64,000 nt of DNA. It comes from Brevibacillus sp. DP1.3A. Lineage in GTDB: Bacteria; Bacillota; Bacilli; Brevibacillales; Brevibacillaceae. The notes under the pieces are model-generated. The model was not told the origin of the DNA. It did no database searches and worked only from the letters and a program-made list of their open reading frames with translations. Numbering within the stretch: position 1 is the first letter of the stretch; each line of letters begins with the position of its first letter. Shown here in pieces: positions 1 to 64,000 of this stretch. Location of the stretch: NCBI RefSeq assembly GCF_013284245.2, contig NZ_CP085876.1, forward strand, positions 755,001-819,000, written 5' to 3'. The position numbers were made by a program, and so were the translations under genes.

Positions 1-2
1 AC

Positions 3-764
3 CATTATGCAGCGATCTCCGCTTATTTGAGCGGGAAAAAGGATCAATCACTGCGCTGGTGGCAAAAAGCCAAGCAGTTAGATCCAGAAGCAGGAATCGC
101 AGATCAATACATTCAAATGGTAAAAAACGAACAAGAAGGGGAGACTATAAAACCGATCCCCTACCAATACAATACGACCCAACGTGATGTTTCTTGGGAA
201 AAGGCTTCGTTCACGGGAGTGGAAGATTTTAAAACAGACCCGATGATCCGTGCTTCCCTTCTCTGGGCATTGCAGCATGGACGCGATGAAGTGAAATTCG
301 CGGTGCTGCAAACATTGTCTCTGATCGGAGACGATGAAGCTGAAACTGCGGTTCGTCAATTTTATTACCAGACGGATAACCAACAGCTGCAAAAGTTGGC
401 TTTGCTGGCTCTGGCTGATATGGGTGCAGACATGCCGGAAGGAACTCCTGATGGATCGAATAGTTCACCGACGACGGAAGAGCAAAAGAGCAGTATAGAA
501 GAAGAAATAAGCCGTTATTTGCTCTCGCAGGGCAAGCAAGAGGCCGGAGAATGGTGCCTCGATGTATGGCGCAAGCATCATGAATATGCCCAAAGTCGTG
601 TACAAGTGCGAAAAGAAGTAGCGTGGGTCGCAGCATTAGAATATGTATACGGAACGATAACGAACGAAAAACAGTCACAAGCCCTTCTAGCTCAAAAATA
701 CGGCATTTCTGCCGCTACCTTGGCAAAGTGCGTCAAAGTTTTGTCGACACTTGATTTTAAATAG
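3..764 (+). CDS. TPR-type helical repeat protein, YvcD-like (5' end outside window)
   Basis: The reading frame is open to the first base of the window, so this is the C-terminal part of a longer protein; the TTG at 27 is not a convincing start. The visible protein is soluble and helical. It begins inside a TPR-like unit (residues reading WWQKAKQLDP) and continues with alanine/leucine-rich helical pairs resembling HEAT or TPR repeats, then an acidic linker and a C-terminal domain containing a helix-turn-helix-like stretch (LLAQKYGISAATLAK). The place directly upstream of trxB is held by yvcD, a TPR protein of unknown function, in Bacillus subtilis, and I infer the same family here. No catalytic motif is visible, and the role is unknown. 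Confidence 0.75.
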   Translation, partial: HYAAISAYLSGKKDQSLRWWQKAKQLDPEAGIADQYIQMVKNEQEGETIKPIPYQYNTTQRDVSWEKASFTGVEDFKTDPMIRASLLWALQHGRDEVKFAVLQTLSLIGDDEAETAVRQFYYQTDNQQLQKLALLALADMGADMPEGTPDGSNSSPTTEEQKSSIEEEISRYLLSQGKQEAGEWCLDVWRKHHEYAQSRVQVRKEVAWVAALEYVYGTITNEKQSQALLAQKYGISAATLAKCVKVLSTLDFK

Positions 765-780
765 ATTATTACATTATAAT
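751..780 (+). promoter_or_regulatory. Candidate sigma-A promoter for trxB
   Basis: TTGATT at 751-756 and TATAAT at 775-780 are separated by 18 bases, about 50 bases before the trxB start codon. The -10 is a perfect match and the -35 matches at four of six positions. The -35 overlaps the last codons of the upstream gene, which would uncouple trxB from it. Confidence 0.5.
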
Positions 781-810
781 TAATTTAAATAAGGCAACAA
801 AACTGTGTGA

Positions 811-1788
<978 letters not shown>

Positions 1789-1868
1789 CCTGCTTGTAAC
1801 ATGGGTGAAATAATTCAAGAGTAATCTATAGACAATGAATTGACCCCCTTATCTATATAAACAATTGT

Positions 1869-1903
1869 TGCGTGGCTGGCATTCAGTCACGCATCTTTTT
1901 TTC
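1869..1903 (+). terminator. Rho-independent terminator after trxB
   Basis: A 10-bp stem (TGCGTGGCTG with CAGTCACGCA, one G-U pair) closes a five-base loop and is followed by seven T residues. Confidence 0.85.
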
Positions 1904-2023
1904 TAAAAAAGCTTGTATGCCTATTGAAGACGTCATTGGAAAAACAGGGGAAGCGGTTCAAAAAGGTGCGAATAAGGTGGACAATATGGTATGCTATTGT
2001 CAGAATCGTAGGAGGCGAGTTGC

Positions 2024-2905
2024 GTGACGGAATTGGGAAACGACAAGGCCATGAATCTCCTGATTATTACCGGAATGTCAGGTGCGGGAAAGACAGTTGC
2101 TGTACAAAGCTTGGAGGACCTAGGCTTTTTTTGTGTAGACAACTTACCCCCTGTACTGATTCCCAAATTTGCTGAGTTGGTCAAACAGTCTGGTGGGAGT
2201 ATTGAGCGAGTCGCATTGGTGATTGACTTGCGAGGGCGTGAGTTTTTTGAAAATCTAGCCGTAACCATGGAGAGCCTCAATCAGATGAATGGTTTATCGT
2301 ACCACATCCTTTATCTGGATGCGAACGATCAGACATTGGTTTCTCGCTATAAGGAAACACGTCGCAGACATCCGCTTTCCCCGAACGGTTCGCCTTTAGA
2401 AGGAATTCACGCTGAGCGCCGTTTGTTGGAGGAAATGAAGGGCTGGGCGCATCAGATTATCGATACGAGTCAAATGAAGCCAGTTCAGCTTCGAGAAAAA
2501 ATCATCAACCAATACGGTCAACAAGGATCACCCCTTACGATTAATGTGCTGTCGTTTGGTTTCAAATACGGCGCACCGATAGACGCTGACTTGATGTTCG
2601 ATGTCCGTTTTTTGCCTAACCCACATTATGTGGAGGATTTGCGTCCGAAAACAGGATGTGATCCAGACGTGGCAGAGTATGTGATGCAGCACAAGGACAC
2701 AAAAGAATTCTTAGAAAAGCTTACAGACTTTTTGGGGTACACCCTGCCGCATTACCAGCGAGAAGGAAAAAGTCAACTTGTGATAGGAATTGGATGCACC
2801 GGTGGCAAACATCGCTCGGTCGCCATTGCAGAACATTTGGGAGAAACCTTTGGCAAAGATTTTTCTGTCCGTGTCAGTCATCGAGACATGGAAAAGAACA
2901 AATGA
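2024..2905 (+). CDS. rapZ: RNase adapter / nucleotide-binding protein RapZ (YvcJ)
   Basis: P-loop protein of the RapZ/YvcJ family. In E. coli RapZ guides RNase E to the small RNA GlmZ; in B. subtilis YvcJ binds and hydrolyses nucleotides and affects competence. The Walker A GMSGAGKT lies near residue 18. The C-terminal half carries the family-typical [16 protein letters not shown] and [10 protein letters not shown] motifs. At 293 residues it is full length. The GTG start is set by AGGAGGCGA seven bases upstream. It heads the rapZ-yvcK-whiA-crh cluster, whose gaps are short or overlapping, which points to co-transcription. Confidence 0.95.
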
Positions 2906-2983
2906 GCATAAGATGGCAGGAAAGACTGAAACGCGCATAAATAGCCACCTGTGGTATATGTATTAGAAATAATGAGGTGACAT

Positions 2984-3994
2984 ATGCCTACTAAGGGAGT
3001 CGGGAGGCTACAGTCAAGGCCATTACGGGTAGTCGTTATTGGCGGAGGAACGGGTCTGTCCGTCCTTCTACGCGGCTTGAAGCACGAGCCAGTGCATATC
3101 ACAGCGATTGTTACGGTAGCAGACGATGGGGGAAGCTCTGGACGTTTGCGAGAAGAAATGGATATGCTTCCACCTGGCGACATTCGAAACGTCTTGACTG
3201 CTCTGGCCGATACAGAGCCGTTGATGGAAAAAGTCATGCAATATCGTTTTTCCACAGGCACGGGATTAGCAGGGCATAATTTGGGAAATCTATTACTTGC
3301 AGCGATGAACGAAATCACTGGAGATTTTGTCACCGCAGTCAAAACATTAAGCGGGGTTTTGGCAGTACGTGGAGATGTATTGCCAGCTTCCACGCAATCG
3401 ATTCAGTTGAAAGCGGAAATGACAGATGGATCTCTTGTAATCGGAGAATCCCAAATACCGTTGACTGGCAAAGAAATCAAGCGGGTGTTCCTTGACCCGG
3501 AGGATGCTGTTCCTCTGAGCGAAGCCCTGATGGCTATTGCCGACGCGGATGCCATTTTGATTGGGCCTGGGAGCTTGTACACGAGCATCCTGCCCAATTT
3601 ATTAGTACGCGGGTTATTTGAAGCGATTACACGCGCACAAGCCCCGAAAATCTACATTTGTAACGTCATGACACAACCGGGGGAGACAGACGGTTTTTCT
3701 GCATCCAGGCACGTGAAAGTCATGTATGAACATGTAGATAGACCATTTTTGGATATGATCATTGTCAATTCAGCCGAGCTGCCTGCCCATGTATTGGACA
3801 AATATGCGGAAAAAGGAGCAGCTCCTGTCCGATGTGACTTAAAGCAATTGCGCCAAATCGGTCTGCATGTTGTGGCGAGGCCGTTAGTCACATTTGAGGA
3901 CGGATACCTACGTCATGATGCACATGCTGTCAGCAAGCAGGTTGTGTCGCTCGTCAGACGAAGACGGAAGGTGCTGAAGATAGAGAAGGAGTAG
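2984..3994 (+). CDS. yvcK: Gluconeogenesis / cell-shape factor YvcK
   Basis: CofD-like family protein that binds UDP-sugars. In B. subtilis YvcK is needed for growth on gluconeogenic carbon sources and for proper PBP1 localisation. The sequence has the N-terminal [14 protein letters not shown], the aspartate-rich [12 protein letters not shown], and [12 protein letters not shown] further on, all hallmarks of the family. It is slightly longer at the N terminus (about 14 extra basic residues) than the B. subtilis protein, but the ATG at 2984 has an upstream GAGGTGAC. Its stop overlaps the region just before whiA, so translation is probably coupled. Confidence 0.95.
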
Positions 3995-4002
3995 TGAAGT
4001 CG

Positions 4003-4950
4003 ATGTCATTCGCCGCGCATACCAAAAAAGAACTTACCATGACGGAGGGTGCCGATTGCTGCAGCAAGGCAGAGCTCTCAGCCTTGATTCGGATGAATGG
4101 AAGCCTGCAGTTTGGAGCCGGACGACTGGTGCTGGATGTGACGACAGAGAACGCGGCGATTGCCCGACGCATTTACACGTTAATCAAAAGGCTGTTTCAG
4201 ATACACGCTGAACTACTGGTTCGCAAAAAAATGCGTTTGAAAAAGAACAACGTCTACATTGTGCGTATTCCAAATAAGGCCAATGAGATCTTGCAAGACT
4301 TGGGGCTAATGGATCAAAGCCTGTCGTTTATCCCAGGAATCGCTCCTGAGATTGTAAAAAAGTCCTGTTGCCGCGCTGCTTATTTGCGGGGGGCTTTTTT
4401 GGCGGGGGGATCTGTGAATCATCCAGAAGCATCCAGCTATCATCTGGAGATTTTCACTTCCTATCAGGATTTTTGCGAAGCATTGACCAAGATCGCCAAT
4501 CGGTATAAACTAAATGCCAAGTGCATCGAGCGGAAAAAAGGGTATGTTCTCTATATTAAAGAAGGCGAAAAGATTACAGAGTTTTTGAGCTTGATTGGAG
4601 CTCATCAGGCGCTTCTGTATTTCGAGGACGTCCGAATCGTAAAGGACATGCGGAACTCGGTAAACCGTTTACACAATTGCGAAATCGCCAACATAAACAA
4701 AACGGTGAATGCAGCCACCAGACAAATGGAAAATATTCAGCTCATCGATCAAGAGATGGGATTGGAGAATTTGCCAAAACGTCTGCGAGAGGTCGCGGAG
4801 CTTCGAGTGGCTCATCCTGACATCAATTTGAAAGAATTGGGTGAGATGGTGCCAAGCGGAGTAGTGAGCAAATCGGGCATTAACCACCGCTTGCGAAAAA
4901 TTAACGAAATCGCTGACAAAATACGAGAAAAACAAAATATTTCGATGTAG
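4003..4950 (+). CDS. whiA: DNA-binding protein WhiA
   Basis: WhiA combines an inactivated LAGLIDADG homing-endonuclease fold with a C-terminal helix-turn-helix. In Bacillus it associates with the nucleoid and influences division and chromosome segregation. The N-terminal [10 protein letters not shown] is the family start, the [14 protein letters not shown] stretch is the degenerate LAGLIDADG region, and the C-terminal HTH runs through [19 protein letters not shown] chose the ATG at 4003 because AAGGAG lies 11 bases upstream. A GTG at 3994 in the same frame sits almost on that ribosome site, though it overlaps the yvcK stop and cannot be excluded. Confidence 0.95.
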
Positions 4951-4999
4951 ATGCATGTTATACTAAAGGATAATAGTCTACAAGTGAGGAGGTCCATTC

Positions 5000-5257
5000 A
5001 TGGTTCAACAGCAGGTCGTGGTTCACTTAAAGACCGGTTTGCAAGCTCGTCCAGCAGCCTTTTTCGTTCAGGAGGCTAACCGTTTTGCATCGGAAGTATT
5101 CGTAGAAAAAGGCAACAAGAAGGTCAATGCGAAAAGCATCATGGGTATCATGAGCCTCGCAATCAGCTCTGGAACGGAAATTACCATTTTGGCAGAAGGG
5201 CCGGATGCCTCCCAGGCAGTCACCAGCCTTACGAATCTGGTAAGCAAGGAAGAATAG
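5000..5257 (+). CDS. crh: Catabolite repression HPr-like protein Crh
   Basis: Small HPr-fold protein that, when phosphorylated by HPr kinase on Ser46, acts as CcpA co-repressor in carbon catabolite repression. The regulatory serine is visible in KSIMGIMSL. Residue 15, which is the phospho-accepting histidine in true HPr, is glutamine here (TGLQARPAA), so it cannot work in PTS phosphotransfer. This identifies it as Crh rather than PtsH. It is 85 residues, the usual length, with a clear GAGGAGG site, and follows whiA as in B. subtilis. Confidence 0.95.
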   Translation: MVQQQVVVHLKTGLQARPAAFFVQEANRFASEVFVEKGNKKVNAKSIMGIMSLAISSGTEITILAEGPDASQAVTSLTNLVSKEE

Positions 5258-5266
5258 AGTTACGAG

Positions 5267-5302
5267 AGACACTTTTCCCTTGTAGGGAGGTGTCTTTTTT
5301 TG
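5267..5302 (+). terminator. Terminator after crh
   Basis: AGACAC pairs with GTGTCT around an inner TCCCT/AGGGA stem, followed by seven T residues. Confidence 0.85.
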
Positions 5303-5385
5303 TTGGTCATCTAGATGATTATGTATCAATTCACTTCGGGCAGGGCATTTCTAACCATGTATATTGCATGAAGGAGGAATGACAC

Positions 5386-5568
5386 ATGAGTAACCGTGAT
5401 AAGTGTTACGAAGGCCGCGATTGTTATGATATGGACATTGATCGGATGGTAAATGAGGGGCTGGGGGGCGGAGTTGTTTCCGACCAAAACGGACTGATTG
5501 AAGAAACGACTGTAGACACGATGACAGGGGCGTCGTCAGCCAAGCAAGCCCTTGAAGATGAGCAATAG
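5386..5568 (+). CDS. Small acidic hypothetical protein (60 aa)
   Basis: A 60-residue acidic protein preceded by AAGGAGG at ideal spacing to the ATG, so the reading frame is very likely real. It contains two cysteines near the N terminus (DKCYEGRDCYDMD), a glycine run (LGGG), and a threonine-rich stretch (ETTVDTMTGASSAKQAL). No signal peptide or membrane segment is visible. It lies 11 bases upstream of the sspH-like gene, so co-transcription, and perhaps a sporulation role, is plausible. I do not recognise the family. Confidence 0.65.
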   Translation: MSNRDKCYEGRDCYDMDIDRMVNEGLGGGVVSDQNGLIEETTVDTMTGASSAKQALEDEQ

Positions 5569-5578
5569 GGAGCGGCTT

Positions 5579-5764
5579 ATGAATGTAACGAGAGCACAAG
5601 CCATCATGAGCTCCGACGACCATATCAAGGTAGAGTACGAAGGACAAGCCGTTTGGATCGATGCTGTAGACGAAAAAACGTCAAAAGCACGTGTGCATGA
5701 TGAAAAAAATCCAGGGCATAGCCGGACGGTCTATGTCAGTCAGTTAATGGAAGTATCACAATGA
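5579..5764 (+). CDS. sspH: Small acid-soluble spore protein, SspH family
   Basis: The 61-residue product (start MNVTRAQAIM) has the pattern of the H-type small acid-soluble spore proteins: an RAQ/RAK helix at the N terminus, the core VEYEGQAVWIDAVDE, and a C-terminal VYVSQLMEV. These minor SASPs are made in the forespore and packed into the spore core. The ATG at 5579 is chosen because AGGGAG ends seven bases upstream; in-frame ATGs farther upstream lie inside the preceding gene and lack a ribosome site. It supports an endospore-forming host. Confidence 0.8.
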   Translation: MNVTRAQAIMSSDDHIKVEYEGQAVWIDAVDEKTSKARVHDEKNPGHSRTVYVSQLMEVSQ

Positions 5765-5776
5765 TCCATCGAAAAG

Positions 5777-5805
5777 GCCGAGCAAACCAAGGGGGTTTGC
5801 TCGGC
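5777..5805. repeat. Perfect 12-bp inverted repeat 3' of sspH
   Basis: GCCGAGCAAACC and its exact reverse complement are separated by five bases. There is no good T tract on either side, so it may work as a 3' stabiliser or a weak terminator in tandem with the next hairpin. Confidence 0.5.
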
Positions 5806-5809
5806 ATAC

Positions 5810-5855
5810 AAAAAAACACTCGGCCCGTAGTCCAGGCACGAGTGCTTCTTTTTTT
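5810..5855. terminator. Bidirectional terminator between sspH and clpP
   Basis: CACTCG with CGAGTG and an inner GCC/GGC stem (5817-5844) is flanked by an A run at 5810-5816 and a T-rich run at 5845-5855. It can therefore end both the plus-strand sspH unit and the minus-strand clpP unit. Confidence 0.85.
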
Positions 5856-5867
5856 ACTACGTATCTC

Positions 5868-6470
5868 TTATTTTTTGGAAGACGATTCGGAAGTGATGAC
5901 TTTGTCAATCAGTCCGTACTCTACTGCTTCTGCGGCAGAGAGGAAGTTGTCGCGATCGGTATCCTTTTGGATGCGCTCCAAAGGCTGTCCAGTGCGTTCA
6001 GCCAGGATGGTGTTCAGATGATCACGCATCTTCAAAATACGCTTTGCGGCAATTTCAATGTCGCTCGCTTGTCCTTGGGCTCCACCCAATGGTTGGTGGA
6101 TCATGACTTCACTGTTTGGCAGAGCAAAGCGTTTGCCTTTTGCTCCAGCAGCCAGCAGGAATGCTCCCATGGACGCAGCCATTCCGATACAAATGGTGGA
6201 TACATCTGGCTTGATGAAGTGCATAGTATCGTAAATCGCCATACCAGCAGTAATAGAACCGCCTGGGCTGTTTATGTACAAGTGAATGTCTTTCTCCGGA
6301 TCTTCCGCCTGAAGGAACAACAACTGTGCCACAACGATATTGGCTACGGTGTCGTTGATTGGGGTTCCCAGAAAGATGATGCGGTCTTTGAGCAGGCGGG
6401 AATAAATATCATAAGCACGTTCCCCACGGTTCGTCTGTTCAATGACGGTTGGAATTAAATTCATATGCAT
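5868..6470 (-). CDS. clpP: ATP-dependent Clp protease proteolytic subunit
   Basis: Serine peptidase that forms the tetradecameric degradation chamber used with ClpX and ClpC. The catalytic serine is in GMAASMGAF, the histidine in MIHQPLGG, and the aspartate in the DTDRDNF region, so the triad is intact. The N-terminal [23 protein letters not shown] is essentially invariant in Bacillales. Two starts are possible, this one and an ATG six bases inside; AGGAGG lies eight bases before the first. A CtsR-type operator lies about 45 bases upstream, as expected for a heat-shock protease gene. Confidence 0.97.
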
Positions 6471-6511
6471 CTAGTCTTCCTCCTCTCTTTGTAACAATAT
6501 CATACACAAAA

Positions 6512-6528
6512 GGTCAATGAAGGTCAAA
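6512..6528. promoter_or_regulatory. CtsR-type operator of clpP
   Basis: Tandem heptads GGTCAAT-GAA-GGTCAAA fit the CtsR consensus (A/GGTCAAANANA/GGTCAAA) with one mismatch. The site is upstream of clpP on the plus strand. CtsR represses clp genes in unstressed Firmicutes. Confidence 0.7.
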
Positions 6529-6601
6529 CACATAAGTGCGTGCCCTCACTACCATGTTTGCCAATTTCCCTCTGTATAAACGTACTCGAAAAAGAAAACA
6601 T

Positions 6602-6823
6602 TCATTCCTTGGAATTCTCATCGGCCTCGGCCAAATGGACGGCGAGTTTCAACGTGGCTTTCATCTTTTTTCCCTTGATGATCGTATATTCATCGACTTG
6701 TTTGGCTTGCAGCTGATTGATGGCTTCCGCCAGCTCCTGTTGGTCTTTATACGGTTCAATGGTCAATAAGCATTCTTCGTCACTGGCCTCTTGATAAATG
6801 AGAAAAAAACGTTCCCCTGCCAT
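6602..6823 (-). CDS. Small hypothetical protein (73 aa)
   Basis: A 73-residue acidic protein, mixed beta/alpha by inspection, starting MAGERFFLIY and ending in a charged tail. I moved the start to the ATG at 6823 because GTGAGG lies six bases upstream; the GTG four codons earlier overlaps that site. It has no membrane segment, signal peptide or cysteine. It stands alone between the clpP control region and the DnaA-box cluster. I do not recognise a family. Confidence 0.55.
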   Translation of the reverse strand: MAGERFFLIYQEASDEECLLTIEPYKDQQELAEAINQLQAKQVDEYTIIKGKKMKATLKLAVHLAEADENSKE

Positions 6824-6844
6824 GGTAAGCCTCACTTTCGAAAG

Positions 6845-6877
6845 TTATCCACAATGTTATACACAGGTTGTGCACAA
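6845..6877. promoter_or_regulatory. Cluster of DnaA boxes
   Basis: Two perfect matches to TTATNCACA (TTATCCACA at 6845-6853, TTATACACA at 6857-6865) lie three bases apart. A third, inverted near-match (TGTGCACAA at 6869-6877, one mismatch) follows. The cluster sits in an intergenic region between divergent genes. Confidence 0.6.
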
Positions 6878-7038
6878 AAACGTTTGTTCGTGGGATATTT
6901 ATTTTTTTTCCTAGTCTTGTCATGTTTGGGGAGAGAATTACATAGGAAATGTATGGAATAAAAAAGAAGGAAAAAGTTGATTCGTGTCGAACTTTACAAA
7001 ATTGGAATTCATTTCATGATATTTAAGGGGTGTTTATT

Positions 7039-7506
7039 ATGCTTCGCAAGTTTTCAACAATGATGCTGACAGCGGCTCTTCTAACAGGAAGTGTAGCGGC
7101 AACGGCTGCGTTTGCCCAAACTGCTCCTGCTCCTGTACAGCAACAAAAAATCAAGGTTCAGCTAAACGGCAAGGAGTTCCCATTCCCACAAGAAATCGTT
7201 ACTGAAAATGGTGTTGCGTATGTAAATGCGAGCACATTGGCGATTGCTTTGGGTGGTTCTGCAGCATGGGATAGCACGACCAAATCTCTGCTGGTTGCCA
7301 AAGACAACCACTACGCTCTGCGTATGTACGAAAACCAAAACTTTGCTTATAAAAACGGCAAAGAAACCAGTGTAGCAAATCCGCCACGTCCAGTGACAGG
7401 AGCAGTTCTCGTTCCTCTCGTATTCATTGCCCAAGAATTGGGTGCAAAAGTAGAGTACGATGCAAAAACGCTCACTTACAAGCTGAGTATTCCAATTAAT
7501 TCCTAA
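7039..7506 (+). CDS. Secreted protein with copper amine oxidase-like N-terminal (stalk) domain
   Basis: An N-terminal signal peptide (basic MLRKF, hydrophobic core, predicted cleavage after AFA) is followed by about 120 residues of the copper amine oxidase N-terminal-like domain. The domain is recognisable from VQLNGKEF, GVAYVNASTLAIALGG, W-D-S-T-T-K and the closing VLVPLVFIAQELGAKVEYD. In Paenibacillaceae this domain is a common non-enzymatic cell-surface module; there is no catalytic amine-oxidase domain here, so the protein is a stand-alone copy. The ATG at 7039 follows AAGGGGTG. Confidence 0.85.
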   Translation: MLRKFSTMMLTAALLTGSVAATAAFAQTAPAPVQQQKIKVQLNGKEFPFPQEIVTENGVAYVNASTLAIALGGSAAWDSTTKSLLVAKDNHYALRMYENQNFAYKNGKETSVANPPRPVTGAVLVPLVFIAQELGAKVEYDAKTLTYKLSIPINS

Positions 7507-7533
7507 TAATCAATGAGATACTTCTCATCAAGA

Positions 7534-7618
7534 TAGCCACTTCTATGCGTAGAAGTGGCTATTTGCCTCAATACACCACGTGTACGCCTCTATTAGCAGA
7601 CAGCGATAGAGGTTTTTT
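7534..7618 (+). terminator. Tandem hairpins after the stalk-domain gene
   Basis: A perfect 12-bp stem (TAGCCACTTCTA, 7534-7561) without a T tract is followed by CCTCTAT/ATAGAGG and six T residues (7587-7618). The second is a canonical terminator. Confidence 0.8.
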
Positions 7619-7645
7619 GATTGATTCTTCTTTTAATCATTTCTA

Positions 7646-7673
7646 TTGCAAATTTTCTAAAATATCCTACAAT
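7646..7673 (+). promoter_or_regulatory. Candidate sigma-A promoter of the Liv-type binding protein
   Basis: TTGCAA (7646-7651) and TACAAT (7668-7673) with a 16-base spacer, 50 bases before the start codon. Confidence 0.5.
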
Positions 7674-7723
7674 AAGATTGTGATTCATAGTTTGCTCATA
7701 AATAAAGAGGGGGAAGCTTTCCT

Positions 7724-8959
7724 ATGAAAAAACAGAAATCATTGTCGATACTGGCTGCAACATTTGCTCTGAGTACATTGCTCGCGGGCTGTGGTGGAGG
7801 TACGGGGACTGGTGGACAAAGCGCGACACCACAGCCGAGCAACAATAGCGGAGGAAGCACGGGCGGTGCAAGCGGATCTACTGAGAAGCTCGTGATTGCT
7901 GTAGTTGGTCCGATGTCTGGTCAGTACTCTGACTACGGAAGCACTGCAAAAGCTGGTGCTGAATATGCATTGAAAGAAAAAAAGGAGGCATTCAAAGCAC
8001 TTGGCTTTGATGTTGAATTGTCCGCGCAAGATGACCAAGCTGACCCGAAACAAGGGGTAGCAGTCGCACAAATGTTGATTTCAAATCCTGACGTAGTCGG
8101 AGTAGTTGGCCATGCTACAACAGGTGCTTCGATTACGGCAGCAGCGCAATACGAGCAAGAGAAGCTCGTAATGGTATCTCCTTCTGCAACGGGATCAGAT
8201 TTGACTGAGCAAGACAAGAAGATCGTACACCGCATTTGTGCGCGTGATGATCAACAAGGCTCCAAGGCAGCTATTTTTGCCAAAAATCAGTTGAATGTAA
8301 AAACGGCTTTTGTTATGCATGACAAGGCTGCTTATGGACAAGGTCTTGCGGAAGAAGTGAAAAAACAATTTGAAAAAGACGGCGTACAAGTTCTCGGCTT
8401 TGAAGGGGTAACAGCAGGCGAGAAGGATTATAGTGCGATCATCACCCAAATCCTTGCGAAAAATCCAGAGATGATCTACTTCGGTGGATATTACTCTGAT
8501 GCAGGGATCATCGTGAAGCAAGCACGTGAAAAAGGCTTCAAAGGTGTCTTTATGGGTGGCGATGGCTACGACTCCGCTGACATGGTGAAAATTGCTGGTG
8601 CGGAAAATGCGAATAACGTAGTCTTTACTTCTACTGTTGGCGATATTGGTGCTACGGAAGACGGCAAGAAATGGATCACAGACTTCGAGAGCGCGACTGG
8701 CAACAAAGTAGGGATCTTCACTTCGTTTGGTTATGACTCCATGGGTGTTATGCTGAACGGTTTGGAAGAAGCGATCAAAGCAAACGGCGGCAAAAAGCCA
8801 ACTCGTGAACAAGTGCTGGAAGCTGTTCATAAAACCAAAGATTACAAAGGCAAATTCGTTAACGTAACATTCAATGATAAAGGCGACAACGACTTTGCTT
8901 CCGTATACGTGTACAAGTATGAGGATGGAAAGAAAGTATTTATGGGTGAAGCGAAGTAA
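7724..8959 (+). CDS. Branched-chain amino acid-type ABC transporter substrate-binding lipoprotein
   Basis: A lipoprotein signal (MKKQKSLS, hydrophobic stretch, lipobox LAGC) puts the lipid-anchored cysteine at residue 23. A Gly/Ser/Thr-rich linker follows, then a two-lobe periplasmic-binding-protein type I fold: VVGPMSGQYSDYG, DDQADPKQGVAVAQ, VVGVVGHATTGASI and VSPSATGSDLT are the usual ligand-site blocks of LivJ/LivK proteins. Substrate cannot be told from sequence; amino acids are most likely. No permease or ATPase gene is adjacent, so it is an orphan binding protein here, or supplies a transporter encoded elsewhere. Confidence 0.88.
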   Translation: MKKQKSLSILAATFALSTLLAGCGGGTGTGGQSATPQPSNNSGGSTGGASGSTEKLVIAVVGPMSGQYSDYGSTAKAGAEYALKEKKEAFKALGFDVELSAQDDQADPKQGVAVAQMLISNPDVVGVVGHATTGASITAAAQYEQEKLVMVSPSATGSDLTEQDKKIVHRICARDDQQGSKAAIFAKNQLNVKTAFVMHDKAAYGQGLAEEVKKQFEKDGVQVLGFEGVTAGEKDYSAIITQILAKNPEMIYFGGYYSDAGIIVKQAREKGFKGVFMGGDGYDSADMVKIAGAENANNVVFTSTVGDIGATEDGKKWITDFESATGNKVGIFTSFGYDSMGVMLNGLEEAIKANGGKKPTREQVLEAVHKTKDYKGKFVNVTFNDKGDNDFASVYVYKYEDGKKVFMGEAK

Positions 8960-9034
8960 TTCTTCATTATGAATAAGCTATTTGGGACATACTACGTTTG
9001 GCATGAATACCAGAATGAAAAGGAAGGGATTCTG

Positions 9035-9154
9035 ATGTCAAACAATCGTAATACGAAGAATGGCGGCAACCAAGGACACAGCAGCAAGACGCAAGGCACC
9101 CAAAAGCAAAAGTCCGAAAGAGATCGTAACCTGAATAAACAGGATCCACAATAA
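9035..9154 (+). CDS. Very small hydrophilic protein (39 aa)
   Basis: A 39-residue, highly charged, low-complexity protein (Asn, Gln, Lys, Gly and Ser-rich; starts MSNNRNTKNGG) with AAGGAAGGG ahead of its ATG and a strong terminator right behind it. Its composition resembles minor small acid-soluble spore proteins, but I cannot place it in a family. An ATG upstream in the same frame (8969) lacks a ribosome site. Confidence 0.5.
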   Translation: MSNNRNTKNGGNQGHSSKTQGTQKQKSERDRNLNKQDPQ

Positions 9155-9159
9155 CAAAC

Positions 9160-9202
9160 AAAAACCCACCTGGCTCGACAGTGAGCTCGCAGGTGGGTTT
9201 TT
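9160..9202. terminator. Bidirectional terminator between two convergent small genes
   Basis: AAAAACCCACCTG and its exact complement flank a 17-base loop, so A and T tracts occur on both sides. It lies between convergent genes. Confidence 0.85.
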
Positions 9203-9208
9203 GCTTCG

Positions 9209-9343
9209 TTATACTCGTTGCTTGCTGGGCAGACGCTGTTCCGGATGACCGTAGCCCTGATGCTGTTTGTTACGCAGGTTTTTTGCTTGGGATTCGCGAA
9301 TTTTGGCCACGAACTCACTTGTGCTCATTTTGGTGAAATCCAT
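9209..9343 (-). CDS. Small protein resembling DUF4023 (44 aa)
   Basis: A 44-residue basic protein with GGAGG six bases before the ATG. The pattern SEFVAKIRESQAKN, then NKQHQGYGHPEQRLPSKQ, resembles the DUF4023 family of roughly 40-residue Bacillales proteins (EFV helix, then G-x-P and LPNK/LPSK tail). Function is unknown. It has no membrane segment. It is convergent with the 39-residue gene and shares its terminator. Confidence 0.6.
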   Translation of the reverse strand: MDFTKMSTSEFVAKIRESQAKNLRNKQHQGYGHPEQRLPSKQRV

Positions 9344-9378
9344 AGGGCACCTCCACTGATGATGGGATGTACACCTTT

Positions 9379-11247
9379 CTAGGATGACCCAATTTGGTCC
9401 TGAACAATCGGCAGTGTAATCTCTACCACTGTACCTTCATGCTCCCTGCTTTTAATTTCCAGGCTGCCGTTATGGTCTTTCATGATTTTGCTGCTGATCA
9501 TAAGGCCGAGGCCAGTTCCATTTTCTTTTGTCGTGAAAAAGGGGGCACCCAGCTTGTGAATCATTTCTTCAGAGATTCCACAGCCAGTATCCGTGAGTGT
9601 AATGAGTACTTGATGATTGTCTTTTAAGGCGGTGGCAATAAGAACCTCACCATGTCCGTCGATCGCTTCGATGGCATTTTTAATGATGTTAATAAAAACT
9701 TGCTTGAGCTGGTTTTCTTCTCCCGCAATGATCGGATGGTAAGCAAATGCGGTACGGAAATTGATGTTTTTCAAATTTGCTTCCGATCTTAATAGTGCCA
9801 AGACGCTTTCCAGCAAAGGGATGAGCGGAAGAGGCTTGATTTGGATGCTATGTGGCTTTGCCAAGACTAACAATTCACTCACAATAAAATTGATCCGGTC
9901 CAGTTCAGAGAGCATGATGTCGGCGTACTGCTGGTTATCATTCATGCTCGGATAAAGAAACTGGATAAAGCCCTTCAAAGATGTGAGCGGATTGCGAATC
10001 TCATGGGCGATTCCAGCAGCCAGCTCCCCAATTACGGAGAGCTTCTCAGCCTTTCGTAATAGTTCCTCGTTATTTCGGCGTTCTGTAATATCCCGCGATA
10101 CAATGATAAAGCCATCACAATCTCCCGTTTTTGTCAGGATAGGGGCACCCTTTGATTCGAGAACGATCCATTTGTTATTTTTCGTTTGGAAACGAAACTC
10201 GCATATCTTTGGTTCTTTGGTCGCCAGCAAATGGTGAAAATGGTCAATGACAGTTTGCCGATCTTCTGGATGAATCTCGACAAAGGTGAGCTGTCGGCAA
10301 TTTTCACTCGTTTCGATTACACGTGAATGCGATGGGGAGAGATAGAGGATATCCCCGTTTTTGTCCGTAATCAGAATAAGATCATCTGTGTATTCCGAGA
10401 TGATTTTGTTCGTATTCTCGCTTTTAAACAAGGCGGCCTCAGAGTATTTGCGTTCTGTGACATTTCGCGAGACTAACATGATGTTTTGGACGTCTCCTAC
10501 CGCGCTTAAAATGGGGATTCCGCGTGTTTCGAAGGAGACCTCGTTTCCGTTCCTATCCATAGAGCGCGTCTCGAAATGAACGGGTTGTTTCGTTGCCATG
10601 ATCTCTTGAAATTTGTCCCGGAACATAGGGATATCCTCTGGATGTGTGAGTTGCAGGTTGTTAGGGGAAGTAACCTCGGCTGGAACAAAACCCAATTGCT
10701 CGATTGATGGGGATGCATAGATGCGTCGCATGGATAAATCATAAATCGTCACGATATCCTGGGTATGATCGATGAGGAGACGATATTTGGCTTCGGTTTG
10801 ACGCAAGGCCTCTTCAATTTTTTTGCGGTCGGAAATGTCACGGGTAATGCAGGATGCACCAATAATTTTTCCCGTTTCATCTTTGATTGGAGCAGCTGAC
10901 AGAATGACATCCATCTTCGTGCCATCTTTTCGCTGCCTGATGGTTTCGTAATTGGTTAGTAATACACCCATGCTCCTGACCGCATCAAATAACTGTTTGG
11001 TCTCGCTCCTATACTCGTCTGGAATAAAGCAGAGCGGTGAAGCGTAAATCTCCTCCATGGACCAACCGTAGTATTGCTCAAAAGCATGATTTACCAAGAC
11101 GATATTGTTATCGAGATCACTAATCGAAATGGCATCCGTCGTAAAGTGAAAAAATGCTTTTAATATTTGATCTGGAAACAACACTTGCGTGATTTCCTTT
11201 TTTGAGCGTTTCTTTTTCCATAAGAAAGGGGTATTAAGCTTGTTCAT
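9379..11247 (-). CDS. Triple-PAS sensor histidine kinase (sporulation-kinase type)
   Basis: A 622-residue cytoplasmic kinase with no transmembrane segment. There are three PAS/PAC units: about 25-145 (AISISDLDNNIVLVN to ITRDISDR), 150-270 (DIVTIYDLSMRRIYAS to VSRNVTER) and 280-400 (DLILITDKNGDILYLS to VSRDITERR). A HisKA domain follows with H-box HEIRNPLTSLKGF, then a HATPase with NIIKNAIEA and GTGLGLMISSKIM. Soluble PAS-repeat orphan kinases of this layout (KinA/KinE type) feed the Spo0A phosphorelay in spore-formers. No response regulator lies next to it, which fits that class, but the signal and the partner are inferred. Confidence 0.9.
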   Translation of the reverse strand: MNKLNTPFLWKKKRSKKEITQVLFPDQILKAFFHFTTDAISISDLDNNIVLVNHAFEQYYGWSMEEIYASPLCFIPDEYRSETKQLFDAVRSMGVLLTNYETIRQRKDGTKMDVILSAAPIKDETGKIIGASCITRDISDRKKIEEALRQTEAKYRLLIDHTQDIVTIYDLSMRRIYASPSIEQLGFVPAEVTSPNNLQLTHPEDIPMFRDKFQEIMATKQPVHFETRSMDRNGNEVSFETRGIPILSAVGDVQNIMLVSRNVTERKYSEAALFKSENTNKIISEYTDDLILITDKNGDILYLSPSHSRVIETSENCRQLTFVEIHPEDRQTVIDHFHHLLATKEPKICEFRFQTKNNKWIVLESKGAPILTKTGDCDGFIIVSRDITERRNNEELLRKAEKLSVIGELAAGIAHEIRNPLTSLKGFIQFLYPSMNDNQQYADIMLSELDRINFIVSELLVLAKPHSIQIKPLPLIPLLESVLALLRSEANLKNINFRTAFAYHPIIAGEENQLKQVFINIIKNAIEAIDGHGEVLIATALKDNHQVLITLTDTGCGISEEMIHKLGAPFFTTKENGTGLGLMISSKIMKDHNGSLEIKSREHEGTVVEITLPIVQDQIGSS

Positions 11248-11441
11248 CAGATTTCCCCCGCATAGTCTATCAAGTATTTGAGTGAGATAGCGTTGTCGTA
11301 ACTATTCGAGATATAGGAGCCATTTTCCTATCAAAATTTGGAATAGTTTGTTATTCCATAATGAATTGGTTATGCATGAAGGTTCTGACTCGCATGGAAA
11401 TCAGCTATAATGAGAGTTAGAAAAAAGTCGGGGGTGTATGC

Positions 11442-11600
11442 ATGACTACTGGTTTTATCGTTGCGTTGGTGATCATTTTTATCGTCATCATCGGTGCGAC
11501 GATTTTGGTTACAAACAAAGCTTATTCGCGTAAACCTGAACAAATAGATCCGATTCTGCCCAGTAAGGATACTGCTGGTATTAAGGAACTCGATCAATAA
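11442..11600 (+). CDS. Small single-span membrane protein, YtzI-like (52 aa)
   Basis: A 52-residue protein with one N-terminal transmembrane helix (residues 4-23), then a basic KAYSRKPEQIDP segment and an acidic tail. GGGGTG precedes the ATG at good spacing. The helix followed by NKAY and a short cytosolic tail resembles the YtzI family of small Bacillus membrane proteins, whose function is unknown. A TATAAT at 11406-11411 could be its -10, without a convincing -35. Confidence 0.6.
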   Translation: MTTGFIVALVIIFIVIIGATILVTNKAYSRKPEQIDPILPSKDTAGIKELDQ

Positions 11601-11620
11601 TGCCAGTAGGCAAAAGAAAA

Positions 11621-11643
11621 GGAGTGGTTATCTCAACCACTCC
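11621..11643. terminator. Terminator between the YtzI-like gene and the siderophore-binding gene
   Basis: A nine-base perfect stem GGAGTGGTT/AACCACTCC with a five-base loop. The T-rich side is better on the minus strand (TCCTTTTCTTTT), so it mainly serves the siderophore-binding gene. Confidence 0.65.
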
Positions 11644-11675
11644 TGCTTTATTGACGGTATCGGAAAGTATATAGC

Positions 11676-12680
11676 CTACAGTTTGGAGAAGCGTTCTACG
11701 ATGTCATCAACAAGCAGTTCCGCAGAAAGGATACCGCCGCCTACGTTCCAGATCACTTCGTCAACTTGGAATGCCTTATTGTTTTTCGCGACATTCAGTT
11801 TTTGATAGAGCGGATCTTTCATCCATTCCTCGGTGTATTTATTAGCAGATCCATCACCGGAATAATCGCCGATCCAGTAAAACATGATGTCGCCATCCAT
11901 TTCAGCCATGAGCTCTTTTGGAATGTCTTTTTTGAACTCATCGATGTCTTGGGAGACTGGTCGAGCAAAGCCGAGCTGGCTCAAAACAACGCCAGAGAAA
12001 GTGTCTTTCAAGTAAAGACGAGTTTTGCCAGCTACGAAACGAACGACAGAGACTTTCATCTTCGTCTTGTCACCCAGTTTTCCTTTTGCATCCTCAATCT
12101 TCTTATCGAAATCAGCCATCAGCTTGTCGCCTTCAGCTTTTTTATTCAGTGCTTCTGAGTAAAGTGCAAAGTTGATTTTCCATCTGCCTACGAGATCCTC
12201 GGAGAAGACGGTTGGGGCAATCGAGGAAAGCTGAGCGTATACTTTTTCTTGTCCTTGGCGTCCTTTTGTTCCCAGAATCAGGTCTGGCTTCAGGCTGGCG
12301 ATCAGCTCAACGTTTGGTTGGTTCTCGTCACCCAAATCAATTGCATCCTTCATTTTTTCTTTAATATGTGGATGCCATGGGTCACCAGGTTTACCGAGAC
12401 CACTCATGACAGCACCAACTGGCGTAATCCCTAATGCGAGAACAGCCTCTGTGCTTTCACTGGTAAGAGCGACGACACGTTGCGGAGTCCCTTTTATTTT
12501 TGTTGACCCCATAAAGTGTTTTACTTCTCTCTCTTCAGACGCTGCTGGTGTAGTTGTTGATGCAGCTGGAGTAGAAGAAGATGAGCTGGATGAAGACGTT
12601 GCCTGTCCCCCGCAACCTGTTACGAGCATTACAGCGGAAAGCATAGCCCCGAGCATCAAACGCAGGGAAGTTTTGCGCAT
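11676..12680 (-). CDS. Ferric-siderophore ABC transporter substrate-binding lipoprotein
   Basis: A lipoprotein signal ends in the lipobox VTGC (cysteine at 23), followed by a Ser/Thr/Ala-rich linker and a class III (FecB/FhuD) fold: TPQRVVALTSESTEAVLALGITPVG, LKPDLILG, and a C-terminal VGGGILSAELLVDDI. It binds an iron-siderophore complex at the membrane surface and delivers it to FecCD-type permeases. It is divergent from two such permease genes, and a perfect Fur box lies just upstream. It resembles the binding protein of the second uptake locus (30858-31868), and the two are clear paralogues. Confidence 0.92.
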   Translation of the reverse strand: MRKTSLRLMLGAMLSAVMLVTGCGGQATSSSSSSSSTPAASTTTPAASEEREVKHFMGSTKIKGTPQRVVALTSESTEAVLALGITPVGAVMSGLGKPGDPWHPHIKEKMKDAIDLGDENQPNVELIASLKPDLILGTKGRQGQEKVYAQLSSIAPTVFSEDLVGRWKINFALYSEALNKKAEGDKLMADFDKKIEDAKGKLGDKTKMKVSVVRFVAGKTRLYLKDTFSGVVLSQLGFARPVSQDIDEFKKDIPKELMAEMDGDIMFYWIGDYSGDGSANKYTEEWMKDPLYQKLNVAKNNKAFQVDEVIWNVGGGILSAELLVDDIVERFSKL

Positions 12681-12702
12681 GATGGAAAATCCCCCTTTTA
12701 AC

Positions 12703-12717
12703 TGATAATGATTATCA
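12703..12717. promoter_or_regulatory. Fur box upstream of the siderophore-binding gene
   Basis: TGATAATGATTATCA is a perfect 7-1-7 Fur box, 23 bases before the start codon of the minus-strand lipoprotein gene. It predicts repression in iron-replete cells. Confidence 0.92.
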
Positions 12718-12818
12718 TTTTTTCTTCACTACTGTATATGCTTATATGACAATGTGTCAATATATTTTTTGGAATCAAAGGAAAACTATAGATATTTTTG
12801 TGCTGAATTTTCCAATAG

Positions 12819-12833
12819 CGATAATAAAAATCA
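12819..12833. promoter_or_regulatory. Degenerate Fur box upstream of the permease pair
   Basis: CGATAATAAAAATCA matches the 7-1-7 consensus at 12 of 15 positions and lies about 115 bases before the first permease. It is weaker than the box facing the lipoprotein gene. Confidence 0.45.
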
Positions 12834-12946
12834 ATATCATTGACTAGCCCTATCCGCAAGCTTAGACTGATTAGTGGGAGAAACTTACATACTTATGTAG
12901 CGAATAGACAGAATAGGTAGAATGCAACGGAAAGAAGGGAACAGGC

Positions 12947-13963
12947 GTGAATGTGATTTTGTCCAGCCGACTGCAAAAGACTACTGTACTCATAGTAGGG
13001 CTCGTCGTCCTGGCAGTTGTGATGGTAGCTAGTATCCTTTTCGGAATCAATCGGTATTCGCTCACTACTGCAGTAGAGGCATACACCCAATTTTCCGGTT
13101 CAGAGGAACATTTGATTATTACGACTTCCCGAATGCCGCGTACACTGACAGCGGTAGCGGTGGGGAGCAGCCTCGCTGTAGCTGGTGTTTTGTTGCAGGC
13201 GTTGACGCGTAACCCTTTGGCTTCACCATCTCTTATCGGTGTGAACGCTGGAGCTGCAGCAGCTATTGTGACGACGATTGCTGTTTTTGGCTCGCAATTC
13301 CCAATGTCGCAAATGATGTGGGCAGGTTTTATTGGAGCGGGTGTGACGGCTCTGCTTGTATACGGGTTGGCTTCCGCTGGGCGGGGAGGCATGACTCCGA
13401 TCAAGCTGACACTTTCGGGTGCAGCGGTGGCCGCTTTTGCTTCGTCTGTGACTTCTCTATTTATGCTGCTGCAAGAAAAGACGATGACAGAGGCCTTTTA
13501 CTGGTTAGTTGGTTCTGTGGAGGGAAGACAGCTCGATCATTTTTTTATGATCATTCCTTATTTGCTAGTAGGCTGGTTAGGCGCTATGCTATTGACCGGC
13601 TCGTTAAACTTGATGGTACTCGGTGATGATGTAGCGACTGGCCTGGGCCAAAAGATTATCTTAGTAAAAGCTACAGCGATTTTGCTCGTGGTGTTCTTGG
13701 CAGGTGGGAGTGTCGCGCTCGCCGGACCAATTGCATTTGTGGGCATCATCATCCCGCATCTTTGTCGTTTTTTAGTCGGCCTTGATCATCGCTGGTTGGT
13801 TCCCTATTCGATTGTCTTTGGCGGAGCTTTTCTGGTTTGCGCTGATTTGCTTTCTCGCCTTGTTTTGATGCCTATGCGTCTGGAAGTACCAGTAGGCGTA
13901 GCAACTGCCATGATCGGAGTGGCTTTTATCATCCCACTGGTCAGGGGGAGGGCGTATGCATAG
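12947..13963 (+). CDS. FecCD-family iron-siderophore ABC permease
   Basis: A polytopic membrane protein of 338 residues with about nine or ten hydrophobic spans, typical of BtuC/FecC/FecD. Family motifs are TTSRMPRTLTAVAVGSSLAVAG near residue 60, QALTRNPLASPSLIGVNAGA near 85, and the C-terminal ALAGPIAFVGIIIPHLCRFLVG, which contains the loop that contacts the ATPase. The GTG start follows AAGAAGGG. It overlaps the next permease gene by eight bases, so the two probably make a heterodimeric channel. No ATPase gene follows. Confidence 0.93.
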   Translation: MNVILSSRLQKTTVLIVGLVVLAVVMVASILFGINRYSLTTAVEAYTQFSGSEEHLIITTSRMPRTLTAVAVGSSLAVAGVLLQALTRNPLASPSLIGVNAGAAAAIVTTIAVFGSQFPMSQMMWAGFIGAGVTALLVYGLASAGRGGMTPIKLTLSGAAVAAFASSVTSLFMLLQEKTMTEAFYWLVGSVEGRQLDHFFMIIPYLLVGWLGAMLLTGSLNLMVLGDDVATGLGQKIILVKATAILLVVFLAGGSVALAGPIAFVGIIIPHLCRFLVGLDHRWLVPYSIVFGGAFLVCADLLSRLVLMPMRLEVPVGVATAMIGVAFIIPLVRGRAYA

Positions 13964-14996
13964 ACATGTAGTTATTCGGACCAAAAAGCCAGCGCTCTCG
14001 TTTCATATAAATAAGCGGGCGTTAGGAATTAATTTCATTCTATTTTTGCTGTTATCTGTTGTGATTGTATTGAGTATTGGCTTAGGTAGCTTGCATATTC
14101 CTGTGTGGGAAGTCATCAAAGCTTTTGTGGGAGCGGGCAGTGAACAGAATGAATTGATCGTGCTCGATTGGCGGTTGCCTCGCGTTGTCGTTTCAGTCAT
14201 GGTGGGAGCTTCCCTGGCGGTATCGGGGGCCATCTTGCAGTCTTTGGTGCGAAATCCGTTAGCTTCGCCTGATTTGATCGGGACCACAGCGGGAGCGACG
14301 GCAGCGGCGGTAGCATTTATCACATTCACAAAAGATGTAAGTGTGCAATGGATGCCATTGGTGGCCTTGGTTGGTGGATTGTTAACGGCTACGCTTACGT
14401 ATCTCACTGCGTGGAAGGAGGGAGTCTCACCTTTTCGCCTCGCGCTTGTCGGTGTATGTATCTCAGCGGGTATGGGGGCATTAACGATCTTTTTCCTGGT
14501 GATCACCCAAACCCACAAAGCCTCAAACGCTCTCGGATGGATGACAGGAACGGTGTACGGTATGTCTTGGGTAAATGTCATGACGTTGCTTCCGTGGACC
14601 GTTTTGTTTCTCGTCGCTACGATTTTCCAAATCCGTTATTTGAATGCCCAGGAGCTCGGTGATGATATCGCTAAAGGCATTGGCGTAGCGATTGATAAAA
14701 AGAGATTGCTCTTGATCGCGATCAGTGTGGCGCTGGCAGGTGCTGCGGTCGGTGTGGCAGGAGGGATCAGTTTTATCGGTTTGATGGCTCCACACATTGC
14801 TCGTAGGCTAGTTGGCTCTGCGTATGGTTACTTGTTGCCGGCTTCCGCTGTTTTGGGCGGGATTCTCGTCGTCTTGGCTGATTTGATTGGGAGAACGGTG
14901 TTTTTACCGCATGATTTGCCAGCTGGGATTTTTACCGCAGCGATTGGAGCGCCGTTTTTTGTTTATCTTTTGTATAAAACGAGGAATTATCAGTAG
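13956..14996 (+). CDS. FecCD-family iron-siderophore ABC permease (second subunit)
   Basis: A 346-residue polytopic protein paralogous to its neighbour: WRLPRVVVSVMVGASLAVSGAILQSLVRNPLASPDLIG is shared with all FecCD proteins, and GVAGGISFIGLMAPHIARRLVG is the ATPase-contact region. The N terminus is longer and basic. Its start lies inside the end of the upstream gene, so translational coupling is likely. Together with the divergent lipoprotein it makes an uptake system that still needs an ATPase; the FecE-like ATPase at 27236-28063 is the only candidate in the window. Confidence 0.93.
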   Translation: MHRHVVIRTKKPALSFHINKRALGINFILFLLLSVVIVLSIGLGSLHIPVWEVIKAFVGAGSEQNELIVLDWRLPRVVVSVMVGASLAVSGAILQSLVRNPLASPDLIGTTAGATAAAVAFITFTKDVSVQWMPLVALVGGLLTATLTYLTAWKEGVSPFRLALVGVCISAGMGALTIFFLVITQTHKASNALGWMTGTVYGMSWVNVMTLLPWTVLFLVATIFQIRYLNAQELGDDIAKGIGVAIDKKRLLLIAISVALAGAAVGVAGGISFIGLMAPHIARRLVGSAYGYLLPASAVLGGILVVLADLIGRTVFLPHDLPAGIFTAAIGAPFFVYLLYKTRNYQ

Positions 14997-15028
14997 GTAA
15001 TTGAAGTTGGTTATCTATTGTTGAGGGA

Positions 15029-15064
15029 AAGCCCTGGAGGAAAGTAATGCTCCAGGGCTTTTTT
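15029..15064 (+). terminator. Terminator after the permease pair
   Basis: AAGCCCTGGAG pairs with CTCCAGGGCTT around a ten-base loop and is followed by a T run. Confidence 0.9.
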
Positions 15065-15108
15065 GTATGTACCATTCAGCAATTTATTACAAAATATTAC
15101 AAATATAA

Positions 15109-15331
15109 AATTTACAAAACGGATTAAATATGGTAAATATTAGTGAAGTTTACATTTATGATAGTCTATGTAATTAATCGTGAAAGGATTTCTTGTGCAT
15201 GGTCCTCCAAATATATGAGGAATAGCAAAAATCGATAAATGTCGAGTTTATTCTTGATTAATTACCAAATTTTTGCAAAAATATACAAAACAAATATTTA
15301 CAATTAGGTTATAAAATGGTAAATAATAATA
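15109..15331. repeat. Duplicated AT-rich promoter-like segment in a 300-base gap
   Basis: The gap 15065-15366 has no gene. It holds two copies of a roughly 35-base AT-rich segment (15109-15145 and 15294-15331). Each begins ATTTACA, runs through a GG, and ends ATGGTAAATA, with TTTAC and GTAAA forming a small inverted pair. The second copy lies just before the first PPC-like gene. The first is followed by GGATTT and a GTG (about 15195) that soon meets a stop, so it looks like the leftover upstream region of a lost gene copy. Confidence 0.45.
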
Positions 15332-15366
15332 GTATCTACTATCACAGCTTTTGGAGGGATTTATTC

Positions 15367-15846
15367 GTGAAAAAAGTCGTAGCAAGTCTATTGAGCCTGT
15401 CACTTGTATTATCTGCTTCTGTATCTGCACTGGCTGCAGAACCTGCAAAAAGTTTGAAAGCACCTCAAAAAGCTGCGGCGGCAAGCGACTCGTTTGAGCC
15501 AAATGATGAGCCTGCATTTGCTTCATTTGTTAATTCCAATGTTTCGTATTCAGCAGAGATTGGCCATAACAAAGATTTCGATTGGTTTAAGTTTTACGCG
15601 AAACCGGGGAAACTTAATTTTGCGATTAGTAACTTAACATCAGAAAGAGGGAACCTACGGGTATCGGTGTTTCATGAAAGTAAAATGTCAGGGTCACCTC
15701 AGTTTGTAGAAAATGGGAAGTTAAGCTTCACACAAGATCTCACAAAAGAGGGCATTTACTACATCATGATTTATGACTACTCTGCATTTGATTCCAAGCC
15801 AATCAAACCAATCCCTTATGCATTTAAAGCCATTTATAATCAATAA
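15367..15846 (+). CDS. Secreted protein with PPC-like beta domain (tandem copy 1)
   Basis: A signal peptide (MKKVVASLLSLSL, cleavage near ALAAE) is followed by a linker and one beta domain. SFEPNDEPAFASFVNSNVSYSAEIGHNKDFDWFKF, in parts, matches bacterial pre-peptidase C-terminal (PPC) domains: an E-P-N-D opening, then D-x-D-W-F-x-F in the strand core. No protease domain is attached, so it is a free-standing copy of unknown role, perhaps at the cell surface. The GTG at 15367 is set by GGAGGGATTT. It shares about half its residues with the next gene. Confidence 0.75.
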   Translation: MKKVVASLLSLSLVLSASVSALAAEPAKSLKAPQKAAAASDSFEPNDEPAFASFVNSNVSYSAEIGHNKDFDWFKFYAKPGKLNFAISNLTSERGNLRVSVFHESKMSGSPQFVENGKLSFTQDLTKEGIYYIMIYDYSAFDSKPIKPIPYAFKAIYNQ

Positions 15847-15889
15847 AATCTCAGACTATTTCTACTAAATATATGCGGAGGTTTTATTC

Positions 15890-16372
15890 ATGAAAAAAGT
15901 CGTAGTTAGTTTGTTGACACTCGCAGTAGCTTTATCAGCATCTGCTTCCGCATTTGCAGCAGAACCAGCTAAAAATATGAAGTCTTCCCTGAAAGCAGCG
16001 GCTTCTGTAACCGATCCATATGAACCAAATGATAGTGTTGCATTCGCTCCATACATTAATTCGAACGTTTCATACACAGCTGCAATTAATCACTATAGAG
16101 ATTCTGATTATTTTAATTTTTACGCAAAACCAGGAACGTTTAATTTTGCATTCAGCAGCCTGTCATCAAGTTCTGAGCCGATTACAATCTTGGTGAGGAA
16201 GCCAACAGGAGAGTTTCTACATAGAGTTGTTACCAAAGGTAATACATCTTTTTCAGTAAATATCCCGGAAGAAGGCCAGTACAGCATTTATCTGGGAACG
16301 CCAAATGCAATATTAGATAATAGACCAATAGAACCAATCCCTTATTCTTTCAAAGCGATTTTTAACCAGTAA
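15890..16372 (+). CDS. Secreted protein with PPC-like beta domain (tandem copy 2)
   Basis: A paralogue of the gene 43 bases upstream with the same layout: signal peptide MKKVVVSLLTLAVALSAS, a short Lys/Ala linker, then YEPNDSVAFAPYINSNVSY, DSDYFNFYAKPGTFNFAFS and an ending in PIPYSFKAIFNQ that nearly repeats copy 1. GCGGAGG precedes the ATG. The tight spacing and shared ends show a tandem duplication. No enzymatic residues can be assigned. Confidence 0.75.
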   Translation: MKKVVVSLLTLAVALSASASAFAAEPAKNMKSSLKAAASVTDPYEPNDSVAFAPYINSNVSYTAAINHYRDSDYFNFYAKPGTFNFAFSSLSSSSEPITILVRKPTGEFLHRVVTKGNTSFSVNIPEEGQYSIYLGTPNAILDNRPIEPIPYSFKAIFNQ

Positions 16373-16387
16373 ATGTAGCTCAAGAGA

Positions 16388-16414
16388 AACAGTCCTTAAT
16401 CGGGCTGTTTTTTT
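16388..16414 (+). terminator. Terminator after the PPC-like pair
   Basis: AACAGTCC with GGGCTGTT (one G-U pair), a six-base loop and a following T7 run. Confidence 0.85.
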
Positions 16415-16435
16415 GTTCCCATGAAGGTTCAACAT

Positions 16436-16469
16436 AAAAAAGCGACCTCTTGAAATTCAAGAGATCGCT
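16436..16469 (-). terminator. Terminator of the tRNA-Arg gene
   Basis: GCGACCTCTTG pairs with CAAGAGATCGC with one mismatch around AAATT. On the minus strand it ends in T6, and it lies 16 bases beyond the tRNA 3' end. Confidence 0.8.
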
Positions 16470-16484
16470 TATTGTTTGTACGTA

Positions 16485-16559
16485 TGGTACGCCTGAAGGG
16501 AATCGAACCCCCGCACATGGTTCCGGAGACCATTGCTCTATCCACTGAGCTACAGGCGT
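16485..16559 (-). tRNA. tRNA-Arg (anticodon CCG)
   Basis: A full cloverleaf on the minus strand. The acceptor ACGCCTG pairs with CAGGCGT, TAGCTCAG opens the D arm, the anticodon stem ATGGT/ACCAT holds loop CTCCGGA (anticodon CCG, reading CGG codons), and GGTTCGATTCC is the T arm. The CCA end is encoded (complement TGG at 16485-16487). A single-gene unit with its own terminator. Confidence 0.93.
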
Positions 16560-16715
16560 ATATTGTGACGACAACTTTTATTATAAAACATCGAGAATCT
16601 CAATGCAAACGAAAAAAAGTAGTTCAGCAGAAAAAACTAGCGATAAGGTAAGCGAGAGTGAAAAAGTCCATTGGTGAAGATCTTTCGCCATTTTTTGTGT
16701 TCTGTTTCATCAATT

Positions 16716-16731
16716 TGGCAGGAAAATTGCA
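16716..16731 (+). promoter_or_regulatory. Candidate sigma-54 promoter upstream of sigL
   Basis: TGGCAG-GAAAA-TTGCA fits the -24/-12 consensus TGGCAC-N5-TTGCA with the correct spacing and a single mismatch. It lies 70 bases before the sigL start. A TATAAT at 16744-16749 just downstream could be a sigma-A -10, but no matching -35 is present at 16-18 bases. Confidence 0.5.
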
Positions 16732-16801
16732 TGAGAGAACGAATATAATGAAAATAAAGAGTCATCGAGCAGCATGAGCAAGTGCGAAGGAGGCGAGCTT
16801 C

Positions 16802-18175
16802 ATGAACATGGGATTGGGGTTATTTCAAGAACAAACACTGAAATTAGTGATGACGCCGGAATTACGCCAAGCGATTACCATATTGCAGTATTCAGCCATT
16901 GATCTCATCTCCTATTTGCAGGATCAGGCAAATGAAAATCCTGTTTTTGACCTTGAAGTGGCTGGAGAAGTCGCTTCTGCAAAAGCAGAGAAACCAGCTC
17001 CTGAGATTGACTGGAAAGAAATTGTGGGCAATCGCGCGACAGGTGAGTACCCTTCGTCGAAAAATGAAAGCACTTACAATCCGCTGGATTACGTCCAGCA
17101 AGGTGCGGAGACGCTGTACGAACATCTGGAGCGTCAACTTGGCTATGTAAAAGGATTCTCGTCGCTGCAAAAACAGATCGCTCTCTTTTTGATCGGGAAT
17201 CTAGATGAGAAAGGATATTTGGAAATTACACTGGAGGAAGCGAGTGCGCGCCTGGGTGCTGAAATGCTGGAGATTGAGGACGTGTTGTCCGTTTTGCAGC
17301 ATTTTGATCCAGTAGGCGTAGCTTCGCGTAGCTTGGAAGAATGTCTTTTGCTACAGCTCGGGCATTTGGCCCTCGATGACGAAAAGATCGTTCAGGTCGT
17401 TCGCAACCACCTGCAAGATTTGGCGGACAATCGATACCAGCGGATTGCAGACAAAATCGGATGTACACCGCAAGAGGTACAGGCGATGGCAGACCTGATC
17501 CGTACGCTGAATCCGCGTCCAGGGGCGGCCTTTTCCACAGTAGAGACAAGATATGTCATTCCAGATGTGACCGTAGAGAAAGTCGGGAATGATTATGTGG
17601 TATTGGTCAATGATGTTGCTGCACCGCGGCTGAAAATCAACAGCTTTTATGAAAAAATGCTGAGCCAGCAAAAAAGTCAAGATGAAGCCAAGCAGTTCAT
17701 TCACGATAAGCTGAATGCCGCCATGTGGCTGGCAAAAAGTCTAGAGCAGCGCCGCCTGACGCTCATGCGTGTAACACAGGCCATCCTCGATATGCAACGG
17801 GAGTTTTTTGATCGGGGGATTCATTATTTAAAGCCCATGACACAAAAGGAAATAGCAGAGCGGGTGAGCCTGCATGAATCGACGATCAGCCGGGCAACTA
17901 GCAACAAATACGTCCAGACACCGCGCGGAATCTTTGAACTGAAGTATTTCTTTACGTCAGCACTCTCTACTTCCAACGGGGAAGCGACTTCTTCTGAGAG
18001 TGTGAAGCGCAGAATCAAAGCACTGATCGAGCAAGAAGATCGGAAGTCTCCGTTATCTGATCAAAAGCTGGGTGAGATGCTGCTTACAGAGGGGATTGAA
18101 ATCTCCCGCCGCACGGTTGCCAAGTACCGGGAAGAAATGCTGATCCCATCGTCGGCTAAACGAAAGAGGTTTTAA
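16802..18175 (+). CDS. rpoN: RNA polymerase sigma-54 factor (SigL/RpoN)
   Basis: Sigma-54 factor that directs RNA polymerase to -24/-12 promoters and needs an AAA+ activator. The N-terminal activator-interacting region is glutamine/leucine-rich (LGLFQEQTLKLVMTPELRQAI, then ILQYSAIDL). The core-binding domain lies in the middle (about 120-300, with LNPRPGAAF near 240). A helix-turn-helix lies near 350-375 (TQKEIAERVSLHESTISRA), and the RpoN box ISRRTVAKYREE sits 20 residues before the end. At 457 residues it is full length. Placement just upstream of the cggR operon matches Bacillales gene order. AAGGAGG precedes the ATG. Confidence 0.96.
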   Translation: MNMGLGLFQEQTLKLVMTPELRQAITILQYSAIDLISYLQDQANENPVFDLEVAGEVASAKAEKPAPEIDWKEIVGNRATGEYPSSKNESTYNPLDYVQQGAETLYEHLERQLGYVKGFSSLQKQIALFLIGNLDEKGYLEITLEEASARLGAEMLEIEDVLSVLQHFDPVGVASRSLEECLLLQLGHLALDDEKIVQVVRNHLQDLADNRYQRIADKIGCTPQEVQAMADLIRTLNPRPGAAFSTVETRYVIPDVTVEKVGNDYVVLVNDVAAPRLKINSFYEKMLSQQKSQDEAKQFIHDKLNAAMWLAKSLEQRRLTLMRVTQAILDMQREFFDRGIHYLKPMTQKEIAERVSLHESTISRATSNKYVQTPRGIFELKYFFTSALSTSNGEATSSESVKRRIKALIEQEDRKSPLSDQKLGEMLLTEGIEISRRTVAKYREEMLIPSSAKRKRF

Positions 18176-18453
18176 TGGGAATGAATGAAAAAACGTTTGA
18201 AATGGTCTTGTACGGACGAAATAAATGTCATTTGTGCGACGAGGTGGAGCTCTACATCCGCAGTCTGGCGGAGGAGTTCCCCCTTCGTATGCGTATGGTT
18301 GATATTGAAAGTGATCCGGTCTTGCATGAAGAAATGATGTTTGTCATTCCAGTGGTCGAGATTGATGGAGAGATCGTGTTTCGTTCCATTACACATGTGG
18401 TGACGCTCGAGGAGCTGCGAAACGAATTACATAGACGTGCCGCTCGGTCATGA
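18175..18453 (+). CDS. Glutaredoxin-like (DUF836-type) protein
   Basis: A 92-residue thioredoxin-fold protein with an N-terminal CHLC redox motif (GRNKCHLCDEVE) and a cis-proline region FVIPVVEIDGEIVF. Lengths and motifs fit the short glutaredoxin-like family. Its ATG shares the A of the rpoN TAA stop, so the two are translationally coupled. The disulfide partner is not known. Confidence 0.85.
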   Translation: MGMNEKTFEMVLYGRNKCHLCDEVELYIRSLAEEFPLRMRMVDIESDPVLHEEMMFVIPVVEIDGEIVFRSITHVVTLEELRNELHRRAARS

Positions 18454-18466
18454 GTGGCACTTTTTT
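18437..18466 (+). terminator. Terminator overlapping the end of the glutaredoxin-like gene
   Basis: GTGCCGCTC pairs with GAGTGGCAC (one G-U pair) and is followed by T6. The stem includes the last codons and stop of the gene. Confidence 0.85.
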
Positions 18467-18548
18467 ATATGGGTTCGTGGGAACTTGCAAGATATTGCTA
18501 AATATGATACATTCAACTTGTAGCAAGTGATCTTTTTTTTGCACCAAG

Positions 18549-18588
18549 CGGGACATAAAATGTATATACAGGGACATTAAACGTCCCG
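18549..18588 (+). promoter_or_regulatory. Candidate CggR operator
   Basis: CGGGACATAAAATGTA is followed 21 bases on by AGGGACATTAAACGTC. This repeats the GGGAC-N6-TGTC-like pattern of the B. subtilis CggR operator (CGGGAC-N6-TGTC in tandem). It lies 33 bases before the cggR start. A possible -35/-10 (TTGCAA about 18494, TACATT about 18517) lies upstream, so a bound repressor would block elongation or clearance. Confidence 0.6.
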
Positions 18589-18620
18589 ATTGACAATTTG
18601 TAACCAAGGAAGAAGGCAAA

Positions 18621-19646
18621 ATGCGACGTTTACTGGAACTGCAACAAAAATTGTTGCCTGACTTGATTCAGGTTTTGCGTCAGCGGTACATGTTGCTCCG
18701 ATCCATCTATCATTTGCAGCCGATTGGCAGAAGAGGTCTTGCTCAAGCCATGGATACCACTGAACGTATTTTGCGGGCAGAAGTGGAACTGCTAAAAGAG
18801 ACGGGGCTCCTTCATGTAACGGCTGCGGGAATGAGCCTGAGTGAAGAAGGACAACAAGTCTTGGACGACATGGAGCCTCTCGTCGGAGAGCTATTCGGCC
18901 TTACAGACTTGGCGGAGCGACTGCAAAAAAAGCTGGGCATATCAGAAGTCATTGTGGTGCAGGGCAATGCAGACCAATCGCCTTGGGTAAAGGAAGAGCT
19001 TGGACGGGTAGGGGCAAGGATCCTCAAACAGGTCGTGCAAGAAGGAGACATTGTAGCGGTAACAGGTGGTTCATCCATCGCCAGCGTAGCAAGTCATCTG
19101 ATGCCTTCTGCTTCGTTCAAAAACGTTCAGTTTGTCCCTGCTCGCGGTGGACTGGGAGAACGCGTAGAGCTGCAAGCGAATACGCTCGCTTCCGCCATGG
19201 CAGCGAAAACAGGTGCTTCTTATCGGCTTCTTCACGTACCGGATCGCCTTCATCCAGAAGCCTTGCAGACATTGGTTAAAGAGCCGCAAGTACAAGATGT
19301 GCTGTCGCTCTTGGGCGAAACTCGAATCGTTTTGCATGGGATCGGGGATGCCGTCACGATGGCGAGAAGGCGGAATTATTCGGAGGAAGAACTCGCAGAA
19401 TTAGTGGAAACGGGTGCTGTATCAGAAGCATTCGGCTACTACTTTAATGAAGCGGGAGAAACGGTCCACAGAATGCCGACAATTGGTTTACAGCTAGAGG
19501 AAGTGCACAAGGCAGAAACTGTGCTCTCCATTGCGGGGGGCGAAAGCAAGGCAAAAGCGATTCTTTCCTTTGCTAAGCAATCGTGTCAGAATGTACTCAT
19601 TACGGACGAAGGGGCAGCTTATACGCTGTTGTCCACACGATTGTAA
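18621..19646 (+). CDS. cggR: Central glycolytic genes regulator CggR
   Basis: SorC/DeoR-type repressor of the gap-pgk-tpi-gpmI-eno operon; it is relieved by fructose-1,6-bisphosphate. An N-terminal winged helix-turn-helix (about 15-75: LRSIYHLQPIGRRGLAQAM, ERILRAEVELLKETGLL) is followed by a sugar-phosphate-binding domain with VIVVQGNADQSPWVKEELG and VAVTGGSSIASVASHL. At 341 residues it has family length. It sits first in the operon behind a CggR-like operator, so it autoregulates. Unusually, an antiporter gene separates it from gap. Confidence 0.94.
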   Translation: MRRLLELQQKLLPDLIQVLRQRYMLLRSIYHLQPIGRRGLAQAMDTTERILRAEVELLKETGLLHVTAAGMSLSEEGQQVLDDMEPLVGELFGLTDLAERLQKKLGISEVIVVQGNADQSPWVKEELGRVGARILKQVVQEGDIVAVTGGSSIASVASHLMPSASFKNVQFVPARGGLGERVELQANTLASAMAAKTGASYRLLHVPDRLHPEALQTLVKEPQVQDVLSLLGETRIVLHGIGDAVTMARRRNYSEEELAELVETGAVSEAFGYYFNEAGETVHRMPTIGLQLEEVHKAETVLSIAGGESKAKAILSFAKQSCQNVLITDEGAAYTLLSTRL

Positions 19647-19664
19647 CGGAAGGAAGTCGGTCGC

Positions 19665-22053
<2,389 letters not shown>

Positions 22054-22079
22054 CACGTAAAATAGAACTGTTGTGGAAA

Positions 22080-22103
22080 AAAAGGGAGAGCAATCTCCCT
22101 TTT
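22080..22103 (+). terminator. Intercistronic hairpin between gap and pgk
   Basis: AAAAGGGAGA with TCTCCCTTTT around a GCAA loop. It could act as a partial terminator or a 3'-end stabiliser that sets gap above the downstream genes. Confidence 0.55.
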
Positions 22104-22152
22104 CCCATATCTTTTTTCCGAATAAAAAGCCAATGATTTGGGAGGATCGTTC

Positions 22153-23334
22153 ATGAACAAGAAATCTATCCGCGATGTTGAGCTGGCAGGCAAGCGCGTA
22201 TTCTGCCGTGTCGACTTTAACGTGCCGATGCAGGACGGGGTAATCACCGACGATACACGCATTCGTGCTGCTGTACCAACCATCCGTTTCATGATGGAGG
22301 CAGGAGCCAAAGTAATCCTGGCGAGCCATTTTGGGCGTCCTAAAGGCCAAGTAGTGGAAGAGATGCGTCTTACTCCTGTCGCAGCTCATCTGTCTTCGCT
22401 CTTGGGCAAGGACGTGCGTAAGCTGGAGGATTGCCATGGTGCTGACGTAGAAGCGGCAGTAGAACGGATGGAGTCTGGCGACGTCATCCTGTTGGAAAAC
22501 GTACGCTTCCATGCGGGAGAAGAAAAGAACGATCCAGAACTGGCAAAAAGCTTTGCGGCCTTGGCTGATCTGTTTGTGAATGATGCATTCGGGACAGCTC
22601 ACCGGGCACATGCTTCTACAGCGGGAATCGCTGAGTACATACCAGCAGTTGCGGGCTTGTTGATGGAAAAGGAGATTCGCTTTATGGGCGGAGCCCTGTC
22701 CAATCCAGAGCCTCCGTTTACAGCGATTGTCGGCGGTGCAAAAGTAAAAGATAAGATTGCTGTCATTGAAAATTTGTTGACCAAAGTCGATCACTTGATT
22801 ATTGGTGGCGGTATGGCGAATACATTCCTCAAAGCACAGGGTTACGGCATTGGGGCTTCTCTGTGTGAAGACGACAAGCTCGATCTCGCACGTACGTTGA
22901 TGGGTCAGGCAAAAGAGCGCGGCGTTCAATTGCTGATGCCAGTTGATGTTGTCGTAGCTGACCGTTTTGCGGCAGATGCAGAAAAGCAGGTCGTGGCAAT
23001 TGATGCGATCCCAGATGGCTGGATGGCACTCGATATCGGGCCAAAAACAGTAGAGCAGTACCACAGTGTCATCGTAGAATCCAAAACAGTGGTGTGGAAC
23101 GGTCCGATGGGCGTATTTGAAATGGATGCTTTTGCAGGCGGCACGATTGGCGTAGCCAAGGCGATGGCAGCATGCAGCGGAACGACCATCATCGGTGGCG
23201 GTGATTCCGTAGCAGCTGTGGAGAAAGCAGGCGTAGCCGAGCAGATGACACACATTTCTACAGGCGGGGGAGCGTCCCTGGAATTCATGGAAGGCAAGGA
23301 ACTGCCAGGCGTAGCTGTGTTGGCAGATAACTAA
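22153..23334 (+). CDS. pgk: Phosphoglycerate kinase
   Basis: Transfers the acyl phosphate of 1,3-bisphosphoglycerate to [17 protein letters not shown] near residue 15, [10 protein letters not shown] near 57 and the C-terminal [13 protein letters not shown] nucleotide motif are all present. I start at the ATG at 22153 ([10 protein letters not shown], 393 residues) because GGGAGG lies eight bases upstream; a TTG at 22138 overlaps that site. It is separated from gap by a hairpin and followed closely by tpiA. Confidence 0.97.
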
Positions 23335-23358
23335 TAAGAGCGAAGAGGGGGAGTTTGC

Positions 23359-24117
23359 ATGCGAACACCAATTATCGCGGGGAACTGGAAGATGTTCAAA
23401 ACGATGGCCGAGGCAAGAGCGTTTGCGCAGGAAGCCAAGGCAGGCAACAATACTTCCGGGGTACAAAAAGTCATTTGCGCACCTTTTACAGCGCTGGCTG
23501 CACTTAAGGAAGAGCTGGCGGGCACGGATATTGCCATCGGCGCGCAAAACATGCATTTTGAAGAGCAAGGTGCTTATACAGGCGAAATCAGCGCGTCCAT
23601 GCTGAAAGAAATCGGTGTGGAGTACGTGATCCTTGGTCACTCCGAGCGCCGTCAATATTTCAATGAAACAGATGAGACTGTGAACAAAAAGGTTGTAGCC
23701 GCATTAGCAGCAGGTCTCGTACCAATTGTGTGTGTAGGCGAGAGTCTGGAGCAACGGGAAGCAGGCGAGACAGCTGACGTAGTCCGTACGCAGACAGAAG
23801 GTGCCTTTGCTGGAGTGGACGCTGCACAAGTGGCGGATACCGTTATTGCATACGAGCCGATTTGGGCGATTGGCACAGGCAAGTCTTCCACGGCAGAGGA
23901 TGCGAATGAAACGATTGCGATTATTCGCCGTGTAATCGGTGAACGCTTCGGACAAGCGACAGCCGAGAAAGTGCGCATTCAATACGGCGGAAGTGTAAAG
24001 CCGGAAAACATCGCAAGTTACATGGCACAGCCGGATATCGACGGAGCATTGGTCGGTGGAGCGAGTCTCGTAGCGGACAGTTACTTGCAGCTTGTGGCAG
24101 GAGCTACGTCGCGATAG
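23359..24117 (+). CDS. tpiA: Triosephosphate isomerase
   Basis: Interconverts dihydroxyacetone phosphate and glyceraldehyde 3-phosphate. Substrate lysine in AGNWKMFKT, catalytic histidine in [11 protein letters not shown], catalytic glutamate in [14 protein letters not shown] and the phosphate loop [12 protein letters not shown] are intact. At 252 residues it is the usual length. AGAGGGGGAG precedes the ATG; 12 bases separate it from gpmI. Confidence 0.97.
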
Positions 24118-24129
24118 GAGGAGAAAGCA

Positions 24130-25671
24130 ATGGCACAAAGACCAAAACCGGTTGCCCTTTTGATTGTGGATGGTTTTGCTTTGCGTAACGAGACGCATGG
24201 AAACGCAGTAGCACAAGCCAACAAACCGAATTTTGACCGTTACTGGAATCAATACCCTCACGCGACCCTGGAGGCAAGTGGGCTGGCTGTTGGACTGCCA
24301 GAAGGACAGATGGGCAACTCCGAGGTAGGCCATCTCAATATCGGGGCAGGGCGTGTTGTTTATCAGGATCTGACGCGCATTACCAAGTCGATTCAAGAAG
24401 GCGCTTTTTTTGAAAACGAAACACTGATCGCTGCTTTCCAGCACGCGAAGCAAAACGGCAAGCAGCTCCATCTGTTCGGGCTTTTGTCCGATGGTGGTGT
24501 ACACAGTCACATTAACCACTTGTTTGCGATGCTCGAATTGGCGAAAAAGCAGGACTTTGCGGATGTGTTCATCCACGGTTTTCTCGATGGTCGCGATGTA
24601 TCGCCTGACAGTGCAGTGGGCTATATCGAACAGCTGCAAGCTAAAATCGCAGAGATCGGCGTTGGCCGTATTGCTACCGTACAAGGCCGCTACTATGCGA
24701 TGGATCGTGACAAACGCTGGGAGCGTGTAGAGAAGGCGTATCGTGCCATGGTGTACGCAGATGCTCCGGCTTATCGTGATCCGGTTCAAGCGGTAAAGGA
24801 ATCCTACGAAAAGTCCATCATGGATGAATTCGTCATGCCGACGGTGATTCTCGATGAGGCAGGAAAACCAGTGACGACCGTTCAAAGCGGCGATTCAGTT
24901 ATTTTTTATAATTTCCGCCCGGATCGTGCGATTCAAATGTCGCAAGCCTTTACGAATGAAGATTTCCGTGGCTTTGACCGCGGAGATGAGCGCCCACGCG
25001 ATCTGCATTTTGTGTGCCTCACGCATTTTTCCGAGACGGTTGACGGGTATGTCGCTTACAAGCCTTCCAATCTGGATAACACGTTGGGAGAGGTGCTTTC
25101 CCAGCAAGGCTTGAAGCAGCTGCGCATTGCCGAGACGGAGAAATATCCGCACGTGACGTTCTTCTTCAGTGGCGGCCGTGAAAAGGAGTTTCCAGGTGAG
25201 ACACGTATCTTGATTCCTTCGCCAAAAGTGGCGACGTACGATTTGCAGCCGGAGATGAGTGCACCAGAGCTGACAGACGCTGTTGTCGCTGAGATCGAGG
25301 CAGATAATTTTGATGCGATCATCCTGAACTTTGCAAACTGCGACATGGTTGGTCATTCCGGTATGATGGAGCCGACGATCAAAGCAGTCGAGACAGTCGA
25401 TGCATGCTTGGGCAGAGTAGTCGATGCAATCGTAGCAAAAGGTGGCGTAGCCGTCATCACGGCTGACCACGGAAATGCGGATCTGATGCTGGATGAAGCG
25501 GGACGTCCGATTACTTCACACAGTACGTATCCGGTGCCTGTAATCGTGACCAAAGACGGGGCTGCTCTGCGCGAAGACGGTATTTTGGCCGACTTGTCGC
25601 CAACGCTTTTGGAGCTTTTGGGGGTAGCGCAACCGGTCGAAATGACAGGCAAATCGTTACTTGCAAAATAG
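24130..25671 (+). CDS. gpmI: Phosphoglycerate mutase, 2,3-bisphosphoglycerate-independent
   Basis: Converts 3-phosphoglycerate to 2-phosphoglycerate with two Mn2+ ions, which makes it pH-sensitive during sporulation in Bacillus. The alkaline-phosphatase-type catalytic serine is in [16 protein letters not shown] near residue 62; metal ligands are in [10 protein letters not shown] at the start and [10 protein letters not shown] near the end. At 513 residues it is full length. GGAGGAG precedes the ATG; it follows tpiA in the operon. Confidence 0.97.
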
Positions 25672-25728
25672 GCTTTACTGGGACACACTGTAAGGGTAGC
25701 TTGGCGTTTATCGAAAAATAGATTGTAA

Positions 25729-27045
<1,317 letters not shown>

Positions 27046-27074
27046 GCAGTATGATTGATAGATAAAAAGAGCAC

Positions 27075-27120
27075 GCGGCAGTCCAGGACGCAAAAAAGTC
27101 CGGGATTGCCGCTGTTTTTT
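27075..27120 (+). terminator. Terminator of the glycolytic operon
   Basis: GCGGCAGTCCAGGAC pairs almost fully with GTCCGGGATTGCCGC around an A-rich loop and is followed by T6. Confidence 0.9.
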
Positions 27121-27184
27121 ATAGGATGGAAGAAACATGCCACCGGAAGCCTCGATTCGTTGCCCGTTCAAGTTTTTGCATACG

Positions 27185-27223
27185 AAAAAAGACTGCCCAT
27201 ACTACTCGATGGACAGTCTTTTT
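27185..27223. terminator. Bidirectional terminator between the eno and siderophore-ATPase units
   Basis: AAAAAAGACTGCCCAT faces ATGGACAGTCTTTTT around an eight-base loop. It is usable on both strands and directly follows the stop of the minus-strand ATPase gene. Confidence 0.85.
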
Positions 27224-27235
27224 GTTGTTTGGCGC

Positions 27236-28063
27236 TTATGACATGGCGAATGCTTTTCGTTCGGTCTGCACAGTGCCCAGGCGACTTTTACTGTACGGGA
27301 TACACATAGGAGTTCCATACAGCGGGTCTTGCGTAATTTGGCAATCCATATCGAATACCGTACGGACAAGGTCGGTCGTCAGCACTTCGTTTGGAGCGCC
27401 TTCTGCCACTACGGTCTGATTGTGAACGGCAACGATATGGTGGGCATAGCGACAAGCGAGATTCAGATCGTGGAGAACCATGACAATGGTGCGCTGTTCC
27501 GTTTGATTCAGTTCAAACAACAGGTCCAAAATCTCAATCTGATGCGACATATCCAAATAAGTCGTAGGCTCATCCAGCAAAATCGTTTCGGTTCCTTGGG
27601 CGAGCGTCATCGCAATCCAGGCGCGCTGACGTTGTCCGCCAGAGAGACTGTCGACGGCACGGTTAGCCATATCCGTGAGTTGAGTAGCCGCCAATGCTTT
27701 GTTGACCATCTGCTCGTCTTCTTCTGACCATTGCTGTAGCCAGTTTTGATAAGGATAGCGTCCTTGTTTGACCAATTGCAGAATCGTCAATCCTTCTGGT
27801 GCAGATGGGCCTTGAGGAAGGATTGCAAGACGTTTGGCTACCTCTTTGGTAGAGCGTTTCGCGATCGATTCTCCTTCAAGCAGGATAGCGCCTTCCTTTG
27901 GTTTGAGTAAACGTGCCAGAGAGCGCAGCAATGTCGATTTGCCACTGCCATTACTGCCAATGAAAACTGTGATTTTTCCACGCGGGATGTTTAAATCTAA
28001 TGCTTCAATGATGTTGCGTTCTCCGTACGATAACGTAAGCCGTTGGGTTTCCAAAGCTTGCAT
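27236..28063 (-). CDS. Iron-siderophore ABC transporter ATPase (FecE/FhuC type)
   Basis: Cytosolic ATPase of a ferric-siderophore importer. Walker A is GSNGSGKSTLL (residues about 36-46), the Q loop is ILPQGPSAPEG, the signature is LSGGQRQRAWIAM, Walker B is ILLDEPTTYLD, and the switch histidine is in VLHDLNLACRYA; all are intact. TYLD in Walker B plus RAWIAM after the signature is typical of the FecE/FhuC/YusV group. It is in the same direction as the two permease genes but separated from them by a 566-base gap with two large palindromes. It may also serve the ATPase-less system at 11.7-15 kb. Confidence 0.94.
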   Translation of the reverse strand: MQALETQRLTLSYGERNIIEALDLNIPRGKITVFIGSNGSGKSTLLRSLARLLKPKEGAILLEGESIAKRSTKEVAKRLAILPQGPSAPEGLTILQLVKQGRYPYQNWLQQWSEEDEQMVNKALAATQLTDMANRAVDSLSGGQRQRAWIAMTLAQGTETILLDEPTTYLDMSHQIEILDLLFELNQTEQRTIVMVLHDLNLACRYAHHIVAVHNQTVVAEGAPNEVLTTDLVRTVFDMDCQITQDPLYGTPMCIPYSKSRLGTVQTERKAFAMS

Positions 28064-28133
28064 ATGGGTTGGACTCCTTTCAAACGCATAGGAAGTTAAA
28101 AAATATATTCAGGGCCGCATGTGGCTATGGTGG

Positions 28134-28329
28134 GAGAAGAATATTTCCAGTCTAGGCTCCAGGCTACGTCCCACTGGAAGCGTGCACTGTCCGCTCCGAA
28201 GGGATTCGCGGGGAAACGCAAAAGTGGTAGCCGCTTCGTAGCGTGAGCACGTTGCCTTTCTTTTGCCCACGAATCCCTTCTCCGCTCGGTAGGACTCCAC
28301 AAGTCGCTACGTCTGGAAATATTCTTCTC
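28134..28329. repeat. Large imperfect palindromic element 1
   Basis: A segment of 196 bases bounded by a perfect 17-base inverted repeat (28134-28150 with 28313-28329; core GAGAAGAATATTTCCAG). A second inverted pair lies inside: GAAGGGATTCG...CAAAAG with CTTTTGCCCACGAATCCCTTC. The whole can fold into one long hairpin on either strand. No coding gene is seen in it. Confidence 0.75.
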
Positions 28330-28398
28330 TGGCGTTACTGATCACATTCTTCAATCTTTTAAAGGCTTTTTAAAATCCGTATAGCACGACAGCTCGTA

Positions 28399-28600
28399 GA
28401 GGAAACAGGAGAAATAAGCGAAGATCTTTGGCACGCCGACCGAGACGGAATGCAAAAAGCGAAACACGTTCTTAAGCGTCCACCTCTGAAAAACTTCCTG
28501 AAAGAACCACTTTGGACGCGGTTTCGCTTTTTGCATGGAGTCGGGCAGTGAATCCCTCAGTGGGTGGGACAAGAAGCTGAGCGTTTTCTCCTGTTTCCTC
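28399..28600. repeat. Large imperfect palindromic element 2
   Basis: A 202-base segment bounded by a perfect 16-base inverted repeat (28399-28414 with 28585-28600; GAGGAAACAGGAGAAA). It has an internal perfect inner repeat GCAAAAAGCGAAAC with its complement, and a further AAGCGTCCA/TGGACGC pair. Size and layout match element 1, and both share an AGGGATTC...GCAAAA order in one arm, so they may be diverged members of one family. Confidence 0.75.
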
Positions 28601-28629
28601 CCCACCACCACAGCGAGACAAAGTTTTTC

Positions 28630-29667
28630 CTAACGATTTCGGTTTTTGTACAGCAAGTAGATGAAAAACGGAGCGCCGATGGCAGAGGTGAATACCCCTA
28701 CAGGCACTTCGATTGGTGAAAAAGCCATGCGTGCAATCAAATCCGCAAGCAATACGATAATGGCACCCAAGAAAGCCGAGAGTGTCATGGCACCGCCAAA
28801 GGACGGACCAATCAGTTGCTTGGCAATGTGTGGGGCCAGCAAAGCCACAAAGCTGATATCTCCTCCAACAGAGACGGCTGTTCCCGTCAAAGCCGCGCAA
28901 ATCATGAGTAGGAGGAAGCGATCCAATTGCAAGGAACTGCCGAGACTCGTCGCCAGATCATCGCCGAGCTGTTGAATGTTCACGCGTCTAGCAAGTAAGC
29001 CGGCTACGAGAATCAGTCCGACGACCCACGGCAAAATCATGAATACGTCGTTCCAGGCAACGCCGTAGATGCTTCCTGTCAGCCAGAGCAATGCCTTATT
29101 TTGCAGCAAAAACGGACTGAACATGATCAGCATGGTGACAATGGCACCCGCTGCGATTTTGATTCCAACACCGATCATGACGAGACGAAGCGGCGTGACG
29201 CCTTTTTTCCAAGAGAGAGCGTACAGCAGGAATGTCGTCAATGTTGCTCCCAAAAAAGCGATGGGCGGAAGCCACTTGATGCTCGCTGTTTCAAATAGGA
29301 TCAAGAAGCCGACTGCAAACACAGATGCTCCACCGGATACCCCAAGAATATCCGGGGAAGCCAACGGATTGCGGACGAGGCCCTGCATGATGGCACCAGC
29401 AACGGCGAGTGCGGCACCTACCAGAATGGCAATGACGATGCGCGGCAGGCGAAATTGCTCCACAATCAAAGCGTTCTCTTCTGAACCGATTCCCAACAGA
29501 ACTTTTACCACATCGAGCGGGGCGATTTTCATTTCACCCATTCCGAGACTGACAACCGCCACTGCGATGACGATCAGCAAGGCGAGTAGCGAAAACCAGA
29601 TCGTCTTTTTATGTAGCTGAAGCGATGAAAAGCGCTTGCCGATACGAAGAGACAGGTAGTCTTTCAT
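28630..29667 (-). CDS. FecCD-family iron-siderophore ABC permease
   Basis: A 345-residue membrane protein with nine or ten hydrophobic spans. FRLPRIVIAILVGAALAVAGAIMQGLVRNPLASPDILGVSGGA is the N-terminal family block, seen in parts, and SVGGDISFVALLAPHIAKQLIG is the ATPase-contact region. Its ATG overlaps the stop of the upstream permease by one base (TAATG), so the two are coupled. It is a paralogue of the permeases at 12947-14996. Confidence 0.93.
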   Translation of the reverse strand: MKDYLSLRIGKRFSSLQLHKKTIWFSLLALLIVIAVAVVSLGMGEMKIAPLDVVKVLLGIGSEENALIVEQFRLPRIVIAILVGAALAVAGAIMQGLVRNPLASPDILGVSGGASVFAVGFLILFETASIKWLPPIAFLGATLTTFLLYALSWKKGVTPLRLVMIGVGIKIAAGAIVTMLIMFSPFLLQNKALLWLTGSIYGVAWNDVFMILPWVVGLILVAGLLARRVNIQQLGDDLATSLGSSLQLDRFLLLMICAALTGTAVSVGGDISFVALLAPHIAKQLIGPSFGGAMTLSAFLGAIIVLLADLIARMAFSPIEVPVGVFTSAIGAPFFIYLLYKNRNR

Positions 29668-30674
29668 TATTTATCCAGCCCCTTGCGTGCGACATAGATG
29701 AAGAACGGAATCCCGATCAGGGCTGTCATTACTCCAATAGGAACTTCAGCAGGCATTGCGATATAACGAGCGCCGATGTCTGCTAACAGCAGTAGGATGG
29801 AACCAAGCAGACCGCTGTACAAAAGCACCCAACGTGTATCGATTCCGACGAGATAGCGAGCCAGATGCGGAGTGACCAATCCGACAAAACCAATAGGTCC
29901 AGCAACAGCAACCGCGCAACCAGATAAGAGAACAATGACGATTCCGACACTGAATTTGACCAATAATGTGCGTTGTCCGAGACCTTTTGCAACGTCATCA
30001 CCCATCAACAACGTTTGAATCGGGCGTGCGAGGACAAAAGCAGCGATCCAGGCAATGATCATATAAGGAAAGACAGTGGCTAAATACTCCAGCTTTCTGC
30101 CTCCAACGGAACCCGCCAACCAGAAAAGCACCTCATCAGTAGCCTTTTCATTCAGGACCATCATGCCGTGTCGGATCGAGGAAGCCAAAGCGGTGATAGC
30201 TGCACCCGCTAGAACCAGCTTCACAGGTGAAAGCCCATCTCTGCCGAATGAACCGAGCAAGTAGACGATCAAACCTGCTACAGCGGCTCCTAAAAAGGAA
30301 ATCCACGTAAACTGGGTCAAGGAGCTGATCCCGACAAAAGTAACGGCGAACACAACAAAAAGAGAAGCACCTGCATTAAGACCGAACAGTTCAACGTCTG
30401 CAACAGGGTTTCTCGTCAAGGATTGGAGCAGAGTTCCGGCCAAGCCGAGGCAGAAACCGACTGTAAGCGCATTGAGCACACGCGGTACTCGCACTTCTTT
30501 AATGACGATGTGCTCATTGGAGCCGTTGAAATTCGTGTAGGCATCAATCGCAGTTTGCCAACTCGTGTCAATGACGCCAAAGATGAGGCTGGCATAACTG
30601 AGGTAAGTCAGGAGGAAAAGGGCGAATACCACTCCCAGAATTTTACGAAAGTTGCTAGCTAAAAAAGAATTCAT
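29667..30674 (-). CDS. FecCD-family iron-siderophore ABC permease (second subunit)
   Basis: A 335-residue polytopic protein carrying EVRVPRVLNALTVGFCLGLAGTLLQSLTRNPVADVELFGLNAGA, read in parts, and the C-terminal AVAGPIGFVGLVTPHLARYLVG loop region. It is first in the minus-strand unit, divergent from the matching lipoprotein gene at 30858. Fur-type sites lie in the shared promoter region, so both units should respond to iron. Confidence 0.93.
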   Translation of the reverse strand: MNSFLASNFRKILGVVFALFLLTYLSYASLIFGVIDTSWQTAIDAYTNFNGSNEHIVIKEVRVPRVLNALTVGFCLGLAGTLLQSLTRNPVADVELFGLNAGASLFVVFAVTFVGISSLTQFTWISFLGAAVAGLIVYLLGSFGRDGLSPVKLVLAGAAITALASSIRHGMMVLNEKATDEVLFWLAGSVGGRKLEYLATVFPYMIIAWIAAFVLARPIQTLLMGDDVAKGLGQRTLLVKFSVGIVIVLLSGCAVAVAGPIGFVGLVTPHLARYLVGIDTRWVLLYSGLLGSILLLLADIGARYIAMPAEVPIGVMTALIGIPFFIYVARKGLDK

Positions 30675-30748
30675 GATGGCTACATCCTTATTTCTTAGAT
30701 GGTTTCATAGTTAAGTGTAGAGCTACATAAAGGAAGTGTCAATGACGT

Positions 30749-30763
30749 TGATAGTCATTATCA
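30749..30763. promoter_or_regulatory. Fur box in the divergent siderophore promoter region
   Basis: TGATAGTCATTATCA matches the 7-1-7 Fur consensus at 14 of 15 positions. It lies between the permease and binding-protein genes. Confidence 0.88.
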
Positions 30764-30771
30764 TTTTGTCA

Positions 30772-30800
30772 TTGACTTTTGACAAGCAGGGGAGTAGGAT
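30772..30800 (+). promoter_or_regulatory. Candidate sigma-A promoter of the second siderophore-binding gene
   Basis: TTGACT (30772-30777) and TAGGAT (30795-30800) with a 17-base spacer. The promoter is bracketed by the Fur box upstream and a weaker Fur-like site downstream. Confidence 0.6.
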
Positions 30801-30812
30801 AGACTCTGTCAT

Positions 30813-30827
30813 TGATATGAATTCTCA
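30813..30827. promoter_or_regulatory. Second, weaker Fur-like site
   Basis: TGATATGAATTCTCA matches 12 of 15 consensus positions and would cover the transcription start of the binding-protein gene. Confidence 0.5.
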
Positions 30828-30857
30828 TTATAGAAAAGGGAAAGGGGTCCTTTCATC

Positions 30858-31868
30858 ATGTTATCTCGTACATATCGGACCGCAGGCGGTAAAGCTTTCT
30901 TTGCTGTCTTAATGGCGCTCTTGCTGGTTGTTACTGGTTGTGGTACTCCGCAAGCAAGTGAGCAAAAGCCGGCAGAACAAAAGCCTGCTGATCAAGCAAC
31001 AGGCAATTCGGAGGGTTCCGGCCAAAGCTACACAGTGAAGCACGCGATGGGCGAAACAACCATTAAAGGTACACCAGAACGCATCGTCATGTTGACTAAC
31101 CAAGGTACTGAAACTCTGATGGCTCTCGGTGTGAAACCAGTAGGGGCTGTAGGTTCGACCGTTGATCCTACTCAATTCTACGATTTCACCAAGTCTTTCC
31201 TTGAGGGGACAAAATCCGTAGGTACAGAAGGTCAACCTAACCTGGAAGCAATCGCGGCACTGAAACCTGACCTGATTCTGGGTATGAAATTCCGTCATGA
31301 AAAAATTTATCAACAATTGACTGCAATCGCTCCAACCGTATTTGTGGATGAGCCACGCGGTGACTGGAAAGAAAATTTCTCCTTGTTCTCAGAAGCAGTA
31401 AACAAAAAGGCTGAGGGTGAAAAAGTCCTCGCTGACTGGAACAAGCGCGTAGAAGAATTCAAAACAAAAGCTGGCGACAAGCTGAACACGAAAGTATCCG
31501 TTGTACGCTTCATGCCAGGCAAAGTTCGCATCTACTACAAAAACACCTTCACTGGCGCGATTTTCAAAGACCTTGGCCTGGCTCGTCCAGCTACCCAAGA
31601 CAAAGACGATTTCGCAGCAGAAGTTACGAAAGAGCGCATTCCAGAAATGGACGGCGACATCATGTTCTACTTCACGTACGAAACAGGCAAAGGCGAGGCT
31701 TCCAAGCTGGAGCAAGAGTGGACGAACGATTCTCTTTGGAAAAACCTGAACGTCGTGAAAGCGGGCAAAGCATTCAAAGTGGATGACACCATCTGGAATA
31801 CTTCCGGTGGCGTAATCGCTGCCAATAAAGTACTGGATGAGCTGGAAGGCTACATCATCGGTAAATAA
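30858..31868 (+). CDS. Ferric-siderophore ABC transporter substrate-binding lipoprotein (second system)
   Basis: A 336-residue lipoprotein: the signal core LMALLLVVTGC gives a lipid-anchored cysteine near residue 28, followed by a Glu/Lys/Pro linker. The class III binding fold shows TPERIVMLTNQGTETLMALGVKPVG, LKPDLILGMKFRHEKIY and a closing NTSGGVIAANKVLDELEGY. It parallels the paralogue at 11676-12680 along its length (for example KVSVVRFMPGKVRIYYKNTFTGA here and KVSVVRFVAGKTRLYLKDTFSG there), so the two systems come from a duplication. Siderophore type cannot be read from sequence. Confidence 0.92.
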   Translation: MLSRTYRTAGGKAFFAVLMALLLVVTGCGTPQASEQKPAEQKPADQATGNSEGSGQSYTVKHAMGETTIKGTPERIVMLTNQGTETLMALGVKPVGAVGSTVDPTQFYDFTKSFLEGTKSVGTEGQPNLEAIAALKPDLILGMKFRHEKIYQQLTAIAPTVFVDEPRGDWKENFSLFSEAVNKKAEGEKVLADWNKRVEEFKTKAGDKLNTKVSVVRFMPGKVRIYYKNTFTGAIFKDLGLARPATQDKDDFAAEVTKERIPEMDGDIMFYFTYETGKGEASKLEQEWTNDSLWKNLNVVKAGKAFKVDDTIWNTSGGVIAANKVLDELEGYIIGK

Positions 31869-31872
31869 TGAG

Positions 31873-31904
31873 AAAAGACGGGACTGATGCTCCCGTCTTT
31901 TTTT
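31873..31904. terminator. Terminator between convergent units
   Basis: AAAAGACGGGA with TCCCGTCTTTTTTT around a seven-base loop, usable on the plus strand and partly on the minus strand. Confidence 0.88.
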
Positions 31905-31908
31905 GTTG

Positions 31909-33147
31909 TTATCCCGCCATGTTATTGAATGTTCCTCGCGGGTAGTAAATGTTTACGTGATCGATATAGAGGGTGTTGGGATCATCGGTCATGATACCTG
32001 AGAAAATGAATTTCAATTCATAATCAGGGGTTACCTTGTAGGTGTAGATGGTTTGGCCGCCCGTTGTGGTTTTGCTAGTTGGCTCCCCAAGTGTTTCACG
32101 CACCTCGGCAAGTGTGATTGCCTGCAGGCGTGGATCATAGGAACGAATATCAACGATCTGCATTCCTTTGTTAAAGGCGAAGACTAGATTGAGATCCCGG
32201 TACGTATTGTACGTGATGCCATTGATGAAGGAGACGACATCCGGTTTGCCCAGCTGTTTTTCTGCGTCATCGAAGACATCCTTTTCCAAACGATACTGAC
32301 TACCAAAGATTTGGCCTTTCCCGGCGAGATCACGCACGCTTTGCAACAACTCGGCATTGTCCGCATACAGCATGAGATTTTTGTTTCCTTGCGGGTAATA
32401 CAGATGGTATTCAACAAGAATCAGGTCTTCCTTGCTCGTGCTTTTTGTTCCTTGGAAGATCAGCTTGACCTGATATTTGCTCGTCACATCATAGGTGTAA
32501 ATCGTATGATCGCCAAACTCACTGATACGCTCCGGCTTTCCCCAGCTCTTTTCGACGGCAGACAGGCTGATTTGCTGCAAACGTGAATCTGTCCTGTGCA
32601 TGTCTACGAGCTGCATGCCTTTGTTGTAGCCAAACACGACTTCTTTTTTCGGGTAGGCGGAGTAGATCAGTCCATTTGCTGTGTAGGTTTTCTCAGGCTT
32701 TCCCCAGCCCTTTTCTACGTCATCTACCGTTTTTTCCAGAACGAAAGGAAGGGAGATGACTCTGCCTTCTTTAGCATTTGAGCGAATTTGTGACAATAGC
32801 TCCTCTGACTGCGGAATAGGCTGAGTTGTTACGCTGTTGTTTGGACCCGGTCCCGGAGAAGCGGTAGGAGAGCCAGGAGCAATAGGCGCAACGGTGTCTG
32901 GTAATGTGCTCTGTTGTTGGTTCGTAAGGAGTGAGGCTCCCAGCCAGACGGTCACAGCAAGTACGGAGCAGAGGGCCAAGCCCTTGCCAAGTGCAGAGAA
33001 CCCACGATAAGAAGCAGTCCCTCCAGATTTACTCACATTTGTTTGGCGAATAGCAGAAACGATCTCGTGATTTTTTTCTCCGCTCATTTTCATATCCGGC
33101 ATCCCTTTCAATTTAGCTAGTAAGTCATGGTCTGAATTAGATCGCAT
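31909..33147 (-). CDS. Membrane-anchored partner of an ECF sigma factor with two DUF4309-like repeats
   Basis: The protein has a cytosolic N terminus (about 50 residues), one transmembrane segment (ALGKGLALCSVLAVTVWLGA, about 52-72), a Pro/Ser/Gly linker, and an extracytoplasmic part made of two similar 130-residue repeats. Each repeat has a KGW/KQLGKP unit, an NGLIY or NGITY strand and a tail reading FxxxYxL/YELKFIFSG; they resemble DUF4309 (YjgB-type) domains. It overlaps the ECF sigma gene by 11 bases, so I infer an anti-sigma or sensor role. The ATG at 33147 is preferred over an upstream TTG because AAAGGAGATG precedes it. Confidence 0.75.
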   Translation of the reverse strand: MRSNSDHDLLAKLKGMPDMKMSGEKNHEIVSAIRQTNVSKSGGTASYRGFSALGKGLALCSVLAVTVWLGASLLTNQQQSTLPDTVAPIAPGSPTASPGPGPNNSVTTQPIPQSEELLSQIRSNAKEGRVISLPFVLEKTVDDVEKGWGKPEKTYTANGLIYSAYPKKEVVFGYNKGMQLVDMHRTDSRLQQISLSAVEKSWGKPERISEFGDHTIYTYDVTSKYQVKLIFQGTKSTSKEDLILVEYHLYYPQGNKNLMLYADNAELLQSVRDLAGKGQIFGSQYRLEKDVFDDAEKQLGKPDVVSFINGITYNTYRDLNLVFAFNKGMQIVDIRSYDPRLQAITLAEVRETLGEPTSKTTTGGQTIYTYKVTPDYELKFIFSGIMTDDPNTLYIDHVNIYYPRGTFNNMAG

Positions 33148-33661
33148 CGCCAATCATCTCCTTTTTCTCACGCTCAAGTATTTCCCTGACGGCTTTCATG
33201 GCGCGGTGCAGTGTCACGTTTACTTTGTTTTCGGACCACCCAAGTATTTCAGCCGTCTCCTTGGAGGACAGTCCCTTGACTCCACGCAAAATGAGCACCT
33301 CGCGAAAAGCGGGTTTTACCTCACGGATTGCATGGTAAAGTGCTTGTTGCTCCTCATGTACGTGGAGAATTTCTTCCGGTGTTTTCTCTTCCGCCTCTAC
33401 GTTCGCCAGCCATTTATCTGGCAGCCAATTACGAAGACGTTGCTTTCGTTTATGATCGATGGCGGTATTTCTCGCGATCGTCAATAGCCATGTTTTCGGT
33501 TGCGATCTGCCTTCGAATGCATCTAGAGACTTAAGTGCTTTTAAAAAGACATCCTGAACGAGGTCTTCTACATCGTGGGTTCCTGTGTAGTAAATAAGAA
33601 ATTTGTAAATATCATCGCCATAGCGGAGGAACCATTGCTCCATTAAACCGTTTTTGTCCAT
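33137..33661 (-). CDS. ECF-type RNA polymerase sigma factor
   Basis: A 174-residue sigma-70 family factor with regions 2 and 4 only. Region 2 shows FLIYYTGTHDVEDLVQDVFLKAL and TWLLTIARNTAIDHKRKQR; region 4 shows the helix-turn-helix LRGVKGLSSKETAEILGWSENKVNVTLHRAMKAVRE, in parts. AAAGGTGG precedes the ATG. The downstream overlapping gene codes for a membrane protein, the usual cognate anti-sigma arrangement. No clear autoregulatory promoter could be read upstream. Confidence 0.92.
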   Translation of the reverse strand: MDKNGLMEQWFLRYGDDIYKFLIYYTGTHDVEDLVQDVFLKALKSLDAFEGRSQPKTWLLTIARNTAIDHKRKQRLRNWLPDKWLANVEAEEKTPEEILHVHEEQQALYHAIREVKPAFREVLILRGVKGLSSKETAEILGWSENKVNVTLHRAMKAVREILEREKKEMIGDAI

Positions 33662-33727
33662 AGCTGAACCACCTTTTGTACGTTCTACTTGTAATTTGAC
33701 GACTCAGGGTGCATTTCATTACAAAAA

Positions 33728-33759
33728 CAAAAAAACTGCCGGAAGCTGTATCCGACAGT
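33728..33759 (-). terminator. Terminator of the FetAB-like operon
   Basis: On the minus strand ACTGTCGGA pairs with TCCGGCAGT (one mismatch) and is followed by T7. It lies just downstream of the permease stop. Confidence 0.8.
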
Positions 33760-33767
33760 GTGTGTAT

Positions 33768-34532
33768 TTAAGAGTGGAGCATGGAGTCACGCGTAAACCA
33801 GAGCTGATAACTGAGCATGCTGATCAGAACCGCCGAAATGGCCGCAGAGGAGCTGAAGCTGAGCATAATGAGGATTTGATAGCGTACGGCCTCGATGGGA
33901 CTGGCACCCGCGACGATCATTCCGGTCATCATCCCTGGCAATTGGACGAGTCCGATTGTTTTCATCGTGTCAAAGGTAGGAATCATGCTCGCTTTGACCG
34001 CGCGCTTCAACACTACATGCACGGCTTGGCGTGTAGTGGCTCCCAGACAAAGCAGTGTTTCGATTTCCCCACGCGAGGCTTCTACTTCTCTGTTCATATG
34101 TGTGAGAAAAAGGCTCGTGACGATCATGGAGCTGCCAATAATCATGCCGCTCATCGGAATGAGATACTGCGGCGTAGGAGAGACAAGCCCGAGTACAACC
34201 AACAGTCCCATGGTGATGATCTCTGTTATCGCAAGTGAAAGGGAGATCCGCCAAAAGATCCCCGATAAATGCTTCGCTCTGCTGGCAGCGTTCCATGAAG
34301 CGACCGAGATCATCATGAGAATGATTAATAAAATAAACCAGACACTATCGGCAGCAAAGACAAAATGTAGGACGTAACCGATTGCGAGCAATTGAACGGT
34401 AGAGCGGATGGTGCCAATCAAAATGTCTTTTTCCAAGCCGAGCTTCTGCCAAACGGAGAGCAGAAGGGCGATGAAAACAAAGGCATAGGCAAAGAGTAGC
34501 CACATGTATGAAAACGTAAACGTATGCGTCAT
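33768..34532 (-). CDS. fetB: ABC transporter permease, FetB/YbbM family (UPF0014)
   Basis: A 254-residue protein with six or seven transmembrane helices. The family block MSGMIIGSSMIVTSLFLTHMNREVE near residue 135 and TMKTIGLVQLPGMMTGMIVAGASPIEAVRYQILIM near 195, in parts, identify UPF0014. In E. coli FetAB is an iron exporter that protects against oxidative stress; metal export is thus a fair guess here, not proven. Its start overlaps the ATPase gene by four bases. Nearby siderophore import genes make an iron-balance role reasonable. Confidence 0.88.
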   Translation of the reverse strand: MTHTFTFSYMWLLFAYAFVFIALLLSVWQKLGLEKDILIGTIRSTVQLLAIGYVLHFVFAADSVWFILLIILMMISVASWNAASRAKHLSGIFWRISLSLAITEIITMGLLVVLGLVSPTPQYLIPMSGMIIGSSMIVTSLFLTHMNREVEASRGEIETLLCLGATTRQAVHVVLKRAVKASMIPTFDTMKTIGLVQLPGMMTGMIVAGASPIEAVRYQILIMLSFSSSAAISAVLISMLSYQLWFTRDSMLHS

Positions 34533-35281
34533 CGCTGTACCTCACTTAGGGCAGCATTGACATTTCCATCTTGCAAAAATTCACGAGCTTCAACGGATTG
34601 GGGAGAGTGGAAAAACGCTTCACATTCAGCGTCTTCTGCGAGTTGGTGGTTGGCCATAAACCAAATGCGCTTGCAAGCGACTCGCGCTTCTTCTAAATCA
34701 TGTGTGACCCAAATTAAGGTCGTACCCGTTTGGCGGTGCAAATCGACGAGGAGCCGCTCAGCAGCCTGCTTGCTTTTCGTATCGAGTGAAGCGGTGACCT
34801 CATCCAGCAGCAGGACAGGTGGCTGAAGCATCAGGCTGCGAACGAGAGCGAGCCGTTGCTTTTCTCCGCCAGACAGTTGAGCGGCTGGTTTTGACCAATC
34901 GATCTCTTCCATATATAACTGCTCCATCAAGTCAGAAGCGAGCTTCTTATCAAAAGGACGCTGATGCAGGCTGCTCACTGTCCGTAGGTTGTCTTCCACG
35001 TTGCCGGGCAGCATAACGGCTTGCTGTGACACATAACTGATTTTCATTCGCCAAGCTCTAGCGTCCCATAGTGACATTTCTTTATTCTCCAAGAAAACCG
35101 TACCGGCGTCAGGTTGTAGAAGACGACCCAAAATACGAAGCAAGGTGCTTTTTCCCTGACCTGATTTTCCCAGAATTCCAATAATCGTAGGTTCTTTAAT
35201 ACTAGCGTTTACGTCACGGAACAACCATGTACTCGTGGGAGAGTGTATTTGTTTCCCTAAAGCTTCAATCTTGATGGTCAT
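34529..35281 (-). CDS. fetA: ABC transporter ATPase, FetA-like
   Basis: ATPase partner of the UPF0014 permease. Walker A is GKSGQGKSTLLR near residue 39, the Q loop is YVSQQAVMLPG, the signature is LSGGEKQRLALVR, Walker B is VLLLDEVTASLD, and the switch histidine is in WVTHDLEEARV. The start MTIKIEALG at 35281 is preferred because GGGGAGG lies nine bases upstream; an earlier in-frame start has no ribosome site. It overlaps fetB by four bases (translational coupling). Confidence 0.88.
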   Translation of the reverse strand: MTIKIEALGKQIHSPTSTWLFRDVNASIKEPTIIGILGKSGQGKSTLLRILGRLLQPDAGTVFLENKEMSLWDARAWRMKISYVSQQAVMLPGNVEDNLRTVSSLHQRPFDKKLASDLMEQLYMEEIDWSKPAAQLSGGEKQRLALVRSLMLQPPVLLLDEVTASLDTKSKQAAERLLVDLHRQTGTTLIWVTHDLEEARVACKRIWFMANHQLAEDAECEAFFHSPQSVEAREFLQDGNVNAALSEVQR

Positions 35282-35307
35282 ATGTAAAAGCCTCCCCATT
35301 AACGCGG

Positions 35308-35339
35308 AAAACACCGAAGAGGACGAGTCTTCGGTGTTT
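35308..35339 (-). terminator. Terminator of the cytochrome c gene
   Basis: AAACACCGAAGA and TCTTCGGTGTTT form a perfect 12-bp stem with a seven-base loop, between the minus-strand cytochrome gene and the FetA-like gene. Confidence 0.75.
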
Positions 35340-35363
35340 CTTTCCTACAGGCTATCTATGTAC

Positions 35364-35759
35364 TTATTTTTTCTCCGACAGCCACTGTGAAACCGCTTGA
35401 ATTTCTGGTTGTTTCTTCAGCATTCCAGGAGGCATGCCGCCCTTACCGTCTTTGATGATTTTAGCAATGTCGTCAGCGCTGAGCGTCGCTCCAATTTTCG
35501 TCAGGTTTGGACCTGCAATGCCTTCGAGATTTTGACCGTGACAGGAAGCGCAATTTTGTTTGAATACAGCAGCAGCGTCAATTTGTGCAGTTGGTGCGCC
35601 GCCACCATTGGCCTCTTCCCCATGTTTTGGTGGAAAAATAATTGATCCTACAAGTGCAATGAGAAAAACTAGAAACAAGATACCAAACGAAGTGAAAAAG
35701 GCCTTCGCGGAATCAATTACATCGTTTTGATTCATGTCTTTTTTGTTGGACCCAGCCAT
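35364..35759 (-). CDS. cccA: Membrane-anchored c-type cytochrome (c550-like)
   Basis: A 131-residue protein with one N-terminal transmembrane segment (about residues 23-43, SFGILFLVFLIALVGSIIF), a Gly/Ala-rich linker, and a small class I cytochrome c domain. The heme-binding CASCH sits near residue 72, and the axial methionine is likely in GGMPPGM near 107. It resembles CccA (cytochrome c550), which is held by a transmembrane helix, rather than lipoprotein CccB. The ATG at 35759 is preferred because GGGAGG lies ten bases upstream; the TTG at 35777 sits on that site. It probably carries electrons to a terminal oxidase. Confidence 0.85.
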   Translation of the reverse strand: MAGSNKKDMNQNDVIDSAKAFFTSFGILFLVFLIALVGSIIFPPKHGEEANGGGAPTAQIDAAAVFKQNCASCHGQNLEGIAGPNLTKIGATLSADDIAKIIKDGKGGMPPGMLKKQPEIQAVSQWLSEKK

Positions 35760-36040
35760 CTGACAAAGACCTCCCAAAGCAAATTATAAAGTTTCATGGT
35801 AATTTTACGGCAAAAGTTTGACAATATCAAGGCGACTACCAAACAAGACAAAGAAAGTACACAATTTGCCATTTTTTCGTAAAAACACGTTGCTGTTATT
35901 CTACCTTACAACGGTCAATATTATTTGAAAGAATTTCTCTTATAATGGAAGGGATAGCGGGTTGCTGTTACCAGACAAGTATGATAAAGTTGTTGTATTG
36001 GTTTTTTCCGCCTTGGAAATACGTTTTGAGGTGAATGAAA

Positions 36041-36283
36041 ATGGCATTGGCTGCGAAAATTTTACTTGTGATTGCAAGTATTGGCTTAATTATCGTCGTG
36101 TTGCTGCAATCGGGAAAAAGTGCCGGCCTTTCCGGAGCGATTGGTGGCGGCGCTGAGCAACTGATGGGCAAACAAAAAGCCCGCGGGATTGACGCACTTT
36201 TAGGGAAACTGACCGTTGTATTTGCGGTTGGCTTCATGATTTTTGCGATTTTGCTCGGGTATTTCTTGAAATCAGGAGCGTAA
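36041..36283 (+). CDS. secG: Protein translocase subunit SecG
   Basis: An 80-residue protein with two transmembrane helices (residues 1-20 and 53-77) around the SecG loop LLQSGKSAGLSGAIGGGAEQL. It assists SecYE-SecA translocation. The ATG at 36041 follows GAGGTGA; another ATG two codons upstream is too close to that site. A TATAAT lies at 35941-35946 without a clear -35. The gene precedes rnr and smpB, the usual Bacillales order. Confidence 0.93.
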   Translation: MALAAKILLVIASIGLIIVVLLQSGKSAGLSGAIGGGAEQLMGKQKARGIDALLGKLTVVFAVGFMIFAILLGYFLKSGA

Positions 36284-36297
36284 TAGACGAATGGCCG

Positions 36298-36329
36298 AAA
36301 GACAGCGAGTGCAACTTGCTGTCTTTTTC
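36298..36329 (+). terminator. Terminator after secG
   Basis: AGACAGC pairs with GCTGTCT around an 11-base loop and is followed by T5. Confidence 0.85.
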
Positions 36330-36425
36330 TCTATTCCGATTGCGATATGCGGGAACGGTGAATACTACATAATAGGATGGTCATGGAGAAACGCGGGAAT
36401 GCCACGCGAAAAAGGAGGTTTGTGA

Positions 36426-38948
36426 ATGGAAGACCAAGAAAAAATACTCGCGTTTATGCGAGAGCAAGCATACCACCCGATGACGGTGAGGGAACTGGAA
36501 GAAGCGTTTGGAATTAAGGATTCTGCCACGTTCAAGGAGCTTGTGAAAACACTGAATGCACTGGAAGCGAGCGGAGAGGTGATCCGCACCAGAGCAAATC
36601 GGTACGGCGTCCCTGAAAAAATGAATCTGGTACGTGGACGTCTGCAAAGTCATCCGAAGGGCTTTGGATTTGTGATCCCGGAGACACCTGACATGGATGA
36701 CGTATACGTACATGCGAATGATATGAATGGAGCGCTCCATGGCGATACGGTTTTTGTCCGCGTGGAAAAAGAAGCAGGCGGCAATCGTCTGGAAGGGCAG
36801 ATCATTCGCATTGTCGAGCGTGGAATCAAGCAGGTAGTAGGGACATTCAAGGATGAGAGGCATTACGCGTTTGTCATCCCCGACGAAAAACGAATCGGCA
36901 AAGATATTTTCATCCCGAAAGACTCCTTCAACGGAGCAGTAGATGGTCACAAGGTAGTCGTGAGCATCGTTCGCTATCCAGAGGGACGTGTGAATCCAGA
37001 GGGTGAAGTCGTCGAGATTCTCGGACATAAGAACGATCCGGGCGTCGATATTCTGTCGATCATCCGCAAGTTTAACTTGCCTGAGGCTTTTCCTGAGGAC
37101 GTATTAGCTGAGGCTGAGGCAGCACCAGATGAGATATCCGAGGAAGAGATCAAGGGTCGTCGTGACTTGCGTGATCGGATGATGGTCACCATTGATGGAG
37201 CAGATGCCAAAGACTTGGATGATGCTGTGTCTCTTGAGAAGCTGCCAAATGGAAACGTAAGACTCGGCGTGCATATCGCTGACGTGAGCTATTACGTTCG
37301 CGATAAGTCCCAGCTGGATAATGAGGCGTATCGTCGTGGTACCAGTGTCTACTTGGTTGACCGCGTCATTCCGATGCTGCCACATCGCTTGTCCAACGGA
37401 ATATGCAGTCTCAATCCGCAGGTGGATCGCTTGACGATTTCTTGTGATATGGAGATGGATGCAGGCGGGAACACCGTTAAGTACGATATATTTTTGAGCG
37501 TGATTCGTACAGATGAGCGCATGACGTATGCGGATGTACGAAGTATTTTGGACGAAAAGGACGAAGCGCTGATCGAGAAGTACAGCCAGCTCGTCCCGAT
37601 GTTCGAGGAAATGAAAAACCTGGCCCTGACGCTACGTAAGAAACGGATGCAGCGTGGTGCCATTGACTTTGACTTCCGCGAAGCGAAAATTTACGTCGAT
37701 GAAGAGGGAACCCCTACGGAAATCGGCTTCCGTACGAGATCGATTGCGGAACAGATCATCGAAGAGTTCATGCTCGCAGCCAACGAAACGGTGGCAGAGC
37801 ACTTCCACTGGATGAAGCAGCCGTTCATGTACCGGATTCACGAAGATCCTAATGCTGAAAAGCTCATGGCCTTTATGGAGTTCATCACGAATTTTGGCTA
37901 CTCGATCCGCGGCAAGGGCAATTCTGTTCATCCACGTGCGTTGCAGCAGTTGCTGGAAGAGGTAAAAGGAACGCCGGAAGAAATTATTATCAGCACCGTC
38001 ATGCTGCGGTCGATGAAGCAAGCGCGCTACGACGCGGAAAGTCTGGGGCATTACGGCTTGTCTACGGAGTTTTATACCCATTTTACTTCGCCGATTCGCC
38101 GTTATCCCGACCTGATCGTACATCGTCGCATTCGCGAATGGATCGAGCTAGGGAATCAAATATCAGAAAAACGTCTGGGGTACTGGGCAGAGCAAATGCC
38201 AGTAATCGCAGAGCATGCGTCACAGCGTGAACGATTGGCTGTCGATGCCGAACGTGAAACAGACGATCTGAAAAAAGCGGAGTTCATGCTGGAACGAGTG
38301 GGAGAAGAATTCGAAGGCGTCATCTCCAGCGTCACTTCGTTTGGAATTTTCGTCGAGCTGCCTAACACGATTGAAGGTTTGGTGCACGTCAGCTTTTTGA
38401 CCGACGACTACTATCATTACCATGAGAAAATGTTCGCACTGGTCGGTGAGCGTACAGGCAAGCAGTATCGGATCGGCGATGTCGTTGAGGTACGTGTAGC
38501 GAATGTCAACGTGGATGAACGCACCATCGACTTCGAAGTCGTCGGGATGCCGAAGGCTGGCTTCCGCGGTAGCCGTGAGCGTGCGCCTCGCGTAATAGAT
38601 GGTCGCGGTGGAGACCGTAAGCCGACACGTGGCAAGCAACAAGATCGTTCACGTACAGGCCGTCCAGATCGTCCAGATCGTCCAGGCAGACCAGATCGTC
38701 AAAAGGATAAAAAGCATCCGGCGGAAATCCGTCAGAAATACAAGGATCGCCGTAAAGCGGAAGGGAACAAACCTCCTCGTCGTGCTGGATCGGGCAAAGC
38801 TTCGAGCGGTGAAGAAGTGCTGCCAATTGGTACAGGAGAAGGGGATACCCCAACGAAACGCCAGAAGGGATTCTGGGAAGATCTCGTCAAGTCCAAGAAA
38901 AAGAATCGCAAAAATGTAGCCAGTCAGGTGAAACGGAAACGCCGTTAA
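36426..38948 (+). CDS. rnr: Ribonuclease R
   Basis: 3'-to-5' exoribonuclease of the RNB family that degrades structured RNA and works with SmpB-tmRNA in trans-translation. Domain order: N-terminal winged helix (1-65), two cold-shock domains (about 75-230, including GKDIFIP and GDTVFVRV), the RNB catalytic domain with [19 protein letters not shown] near residue 255 (catalytic aspartates intact) and [24 protein letters not shown] near 305, an S1 domain (about 620-705), and an unusually long basic tail. The tail includes the repeat [13 protein letters not shown] near 750 and ends [11 protein letters not shown]. At 840 residues it is longer than the 779-residue B. subtilis RNase R, mostly because of that tail. 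Confidence 0.96.
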
Positions 38949-38960
38949 ACAGTTGTTTAA

Positions 38961-39005
38961 TCCCCGAAAAGTACTCGGAGCGATCGGGTCCCCTTTTCGG
39001 GGATG
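38961..39005 (+). repeat. Perfect 12-bp inverted repeat between rnr and smpB
   Basis: ATCCCCGAAAAG and its complement CTTTTCGGGGAT are separated by 21 bases. No T tract follows, so it is not a classic terminator and may be a 3' stabiliser or processing site between the two genes. Confidence 0.6.
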
Positions 39006-39096
39006 GCTATTTACCGGGTAAATGACTTGCCACAATGGGCAAAATTTGCTAGACTAACTGGTACGAAACGCAGTACGTACAAGTGAGGTGATCTCC

Positions 39097-39570
39097 ATGT
39101 CAAAAGATAAGGCCGGAACCAAGACAATCGCCCAAAACCGAAAAGCGCGCCACGATTACCACATCGAGCAAGTATACGAGGCAGGCATTGAGCTAACCGG
39201 TACGGAGATCAAGTCCGTGCGTGCGGCGCGTGTCCAGCTCAAGGACAGCTTCGCCCGTGTACAGGATGGCGAATTGCTTCTGTACAATGTGCACATCAGT
39301 CCATACGAGCAGGGAAATCGTTTTAACCATGAGCCAGAACGGACTCGCAAGCTGCTGATGCGCCGCTTGGAAATCCTCAAGCTCAATGGTCTGATTCGCG
39401 AAAGAGGGTACTCGCTGGTCCCGCTCAGCATTTATTTGAAGGGTGGCTGGGCCAAGGTCGAGCTCGCACTTGTCAAAGGGAAAAAGAACTACGACAAGCG
39501 TGAAGACCTCAAGAAAAAAGAGTCTGCGCGTGATATCGAGCGTGCTCTGCGCGAACGTCAGAAGGTTTGA
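39097..39570 (+). CDS. smpB: SsrA-binding protein SmpB
   Basis: A 157-residue beta-barrel protein that binds tmRNA and carries it into stalled ribosomes. Family residues include [11 protein letters not shown] near residue 12, [22 protein letters not shown] near 33, and the C-terminal basic tail [23 protein letters not shown]. The ATG at 39097 is selected because GAGGTGATC lies upstream, while a GTG three codons earlier lies inside that site. The tmRNA gene follows 158 bases downstream. Confidence 0.96.
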
Positions 39571-39605
39571 TTGGATTGCACTGGCAGGCTTGGTAGCAAT
39601 CAACG

Positions 39606-39635
39606 TTGAGTTTTGGTTGTCGCCTGTGCTATATT
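39606..39635 (+). promoter_or_regulatory. Candidate promoter in the smpB-ssrA gap
   Basis: TTGAGT (39606-39611) and TATATT (39630-39635) with an 18-base spacer. Transcription from here would start before the hairpin at 39677-39717, so it would have to pass it to make tmRNA. A second -10-like TACAAT at 39669-39674 has no good -35. Confidence 0.35.
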
Positions 39636-39676
39636 TAATAAGCAACAACAAGCCAATACACTGTTAGTTACAATAT

Positions 39677-39717
39677 AGTCTAGGTGCGGATTTAATGGCT
39701 CTTCACCTAGACTTTTT
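39677..39717 (+). terminator. Terminator-like hairpin just before tmRNA
   Basis: AGTCTAGGTG pairs perfectly with CACCTAGACT around a 17-base loop, followed by T5. It lies only 12 bases before the mature tmRNA 5' end, so it either ends smpB transcripts or marks the 5' precursor. Confidence 0.65.
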
Positions 39718-39728
39718 CTCACCTACCT

Positions 39729-40084
39729 GGGGGCGTTCTGGATTCGACGGGGATGGTAGAGCATGAGAAGCGAGCCGGGGGGCTGCGGACCTCGTCAACA
39801 ACGCGGAACGCCATTAACTGGCAACAAACAACTTTCTCTCGCTGCTTAATAACCAGTGAGGCGCTACCATTCCATCGCCCATGTGGCATGACTAGCGCTC
39901 AACTTTAGTGGGATACGCCGGAGGCTTCCGCCTGGAGCCGAAGGAAGAAGAGCAATCAGGCTAGGTAACGGGTCAGCGCGTCACTCCGCGAATCCGGTAC
40001 CGAAATTTAAATGAGTGACTGCGCTCGGAGATGCTCATGTATCGCTGTTTTCGGACGGGGGTTCGAATCCCCCCGCCTCCACCA
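39729..40084 (+). ncRNA. ssrA: Transfer-messenger RNA (tmRNA)
   Basis: The 356-base mature RNA begins GGGGGCG, which pairs with CGCCTCC at the 3' end, and closes with an encoded CCA. A tRNA-like T arm GGGTTCGAATCCC is visible at the 3' end. The tag reading frame lies at 39820-39852 and encodes GNKQLSLAA followed by two TAA stops; the terminal LAA is the usual ClpXP degron. It rescues stalled ribosomes together with SmpB and RNase R encoded upstream. The 3' end of ssrA is a common integration point for genomic islands, and the polyketide locus begins directly behind it. Confidence 0.97.
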
Positions 40085-40158
40085 AATACATAAAGTGAAG
40101 CCACCTGATGAGGTGTAACTTAAACCATATATTTGCCACAACGGCAAGATTCTGCTTT

Positions 40159-40194
40159 AAAAAACTTTAGGCAAACATATGCTTAAAGTTTTTT
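40159..40194 (+). terminator. tmRNA terminator
   Basis: AAAAAACTTTA and TAAAGTTTTTT form an 11-bp stem ending in T6, 75 bases after the tmRNA 3' end. The surrounding gap 40085-40473 (about 390 bases) is AT-rich, with no gene seen, and holds this hairpin and two more. Confidence 0.8.
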
Positions 40195-40312
40195 ATTTAT
40201 ATTCGGGCATAAGGGCCTTTTAGAAACAACATAATATGACTCAAGCTAACTTTGCCAAAAGTCTTGGTATATCATTATTATATTAAACTAAAATTATTGC
40301 GATTTAAGAAAT

Positions 40313-40337
40313 AACCCGACCTTCAGGTCGGGTTTTT
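40313..40337 (+). terminator. Strong orphan terminator in the gap after tmRNA
   Basis: AACCCGACCT and AGGTCGGGTT, a two-base gap (four-base effective loop) and T5. No gene precedes it closely, so it may be a leftover of a deleted gene or an insulator between tmRNA and the loaP gene. Confidence 0.8.
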
Positions 40338-40425
40338 ATTATATTTCGATACTTATCAAGTTATGACAGGAGGTTCCACAGTCATTCCGCTAACGGAGAG
40401 CGATAGTTAAATAAAACACAACACG

Positions 40426-40454
40426 AGGCTGCCAGGTAATTGATTCGGCAGCCT
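40426..40454 (-). terminator. Hairpin downstream of the loaP-like gene
   Basis: AGGCTGCC and GGCAGCCT around a 13-base loop, 20 bases beyond the minus-strand stop. The T tract is broken (GTGTTGTGTTTT), so termination may be partial. Confidence 0.5.
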
Positions 40455-40473
40455 TTCTGCGCTATATGAATAT

Positions 40474-41004
40474 TTATTCCAATATTTCAATTCCAACGTC
40501 AATCATTCTCTCGTCTCCTAGAAAGTCGATTACAATTTTGGCTCTTTTCTTTCGCCGATCCACTTTCTTTATTATTCCTTCTTTTCCGGCAAGGGGACCT
40601 TTTTTGACGGTAATTTTGGAGTCGGTAATCATTAAGGTTGAATATCCGAGTACCCCGTCTGTGTCCAGCATTTTTAAAATCGGACGGATTTCTGCTTCTT
40701 CGATTTCGGATACTTGCAGTAAACCATCCGATCGTTGTCTTATCTGCTTATTATTATTTACGAGTCTGAAAGTTCTAGGGGTTTCTTTAATGTCGTAGTA
40801 TGTCTTCGTGTCCATATTCGTTTGGATGAGTAGATAACCCGGAAACATAATTTTTAAAGGGTGGGTAATAAGACCCTGTTTTCGTTCAGGAAGCCTTCTT
40901 TTCGGTACAACGGCCCTTAATTGGCGAGAAGAGAATTTATCCGAAAGAAATTTGGCCACTCGTTCTTCGTATCCGGTCTCTACATAAAGGGCATACCAAT
41001 TCAT
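40474..41004 (-). CDS. loaP: LoaP-type NusG paralogue (transcription antiterminator)
   Basis: A 176-residue protein with a NusG N-terminal domain (MNWYALYVETGYEERVAKFL at the start, PGYLLIQTNM near residue 65) and a C-terminal KOW domain (VKKGPLAGKEGIIKKVDRRKKRAKI, near 130-160). Housekeeping NusG lies in the secE-rplK region, so this is a specialised paralogue. LoaP proteins of this size are known to drive processive antitermination of long trans-AT polyketide operons in Bacillus velezensis. The ATG at 41004 has GAGGAGG six bases upstream; a few codons before it lack a site. It is divergent from the PKS operon, whose leader hairpin and internal terminator are plausible LoaP targets. Confidence 0.85.
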   Translation of the reverse strand: MNWYALYVETGYEERVAKFLSDKFSSRQLRAVVPKRRLPERKQGLITHPLKIMFPGYLLIQTNMDTKTYYDIKETPRTFRLVNNNKQIRQRSDGLLQVSEIEEAEIRPILKMLDTDGVLGYSTLMITDSKITVKKGPLAGKEGIIKKVDRRKKRAKIVIDFLGDERMIDVGIEILE

Positions 41005-41049
41005 CGATTGCCTCCTCATAGGATGTAAGTTGAAAATATCACATTTATT

Positions 41050-41097
41050 TCGACATAATTTTTAAAAATCGACATAATTTTGAAATTGTGGTACAAT
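41050..41097 (+). promoter_or_regulatory. Promoter of the PKS operon with overlapping direct repeats
   Basis: TCGACA (41069-41074) and TACAAT (41092-41097) are spaced by 17 bases, giving a good sigma-A promoter. The 13-base word TCGACATAATTTT occurs at 41050-41062 and again at 41069-41081, so the second copy covers the -35. Such a 19-base-period direct repeat could be an operator for an unidentified regulator. Confidence 0.55.
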
Positions 41098-41146
41098 AAG
41101 ATACATATTTTAATATTATAATTAACTAAACAATCTTTGTACATAG

Positions 41147-41197
41147 TCCAAAAGGGCACGAACTAATCGTTGTTACGGCACGTTAGTTCGCTTTGGA
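41147..41197 (+). promoter_or_regulatory. Leader hairpin, candidate LoaP-recognition RNA
   Basis: In the 5' leader, TCCAAA pairs with TTTGGA, and after an internal loop CGAACTAA pairs with TTAGTTCG; a bulged T is followed by CGT/ACG closing a nine-base loop. The structure starts about 43 bases after the predicted transcription start. LoaP is known to bind a small leader RNA hairpin in its target operons. The match here is by position and shape only. Confidence 0.55.
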
Positions 41198-41334
41198 TTC
41201 TGAATATTATGGATGCATTTTTTTGCTGCTATATAGCCGCGAAATGTCTCGTCATGTCCATTTTTGGGTGGTGGTCATCTTTGCAGTGGCGTTCGTTCGA
41301 GAAATGCATCGTGTTGAATAGGTCCGATCTAACC

Positions 41335-42060
41335 ATGAACGCCGGGCTAAGCTTCGTTCATATCAGCGAGGATAAGGAACCTGGGATAGATCCGCTTATA
41401 TTCGGCCTCGACGAAATGGAATATTGTCAAAAATTAACATTTGATGTCGGAAAAAGAAATTATTTGTTAGGCAGAATAGCTGCCAAACGAGCGGCTTCGA
41501 CAATGATGAGCCGGTCTGATTTAACAAAGATAACCATTAGCCGGGGAGTCTTCGGACAGCCAGTTCTTCATACCGGCAGCCCGGATAAATTAGCGGTCAG
41601 CATTTCTCATTGCCAATGCGTGGGAGCTGCTATTGTTTTCCCCGAAGGGAGCCCAATGGGAATCGATGTGGAAGCCATTAATCCGTCAAGAAACGAAACA
41701 ATGGCCAGTCAAATGACAGTGGCGGAGATGGAGAGCGGCGCAACTGTTATTAGCAGCAAAGCATTCTTATTAACGTTGTTGTGGTCCAGCAAAGAGGCGC
41801 TGTCAAAGGTGCTTCGTACGGGACTTACCATCCCGTTAGAATTGCTAGAGATCGAAACGATTCAGACTTACGACGGGTTTTATGTGAGTACGTTCACGCA
41901 TTTTCCGCAGTACAGCGCCAAAACATACCTGACTTGCGGCTACGTCTGGTCAATCGTAGCCCCTCGCAAAAGCGAGTGGCATTTAGATCCCTTGCAAATG
42001 CAAAATCATTTTCTGGCATTCGATTGCGTCTGCCGTAAACGAAGTGCAACTATAAAATAA
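41335..42060 (+). CDS. 4'-phosphopantetheinyl transferase (Sfp superfamily)
   Basis: Transfers phosphopantetheine from CoA to the serine of carrier domains, here presumably the PKS ACPs. The Mg2+ motif GIDVEA and the WSSKEALSK motif (W-x-x-K-E-A) are present, and VSISHC precedes them as in other members. The frame is open back to 41170, but the leader hairpin covers that part; the conserved domain starts near MNAGLSFVHISED, so I place the start at ATG 41335. No strong ribosome site precedes any candidate start. It is the first gene of the PKS transcription unit and is followed by an intrinsic terminator. Confidence 0.8.
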   Translation: MNAGLSFVHISEDKEPGIDPLIFGLDEMEYCQKLTFDVGKRNYLLGRIAAKRAASTMMSRSDLTKITISRGVFGQPVLHTGSPDKLAVSISHCQCVGAAIVFPEGSPMGIDVEAINPSRNETMASQMTVAEMESGATVISSKAFLLTLLWSSKEALSKVLRTGLTIPLELLEIETIQTYDGFYVSTFTHFPQYSAKTYLTCGYVWSIVAPRKSEWHLDPLQMQNHFLAFDCVCRKRSATIK

Positions 42061-42098
42061 AAGCCGTGTTTATAGAAAAAATGATGCTTCGAAGGATG

Positions 42099-42121
42099 AG
42101 CTCCACTTAGTGGGGCTTTTT
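42099..42121 (+). terminator. Intrinsic terminator inside the PKS transcription unit
   Basis: AGCTCCAC pairs with GTGGGGCT (one G-U pair) around a TTA loop and is followed by T5. It separates the phosphopantetheinyl transferase gene from the roughly 20 kb of PKS genes downstream. No new promoter is evident between it and the next gene, so read-through must be controlled; LoaP is the obvious candidate. Confidence 0.75.
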
Positions 42122-42158
42122 GTTTTGGGTTTTGCTCCTGAAGGGAGAGTTAGCTGCA

Positions 42159-42851
42159 ATGAGCGATTCCTATCAGATCCATACCATTTGTACGAGCTAT
42201 CTCAATGAATTGTCCAATTACAATTATTTAATCGTCGATAAAGCGACAAAGCTGGCCGCTCTTGTAGATCCTTCTTGGGAGCTCGATCGAATTTTGACGG
42301 TGATCGAAGGGCTGGACGTGAAGCTGCATGCCATTTTGTTAACTCATTCCCATTTTGATCACGTAAATCTTGTGGAATTGCTAAGTGTACGGTATGCGCC
42401 CAAGGTGTACATATCAGCGAAGGAAGCGCGGTATTACGCGTTTTCTGCTCCCAATTTACATACGTTTAACGATCTAGATACCATTTCGCTGGGAAACACC
42501 ACGATTACCTGTATGCTTACGCCGGGCCATACTGCCGGAAGCGCCTGTTATCTATTATCCGGTTGTTTGATAACAGGAGATACGCTATTTATCGAAGGTT
42601 GCGGCAGATGCGATACAACCGGCGGAAATCCGGATGATATGTTCGACAGCTTGCAAAAAATACGAGACACCGTGCCGATCTACGCCAGAGTCTATCCTGG
42701 ACATTCATACGGGAAAGAGCCTGGATATCCGCTTTGGTATTTATTGGAGAACAACATCTATTTTCACCTTGTGAATCGCACGCAATTCATTTCGTTCCGA
42801 ATGCGTCATGCTCAAGGCTATGGCTCGGATGCGAGAGAGAGACGAAAGTAA
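42159..42851 (+). CDS. Metallo-beta-lactamase-fold hydrolase, PksB-like
   Basis: A 230-residue glyoxalase II-type hydrolase. The zinc-binding THSHFDHVNL (HxHxDH) lies near residue 65, LTPGHTAGSACY near 128, and LITGDTLFIEGCGRCD near 145, with the last histidine in VYPGHSYG. PksB/BaeB homologues occur in trans-AT PKS clusters and are thought to act as thioesterases of uncertain role. The start ATG at 42159 follows GGGAGAG; earlier in-frame start codons do not. It is the first gene beyond the internal terminator. Confidence 0.88.
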   Translation: MSDSYQIHTICTSYLNELSNYNYLIVDKATKLAALVDPSWELDRILTVIEGLDVKLHAILLTHSHFDHVNLVELLSVRYAPKVYISAKEARYYAFSAPNLHTFNDLDTISLGNTTITCMLTPGHTAGSACYLLSGCLITGDTLFIEGCGRCDTTGGNPDDMFDSLQKIRDTVPIYARVYPGHSYGKEPGYPLWYLLENNIYFHLVNRTQFISFRMRHAQGYGSDARERRK

Positions 42852-42864
42852 AACGGAGGGGACA

Positions 42865-45800
42865 ATGGAGAAAAAAGTCGTGTTTATGTTCTCGGGTCAA
42901 GGCTCCCAATATTATCACATGGGTGAGACGCTCCTGGCCGAGGGAGATGTATTCGAAAAATGGATGACCCGGCTAGATCAAATTGCCGAACCGTTAGTTG
43001 GCCGATCCATCATGCAGCTGCTCTATGACCCTCGACATTCGAAAGCAGAATCTTTCGATAGAACGCTTTTTACTCATCCGGCTCTTTTTATGGTGCAGTA
43101 CGCCTTGGCACAAGAGATGCTTCATCACGGGATCTTTCCTGATTATGTATTGGGCAGCAGTCTCGGGGAATTTGTCGCGGCCGCCGTCTCCAATATTTTG
43201 GACCCGGAGCAGGCCCTCATTGCTGTCATCAAACAGGCTCAAATCTTTGAGATGAGTTGTGAAAGCGGGGGGATGCTGGCCGTATTGGATGATCCGCGCA
43301 CCTTTCGGGAGAACCCGCTCTTATATAACAACACCGAGCTGGCAGGAATTAACTACGATGGGCATTTCGTAATCGCAGGCGGTAATGTGGGCTTGGACGG
43401 CATTCATACGCATTTGAGGGATAAAGGTATTGCTTCCATTCGGCTTCCTGTCTCCTACGCGTTCCATTCTAGGGAAATTGAACCTGCCGAAAACGCGTTT
43501 ATCAGTCATCTTCGTACTTTATCGCTTCAGAAACCGGCCGTTCCTTTTTTGTCCGGCATGTATGGAGAATGGGTTGAAGCTTTGAGGCACGAATACTTCT
43601 GGGATGTGGTCAGGCAGCCAATGAGGTTTCGGGAAGCGGTAACTGCTATGGAGCGGGAACAGCCGGCCGTTTATTTGGATTTGAGCCCTTCAGGGGTGCT
43701 CGCAAATTTCACGAAACGGCTCTTTAGGGACGATTCAAGCTCTGAAAGCGCCGGGCTTCTGACGGTATATGGTTTTGACTTTGAGAAAATGAATGAGCTC
43801 AAGCGAACGATCGCACGACCAAATGACTCGATTACGAGAAGGGACGACGAAAGCATGATCGCATATCTTTTTCCAGGACAAGGCTCCCAGCACGTTGGTA
43901 TGGGGGAGGGACTTTTTGATGAATTTCCGGATTTGACTGCAAAGGCGGATGCCATTCTTGGTTATTCGGTAAAGGAGCTATGCCTGAACGATCCGAAGCA
44001 TCAGTTGGGCAACACCGCTTTTACCCAACCGCTTTTATACACGGTCAATGCTCTGATGTATATGAAGAAAAGAAGGGAAACAGGCAGACGTCCCGACTTT
44101 GTAGCCGGTCATAGCTTGGGCGAGTATAATGCCCTGTTTGCGGCAGAGGTTTTCGATTTCGAAACCGGACTGCGTCTCGTTAAGAAGCGGGGCGAGCTGA
44201 TGGCACTGGCTACAGGCGGAGGAATGGCGGCAGTAATCGGCATGCAAGCACAAGAGGTTGAAGACATTATTCGCCGGAATGGACACTTGGAAATCGACGT
44301 TGCCAATTATAATTCGCCCGTGCAAACCGTCTTGTCGGGGCGTAAAGACCATATAATGGAGGCGCAGCGCATTTTTGAACAGGCTGGGGCAGGGATGTAC
44401 ATTCCGCTTAATGTCAGCGGTGCATTCCACTCCCGGTATATGAATGAAGCGAAGAAAGAATTCGAGCAATTTCTGAATAACTTTATCTTCAACGAGCCTG
44501 TTATCCCTGTCATCGCAAACGTGTCTGCCCGTCCCTATCCGTTCAACGAAATCAAACGCAACTTGACTGAGCAAATCACAAGCTCCGTCAATTGGACGGA
44601 CACCATTCGCTATTTAATGGGAAAAGAGGTAGAGCTGTTCGAGGAGGTTGGGCCGAAAGACGTGCTTACAAAGCTGACGGAGAAGATCAGGCAGTCGAGC
44701 TCTCCGTTATTCGTAGAGGAAGAAACGCCGGAGGAGCCGAGCACAAACGAACAAATGAACGACCTGCCGTTGGTTGACAGGGAATCGGCCTCCATGCCCA
44801 GCGCCCGGAAGACGATCACTGCAGCTTCGCTTGGCAGCCTGGCGTTCAAGGAACGGTATGGTCTGAAATATGCCTATGTTTTGGGCGCCATGTACAAGGG
44901 GATTTCCTCGGCCGAAATGGTTGTGAAAGCCGGAAAGGCCGGCATGCTCTGTTTCTTTGGCTCCGGAGGACTAAGGATTACGCAAATCGAGGAAGCGATT
45001 CGGGACATTCAGCGCCAATTACGCGGCGGCGAGCCCTATGGAATGAATTTTCTTCACCATCCGGATAACCAGGCTCTCGAAGAAGCGGTTGCCGATCTTT
45101 ACTTGAAGTACGGCATAACCGTAATAGAGGCTTCTTCCTTCATTACGATGACTCCTGCGCTAATTAAATATCGGGCGAAGGGACTGACAAGAAGAGCGGA
45201 CGGAACGGTGGAGATTCGAAATAAAATTATCGCCAAGGTTTCCAGACCAGAGGTCGCATCCAACTTCCTAAGGCCGGCACCGGAGCGGATCATCGAGAGG
45301 CTTGTTCAAGAAGGTAAAATTACGCAGGAAGAAGGCCGCTTGCTGCAAATGGTACCGGTTGCCGACGATCTGTGCGTCGAAGCGGATTCGGGCGGACATA
45401 CCGATCAAGGCAGCGCGTATGTGCTCATGCCGACATTGATCAGGCTGCGTGACGACATGGTACGCGAACATGGTTATACGAGCGAGATTTCTGTAGGTGC
45501 TGCCGGAGGGATAGGAACTCCTGAGGCGGCGGCTGCCGCGATATTGCTAGGTGCGGATTTCCTTGTGACTGGTTCCATTAACCAATGTACGGTGGAGGCT
45601 GCGACTAGTGATGCCGCTAAAGACCTTCTGCAGCAGGCGAATGTGCAGGATACCGATTATGCGCCGGCGGGCGATATGTTTGAAATTGGCGCCAAGATAC
45701 AGGTTTTAAAGAAGGGCCTGTTTTTCCCCGCAAGAGCGAATAAATTGTATGATCTGTACCGGCATTTCAACGCCTTGGAAGAATTAGACGAGCCGACAAG

Positions 45801-46158
45801 GGAGCGTCTTCAGGATAAGTATTTCCATCGCTCCTTTGAAGAAATCTATCAGGAAGTCATAGCACACAAAGCTCCTGCCGAAATCGAGAAGGCGGAGCGT
45901 AATCCGAAGCATAAAATGGCCCTTATATTTAAGTGGTATTTCTCCTATTCGACGCGGTTGGCGATGACGGGCAGCAAGGAACATAAGGTAGATTACCAAA
46001 TTCATTGCGGTCCTGCGCTCGGAGCATTCAACCAGTGGGTGCTGGGCACGGAGCTGGAGCATTGGAGAAACCGTCATATTGATCAGATTGGAGAGCTGCT
46101 GCTGAATGAAACGGCAGCCCTGTTGAACCACCGAATTTCCGAATTGGTTGGCAATTGA
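42865..46158 (+). CDS. Trans-acting acylhydrolase-acyltransferase-enoylreductase tridomain protein
   Basis: A 1097-residue protein that supplies PKS modules in trans. Domain 1 (about 1-310) is AT-like with GSSLGE (Ser99), but the arginine that holds the malonyl carboxylate is glutamine (Gln124 in VIKQAQIF), a sign of acylhydrolase (PedC-type) proofreading. Domain 2 (about 330-620) is a true AT with GHSLGE (Ser417), Arg442 in VKKRGELM and GAFHS. Domain 3 (about 660-1097) is an FMN-dependent enoylreductase of PfaD/PksE type (VLGAMYKGISSAEMVVKAGKAGM, near its start). It is likely the sole source of malonyl loading for these PKS proteins. Start ATG at 42865 follows GGAGGGG; it overlaps the previous gene only in earlier frames. 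Confidence 0.92.
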   Translation: MEKKVVFMFSGQGSQYYHMGETLLAEGDVFEKWMTRLDQIAEPLVGRSIMQLLYDPRHSKAESFDRTLFTHPALFMVQYALAQEMLHHGIFPDYVLGSSLGEFVAAAVSNILDPEQALIAVIKQAQIFEMSCESGGMLAVLDDPRTFRENPLLYNNTELAGINYDGHFVIAGGNVGLDGIHTHLRDKGIASIRLPVSYAFHSREIEPAENAFISHLRTLSLQKPAVPFLSGMYGEWVEALRHEYFWDVVRQPMRFREAVTAMEREQPAVYLDLSPSGVLANFTKRLFRDDSSSESAGLLTVYGFDFEKMNELKRTIARPNDSITRRDDESMIAYLFPGQGSQHVGMGEGLFDEFPDLTAKADAILGYSVKELCLNDPKHQLGNTAFTQPLLYTVNALMYMKKRRETGRRPDFVAGHSLGEYNALFAAEVFDFETGLRLVKKRGELMALATGGGMAAVIGMQAQEVEDIIRRNGHLEIDVANYNSPVQTVLSGRKDHIMEAQRIFEQAGAGMYIPLNVSGAFHSRYMNEAKKEFEQFLNNFIFNEPVIPVIANVSARPYPFNEIKRNLTEQITSSVNWTDTIRYLMGKEVELFEEVGPKDVLTKLTEKIRQSSSPLFVEEETPEEPSTNEQMNDLPLVDRESASMPSARKTITAASLGSLAFKERYGLKYAYVLGAMYKGISSAEMVVKAGKAGMLCFFGSGGLRITQIEEAIRDIQRQLRGGEPYGMNFLHHPDNQALEEAVADLYLKYGITVIEASSFITMTPALIKYRAKGLTRRADGTVEIRNKIIAKVSRPEVASNFLRPAPERIIERLVQEGKITQEEGRLLQMVPVADDLCVEADSGGHTDQGSAYVLMPTLIRLRDDMVREHGYTSEISVGAAGGIGTPEAAAAAILLGADFLVTGSINQCTVEAATSDAAKDLLQQANVQDTDYAPAGDMFEIGAKIQVLKKGLFFPARANKLYDLYRHFNALEELDEPTRERLQDKYFHRSFEEIYQEVIAHKAPAEIEKAERNPKHKMALIFKWYFSYSTRLAMTGSKEHKVDYQIHCGPALGAFNQWVLGTELEHWRNRHIDQIGELLLNETAALLNHRISELVGN

Positions 46159-46175
46159 CTGAGAAGGAGAACGTT

Positions 46176-49100
46176 ATGGTTGATATAGCAATCATCGGGA
46201 TGTCCTGCAGACTACCTGGGGCGCGGAATTATCATGAATACTGGTCCAATCTGATCGAGGGCCGTTCATCTATCCGGGAAATTCCCAAGGAGCGGTGGGA
46301 CTGGAGAGACTATTGGGGAGATCCGAAAGTTGAATATTCGAAGACCAACAGCAAATGGGGCGGCTTTATTGACGATGTAGACGCTTTTGATGCAGCGTTC
46401 TTCGGCATATCGGCCAGAGAGGCGGAGGTGATGGACCCGCAGCAGCGGATGATGCTTCAGCTTTCCTGGTCGTGTCTTGAAGATGCTGGGATCGTCCCGT
46501 CAGCGTTATCGGGCAGCAAGACAGGGGTCTATATCGGCGTGTTCAACTTGGATTACAAGGAACTGCAAGAGAGGCCCTCCAGCCTTATTGAAGCTCATTA
46601 TTCGACGGGAACCGCAGCTGCTGTTATCGCGAATCGAATATCCCATTTTATGAATCTGAGAGGGCCGAGCCTTTCAGTGGACACCTCGTGCTCAAGTTCG
46701 CTGCAAGCGATTCATTTGGCGGTCCAATCGCTGCAGACAGGTGAATGCAGCATGGCTTTGGCGGGTGGCGTCAGTCTAATCCTGACTCCGACCCGCCATA
46801 TTTCATTTTCCAGAACAGGCATGCTGTCACCTACAGGCTCCTGTAAAACGTTTGATGATAACGCGGATGGATATGTCCGCAGTGAAGGCGCCGGTCTTAT
46901 TTTGCTTAAGCCCTTGGCACTGGCGGAAAAAGACGGCGATTTAATCTATGGCGTCATTAAAGGAAGCGCTGTGAATCATGTCGGTAAGACACACACCTTA
47001 ACTTATCCGAATGCACAGGCGCAGGCTGAAGTCATCGAGGAGGCGTTCCGCAAAGCGGGTCTAACGCCGGATCAGGTGAATTATATGGAGGCACACGGCA
47101 CCGGAACGCCTAAAGGCGATCCGATTGAATTTCAGGGCCTTACGCTTGCGTTTCAAAAACTCGAAGCAGAGATGGATAAGCCGCTTAGTCAGCGTTATTG
47201 CGGCATCGGTTCAGCCAAAACAAATATCGGGCATGCCGAATCCGCAGCAGGCATCGCGGGCGTGATTAAAGTGCTGCTTTCCATGAAGCACCGAACACTC
47301 CCCGGATTACAAAATTTCAAAACGTTGAACCATCGGGTTGAATTAACCGGGACTCCTTTCTATATGGTGGACCGGCCGCGGGAATGGGAGCCGCTTCTGG
47401 ATCATAATCAACAGCCGCTTCCGAGAAGAGCCGGCGTAAGCTCGTTCGGCTTCGGAGGGACGAATGGGCATGTGCTGATCGAGGAAGCGCCGCAGAGGCC
47501 GTCTCGCAAGATGGCGCAGCATGAATTGCCGTGCCATCTATTTTGTTTTTCCGCAAAGTCTGAAAAATCGCTTCTTCTATCGCTAGAGACGTTAGTCGTA
47601 TGGTTGGACAGCGAAGGAAGCGAGTGCGAAGCCGCGGACCTAAGTGCCGCCTTGCTGCTGCGCAAACAGCATTTTGGCATTCGTACCGCCATCGCGGCGC
47701 AAAGTGCGGAGGAGCTTAAAGGTCGTTTAAAGGAGCTGTTGTCTGACCGGGAAGAAGCACAGCGATTTTTGAAGCAGGAAGCTTCAAAAATAGAAAAGAC
47801 CAAAACTGCGCTTTTTCAAGAGCTGGCAGGCCTACTGATCCGAGAGCTCCGCGAATGTGTGAATGATACGCAAAAGTATCGGGAGAAAATATCGGCTTTG
47901 GCAGAGCTGTACGTAAAGGGCTATGACTTCGATGCATTGGCGCTCTTTGAAGGAATGGACCTGAACAGACTTCGATTGCCTGCCTATGCTTTTACCAAAG
48001 ACCGATACTGGATTACGGGCAGTACTCCGGAATCCGCTATTGTGCCGACGTCAGGTAGCGGAGGTGGAGGTGAGCTTCATCCTGTACTGCATCGGAACAC
48101 ATCGGACTTTGCCGGGGTTCGCTACAGTTCGGTTTTCACAGGAGAGGAATTTTTTCTCGCTCATCATGTCGTCGCCGGGAAGCGTGTATTGCCGGGTGTC
48201 ATTTACTTGGAAATGGTCCGCGAGGCGGCTGAACAGGCCGGCAGGAAATGGTTAGGCGAGCGTAAGCGTATCGTGCTGAATCGGGTGGTGTGGTCGCAGC
48301 CTGTTATTGTGACGGATAGCTCCGTTGAGGTTCATGTGTCGCTTTCGGTTCAAAATGACGATAGCTGCAGCTTTCAAGTTTACAGCGTATCCGGTGAATC
48401 AGAGCAAGATCGTGTTCTTCATTGCGAAGGTCATGTCTCGTTTCGTTCGGCTGATCCGGCTTCCAGGAAACTGCAAATTCAAGATTTCTTAAACTCCGGG
48501 CGAACCCCCGTCCCATCGCTCGTCTGTTATGAACGTATGGAAGCGATGGGTCTTCATTATGGTCCGGCTCATCAAGGAATTGAGCAACTATATCAAATGG
48601 ACGGCTTTATTGCCGCTAAGTTGTTGCTGCCGGAATCCATTTCCGATACGCGAAATCACTTTGTTCTTCATCCGAGCTTGATGGATGCGGCTCTGCAGAC
48701 GGCGGTTTACAGTTATTCAAATGCCGGACAAACGACTGTTGGTGAAAGCGGCAAGCCCTTGCTGCCTTTTACGCTGCGGGAGCTCGAAATTATACGTCCG
48801 TGCGCTTCTGCTGCTTGGGCGATTGTAAGCGAGGAAGAAGCGGGAGACAGCAAAATGAAACGTCTCCGTATTGATGTATGCGATGAGGACGGCAGCGTCT
48901 GTGTGAGCATCAAGGGCTTCGTCCTAAGGCCGCTGGAGGGCGGGTTCGCCGGCGGCGTCTCAGATCCTGCAAAACCGGAGGCGTCAAAGGCATATGCGGG
49001 ATTAATGGTGCCGTTATGGGACCCGATCACACCGGCTGCACGTAAAACGGATGCTCCGAACATACGAACCGTAATAGCCGGAGGTTCGGCAGCGAGCCGT

Positions 49101-50732
49101 GACAAGATAGGGCGGGTTATTCCGAATGCGCAGGATGTGCAGCTACAGGTGGAGGATGACCTGGAAGTATTGGCAAGAAAGCTGGAGCAGTGCGGCGAGA
49201 TCGGCCATTTTGTTTGGATTGCGCCTGACGATTCGATAGAGTCAGCCGAATCGGATGCGATGCTTGCGGCGCAGCATGAAGGCGTGCTATTCCTGTTTCG
49301 GATCATCAAAGTGCTGCTTATGTTTGGATATGGCGCAAAGTCGTTAAAGTGGAGCGTCATCACATTCCAAACCGTGCAGGTATTCCGGAAGGAAACAATT
49401 CGGCCGGCCCATGCAAGCCTTCATGGGCTTATCGGCTCGATGGCCAAGGAATATCCGAACTGGTCGGTTAGCTTTGCCGATTTGGAGCGGGAAGATGCTT
49501 GGCCGATCGAAGAGTTGATCGCATTGCCGCCTGATGAGCGGGGCGACGTATGGGCATACCGGTCCAGGAAGTGGTACCGGCAGAAAATGATCCCGTCGCG
49601 GATCCCCAAACCTGAAGGTACAGTATACCGGAAGGGAGGGGTCTATGCGGTAATCGGCGGAACCGGCGGAATCGGAGAAGCATGGAGCGAATATATGATT
49701 CGCCGGTATCAGGCGAACATCGTCTGGATTGGCCGACGGGAGATTGACGCCGGTATTCAGGAGAAGATCGATCGGCTGTCAAAACTGGGGCCGTCTCCGT
49801 GCTACATCCAAGCAGACGCAAAGGACGGGAAGGCGCTGGAACTGGCGTACGAGAGCATAAAATCCAGCTACGGACGGATCCATGGCGTCATACACTCGGC
49901 AATTGTGCTTTTGGATCAAAGTTTGGCGAATATGTCGGAGGAGCGGTTCGCAGCGGGATTGACGGCAAAGGTGGACGTGAGCGTAAGGATCGTACAGGTA
50001 TTCGGAAGGGAACAATTGGATTTCGTTCTGTTCTTCTCTTCCATGAACTCTTTTGCAAAACCCGGAGGTCAGAGCAATTACGCGGCAGGGTGCACCTTCA
50101 AAGATGCATTCGCACAGCGTCTGGCGATGGAATGGCCATGCAAAGTGAAGGTCATAAACTGGGGCTACTGGGGAGGCACAGGCATCGTTTCCTCGGAACA
50201 ATACCGAAAGCGCATGGCACAAGCAGGGGTTGGCTCCATCGAGCCGGAAGAAGCGATGGACGCACTGGAGACGCTCCTTGCCGGGCCGTTTGACCAAATG
50301 ATGCTAATCAAAACAACAAAGCCTTATCCGCTAATTGATATGAAGCATGATGAATGGATTGCAAACTATCCGGAACAGCTCTCGTCCAATATCCAACGGC
50401 TGATAACGGAGCGAAAGAGGCGCAGTGCATCGGAGCAGGAGTATCCTGTCCCAGCTTCTTCGGTATCGGTTGATGAGACAGACGATCCTGTGCTGACGTA
50501 TTTATCCGGTTTAGCCGCTGAATGGCTTCAAGTGGATTTCGGTGAAATTTGCGTGGATACTCGGCTGGAGGAATACGGGATTGATGCGGTCGTTTTTAAT
50601 GAAATGCTCGTGTCCGTAAACCTGCAATATCATATCGATTTGCAGCCGGCTGAGCTGTCTGCTCAAGCATCGCTGCGTCAGATCAGTTCATGTGTGCGCG
50701 AGGCAATAGGAATTGGCGCTGACAAGAGCTGA
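46176..50732 (+). CDS. Trans-AT polyketide synthase 1: KS-DH-KR-ACP(inactive)
   Basis: A 1518-residue modular synthase lacking an AT. KS (1-430) has Cys172 in DTSCSSSL, His307 in EAHGTG and an NIGH histidine, so it is active. DH (about 630-920) has His664 in HVVAGKRVLP and Asp837 in DAALQ. KR (about 945-1380) has the GGTGGIG nucleotide site near 1160 and Tyr1302 in NYAAG; an L-L-D-Q motif suggests a B-type KR. The C-terminal ACP-like fold (about 1435-1510) reads YGIDAVV: the serine that should carry phosphopantetheine is Ala1471. It starts at ATG 46176 behind GAAGGAG. There is no loading domain. The C-methyltransferase and working ACP that complete this module appear at the start of the next protein. 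Confidence 0.9.
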   Translation: MVDIAIIGMSCRLPGARNYHEYWSNLIEGRSSIREIPKERWDWRDYWGDPKVEYSKTNSKWGGFIDDVDAFDAAFFGISAREAEVMDPQQRMMLQLSWSCLEDAGIVPSALSGSKTGVYIGVFNLDYKELQERPSSLIEAHYSTGTAAAVIANRISHFMNLRGPSLSVDTSCSSSLQAIHLAVQSLQTGECSMALAGGVSLILTPTRHISFSRTGMLSPTGSCKTFDDNADGYVRSEGAGLILLKPLALAEKDGDLIYGVIKGSAVNHVGKTHTLTYPNAQAQAEVIEEAFRKAGLTPDQVNYMEAHGTGTPKGDPIEFQGLTLAFQKLEAEMDKPLSQRYCGIGSAKTNIGHAESAAGIAGVIKVLLSMKHRTLPGLQNFKTLNHRVELTGTPFYMVDRPREWEPLLDHNQQPLPRRAGVSSFGFGGTNGHVLIEEAPQRPSRKMAQHELPCHLFCFSAKSEKSLLLSLETLVVWLDSEGSECEAADLSAALLLRKQHFGIRTAIAAQSAEELKGRLKELLSDREEAQRFLKQEASKIEKTKTALFQELAGLLIRELRECVNDTQKYREKISALAELYVKGYDFDALALFEGMDLNRLRLPAYAFTKDRYWITGSTPESAIVPTSGSGGGGELHPVLHRNTSDFAGVRYSSVFTGEEFFLAHHVVAGKRVLPGVIYLEMVREAAEQAGRKWLGERKRIVLNRVVWSQPVIVTDSSVEVHVSLSVQNDDSCSFQVYSVSGESEQDRVLHCEGHVSFRSADPASRKLQIQDFLNSGRTPVPSLVCYERMEAMGLHYGPAHQGIEQLYQMDGFIAAKLLLPESISDTRNHFVLHPSLMDAALQTAVYSYSNAGQTTVGESGKPLLPFTLRELEIIRPCASAAWAIVSEEEAGDSKMKRLRIDVCDEDGSVCVSIKGFVLRPLEGGFAGGVSDPAKPEASKAYAGLMVPLWDPITPAARKTDAPNIRTVIAGGSAASRDKIGRVIPNAQDVQLQVEDDLEVLARKLEQCGEIGHFVWIAPDDSIESAESDAMLAAQHEGVLFLFRIIKVLLMFGYGAKSLKWSVITFQTVQVFRKETIRPAHASLHGLIGSMAKEYPNWSVSFADLEREDAWPIEELIALPPDERGDVWAYRSRKWYRQKMIPSRIPKPEGTVYRKGGVYAVIGGTGGIGEAWSEYMIRRYQANIVWIGRREIDAGIQEKIDRLSKLGPSPCYIQADAKDGKALELAYESIKSSYGRIHGVIHSAIVLLDQSLANMSEERFAAGLTAKVDVSVRIVQVFGREQLDFVLFFSSMNSFAKPGGQSNYAAGCTFKDAFAQRLAMEWPCKVKVINWGYWGGTGIVSSEQYRKRMAQAGVGSIEPEEAMDALETLLAGPFDQMMLIKTTKPYPLIDMKHDEWIANYPEQLSSNIQRLITERKRRSASEQEYPVPASSVSVDETDDPVLTYLSGLAAEWLQVDFGEICVDTRLEEYGIDAVVFNEMLVSVNLQYHIDLQPAELSAQASLRQISSCVREAIGIGADKS

Positions 50733-50781
50733 TACCCAATATCCGAAGGCGATGCATAATAAAAGAAAGGATGGCCTGCTA

Positions 50782-53700
50782 ATGTCGGGATTTAAGGTTG
50801 GAAGTCTGCAAATGAAGTGGAACGATCCGCTTCTTTGCCGGTTGCTCTGGGGTCAACTGCAATCGATTGGCATGTTTAGGGAACGAAATACGACACTGGA
50901 TGCGCTAAAAGCAGCTGCCGGCTTGCGCGGGATATACGATAGATGGCTGGAAGAAAGTGTCGCCGCACTTGCGCGGCACGGTTATCTCGAGGTTAGCGGC
51001 GGCAATATCAATGTTTACGATCCATCGCTTGTCCATATCGAGACCATCTGGGCTGAATGGGACCGACGAAAAATGGAGTGGCTCGCCGACCCGAATCTTA
51101 AATCGCAGGCCGTCTTGGTCGAAGCCGCGCTTAAGGCGCTGCCGGAGATCATTACGGGCAAAATTCCTGCAACCGACGTTATATTCCCTCAAGCCTCCAT
51201 GGCGCTGACGGAGGGGATTTACAAGAACAATCTGGCCGCGGATTACTTCAATGAAGTGATCGCAGACCTCGTGGTCGATTATGTACAAGAACGAAAGCGT
51301 CAGGACGCATCGGTACGCATCCGGATTTTAGAGATCGGCGCCGGCACGGGCGGAACGAGCGCGATGGTCTTTCGCAAGCTGAAACCGCACCAGGCGAATA
51401 TTGAGGAGTACTGCTACACGGATCTGTCCCGTGCTTTTTTTATGCACGCCGAGAAAGAATACCGGCCTGACAATCCGTATTTGACCTGTCAATTATTCGA
51501 TCTGGAGAAACCCCTAGCGGAGCAGCGCATAGAGCCGGGAGCCTATGACCTGGTGATTGCGACGAACGTTCTTCATGCTACAAAGCAGATCAGGCAAACA
51601 CTGCGCAATGCCAAAGCCGCGCTTAAAAAGAATGGGTTGCTTCTTCTCAATGAATTAAATGACAACTTCCTGTTCTCCCATCTTACCTTTGGATTTCTGG
51701 ATGGCTGGTGGAAGTATGAGGATGCAGAGCTCCGAATACCCGGCTGTCCCGGCTTGTACCCCGAGACATGGAAGCGGGTGCTGGAGGAGGAGGGCTTTCG
51801 GCACGTATTTTTCCCTGCTGAAAGCAGACATGAATGGGGGCAGCAAATTGTCATTGCAGAGAGCGACGGCATCGTTCGACAGCTTGAAAAACGTCCGGCC
51901 TTTGCCGGTGTTGCAGAGCCTGCGAGATCCCGGGCTTCGTCTTCGGTACGCTTGGATCGGATCGAAACGCAGCATGGTTACCCAGCGCCGCCCGTCAAGG
52001 TAGAAGCGGCGAACGTTCAGGACATCGACCGACACGCGATATCGGAAATGATTCGAGTGGTTATTCGGGAGAAACTGGCCGAATCGTTGAAGGTGAGTGC
52101 CGATATGATCCAAGACGATGAATCGTTTGCCGATTATGGCGTCGACTCCATCCTTGGCATTCATCTGGTGCGTATATTGAACGAGGCGCTAAAGGTGGAG
52201 CTGGAAACAACGAGTCTGTTCGACTACTCCTCCGTGAACGAATTGACTGCATATATCCAGTCGGCTTATATGGACGTTTTTATACATAAAAATGTGCTTG
52301 AACCAAAAGCAGAAGCAGCTAATGCTGCAGCTGACAGCGTCGTAATCGATACTGCGGAGCAAGAAAAGGAGATTGCTTGTGACCCGATGACGGCGGAGGG
52401 CATTGCGATTATCGGGATGAGCGGACGGTTTGCTGGCTCGGAAACGACGGATGAGCTGTGGCAGCATATCGCAAGCGGCCATGATTTGGTGGGCCCGATC
52501 ACCCGCTGGGATCTTTCTTCCCACCTGGCCTGGAGCGGATCGGATGCTTGCCGCGACGGCAGCTTTTTGGACAAGATCGACCGGTTTGATCCGATGTTCT
52601 TTAATATTTCGGGACTCGAAGCATCGTATATGGATCCCCAGCAAAGGCTGTTTCTCGAAGAAGCGTGGAAGACGCTTGAGGATGCGGGCTACGCGGGATC
52701 GGCAGCTTCAAGCCGGCAATGCGGGGTCTATGTCGGATGCTGCGGAAGCGATTACAATGAATTATTCGGTAATCATCCGCCGGCTCAATCGTTTTGGGGG
52801 AACGCGATATCCGTAATCCCATCCCGTATCTCGTACTTTCTTAATCTGCAGGGGCCTGCGGTTACGATTGACACGGCCTGCTCCAGCTCGCTGACGGCTA
52901 TTCATTTGGCTTGCCAAGCGCTTATGTCCAATGAGGTCGAAATGGCATTGGCAGGCGGTGTTTTCGTGCAAGCGACTTCTCGATTTTATGAAAACGCCAT
53001 TCGAGCCGGCATGCTCTCGCCGAGCGGCCGCTGCTATACGTTCGATGAACGGGCGGACGGCTTTGTACCCGGCGAAGGGGTTGGTGTCGTGATGCTGAAG
53101 CGGCTGAAGGACGCATTGGCAGACGGCGACCATATTTATGGTGTCATCCGGGGCTCCGGAATTAATCAGGATGGGACGACCAACGGCATTACAGCGCCAA
53201 GCGCCAAATCCCAGGAACGACTGGAGCGCCAAGTGTATGACCGCTTCCAGCTCGATCCGCAGGGGATCCAAATGATAGAGGCGCATGGAACGGGAACAAG
53301 ACTAGGCGATCCGATCGAGTTTCAGGCCTTAACGCGTGCGTTCCGGCATTATACGGATAAGGAGCATTATTGCGCTCTTGGTTCGATCAAAACGAATATC
53401 GGCCATTCAGTCGGCGCTGCCGGAGTAGCCGGCGTTATGAAAATATTGCTTGCTTTGAAGCATAAGCAGCTGCCGCCGTCGCTGCACGCAGAGCGCATCA
53501 ATTCGAATATCCGCCTGGAAGGCAGTCCGTTTTTCATCAACAAGTCCATACGGGCTTGGGAGACGGAGCCCGGCACGCCGCGCCGCGCTGCTGTCAGTTC
53601 GTTTGGCTTCAGCGGCACGAACGCCCATGCGGTCATTGAGGAGGCGCCGCCGCATATCGGACGCGGTAAGCGGAGGCGCCCTCTCTACTTGATTGTACTA

Positions 53701-56700
53701 TCCGCCCGGACAGGTGAGCAGCTGCGTATGCAAGCAGACAGGCTCGCTGCGTTTTGCAAGCGGGAGAACGGCAGTATATTCATCGGGGATATGAGCTTAA
53801 CGCTTCTTCTTGGACGGAGACATTTTGCCGACCGGCTCGCCTTCTTGGTCAGGGATACGGAGGAGCTTCTTCTCCGGCTTGAAACTTGGCTGATGAATGG
53901 AGAAGGTACGGGTATCTATGGATCTGATGGCCTTACGAAAGAGCAACGGGAGAAGCCGGATCTGAAACAGTATGGAAATGAATGTATAGCCATTTGCGCA
54001 GCGGCCGACCAAGATGCCAAGTTTATCGAGAGTCTGACCGCCGTGGCAGACTTATACAGCCAAGGCTATTCCTTGAACTATGAACAATTGTTCGAAGGGT
54101 GCAGTTATAACAGAGTGTCTCTTCCGACCTACCCCTTTGCCGATGAGCGGTATTGGGTAAACGAGGGCGGGAGCAGTCCGCGTGCAGGAGTACAGGAAGC
54201 TTTGCAATCCTCGGAGGCTTTTCATCCGTTGCTGCATCGGAATGTTTCTACGTTTGCCGAACAACGGTTTAAGTCGATCTTTACCGGCAAAGAGTTTTTC
54301 TTGGAAGACCATGTGGTGCACGGGCAGCGGGTGCTGCCGGGAGCTGCATATTTAGAGATGGCAAGGGCGGCCATTCAATCGGCCGTAAGCGATGGGGAAT
54401 ACAGCGGGAAGAAGATCCGGCTCAAAAATGTGATATGGGCTAAGCCCATCACGGCAGGGGCTGCAGCCGTTTCGGCCGAAATTACGCTGACACCGTCGAC
54501 CGACGGCGATATTGCTTTTCGGGTATACGGTCCGGCAGAAGCCGAAACCCTCTTATGCAGTGAAGGATCCGTATGCCTGGAGGAGCCGGGTGAGCAGCCG
54601 CGCATTCAGATCGACCGGCTGCTGAAGGAATGTGCTGCACGTTCGATCAGCCGGACGGAATGCTACGAGACATTTAATAGGATCGGTGTCCATTATGGTC
54701 CTTCTCATCAGGTCATGGACATTCTGCTCACCGGACAGGGCAAGGCGCTTGCGAAGCTGGTGCTTCCCGAATCCTTAGCTGCGTCTGTGCGGAGTTTTGC
54801 GTTGCACCCGAGCTTGCTGGACGGCGCGCTGCAGGCAGCTTCATGCCTGCTGCTCGGACTCGATACGGAAGCCGGCTGCCAACCAGGTACCTACCCTCCG
54901 CTTCCTTTTGCGTTGCAGGAGATGGAGCTGCTGAATGAATGCCTGCCTGTTATGTGGGCTTTCGCCCGCTTCAGTAGCGGCAGCGGTCGGCACAATCAGC
55001 TTCCAAGCCTTGACATCGATCTGCTGGACGAGCAGGGTAATATTTGCGTGCGAATGAAGGGGTATTGCGCGAGAGTGATGGAGGCGGGTACCAGGCAAGA
55101 GGATGTCTTCTTTATGGTTCCGGAATGGAGGGACAAAGCTCCGCAGCCTGGAATTGCGAATTCACGGGTAACCGAGCATACCGTGATCTTGTGCGAGCCT
55201 GCTCCCATGCTGCAAGCATCAGTGGAAAGCGCGTTTCCCGGCGTCCGTTGCTTGGCGCTGACGGCTGAAGAGGCCGCCATGGAGCAGAGATTCAGCCACT
55301 TCGCGCAGCGGATCTTCGAAGAGACCCAGCGCTTACTACGCCAAGTAACAGGGAGAGGCGTCATACAGATCGTTTATACCCCCGGTAGCGGACACGAGCT
55401 GCTAGCGGGATTGCGAGGGCTGCTAAAAACGATGCGTCTGGAAAACCCGCATATGTCAGGGCAACTGATTGAAATATCACAAGACGATACAGAGCTCGCA
55501 ATCGTGCAAAAGCTTCGCGATAATCTCGATCATCCCGAGGATACGCATATCGGCTATCAAGGTTCCCGCCGTATGGTGATGACACTCAAGAGGCGGGCTC
55601 CTGAAGAGGGAACGAACTCCCGTTTATGGAAGGACGATGGCGTTTATCTCATTACGGGCGGAGCAGGTGGCTTGGGTATCATTTTTGCGAAGGAAATCGC
55701 TCGAGCCGTACGCGGAGCGACGATCATTCTGACCGGCCGAGCACAGTGCGATCCAAATAAGCTGTACGAGATCAAAAATTCTGTTTCGGGAAACGCCGAC
55801 ATTGTATATAAGCAAGCCGATATGACACGGATGGAAGAGGTAAAGCGGCTGGTTCACGCTATCGAGACGGAATACGGCGGATTGAACGGGGTCCTTCACA
55901 GTGCCGGCGTGCATGCGGATAATTATTTACTTCGCAAAAGCAAGGACGAATGGAATGCGGTATTGGCTCCTAAGGTTTCGGGGCTCGTCCACCTGGATCA
56001 AGCAACGAAGCATATCCCTTTGGATGTATTCGTCATGTTTTCATCTGTGGTTGCTTGGCTTGGCAATCCCGGGCAGGCGGACTATAGCACGGCGAACGCG
56101 TTTATGGACGCGTATGCCGCCTTCCGCAGCAGACTGGCCGCGGAGGGCCAAAGAAAAGGCCATACTTGTTCCATTAACTGGCCGTTATGGCAAGAAGGCG
56201 GCATGAGGGCAGGCGAACATGCGGAGCGTGAGCTCGCCAAGGCGATCGGATTGATTCCGATGTCCACCAAAGCCGGAATCCGGGCCTTCGATCAGGCGAT
56301 GTCAATCGGTTCGCCGAACGTGATCGTCGCGGCCGGAAGCGCTGATCGATTGGAGCAAGCCCTGACAGGGGATATCCAAGTATCGTCAGATGACGTGAAG
56401 CAGTACGAATCGGCAATGGACACCCTTTCGACCGAAGTGGAAGAACGTGTCCTCCTAAAAGTGAGGGAGATCGTTTCCTCCGTCATTCGGCTGCCGCTGC
56501 ATCGGGTGGAAGCGGATGCGCACATGATGACGTTCGGGCTGGATTCCATTATCGTCATGCAATTGACGGGACAGCTCGAGCGTCTGTTCGGCTCCTTGCC
56601 GAAAACGCTGTTTTTCGAATATCAAAATCTGCGTGACTTGGCGAAGTTTTTCATACAGCGGCACGAATCACGTTGCGCGCAATTATTCGGCGATCGTCCT

Positions 56701-59700
56701 CAGCCGAAGGTGCTGCAGGAAGATGCGCGTATGCCGGAACATTCTGCTGTGCGGCAAACGGTACTTTTAACAGAGAAGAAAAGCGAGGATGCCGCTACTA
56801 AGCAGCGCAGCCTTCCCGGTAGCGCCCCCCTTGATATCGCGATAATCGGTGTTGCCGGCAGATATCCGGGTGCGCGAAATATGGATGAGTTTTGGGAGCT
56901 GCTGCAAGGTGGCGTCGATTGCGTGACAGAAATTCCGAAGGAACGGTGGGATCATACCCCTTATTTCCACCCTGCCAAAGGAACGACCGGCAAAACAAAT
57001 GGCAAGTGGGGCGGGTTTCTGGAGGGCGTCGATCAGTTTGACCCGTTGTTTTTTAATATTTCGCCGCGTGAAGCCGAGCTCATGGATCCTCAGGAGCGGC
57101 TTTTTTTGCAGTGTGTCTATGAAACAATCGAGGATGCTGGCTACACCCGGGACAGTCTTGCAGGAAGAAAAGGGGACGATGCCGGTTCCAGTGTAGGGGT
57201 ATTCGCAGGTGTCATGTACGAGGAGTACCAGCTTTACGGAGTTCGGGAGACGATGAACGGTAATCCGGTCGCGCTGAACGGAAGTCCGGCGTCGATTGCA
57301 AATCGGGTATCGTATGTTTGTAATTTTAACGGTCCGAGCGTTGCTGTTGATACGATGTGCTCGTCCTCGCTGACGGCCATCCATTTTGCATGCCACAGCC
57401 TGCAAAGAGGAGAGTGCGATGCAGCCATTGCTGGCGGCGTAAACGTCTCGCTGCATCCGAACAAATATCTGTTGCTTGGCCAAGGAAATTTCCTGTCCAC
57501 CAAAGGCCGTTGCGAAAGCTTCGGAGCCGGCGGAGATGGCTATGTCCCCGGGGAAGGCGTTGGAGCCGTCCTGTTGAAGCCGCTTGCGAAGGCCATCGCC
57601 GACGGTGACCAGATTTATGGCGTCATTAAGGGGACATCTATTAATCACGGCGGGAGAACGAACGGTTATTATGTTCCGAATCCGAATGCGCAGGCTTCCG
57701 CAATTGCGCGCGCGTTGAAGGAGTCGGATATAGACGCGAGGTCGATCAGCTATGTAGAGGCCCATGGTACGGGCACATCTCTTGGGGATCCGATTGAAAT
57801 TGCCGGGCTTTCTAAAGCGTTTGAAGCTTATACCGAGGACAAGCAATATTGTGCAATCGGCTCCGTCAAATCGAATATCGGTCACTGCGAAAGTGCCGCA
57901 GGCATAGCGGGTCTGACCAAGGTGCTGCTGCAGCTCAAGCACCGGAAGCTGGTACCGTCGCTGCATGCCGACACGCCCAACCCATATATCGATTTTGCTA
58001 CTACGCCGTTTCAGGTTCAGCGGGAGCTAGGGGAGTGGGAGCGTCCGGCGATGGTGCTTGACGGGAAAATCGAGGAGCAGCCGAGAATGGCTGGCCTTTC
58101 GTCATTCGGAGCCGGCGGTGCGAACGCTCATCTCATCGTTGCCGAGTATATTCCGGATCGTAAGCGTGCCGTGCATGCGCCAAAAGCTCAGCGAGAATGC
58201 ATGATCGTGATCTCCGCGAGAAGTGAAGACCAATTAAAAGAACGGGCTCAGCGTCTGCTGCAGGCGGTTAATAAAGAACTTGAAAATGACGATTCTTTCC
58301 TGATTAACATGTCTTACACACTCCAGGTAGGTCGGGAAGCGATGGAAGAGCGTATGGCCATCGTCGTAAGAACGATCGAGGAGCTGCGGGCAAAGCTTAT
58401 CCAATATGTGGATGGGCAGCTAGGAATTCCGGATTTGTACAGAGGATCGGTAAAACAGAACCGGGAAACCGTTGCGCTCATTGCGGCGGACGAAGATATG
58501 ATGAAAGCGGTCGGGGCCTGGATGACCAAAGGTAAATACGCGAAGTTCCTGGATCTATGGGTAAAAGGGCTGGATATCGACTGGAGCAGTCTCTATGAAG
58601 AAGGCGATAAGCCGGAGAGGGTCAGTCTGCCCACCTATCCGTTCGCACAGGAGCGTTACTGGCTGCCGTCGGTATCGTCTATGGATGAATCAGGGGCGTT
58701 CCGCTCTTTAGAACGACATACTTCTGAGCCCGCTCTTGAGCCTGATGAGAAGGCAAAGGTTATTTCCGCTGAGGAATTTAGATCTCCGCTTGCACATAGC
58801 GGATTGCTCGTGCCGGTGTGGGACCCTGCACCACCGACAGTACGAAACGCGGCTGATCGGAAGCCGAATGGCCGCACAGTTATTATTGGCGGTACGGCCG
58901 CAAGGGTCGCGGAGATCAGGCGGCATGTGGAGGATGCATCGGATGTGCAGCTTCATGCGGGAGAGAACACGGCGGAATTGGCACGGAAGCTGGAGCTGTC
59001 CGGTCCGATCGAGCATTTGATCTGGATTGCTCCGGATGATTCGATAGAAACAGCGCAATCGGAGGCCATGTTGGAGGCGCAGCGTGAAGGGGTACTGATC
59101 CTGTTTCGGACCCTAAAAGCCTTGTTGGCCCTTGGATATGGCATGAAGCCGTTACGGTGGAGCATCATCACGGTTCGAACCGTCCAGGTTTACCGCGGCG
59201 AAGCGATTAAGCCTGCCCATGCAAGCCTCCACGGGTTAATCGGCTCAATGGCCAAGGAATATCCGAACTGGTCCGTTTGTCTAGCGGACATGGAGACGGA
59301 TAACGGCTGGCCGCTCGAGGAACTGTTCGCACTCCCGCCGGATGCGCGGGGCGATGGATGGGCGTACCGGTCCGGGGAATGGTATCGGCAGAGACTGATG
59401 CCGGTGCGTATGACCAAGACTGCAGGTACCGTATACAAGAAGGGTGGCGTCTATGTAGTCATCGGCGGTACGGGTGGCATCGGAGAAGTATGGAGCGAAT
59501 ATATGATTCGGCGTTATCAGGCGAACATCGTTTGGATCGGGCGACGGGGGAAGGATACCGGTATACAGGCCAAGATCGATCGGCTGGCGGAGCTTGGACC
59601 GGCTCCACGCTATATCCAAGCGGATGCGACTGACGGGAAGGCGCTGGAGCGGGCGTATGAAGAAATAATAAACCGATACGGACGCATCCACGGACTGGTC

Positions 59701-60513
59701 CACTCGGCCATCGTACTGCTGGATCAAAGCCTGGCGAACATGGAAGAGGAGCGGTTCGCTGCGGGATTGCGCCCGAAGACAGACGTGAGCGTACGAATGG
59801 CGCAAATATTCGGCCATGAAAAGCTGGACTTTGTCCTGTTCTTCTCATCAATGAACGCGTTTCTGAAGCAGGAGGGGCAAAGCAACTATGCGGCAGGATG
59901 CACGTTCAAGGATGCGTTCGCGCAGCGTCTGGCGACGGAGTGGCCATGTGCCGTGAAGATCATGAACTGGGGCTATTGGGGCAGCACGGGCGCTGTGTCG
60001 TCAGAGCATTACCGCCGGAGAATGGCGCAAGCAGGTATTGTCTCCATTGAACCGGGCGAGGCGATGGACGCGCTGGAATCGCTGCTTGCCGGACCTTTCG
60101 ATCAGCTTGCCCTGATGAAAACGGTGGCAGGTAATGAAATGTTTGGCCAGTCGATCGCCGATGAGCTGGAAGCTTATCCGGAAGAGGACAGCCTGTCTTT
60201 CGAGCATATCGTCAATCATCTTCGTTTGCCAGCGGTTCCGAAGGCTGAAGCTTCGGACTTGCTTAGAGAGGGAGAGTCTGCGGACCGGATTGGAAATTCC
60301 CTGCTATGGGCGGCAGCAAGCATATTGAATGTGCAAGCGGAAGAAATCGAAACGGACATCCCATTCTATGAGTATGGATTCGACCCTGTTAAGCTGGCCG
60401 AATTTTCCCGGTGGATCTCCGACCACTATAAGCTTGCTATGACAAGCGATACGCTCCTTCAACAGGCAACGCTTGGACAGTTGGAGGCCTTCCTTGCGGA
60501 GCAGATCGGATAA
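50782..60513 (+). CDS. Trans-AT polyketide synthase 2: MT-ACP-KS-DH-KR-ACP-KS-KR-ACP(inactive)
   Basis: A 3243-residue synthase with no AT. Order: C-methyltransferase (about 1-370, SAM motif LEIGAGTGG near 184), ACP (DS at Ser456), KS (about 535-960; Cys700, EAHGTG, NIGH), DH (about 1145-1440; His1177 in HVVHGQRVLP, Asp1347 in DGALQ), KR (about 1610-1850; GGAGGLG, Tyr1768), ACP (Ser1922), KS (about 2010-2460; Cys2193), KR (about 2670-3115; GGTGGIG, Tyr3036) and an ACP-like end reading YGFDPVK, where Pro3202 replaces the phosphopantetheine serine. The N-terminal MT-ACP completes the module begun in PKS 1; the C-terminal KS-KR needs the MT-ACP of PKS 3. I use ATG 50782, with AAGGATGG ahead; an upstream in-frame ATG at 50752 is less well placed. 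Confidence 0.9.
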   Translation: MSGFKVGSLQMKWNDPLLCRLLWGQLQSIGMFRERNTTLDALKAAAGLRGIYDRWLEESVAALARHGYLEVSGGNINVYDPSLVHIETIWAEWDRRKMEWLADPNLKSQAVLVEAALKALPEIITGKIPATDVIFPQASMALTEGIYKNNLAADYFNEVIADLVVDYVQERKRQDASVRIRILEIGAGTGGTSAMVFRKLKPHQANIEEYCYTDLSRAFFMHAEKEYRPDNPYLTCQLFDLEKPLAEQRIEPGAYDLVIATNVLHATKQIRQTLRNAKAALKKNGLLLLNELNDNFLFSHLTFGFLDGWWKYEDAELRIPGCPGLYPETWKRVLEEEGFRHVFFPAESRHEWGQQIVIAESDGIVRQLEKRPAFAGVAEPARSRASSSVRLDRIETQHGYPAPPVKVEAANVQDIDRHAISEMIRVVIREKLAESLKVSADMIQDDESFADYGVDSILGIHLVRILNEALKVELETTSLFDYSSVNELTAYIQSAYMDVFIHKNVLEPKAEAANAAADSVVIDTAEQEKEIACDPMTAEGIAIIGMSGRFAGSETTDELWQHIASGHDLVGPITRWDLSSHLAWSGSDACRDGSFLDKIDRFDPMFFNISGLEASYMDPQQRLFLEEAWKTLEDAGYAGSAASSRQCGVYVGCCGSDYNELFGNHPPAQSFWGNAISVIPSRISYFLNLQGPAVTIDTACSSSLTAIHLACQALMSNEVEMALAGGVFVQATSRFYENAIRAGMLSPSGRCYTFDERADGFVPGEGVGVVMLKRLKDALADGDHIYGVIRGSGINQDGTTNGITAPSAKSQERLERQVYDRFQLDPQGIQMIEAHGTGTRLGDPIEFQALTRAFRHYTDKEHYCALGSIKTNIGHSVGAAGVAGVMKILLALKHKQLPPSLHAERINSNIRLEGSPFFINKSIRAWETEPGTPRRAAVSSFGFSGTNAHAVIEEAPPHIGRGKRRRPLYLIVLSARTGEQLRMQADRLAAFCKRENGSIFIGDMSLTLLLGRRHFADRLAFLVRDTEELLLRLETWLMNGEGTGIYGSDGLTKEQREKPDLKQYGNECIAICAAADQDAKFIESLTAVADLYSQGYSLNYEQLFEGCSYNRVSLPTYPFADERYWVNEGGSSPRAGVQEALQSSEAFHPLLHRNVSTFAEQRFKSIFTGKEFFLEDHVVHGQRVLPGAAYLEMARAAIQSAVSDGEYSGKKIRLKNVIWAKPITAGAAAVSAEITLTPSTDGDIAFRVYGPAEAETLLCSEGSVCLEEPGEQPRIQIDRLLKECAARSISRTECYETFNRIGVHYGPSHQVMDILLTGQGKALAKLVLPESLAASVRSFALHPSLLDGALQAASCLLLGLDTEAGCQPGTYPPLPFALQEMELLNECLPVMWAFARFSSGSGRHNQLPSLDIDLLDEQGNICVRMKGYCARVMEAGTRQEDVFFMVPEWRDKAPQPGIANSRVTEHTVILCEPAPMLQASVESAFPGVRCLALTAEEAAMEQRFSHFAQRIFEETQRLLRQVTGRGVIQIVYTPGSGHELLAGLRGLLKTMRLENPHMSGQLIEISQDDTELAIVQKLRDNLDHPEDTHIGYQGSRRMVMTLKRRAPEEGTNSRLWKDDGVYLITGGAGGLGIIFAKEIARAVRGATIILTGRAQCDPNKLYEIKNSVSGNADIVYKQADMTRMEEVKRLVHAIETEYGGLNGVLHSAGVHADNYLLRKSKDEWNAVLAPKVSGLVHLDQATKHIPLDVFVMFSSVVAWLGNPGQADYSTANAFMDAYAAFRSRLAAEGQRKGHTCSINWPLWQEGGMRAGEHAERELAKAIGLIPMSTKAGIRAFDQAMSIGSPNVIVAAGSADRLEQALTGDIQVSSDDVKQYESAMDTLSTEVEERVLLKVREIVSSVIRLPLHRVEADAHMMTFGLDSIIVMQLTGQLERLFGSLPKTLFFEYQNLRDLAKFFIQRHESRCAQLFGDRPQPKVLQEDARMPEHSAVRQTVLLTEKKSEDAATKQRSLPGSAPLDIAIIGVAGRYPGARNMDEFWELLQGGVDCVTEIPKERWDHTPYFHPAKGTTGKTNGKWGGFLEGVDQFDPLFFNISPREAELMDPQERLFLQCVYETIEDAGYTRDSLAGRKGDDAGSSVGVFAGVMYEEYQLYGVRETMNGNPVALNGSPASIANRVSYVCNFNGPSVAVDTMCSSSLTAIHFACHSLQRGECDAAIAGGVNVSLHPNKYLLLGQGNFLSTKGRCESFGAGGDGYVPGEGVGAVLLKPLAKAIADGDQIYGVIKGTSINHGGRTNGYYVPNPNAQASAIARALKESDIDARSISYVEAHGTGTSLGDPIEIAGLSKAFEAYTEDKQYCAIGSVKSNIGHCESAAGIAGLTKVLLQLKHRKLVPSLHADTPNPYIDFATTPFQVQRELGEWERPAMVLDGKIEEQPRMAGLSSFGAGGANAHLIVAEYIPDRKRAVHAPKAQRECMIVISARSEDQLKERAQRLLQAVNKELENDDSFLINMSYTLQVGREAMEERMAIVVRTIEELRAKLIQYVDGQLGIPDLYRGSVKQNRETVALIAADEDMMKAVGAWMTKGKYAKFLDLWVKGLDIDWSSLYEEGDKPERVSLPTYPFAQERYWLPSVSSMDESGAFRSLERHTSEPALEPDEKAKVISAEEFRSPLAHSGLLVPVWDPAPPTVRNAADRKPNGRTVIIGGTAARVAEIRRHVEDASDVQLHAGENTAELARKLELSGPIEHLIWIAPDDSIETAQSEAMLEAQREGVLILFRTLKALLALGYGMKPLRWSIITVRTVQVYRGEAIKPAHASLHGLIGSMAKEYPNWSVCLADMETDNGWPLEELFALPPDARGDGWAYRSGEWYRQRLMPVRMTKTAGTVYKKGGVYVVIGGTGGIGEVWSEYMIRRYQANIVWIGRRGKDTGIQAKIDRLAELGPAPRYIQADATDGKALERAYEEIINRYGRIHGLVHSAIVLLDQSLANMEEERFAAGLRPKTDVSVRMAQIFGHEKLDFVLFFSSMNAFLKQEGQSNYAAGCTFKDAFAQRLATEWPCAVKIMNWGYWGSTGAVSSEHYRRRMAQAGIVSIEPGEAMDALESLLAGPFDQLALMKTVAGNEMFGQSIADELEAYPEEDSLSFEHIVNHLRLPAVPKAEASDLLREGESADRIGNSLLWAAASILNVQAEEIETDIPFYEYGFDPVKLAEFSRWISDHYKLAMTSDTLLQQATLGQLEAFLAEQIG

Positions 60514-60553
60514 ACAACCGGATTCGGAAAAAATCGGAGATGGAGGCTTCTGT

Positions 60554-63500
60554 ATGAGAGAAATGGAAGAGCTGCTATGCCGGCTGCTATGGCAGCAGCT
60601 TCGAACCATGGGGGAATTTGCGGAAGCCAGTTCTATTACGTCCGCATCAATGGCAGCAGCAGGAATAGACGGTAAATATGAGCGCTGGTTTGAGCACACC
60701 CTGGCCGTTCTGACAGAACACGGCTGGCTGAGGATGAAGGATACGGCTTATTTTGCTAATGATCGAAGCAACGGGCTGGAAGCCGCATGGAGCGAGTGGA
60801 ATAACCGCAAACAGGCCTGGCTGGAAGATTCGAGCTTGCGCGCACGGGTCACCTTGCTTGATGCGGTGCTTCATCGGCTCCCGGACATCTTAACAGGCAA
60901 GCTGCCAGCTACAGATGTCCTTTTTCCTAACTCTTCCATGGAATTGGTTGAAGGTATTTATAAAGACAATGAGATTGCGGATTACTTTAATGAGGGAATG
61001 GCTAATGCGGTTGTTGCCTATATCGAAGCAAGTTTGAAACAAAATCCGCATGCGCGGTTTCGATTGCTGGAAATCGGTGCGGGCACAGGCGGGACGAGCG
61101 CCATGGTGATCCGTAAGCTTACGCCGTATCAGGACCGGATAGCGGAATATAAGTATACGGACATTTCGCAGGGATTTCTTCAGCATGCTGAAGCCGTCTT
61201 TAGAACGAAGGCGCCATACTTGTCCTGCCAGCTCTATCATGTCGAGAAGCCTTGCGCCGAGCAGCAAATTCAAACAGGTGTCTACGATCTTGTGCTTGCG
61301 TCAAATGTGCTTCACGCGACGGCGAATATTCGGTCAACCCTCAGAAACGCCAAGACGCTGCTGAAAAAAAACGGTCTGCTGCTCATCAATGAGATCAGCG
61401 TCAATTCGCTGTTTGCCCATCTAACATTCGGTCTGCTGCAAGGGTGGTGGCTATATGAGGATCAAATGATTCGGATCCCGGGCTGTCCAGGCCTTTACCC
61501 GGAAGCCTGGAGAAGGGTTCTGAGTCAAGAAGGCTTTCAGCACGTGCTGTTCCCCGTCAAGGAAGCTCATGCGCTGGGGCAGCAGATCATTATTGCCCAA
61601 AGCGACGGTATCGTTCGCCAATCGCGAATCAGCGAAGCTGATGTTGCAGGGATGGAGGCAGCGGCCGGTTCTGCTTCCATCACGGTGCAGAAGACGGGGA
61701 AAGACTCTGTCTCTGTACATGAAGCAATGGACGAAGGACAAGTTAAACGCCGCATCCGGAGTATATTAATGGACAACTTGTCCGTATCGCTAAAGCTCGA
61801 CAAACAGCGCATCGATACGGATGAATCGTTCTCTGATTACGGCTTGGATTCCATTACCGGGGTTCAATTCGTTAAGCAGATCAACAACGTCTTGGGGACG
61901 GCCTTACCCACGACGATTTTGTTCGATTACAGCTCGATCCGGAAATTGACCGATTATTTGTGGAGTGCGTTCGGTCCGGTTATTACGGCTCAATGGGCAG
62001 AAGCAGCAACAGTTGGCAACGTACCTTCCATGACCTCTGATAAGGAGGCAGGCCATCGAAAGCCGCCCGTGCAGCAAGAGAAGAAAACCGTTTCCTCCGA
62101 TGATACGGACCAGTTGGGAGAGGCCTTTTATAAAGAGCCTATCGCTATCATCGGCATGAGCGGTAAATTTGCCAAATCAGATACACTCGAGGAATTGTGG
62201 AAGCACTTAGAAAACGGCGACGACCTCGTGGAGAAGGTAACGCGTTGGGACTTGTCTTCTTATATGGAGAACGATTCTTTCTGCAATTTCGGCAGCTTCA
62301 TCGAAGGATTCGATCTTTTTGACCCGTTATTTTTTAACATCTCCCCGACGGAAGCTGCCTATATGGACCCGCAGCAAAGGCTTTTTCTGGAAGAGACCTG
62401 GAAGGCGCTGGAGCATGCCGGTTATGCCGGAAAGGGAATGGATGGGCGAGCTTGCGGGATTTATGCCGGATTTAATATGAATTATTACGCCGAGCTGATC
62501 GAGGATCGGCCTCCGGCACAAGCGATGTGGGGGAACGCAGGGTCCGTTATTCCCGCACGTCTATCGTACTATCTCAATCTGCAGGGTCCTGCAGTAACGG
62601 TAGATACCGCGTGCTCCAGCTCGCTTGTGGCTATCCATTTGGCTTGTCAGAGCTTGTGGAGCCGGGAGACCGAGGCCGCCATTGCCGGAGGGGTGTTTCT
62701 TCAGCCTACGCCAGGCTTTTATATTAGCGCAACCCGGGCTGGAATGCTCTCCGCAGATGGGCGATGCTATACATTCGACGACCGTGCCAACGGATTCGTT
62801 CCGGGCGAGGGTGTAGGTGTCGTCGTGTTGAAACGGCTGCAGGATGCACTGAAAGACGGCGATTCCATCTATGGTGTCATCCGCGGTAGCGCCACGAATC
62901 AAGACGGGACAACAAATGGGATAACGGCACCAAGCGCGAGGTCTCAGGAAATGCTGCTGCGTCAGGTGTATGATTCATTCGGTCTTAACCCGGCGGACAT
63001 CCAATTGGTCGAGGCGCATGGGACCGGAACCCGGTTGGGCGATCCGATCGAGTACCAAGCGCTCAGCCGGGCATTCCGTCAGCATACGAGCAAAAACGGA
63101 TATTGCGCATTGGGTTCGATCAAAACGAATATCGGACATACGACAGCCGCAGCAGGAATTGCGGGATTGCTAAAAATTTTGCTGGCCATGAAGCATCGGA
63201 AGCTGCCTCCTTCGCTGCATTTTCAATCGATAAATGGAAACATAGAGGCATCTGATAGTCCATTTTACATCAATACATCGCTGAAGAATTGGGAGGTTGA
63301 GGCAGGGGGGAAACGACGAGCTGCCATCAGCGCATTCGGATTTAGCGGAACGAACGCCCATATGGTAATCGAGGAAGCTCCGGATACGGCGCCGCCACGT
63401 ACGCACAAGCCCGCCTACCTCATCGCACTGTCGGCGCGGACAGCCGGACAACTGCGCAGGCAAGCGGAACAAATGATGGCGTACGTCAAAGGCGAACCGG

Positions 63501-64000
63501 ATGTCGATCTTGGACATGTAAGCTTTACGCTTCTTCTGGGCCGAAAGCACTTTCCTCACAGGATCGCCTGCATCGTGCAGAACGCCGGACAGTTGGCGGA
63601 GCGGTTGACCGCATGGCTGGAGAACGGGCAAGCCGTAGACCTGTTTCAATCCGATCCCGGAGCCGAGCTGCCTCTAGAGGAGCTCCCGAGCGATCATTAT
63701 GGCTATGCCTGTATGGATGCGTGTGCGCGGGAAACTGAGCGAATGAACTATTTGGAACGGATTGCGTCGATTTTGGAGCTGTATACGCAAGGCTATGAGA
63801 TGTCATTCGATCGTTTATTCGCGGATGGCCGTTACATCAGGCTGGCGCTTCCTGTTTATCCGTTTGCGCGGGAACGTTATTGGGTGCCTGAATCCGCCGC
63901 AAGACCAGCTGTCCGGACAAAACCGTCGGAGGGCGCCGTCCTGCATCCGCTGCTTCACCGTAAAATACCGGCAGTTGAAGGAACAGGCTTTCGCTCCACG
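60554..64000 (+). CDS. Trans-AT polyketide synthase 3: MT-ACP-KS-DH... (3' end outside window)
   Basis: The frame stays open for 1149 codons to the last base, so the protein is cut by the window. It starts with a C-methyltransferase (about 1-365; SAM site LEIGAGTGG near 173) very similar to that of PKS 2, followed by an ACP with intact serine (YGLDSIT, Ser433), and a KS (about 530-955; DTACSSSL with Cys687, EAHGTG, NIGH) that resembles the first KS of PKS 2, including the WGNAGSVIPARLSYYLNLQGP block. A post-KS linker ending YPFARERYW leads into LHPLLHRK, the opening of a DH domain, near 1130. AGATGGAGG precedes the ATG. It lies 40 bases after PKS 2, and no stop or terminator intervenes. Confidence 0.9.
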   Translation, partial: MREMEELLCRLLWQQLRTMGEFAEASSITSASMAAAGIDGKYERWFEHTLAVLTEHGWLRMKDTAYFANDRSNGLEAAWSEWNNRKQAWLEDSSLRARVTLLDAVLHRLPDILTGKLPATDVLFPNSSMELVEGIYKDNEIADYFNEGMANAVVAYIEASLKQNPHARFRLLEIGAGTGGTSAMVIRKLTPYQDRIAEYKYTDISQGFLQHAEAVFRTKAPYLSCQLYHVEKPCAEQQIQTGVYDLVLASNVLHATANIRSTLRNAKTLLKKNGLLLINEISVNSLFAHLTFGLLQGWWLYEDQMIRIPGCPGLYPEAWRRVLSQEGFQHVLFPVKEAHALGQQIIIAQSDGIVRQSRISEADVAGMEAAAGSASITVQKTGKDSVSVHEAMDEGQVKRRIRSILMDNLSVSLKLDKQRIDTDESFSDYGLDSITGVQFVKQINNVLGTALPTTILFDYSSIRKLTDYLWSAFGPVITAQWAEAATVGNVPSMTSDKEAGHRKPPVQQEKKTVSSDDTDQLGEAFYKEPIAIIGMSGKFAKSDTLEELWKHLENGDDLVEKVTRWDLSSYMENDSFCNFGSFIEGFDLFDPLFFNISPTEAAYMDPQQRLFLEETWKALEHAGYAGKGMDGRACGIYAGFNMNYYAELIEDRPPAQAMWGNAGSVIPARLSYYLNLQGPAVTVDTACSSSLVAIHLACQSLWSRETEAAIAGGVFLQPTPGFYISATRAGMLSADGRCYTFDDRANGFVPGEGVGVVVLKRLQDALKDGDSIYGVIRGSATNQDGTTNGITAPSARSQEMLLRQVYDSFGLNPADIQLVEAHGTGTRLGDPIEYQALSRAFRQHTSKNGYCALGSIKTNIGHTTAAAGIAGLLKILLAMKHRKLPPSLHFQSINGNIEASDSPFYINTSLKNWEVEAGGKRRAAISAFGFSGTNAHMVIEEAPDTAPPRTHKPAYLIALSARTAGQLRRQAEQMMAYVKGEPDVDLGHVSFTLLLGRKHFPHRIACIVQNAGQLAERLTAWLENGQAVDLFQSDPGAELPLEELPSDHYGYACMDACARETERMNYLERIASILELYTQGYEMSFDRLFADGRYIRLALPVYPFARERYWVPESAARPAVRTKPSEGAVLHPLLHRKIPAVEGTGFRST

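Follow-up and report, generated by a model that had tools for sequence, protein, structure and literature searches.

PKS1 of a trans-AT PKS cluster ends in a carrier (ACP) fold that lacks the serine for 4'-phosphopantetheine, and comparable Ser-less domains ahead of a C-methyltransferase (MT) were found in a wide range of bacteria. We lean towards the view that the domain belongs, as a conserved pseudo-ACP (psiACP, or psi), to a type of trans-AT PKS module, KR-psiACP-(MT)-ACP, in which it would act as a structural spacer or contact while PKS1 works on the ACP of the next protein, PKS2. Since dead domains of this kind turn up repeatedly, in joined as well as in broken chains of many bacteria, the domain appears to be a retained structural element and not an error.

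Architecture of the split module and its repeats

The window (the whole 64-kb stretch of DNA analysed, from a genome of 6.66 Mb) holds a trans-AT PKS cluster, cluster A, that begins at about 41 kb (Table 1). Pfam searches of PKS1 returned KS, DH and KR, followed by a PP-binding match (PF00550) at residues 1450-1513 with 24.8 bits; the excised psiACP alone reached 31.5 bits (cut-off 20.8 in both cases) and thus belongs to the ACP fold. Its motif, EEYGIDAVVF, carries Ala in place of Ser, and the (L/G)xDS serine that takes up 4'-phosphopantetheine in a functional ACP is absent both here and from the end of PKS2, where Pro occupies the position. In the PKS2 ORF, Pfam placed Methyltransf_12 at residues 206-310 and, at 451-515, a PP-binding domain that carries an intact GVDSIL motif, and no KS was found ahead of the MT by Pfam or in the translation; the probable start, by inspection, is the ATG at 50782 with AAAGGA upstream.

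Pfam and translation confirm what the earlier note had read from the letters, namely that PKS1 ends in KS-DH-KR followed by an ACP fold whose Ser is changed to Ala (codon at 50586, with correct coordinates) and that PKS2 opens, KS-less, with a C-methyltransferase and a normal ACP. Its further claim that a working module needs both proteins, KS-DH-KR from one and MT-ACP from the other, is supported by the architecture, and fused KR-MT-ACP and KR-psi-MT-ACP homologues exist. By eye, the remaining catalytic motifs of the split module appear intact (KS Cys/His/His, DH His/Asp, KR Ser/Tyr, MT GAGTGGT), which argues that PKS1 and PKS2 are not generally decaying. The position of the catalytic Asn in the PKS1 KR appears, also by eye, to be Cys (NYAAGC), a Ser-Tyr-Cys variant of the sort reported, in the part of the source available, for KR4 of an MT-bearing module (PMC5764310).

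Table 1. Features of cluster A in the window (positions in the window)
Feature	Position	Strand	Remarks
Sfp-like phosphopantetheinyl transferase gene	41170..42060	+	naming by eye from translation
Metallo-beta-lactamase-fold hydrolase gene	42120..42851	+	naming by eye from translation
Trans-acting AT-AT + FabD-insert/nitronate-monooxygenase-type enoylreductase protein (AT-AT-ER)	42808..46158	+	Pfam PF00698 (2 stretches), PF21607, PF03060
PKS1: KS-DH-KR-psiACP	46155..50732	+	1525 aa; Pfam domain matches
Post-KR segment, 'WIxxYPE' strand/helix	50376..50498	+	approximate limits; the homologue's equivalent aligns with the DszA methyltransferase start (6cca)
psiACP of PKS1 (PF00550 stretch)	50502..50693	+	Ser to Ala at 50586-50588
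PKS2: MT-ACP-KS-DH-KR-ACP-KS-KR-psiACP	50782..60513	+	ORF listed from 50713; start by ribosome-binding site
C-methyltransferase with helical lid, extreme start of PKS2	50800..51882	+	
Active-type ACP of split module	52063..52257	+	Ser codon 52147-52149
Second psiACP, PKS2 end	60280..60505	+	GFDPVKL; Pro codon 60385-60387
PKS3 start: MT-ACP (GLDS), partner of second psiACP	60554..61960	+	start codon by eye; gene extends past window

The carrier that follows the psiACP is the Ser-bearing ACP after the MT, and a Ser-less ACP and an active ACP thus form a tandem pair within one module; in KR-psi-ACP-KS relatives the two carriers stand directly side by side. Lacking the Ser, the psiACP should be unable to hold an intermediate, so that KS1, DH and KR of PKS1 would have to act on a chain held by the ACP that follows the MT in PKS2, putatively the only carrier of the module, and a chain on this ACP would come within reach of the MT. 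The psiACP itself may have been retained as a folded element that spaces the KR from the MT-ACP part or offers a surface for contact between them, and would bridge the two whether the chain is cut or not.

The same break recurs in the window between PKS2 and PKS3, where KS-KR-psiACP (GFDPVKL) is followed by MT-ACP, and the genome contains five breaks between KR-psiACP and MT-ACP altogether, four in cluster A and one in cluster B, where the Ser is replaced by Ala, Pro, Thr, Pro and Pro. The same genome has a single DH-psi(GMDP)-MT-ACP in an unbroken chain, as well as junctions that lack a psi: two unbroken KR-MT-ACP in cluster A and one break between KR and MT. Cluster B also includes one KR whose match to MT is weak, and a single KS-MT-ACP. 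It is a second trans-AT PKS/NRPS cluster at 2325-2396 kb of the same chromosome with several kinds of psiACP, and was traced through its psi-bearing ORF in seven genomes, our own included.

Conservation and descent of the serine-less domain

A public genome collection was scanned with two patterns, one containing the Ser-less motif and the other lying in the KR and blind to the Ser, and yielded 79 loci from many phyla, the best of 404 candidates; in a phylum-wide sampling at E <= 1e-30, 2/398 genomes matched, our own being one of them. Among the matches listed, an MT is preceded by a Ser-less ACP-like domain in Brevibacillus, Paenibacillus, a Clostridia MAG, a Desulfobacterales MAG, Dictyobacter, Chitinophaga, Chryseobacterium and Streptomyces hyaluromycini. 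The first-pass psi label of this homologue survey also covered 11 Ser-bearing ACPs after a KR, and automatic motif labels in the domain survey were sometimes wrong (e.g. QDDE, QYGI, CVDT, and GEDY in locus L068). In the alignment, 30/30 distinct psi before an MT among the matches listed lack the Ser, which is replaced by Pro in 20, by Thr and by Ala in 3 each, by Gln in 2, and by Glu and by Gly in 1 each; the 22 active ACPs aligned with them had been selected by their Ser and serve only to fix the column, so that their 22/22 Ser is no result. Selection was blind to the Ser in a separate tally that covered, among the matches listed, 109 distinct ACP-like domains with a KR immediately before them: the Ser was present in 47/47 domains followed in frame by a KS, 0/7 followed by an MT, 4/11 followed by another ACP, and 18/44 at the end of a frame or locus.

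Since the Ser is gone in every domain aligned ahead of an MT and kept in every one between KR and KS, the Ser-less domain before the MT is, by these alignments, a conserved class and not a case of decay. A serine retained in relatives, which the earlier note had held to count against its reading, was sought in these homologues and appeared in none of the 30. The chance that the Ala stems from a sequencing error, or from a normal ACP having recently decayed in the manner of a pseudogene, is negligible, and nothing was found in its favour: the PKS1-psi orthologue of another genome (L160) keeps the Ala (GVDAVV), frames stay open in the orthologues of related genomes, and these relatives, together with dN/dS, rule out assembly error or decay.

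Comparison of orthologues in related genomes gave a psi dN/dS below 1 in 9/10 cases. In cluster B it ranged from 0.13 to 0.46 (6 comparisons), with 0.05-0.14 for active ACPs, 0.09-0.16 for KR and 0.12-0.19 for MT; in cluster A, where dN/dS is noisy overall (0.42 for one active ACP, 0.56 for the PKS2 MT), three psi values lay at 0.24-0.31 and one outlier at 2.3 with a dS of 0.019. The psi is under purifying selection, which in cluster B is weaker than that on working carriers. A tree of 112 carriers from named genomes, from which short or unreadable domains including those of L078 and L128 were left out, grouped together most psi before an MT, the psi of KR-psi-ACP and the N-terminal psi, adjoining Ser-bearing KR-ACP[GFDS]-KS carriers. 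The branches uniting the psi are weak (84/79 to 91/79, on 79 columns), the psi label needs 7 changes and two long-branched Chryseobacterium psi stand outside the main psi group, so several losses of the Ser are possible. The ancestor of the psi was probably a functional carrier of the KR-ACP[GFDS]-KS type.

Alternatively, the domain could be a relic, a first carrier left over after recombination had supplied the module with a downstream (MT-)ACP, with a fold that is tolerated and not used and a Ser that would have been lost since two competing carriers harm flux. Consistent with this are the position of ordinary KR-ACP[GFDS]-KS carriers as the closest Ser-bearing relatives (with weak support in the tree), the existence of KR-psi-ACP tandems, the many homologous junctions without psi and the looser constraint on the cluster B psi relative to active ACPs, but we consider a relic unlikely, as dN/dS stays below 1 in nearly all comparisons, the fold is kept across phyla, the five psi of our genome share an acidic charge and Pro, a helix-start residue, fills the position in 20/30 psi.

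Chain breaks and the predicted KR-MT arrangement

Breaks within modules are common in trans-AT assembly lines. We counted MT junctions in our own clusters and in loci L015-L168, taking each MT sequence once and retaining those that scored above 120 bits; the input comprised the best 80 of 404 candidates and the best 30 loci per search, obtained with a query alignment (KR end plus psi) that favours psi. The 137 junctions divided into 59 with KR and MT fused, 39 split between KR and MT, 23 split between psi and MT, 8 with psi and MT fused and 8 others; at 75% identity they formed 97 clusters (50, 19, 12, 8 and 8, in the same order). Psi was enriched at breaks (12/31 split versus 8/58 fused clusters; Fisher p 0.015, with the 8 other clusters excluded), an enrichment biased by the psi-favouring query and the choice of best rows and counted over rows that are not phylogenetically independent. 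For named loci only, some of which had been removed there as duplicates, psi was present in 3/10 split versus 7/56 fused clusters. Many KR/MT junctions do without a psi, including 19/31 split clusters, and the psi is therefore not essential to the reaction.

The idea that psi occurs only at breaks was rejected, as fused psi-MT (8 clusters with psi ahead of the MT in one unbroken chain) and KR-psi-ACP tandems exist. Tandems without an MT were found in cluster B (GFDQ, GFNQ), P. kobensis, P. phytohabitans, P. caseinilyticus, P. tyrfis, P. sinensis, B. dissolubilis and Pseudomonas sp. QS1027; KR-psi-ACP-KS is unbroken in L127, L113 and another contig of the genome of L067, and L067 and L114 stop at the locus edge. 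In Paenibacillus maysiensis the psi lies at the start of the MT protein and not at the end of the KR protein; the census rows for psi do not include the N-terminal psi of L059 and L137. For the 23 splits between psi and MT, the MT model begins at residue 3-9 of the partner frame in 11, at 12-38 in 11 and at 108 in one (L128), counted in stop-to-stop frames that may extend upstream of the start codon. With the MT model starting this near the frame start, most partners appear to lack an N-terminal docking extension.

Breaks between KR and MT without a psi are of at least two sorts (L028, L088, L100, L114, L127, L140, L142 and others). In one, the break comes soon after the KR, with a tail of 3-27 residues and an MT match 16-72 residues into the next frame; in the other it follows the post-KR segment, with a tail of 39-51 residues (once 80) and an MT match 1-21 residues in. 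In L037, L115 and L139 the break falls inside the MT, the upstream frame encoding its first part and the next frame, within a few bases, the rest, which may reflect a frameshift, an error or a truly split MT.

AlphaFold was run on the natural fused KR-psi-MT-ACP of Paenibacillus sinensis, a homologue and not PKS1 itself, with a 69-row alignment, and gave a mean pLDDT of 90 and a pTM of 0.88, the psi being predicted with confidence to take up an ACP-like fold; a psi-less KR-MT-ACP of P. sinensis, with the same 69 sequences aligned, served as control and gave a pTM of 0.84. In the fused model the psi helices (509-584) are followed by an MT helix at 588-608. The MT part together with the segment before the psi found its top structural match in the DszA methyltransferase (6cca; Z 44.6, 384/392 aligned, rmsd 2.3), which has no ACP-like insertion and with which the psi-less control also aligned by sequence. 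As this match includes the pre-psi segment, the psi seems, in the model, to be inserted between the post-KR segment and the first MT helix. Two large domains without fixed placement would hold pTM near 0.5 by our estimate; pTM is high in both models, so KR and MT seem, judging from pTM alone, to be placed against each other with or without psi, which would then not be the sole glue. By the same token, the notion that psi is needed to place KR against MT is unsupported. The psi of fused homologues would abut the first MT helix, and in the split genes the break would fall at that short linker; the split proteins presumably make the same contacts non-covalently, aided by direct KR-MT contact and the post-KR segment.

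These data bear on the earlier note's suggestion that the Ser-less fold has become a docking piece, and they bear it out in part: the fold is real, conserved and enriched at breaks, and its partners are mostly free of extensions. Taken as a specialised docking domain, the dead ACP would be a C-terminal element that binds the MT protein and sets the pairing among MT-first proteins. The asymmetry of the partners would be like that of DHD docking (PMC9113145, in the part available), five different pairs of psi and MT coexist in one genome, and the psi, which carry a net charge of -5 to -10, diverge strongly (mean identity 0.28), as docking elements may. However, the active ACPs of the same modules are equally divergent (0.29), psi is found in unbroken chains, in MT-less KR-psi-ACP-KS and, in one Paenibacillus, on the other side of the break, the majority of split clusters have none, and the psi-less KR-MT-ACP still reached its high pTM. 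We accordingly regard a dedicated docking role as possible but doubtful, and prefer that of a spacer or contact surface within the KR-psiACP-(MT)-ACP module.

Relation to known systems and other serine-less domains

Ser-less ACPs of trans-AT PKSs are in print, in the parts of the sources available, as ACP9a, which stands ahead of a second ACP in phthoxazolin PKS module 9 (PMC5764310), and as 'ACP0' in a gladiolin figure legend (PMC10921412). Like psiACP, both are ACP folds without the phosphopantetheine serine beside an active carrier, and the KR-psi-ACP-KS tandems found here resemble the ACP9a kind (PMC5764310). Unlike ACP9a and ACP0 as described in these excerpts, psiACP precedes an MT and, in the window, ends the protein at an intramodular break. 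In the open-access literature searched, specifically in the accessible parts of PMC9113145, PMC10921412, PMC9600693, PMC8549798, PMC5772238, PMC8456789, PMC8262917 and PMC5764310, no Ser-less ACP was found described at a split that separates KR from MT, which is weak evidence of absence. To the extent that these sources cover the field, psiACP is best read as an under-described pseudo-carrier of trans-AT KR modules: Ser-less ACPs are known, and the family at the KR/MT split was not met.

The available part of a review names two key docking classes for trans-AT PKSs (PMC9113145). The DHD domain resembles psiACP in being C-terminal, about 70 residues long and placed where a module is split, opposite a partner that has no N-terminal extension to match, and the MT indeed lies close to the start of PKS2 and of most other partners (L128 excepted); as described there, however, DHD is intrinsically disordered and sits at the KS/DH junction, whereas psiACP has an ACP fold and lies after the KR and before the MT. 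A DHD domain is also characterised by its binding to the surface of the catalytic domain downstream of it. Four-helix-bundle ('double-helix pair') docking domains likewise occupy intramodular breaks, e.g. KS/KR, but consist, in the same excerpt (PMC9113145), of about 25 residues on both proteins, in contrast to the 80-residue ACP fold of psi; paired two-helix segments of about 25 residues were not apparent on the MT proteins of our five pairs, whose ends were inspected by eye. The dehydrating bimodule KS-KR-ACP-KS0 // DH-ACP is similarly a two-protein unit split after KR-ACP whose chain is finished on the carrier of the next protein, yet, as far as the source was available, its first ACP is active and KS0 moves the chain (PMC8456789), while in the present case the first ACP is dead and no KS stands ahead of the MT-ACP that follows.

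A bolder and quite tentative proposal is that psiACP represents a third trans-AT PKS docking class, a folded Ser-less ACP after the KR that would bind a separate MT-ACP protein on its bare face, recruiting the partner and forcing processing onto the partner's carrier. The natural fused and split versions of the dead carrier offer matched pairs for testing split-module cohesion and carrier choice. They also carry a warning for annotation, as a psiACP counted as a working ACP leads to a wrong predicted module number.

Six psi of our genome match Pfam PP-binding at E <= 0.1 (6/6), and six other Ser-less domains exceed the Pfam PP-binding cut-off (6/6). A second, distinct Ser-less ACP-like domain (GVDL, GVEH, GIEP) lies between KS and DH in the long ORF of cluster B from 2370.9 kb (residue ~951), in L163-L168, in L056 (residue 971) and in L109 (residue 975); one of these domains scores 40.5 bits against Pfam PP-binding, and they form a supported group in the tree with members from Brevibacillus, a Verrucomicrobia MAG and Desulfocucumis. 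A further Ser-less ACP-like domain (GVEW) is found in three Paenibacillus (L069, L082, L099), after a DH where a DH is seen, in the frame that follows the one with KR-psi-ACP...MT.
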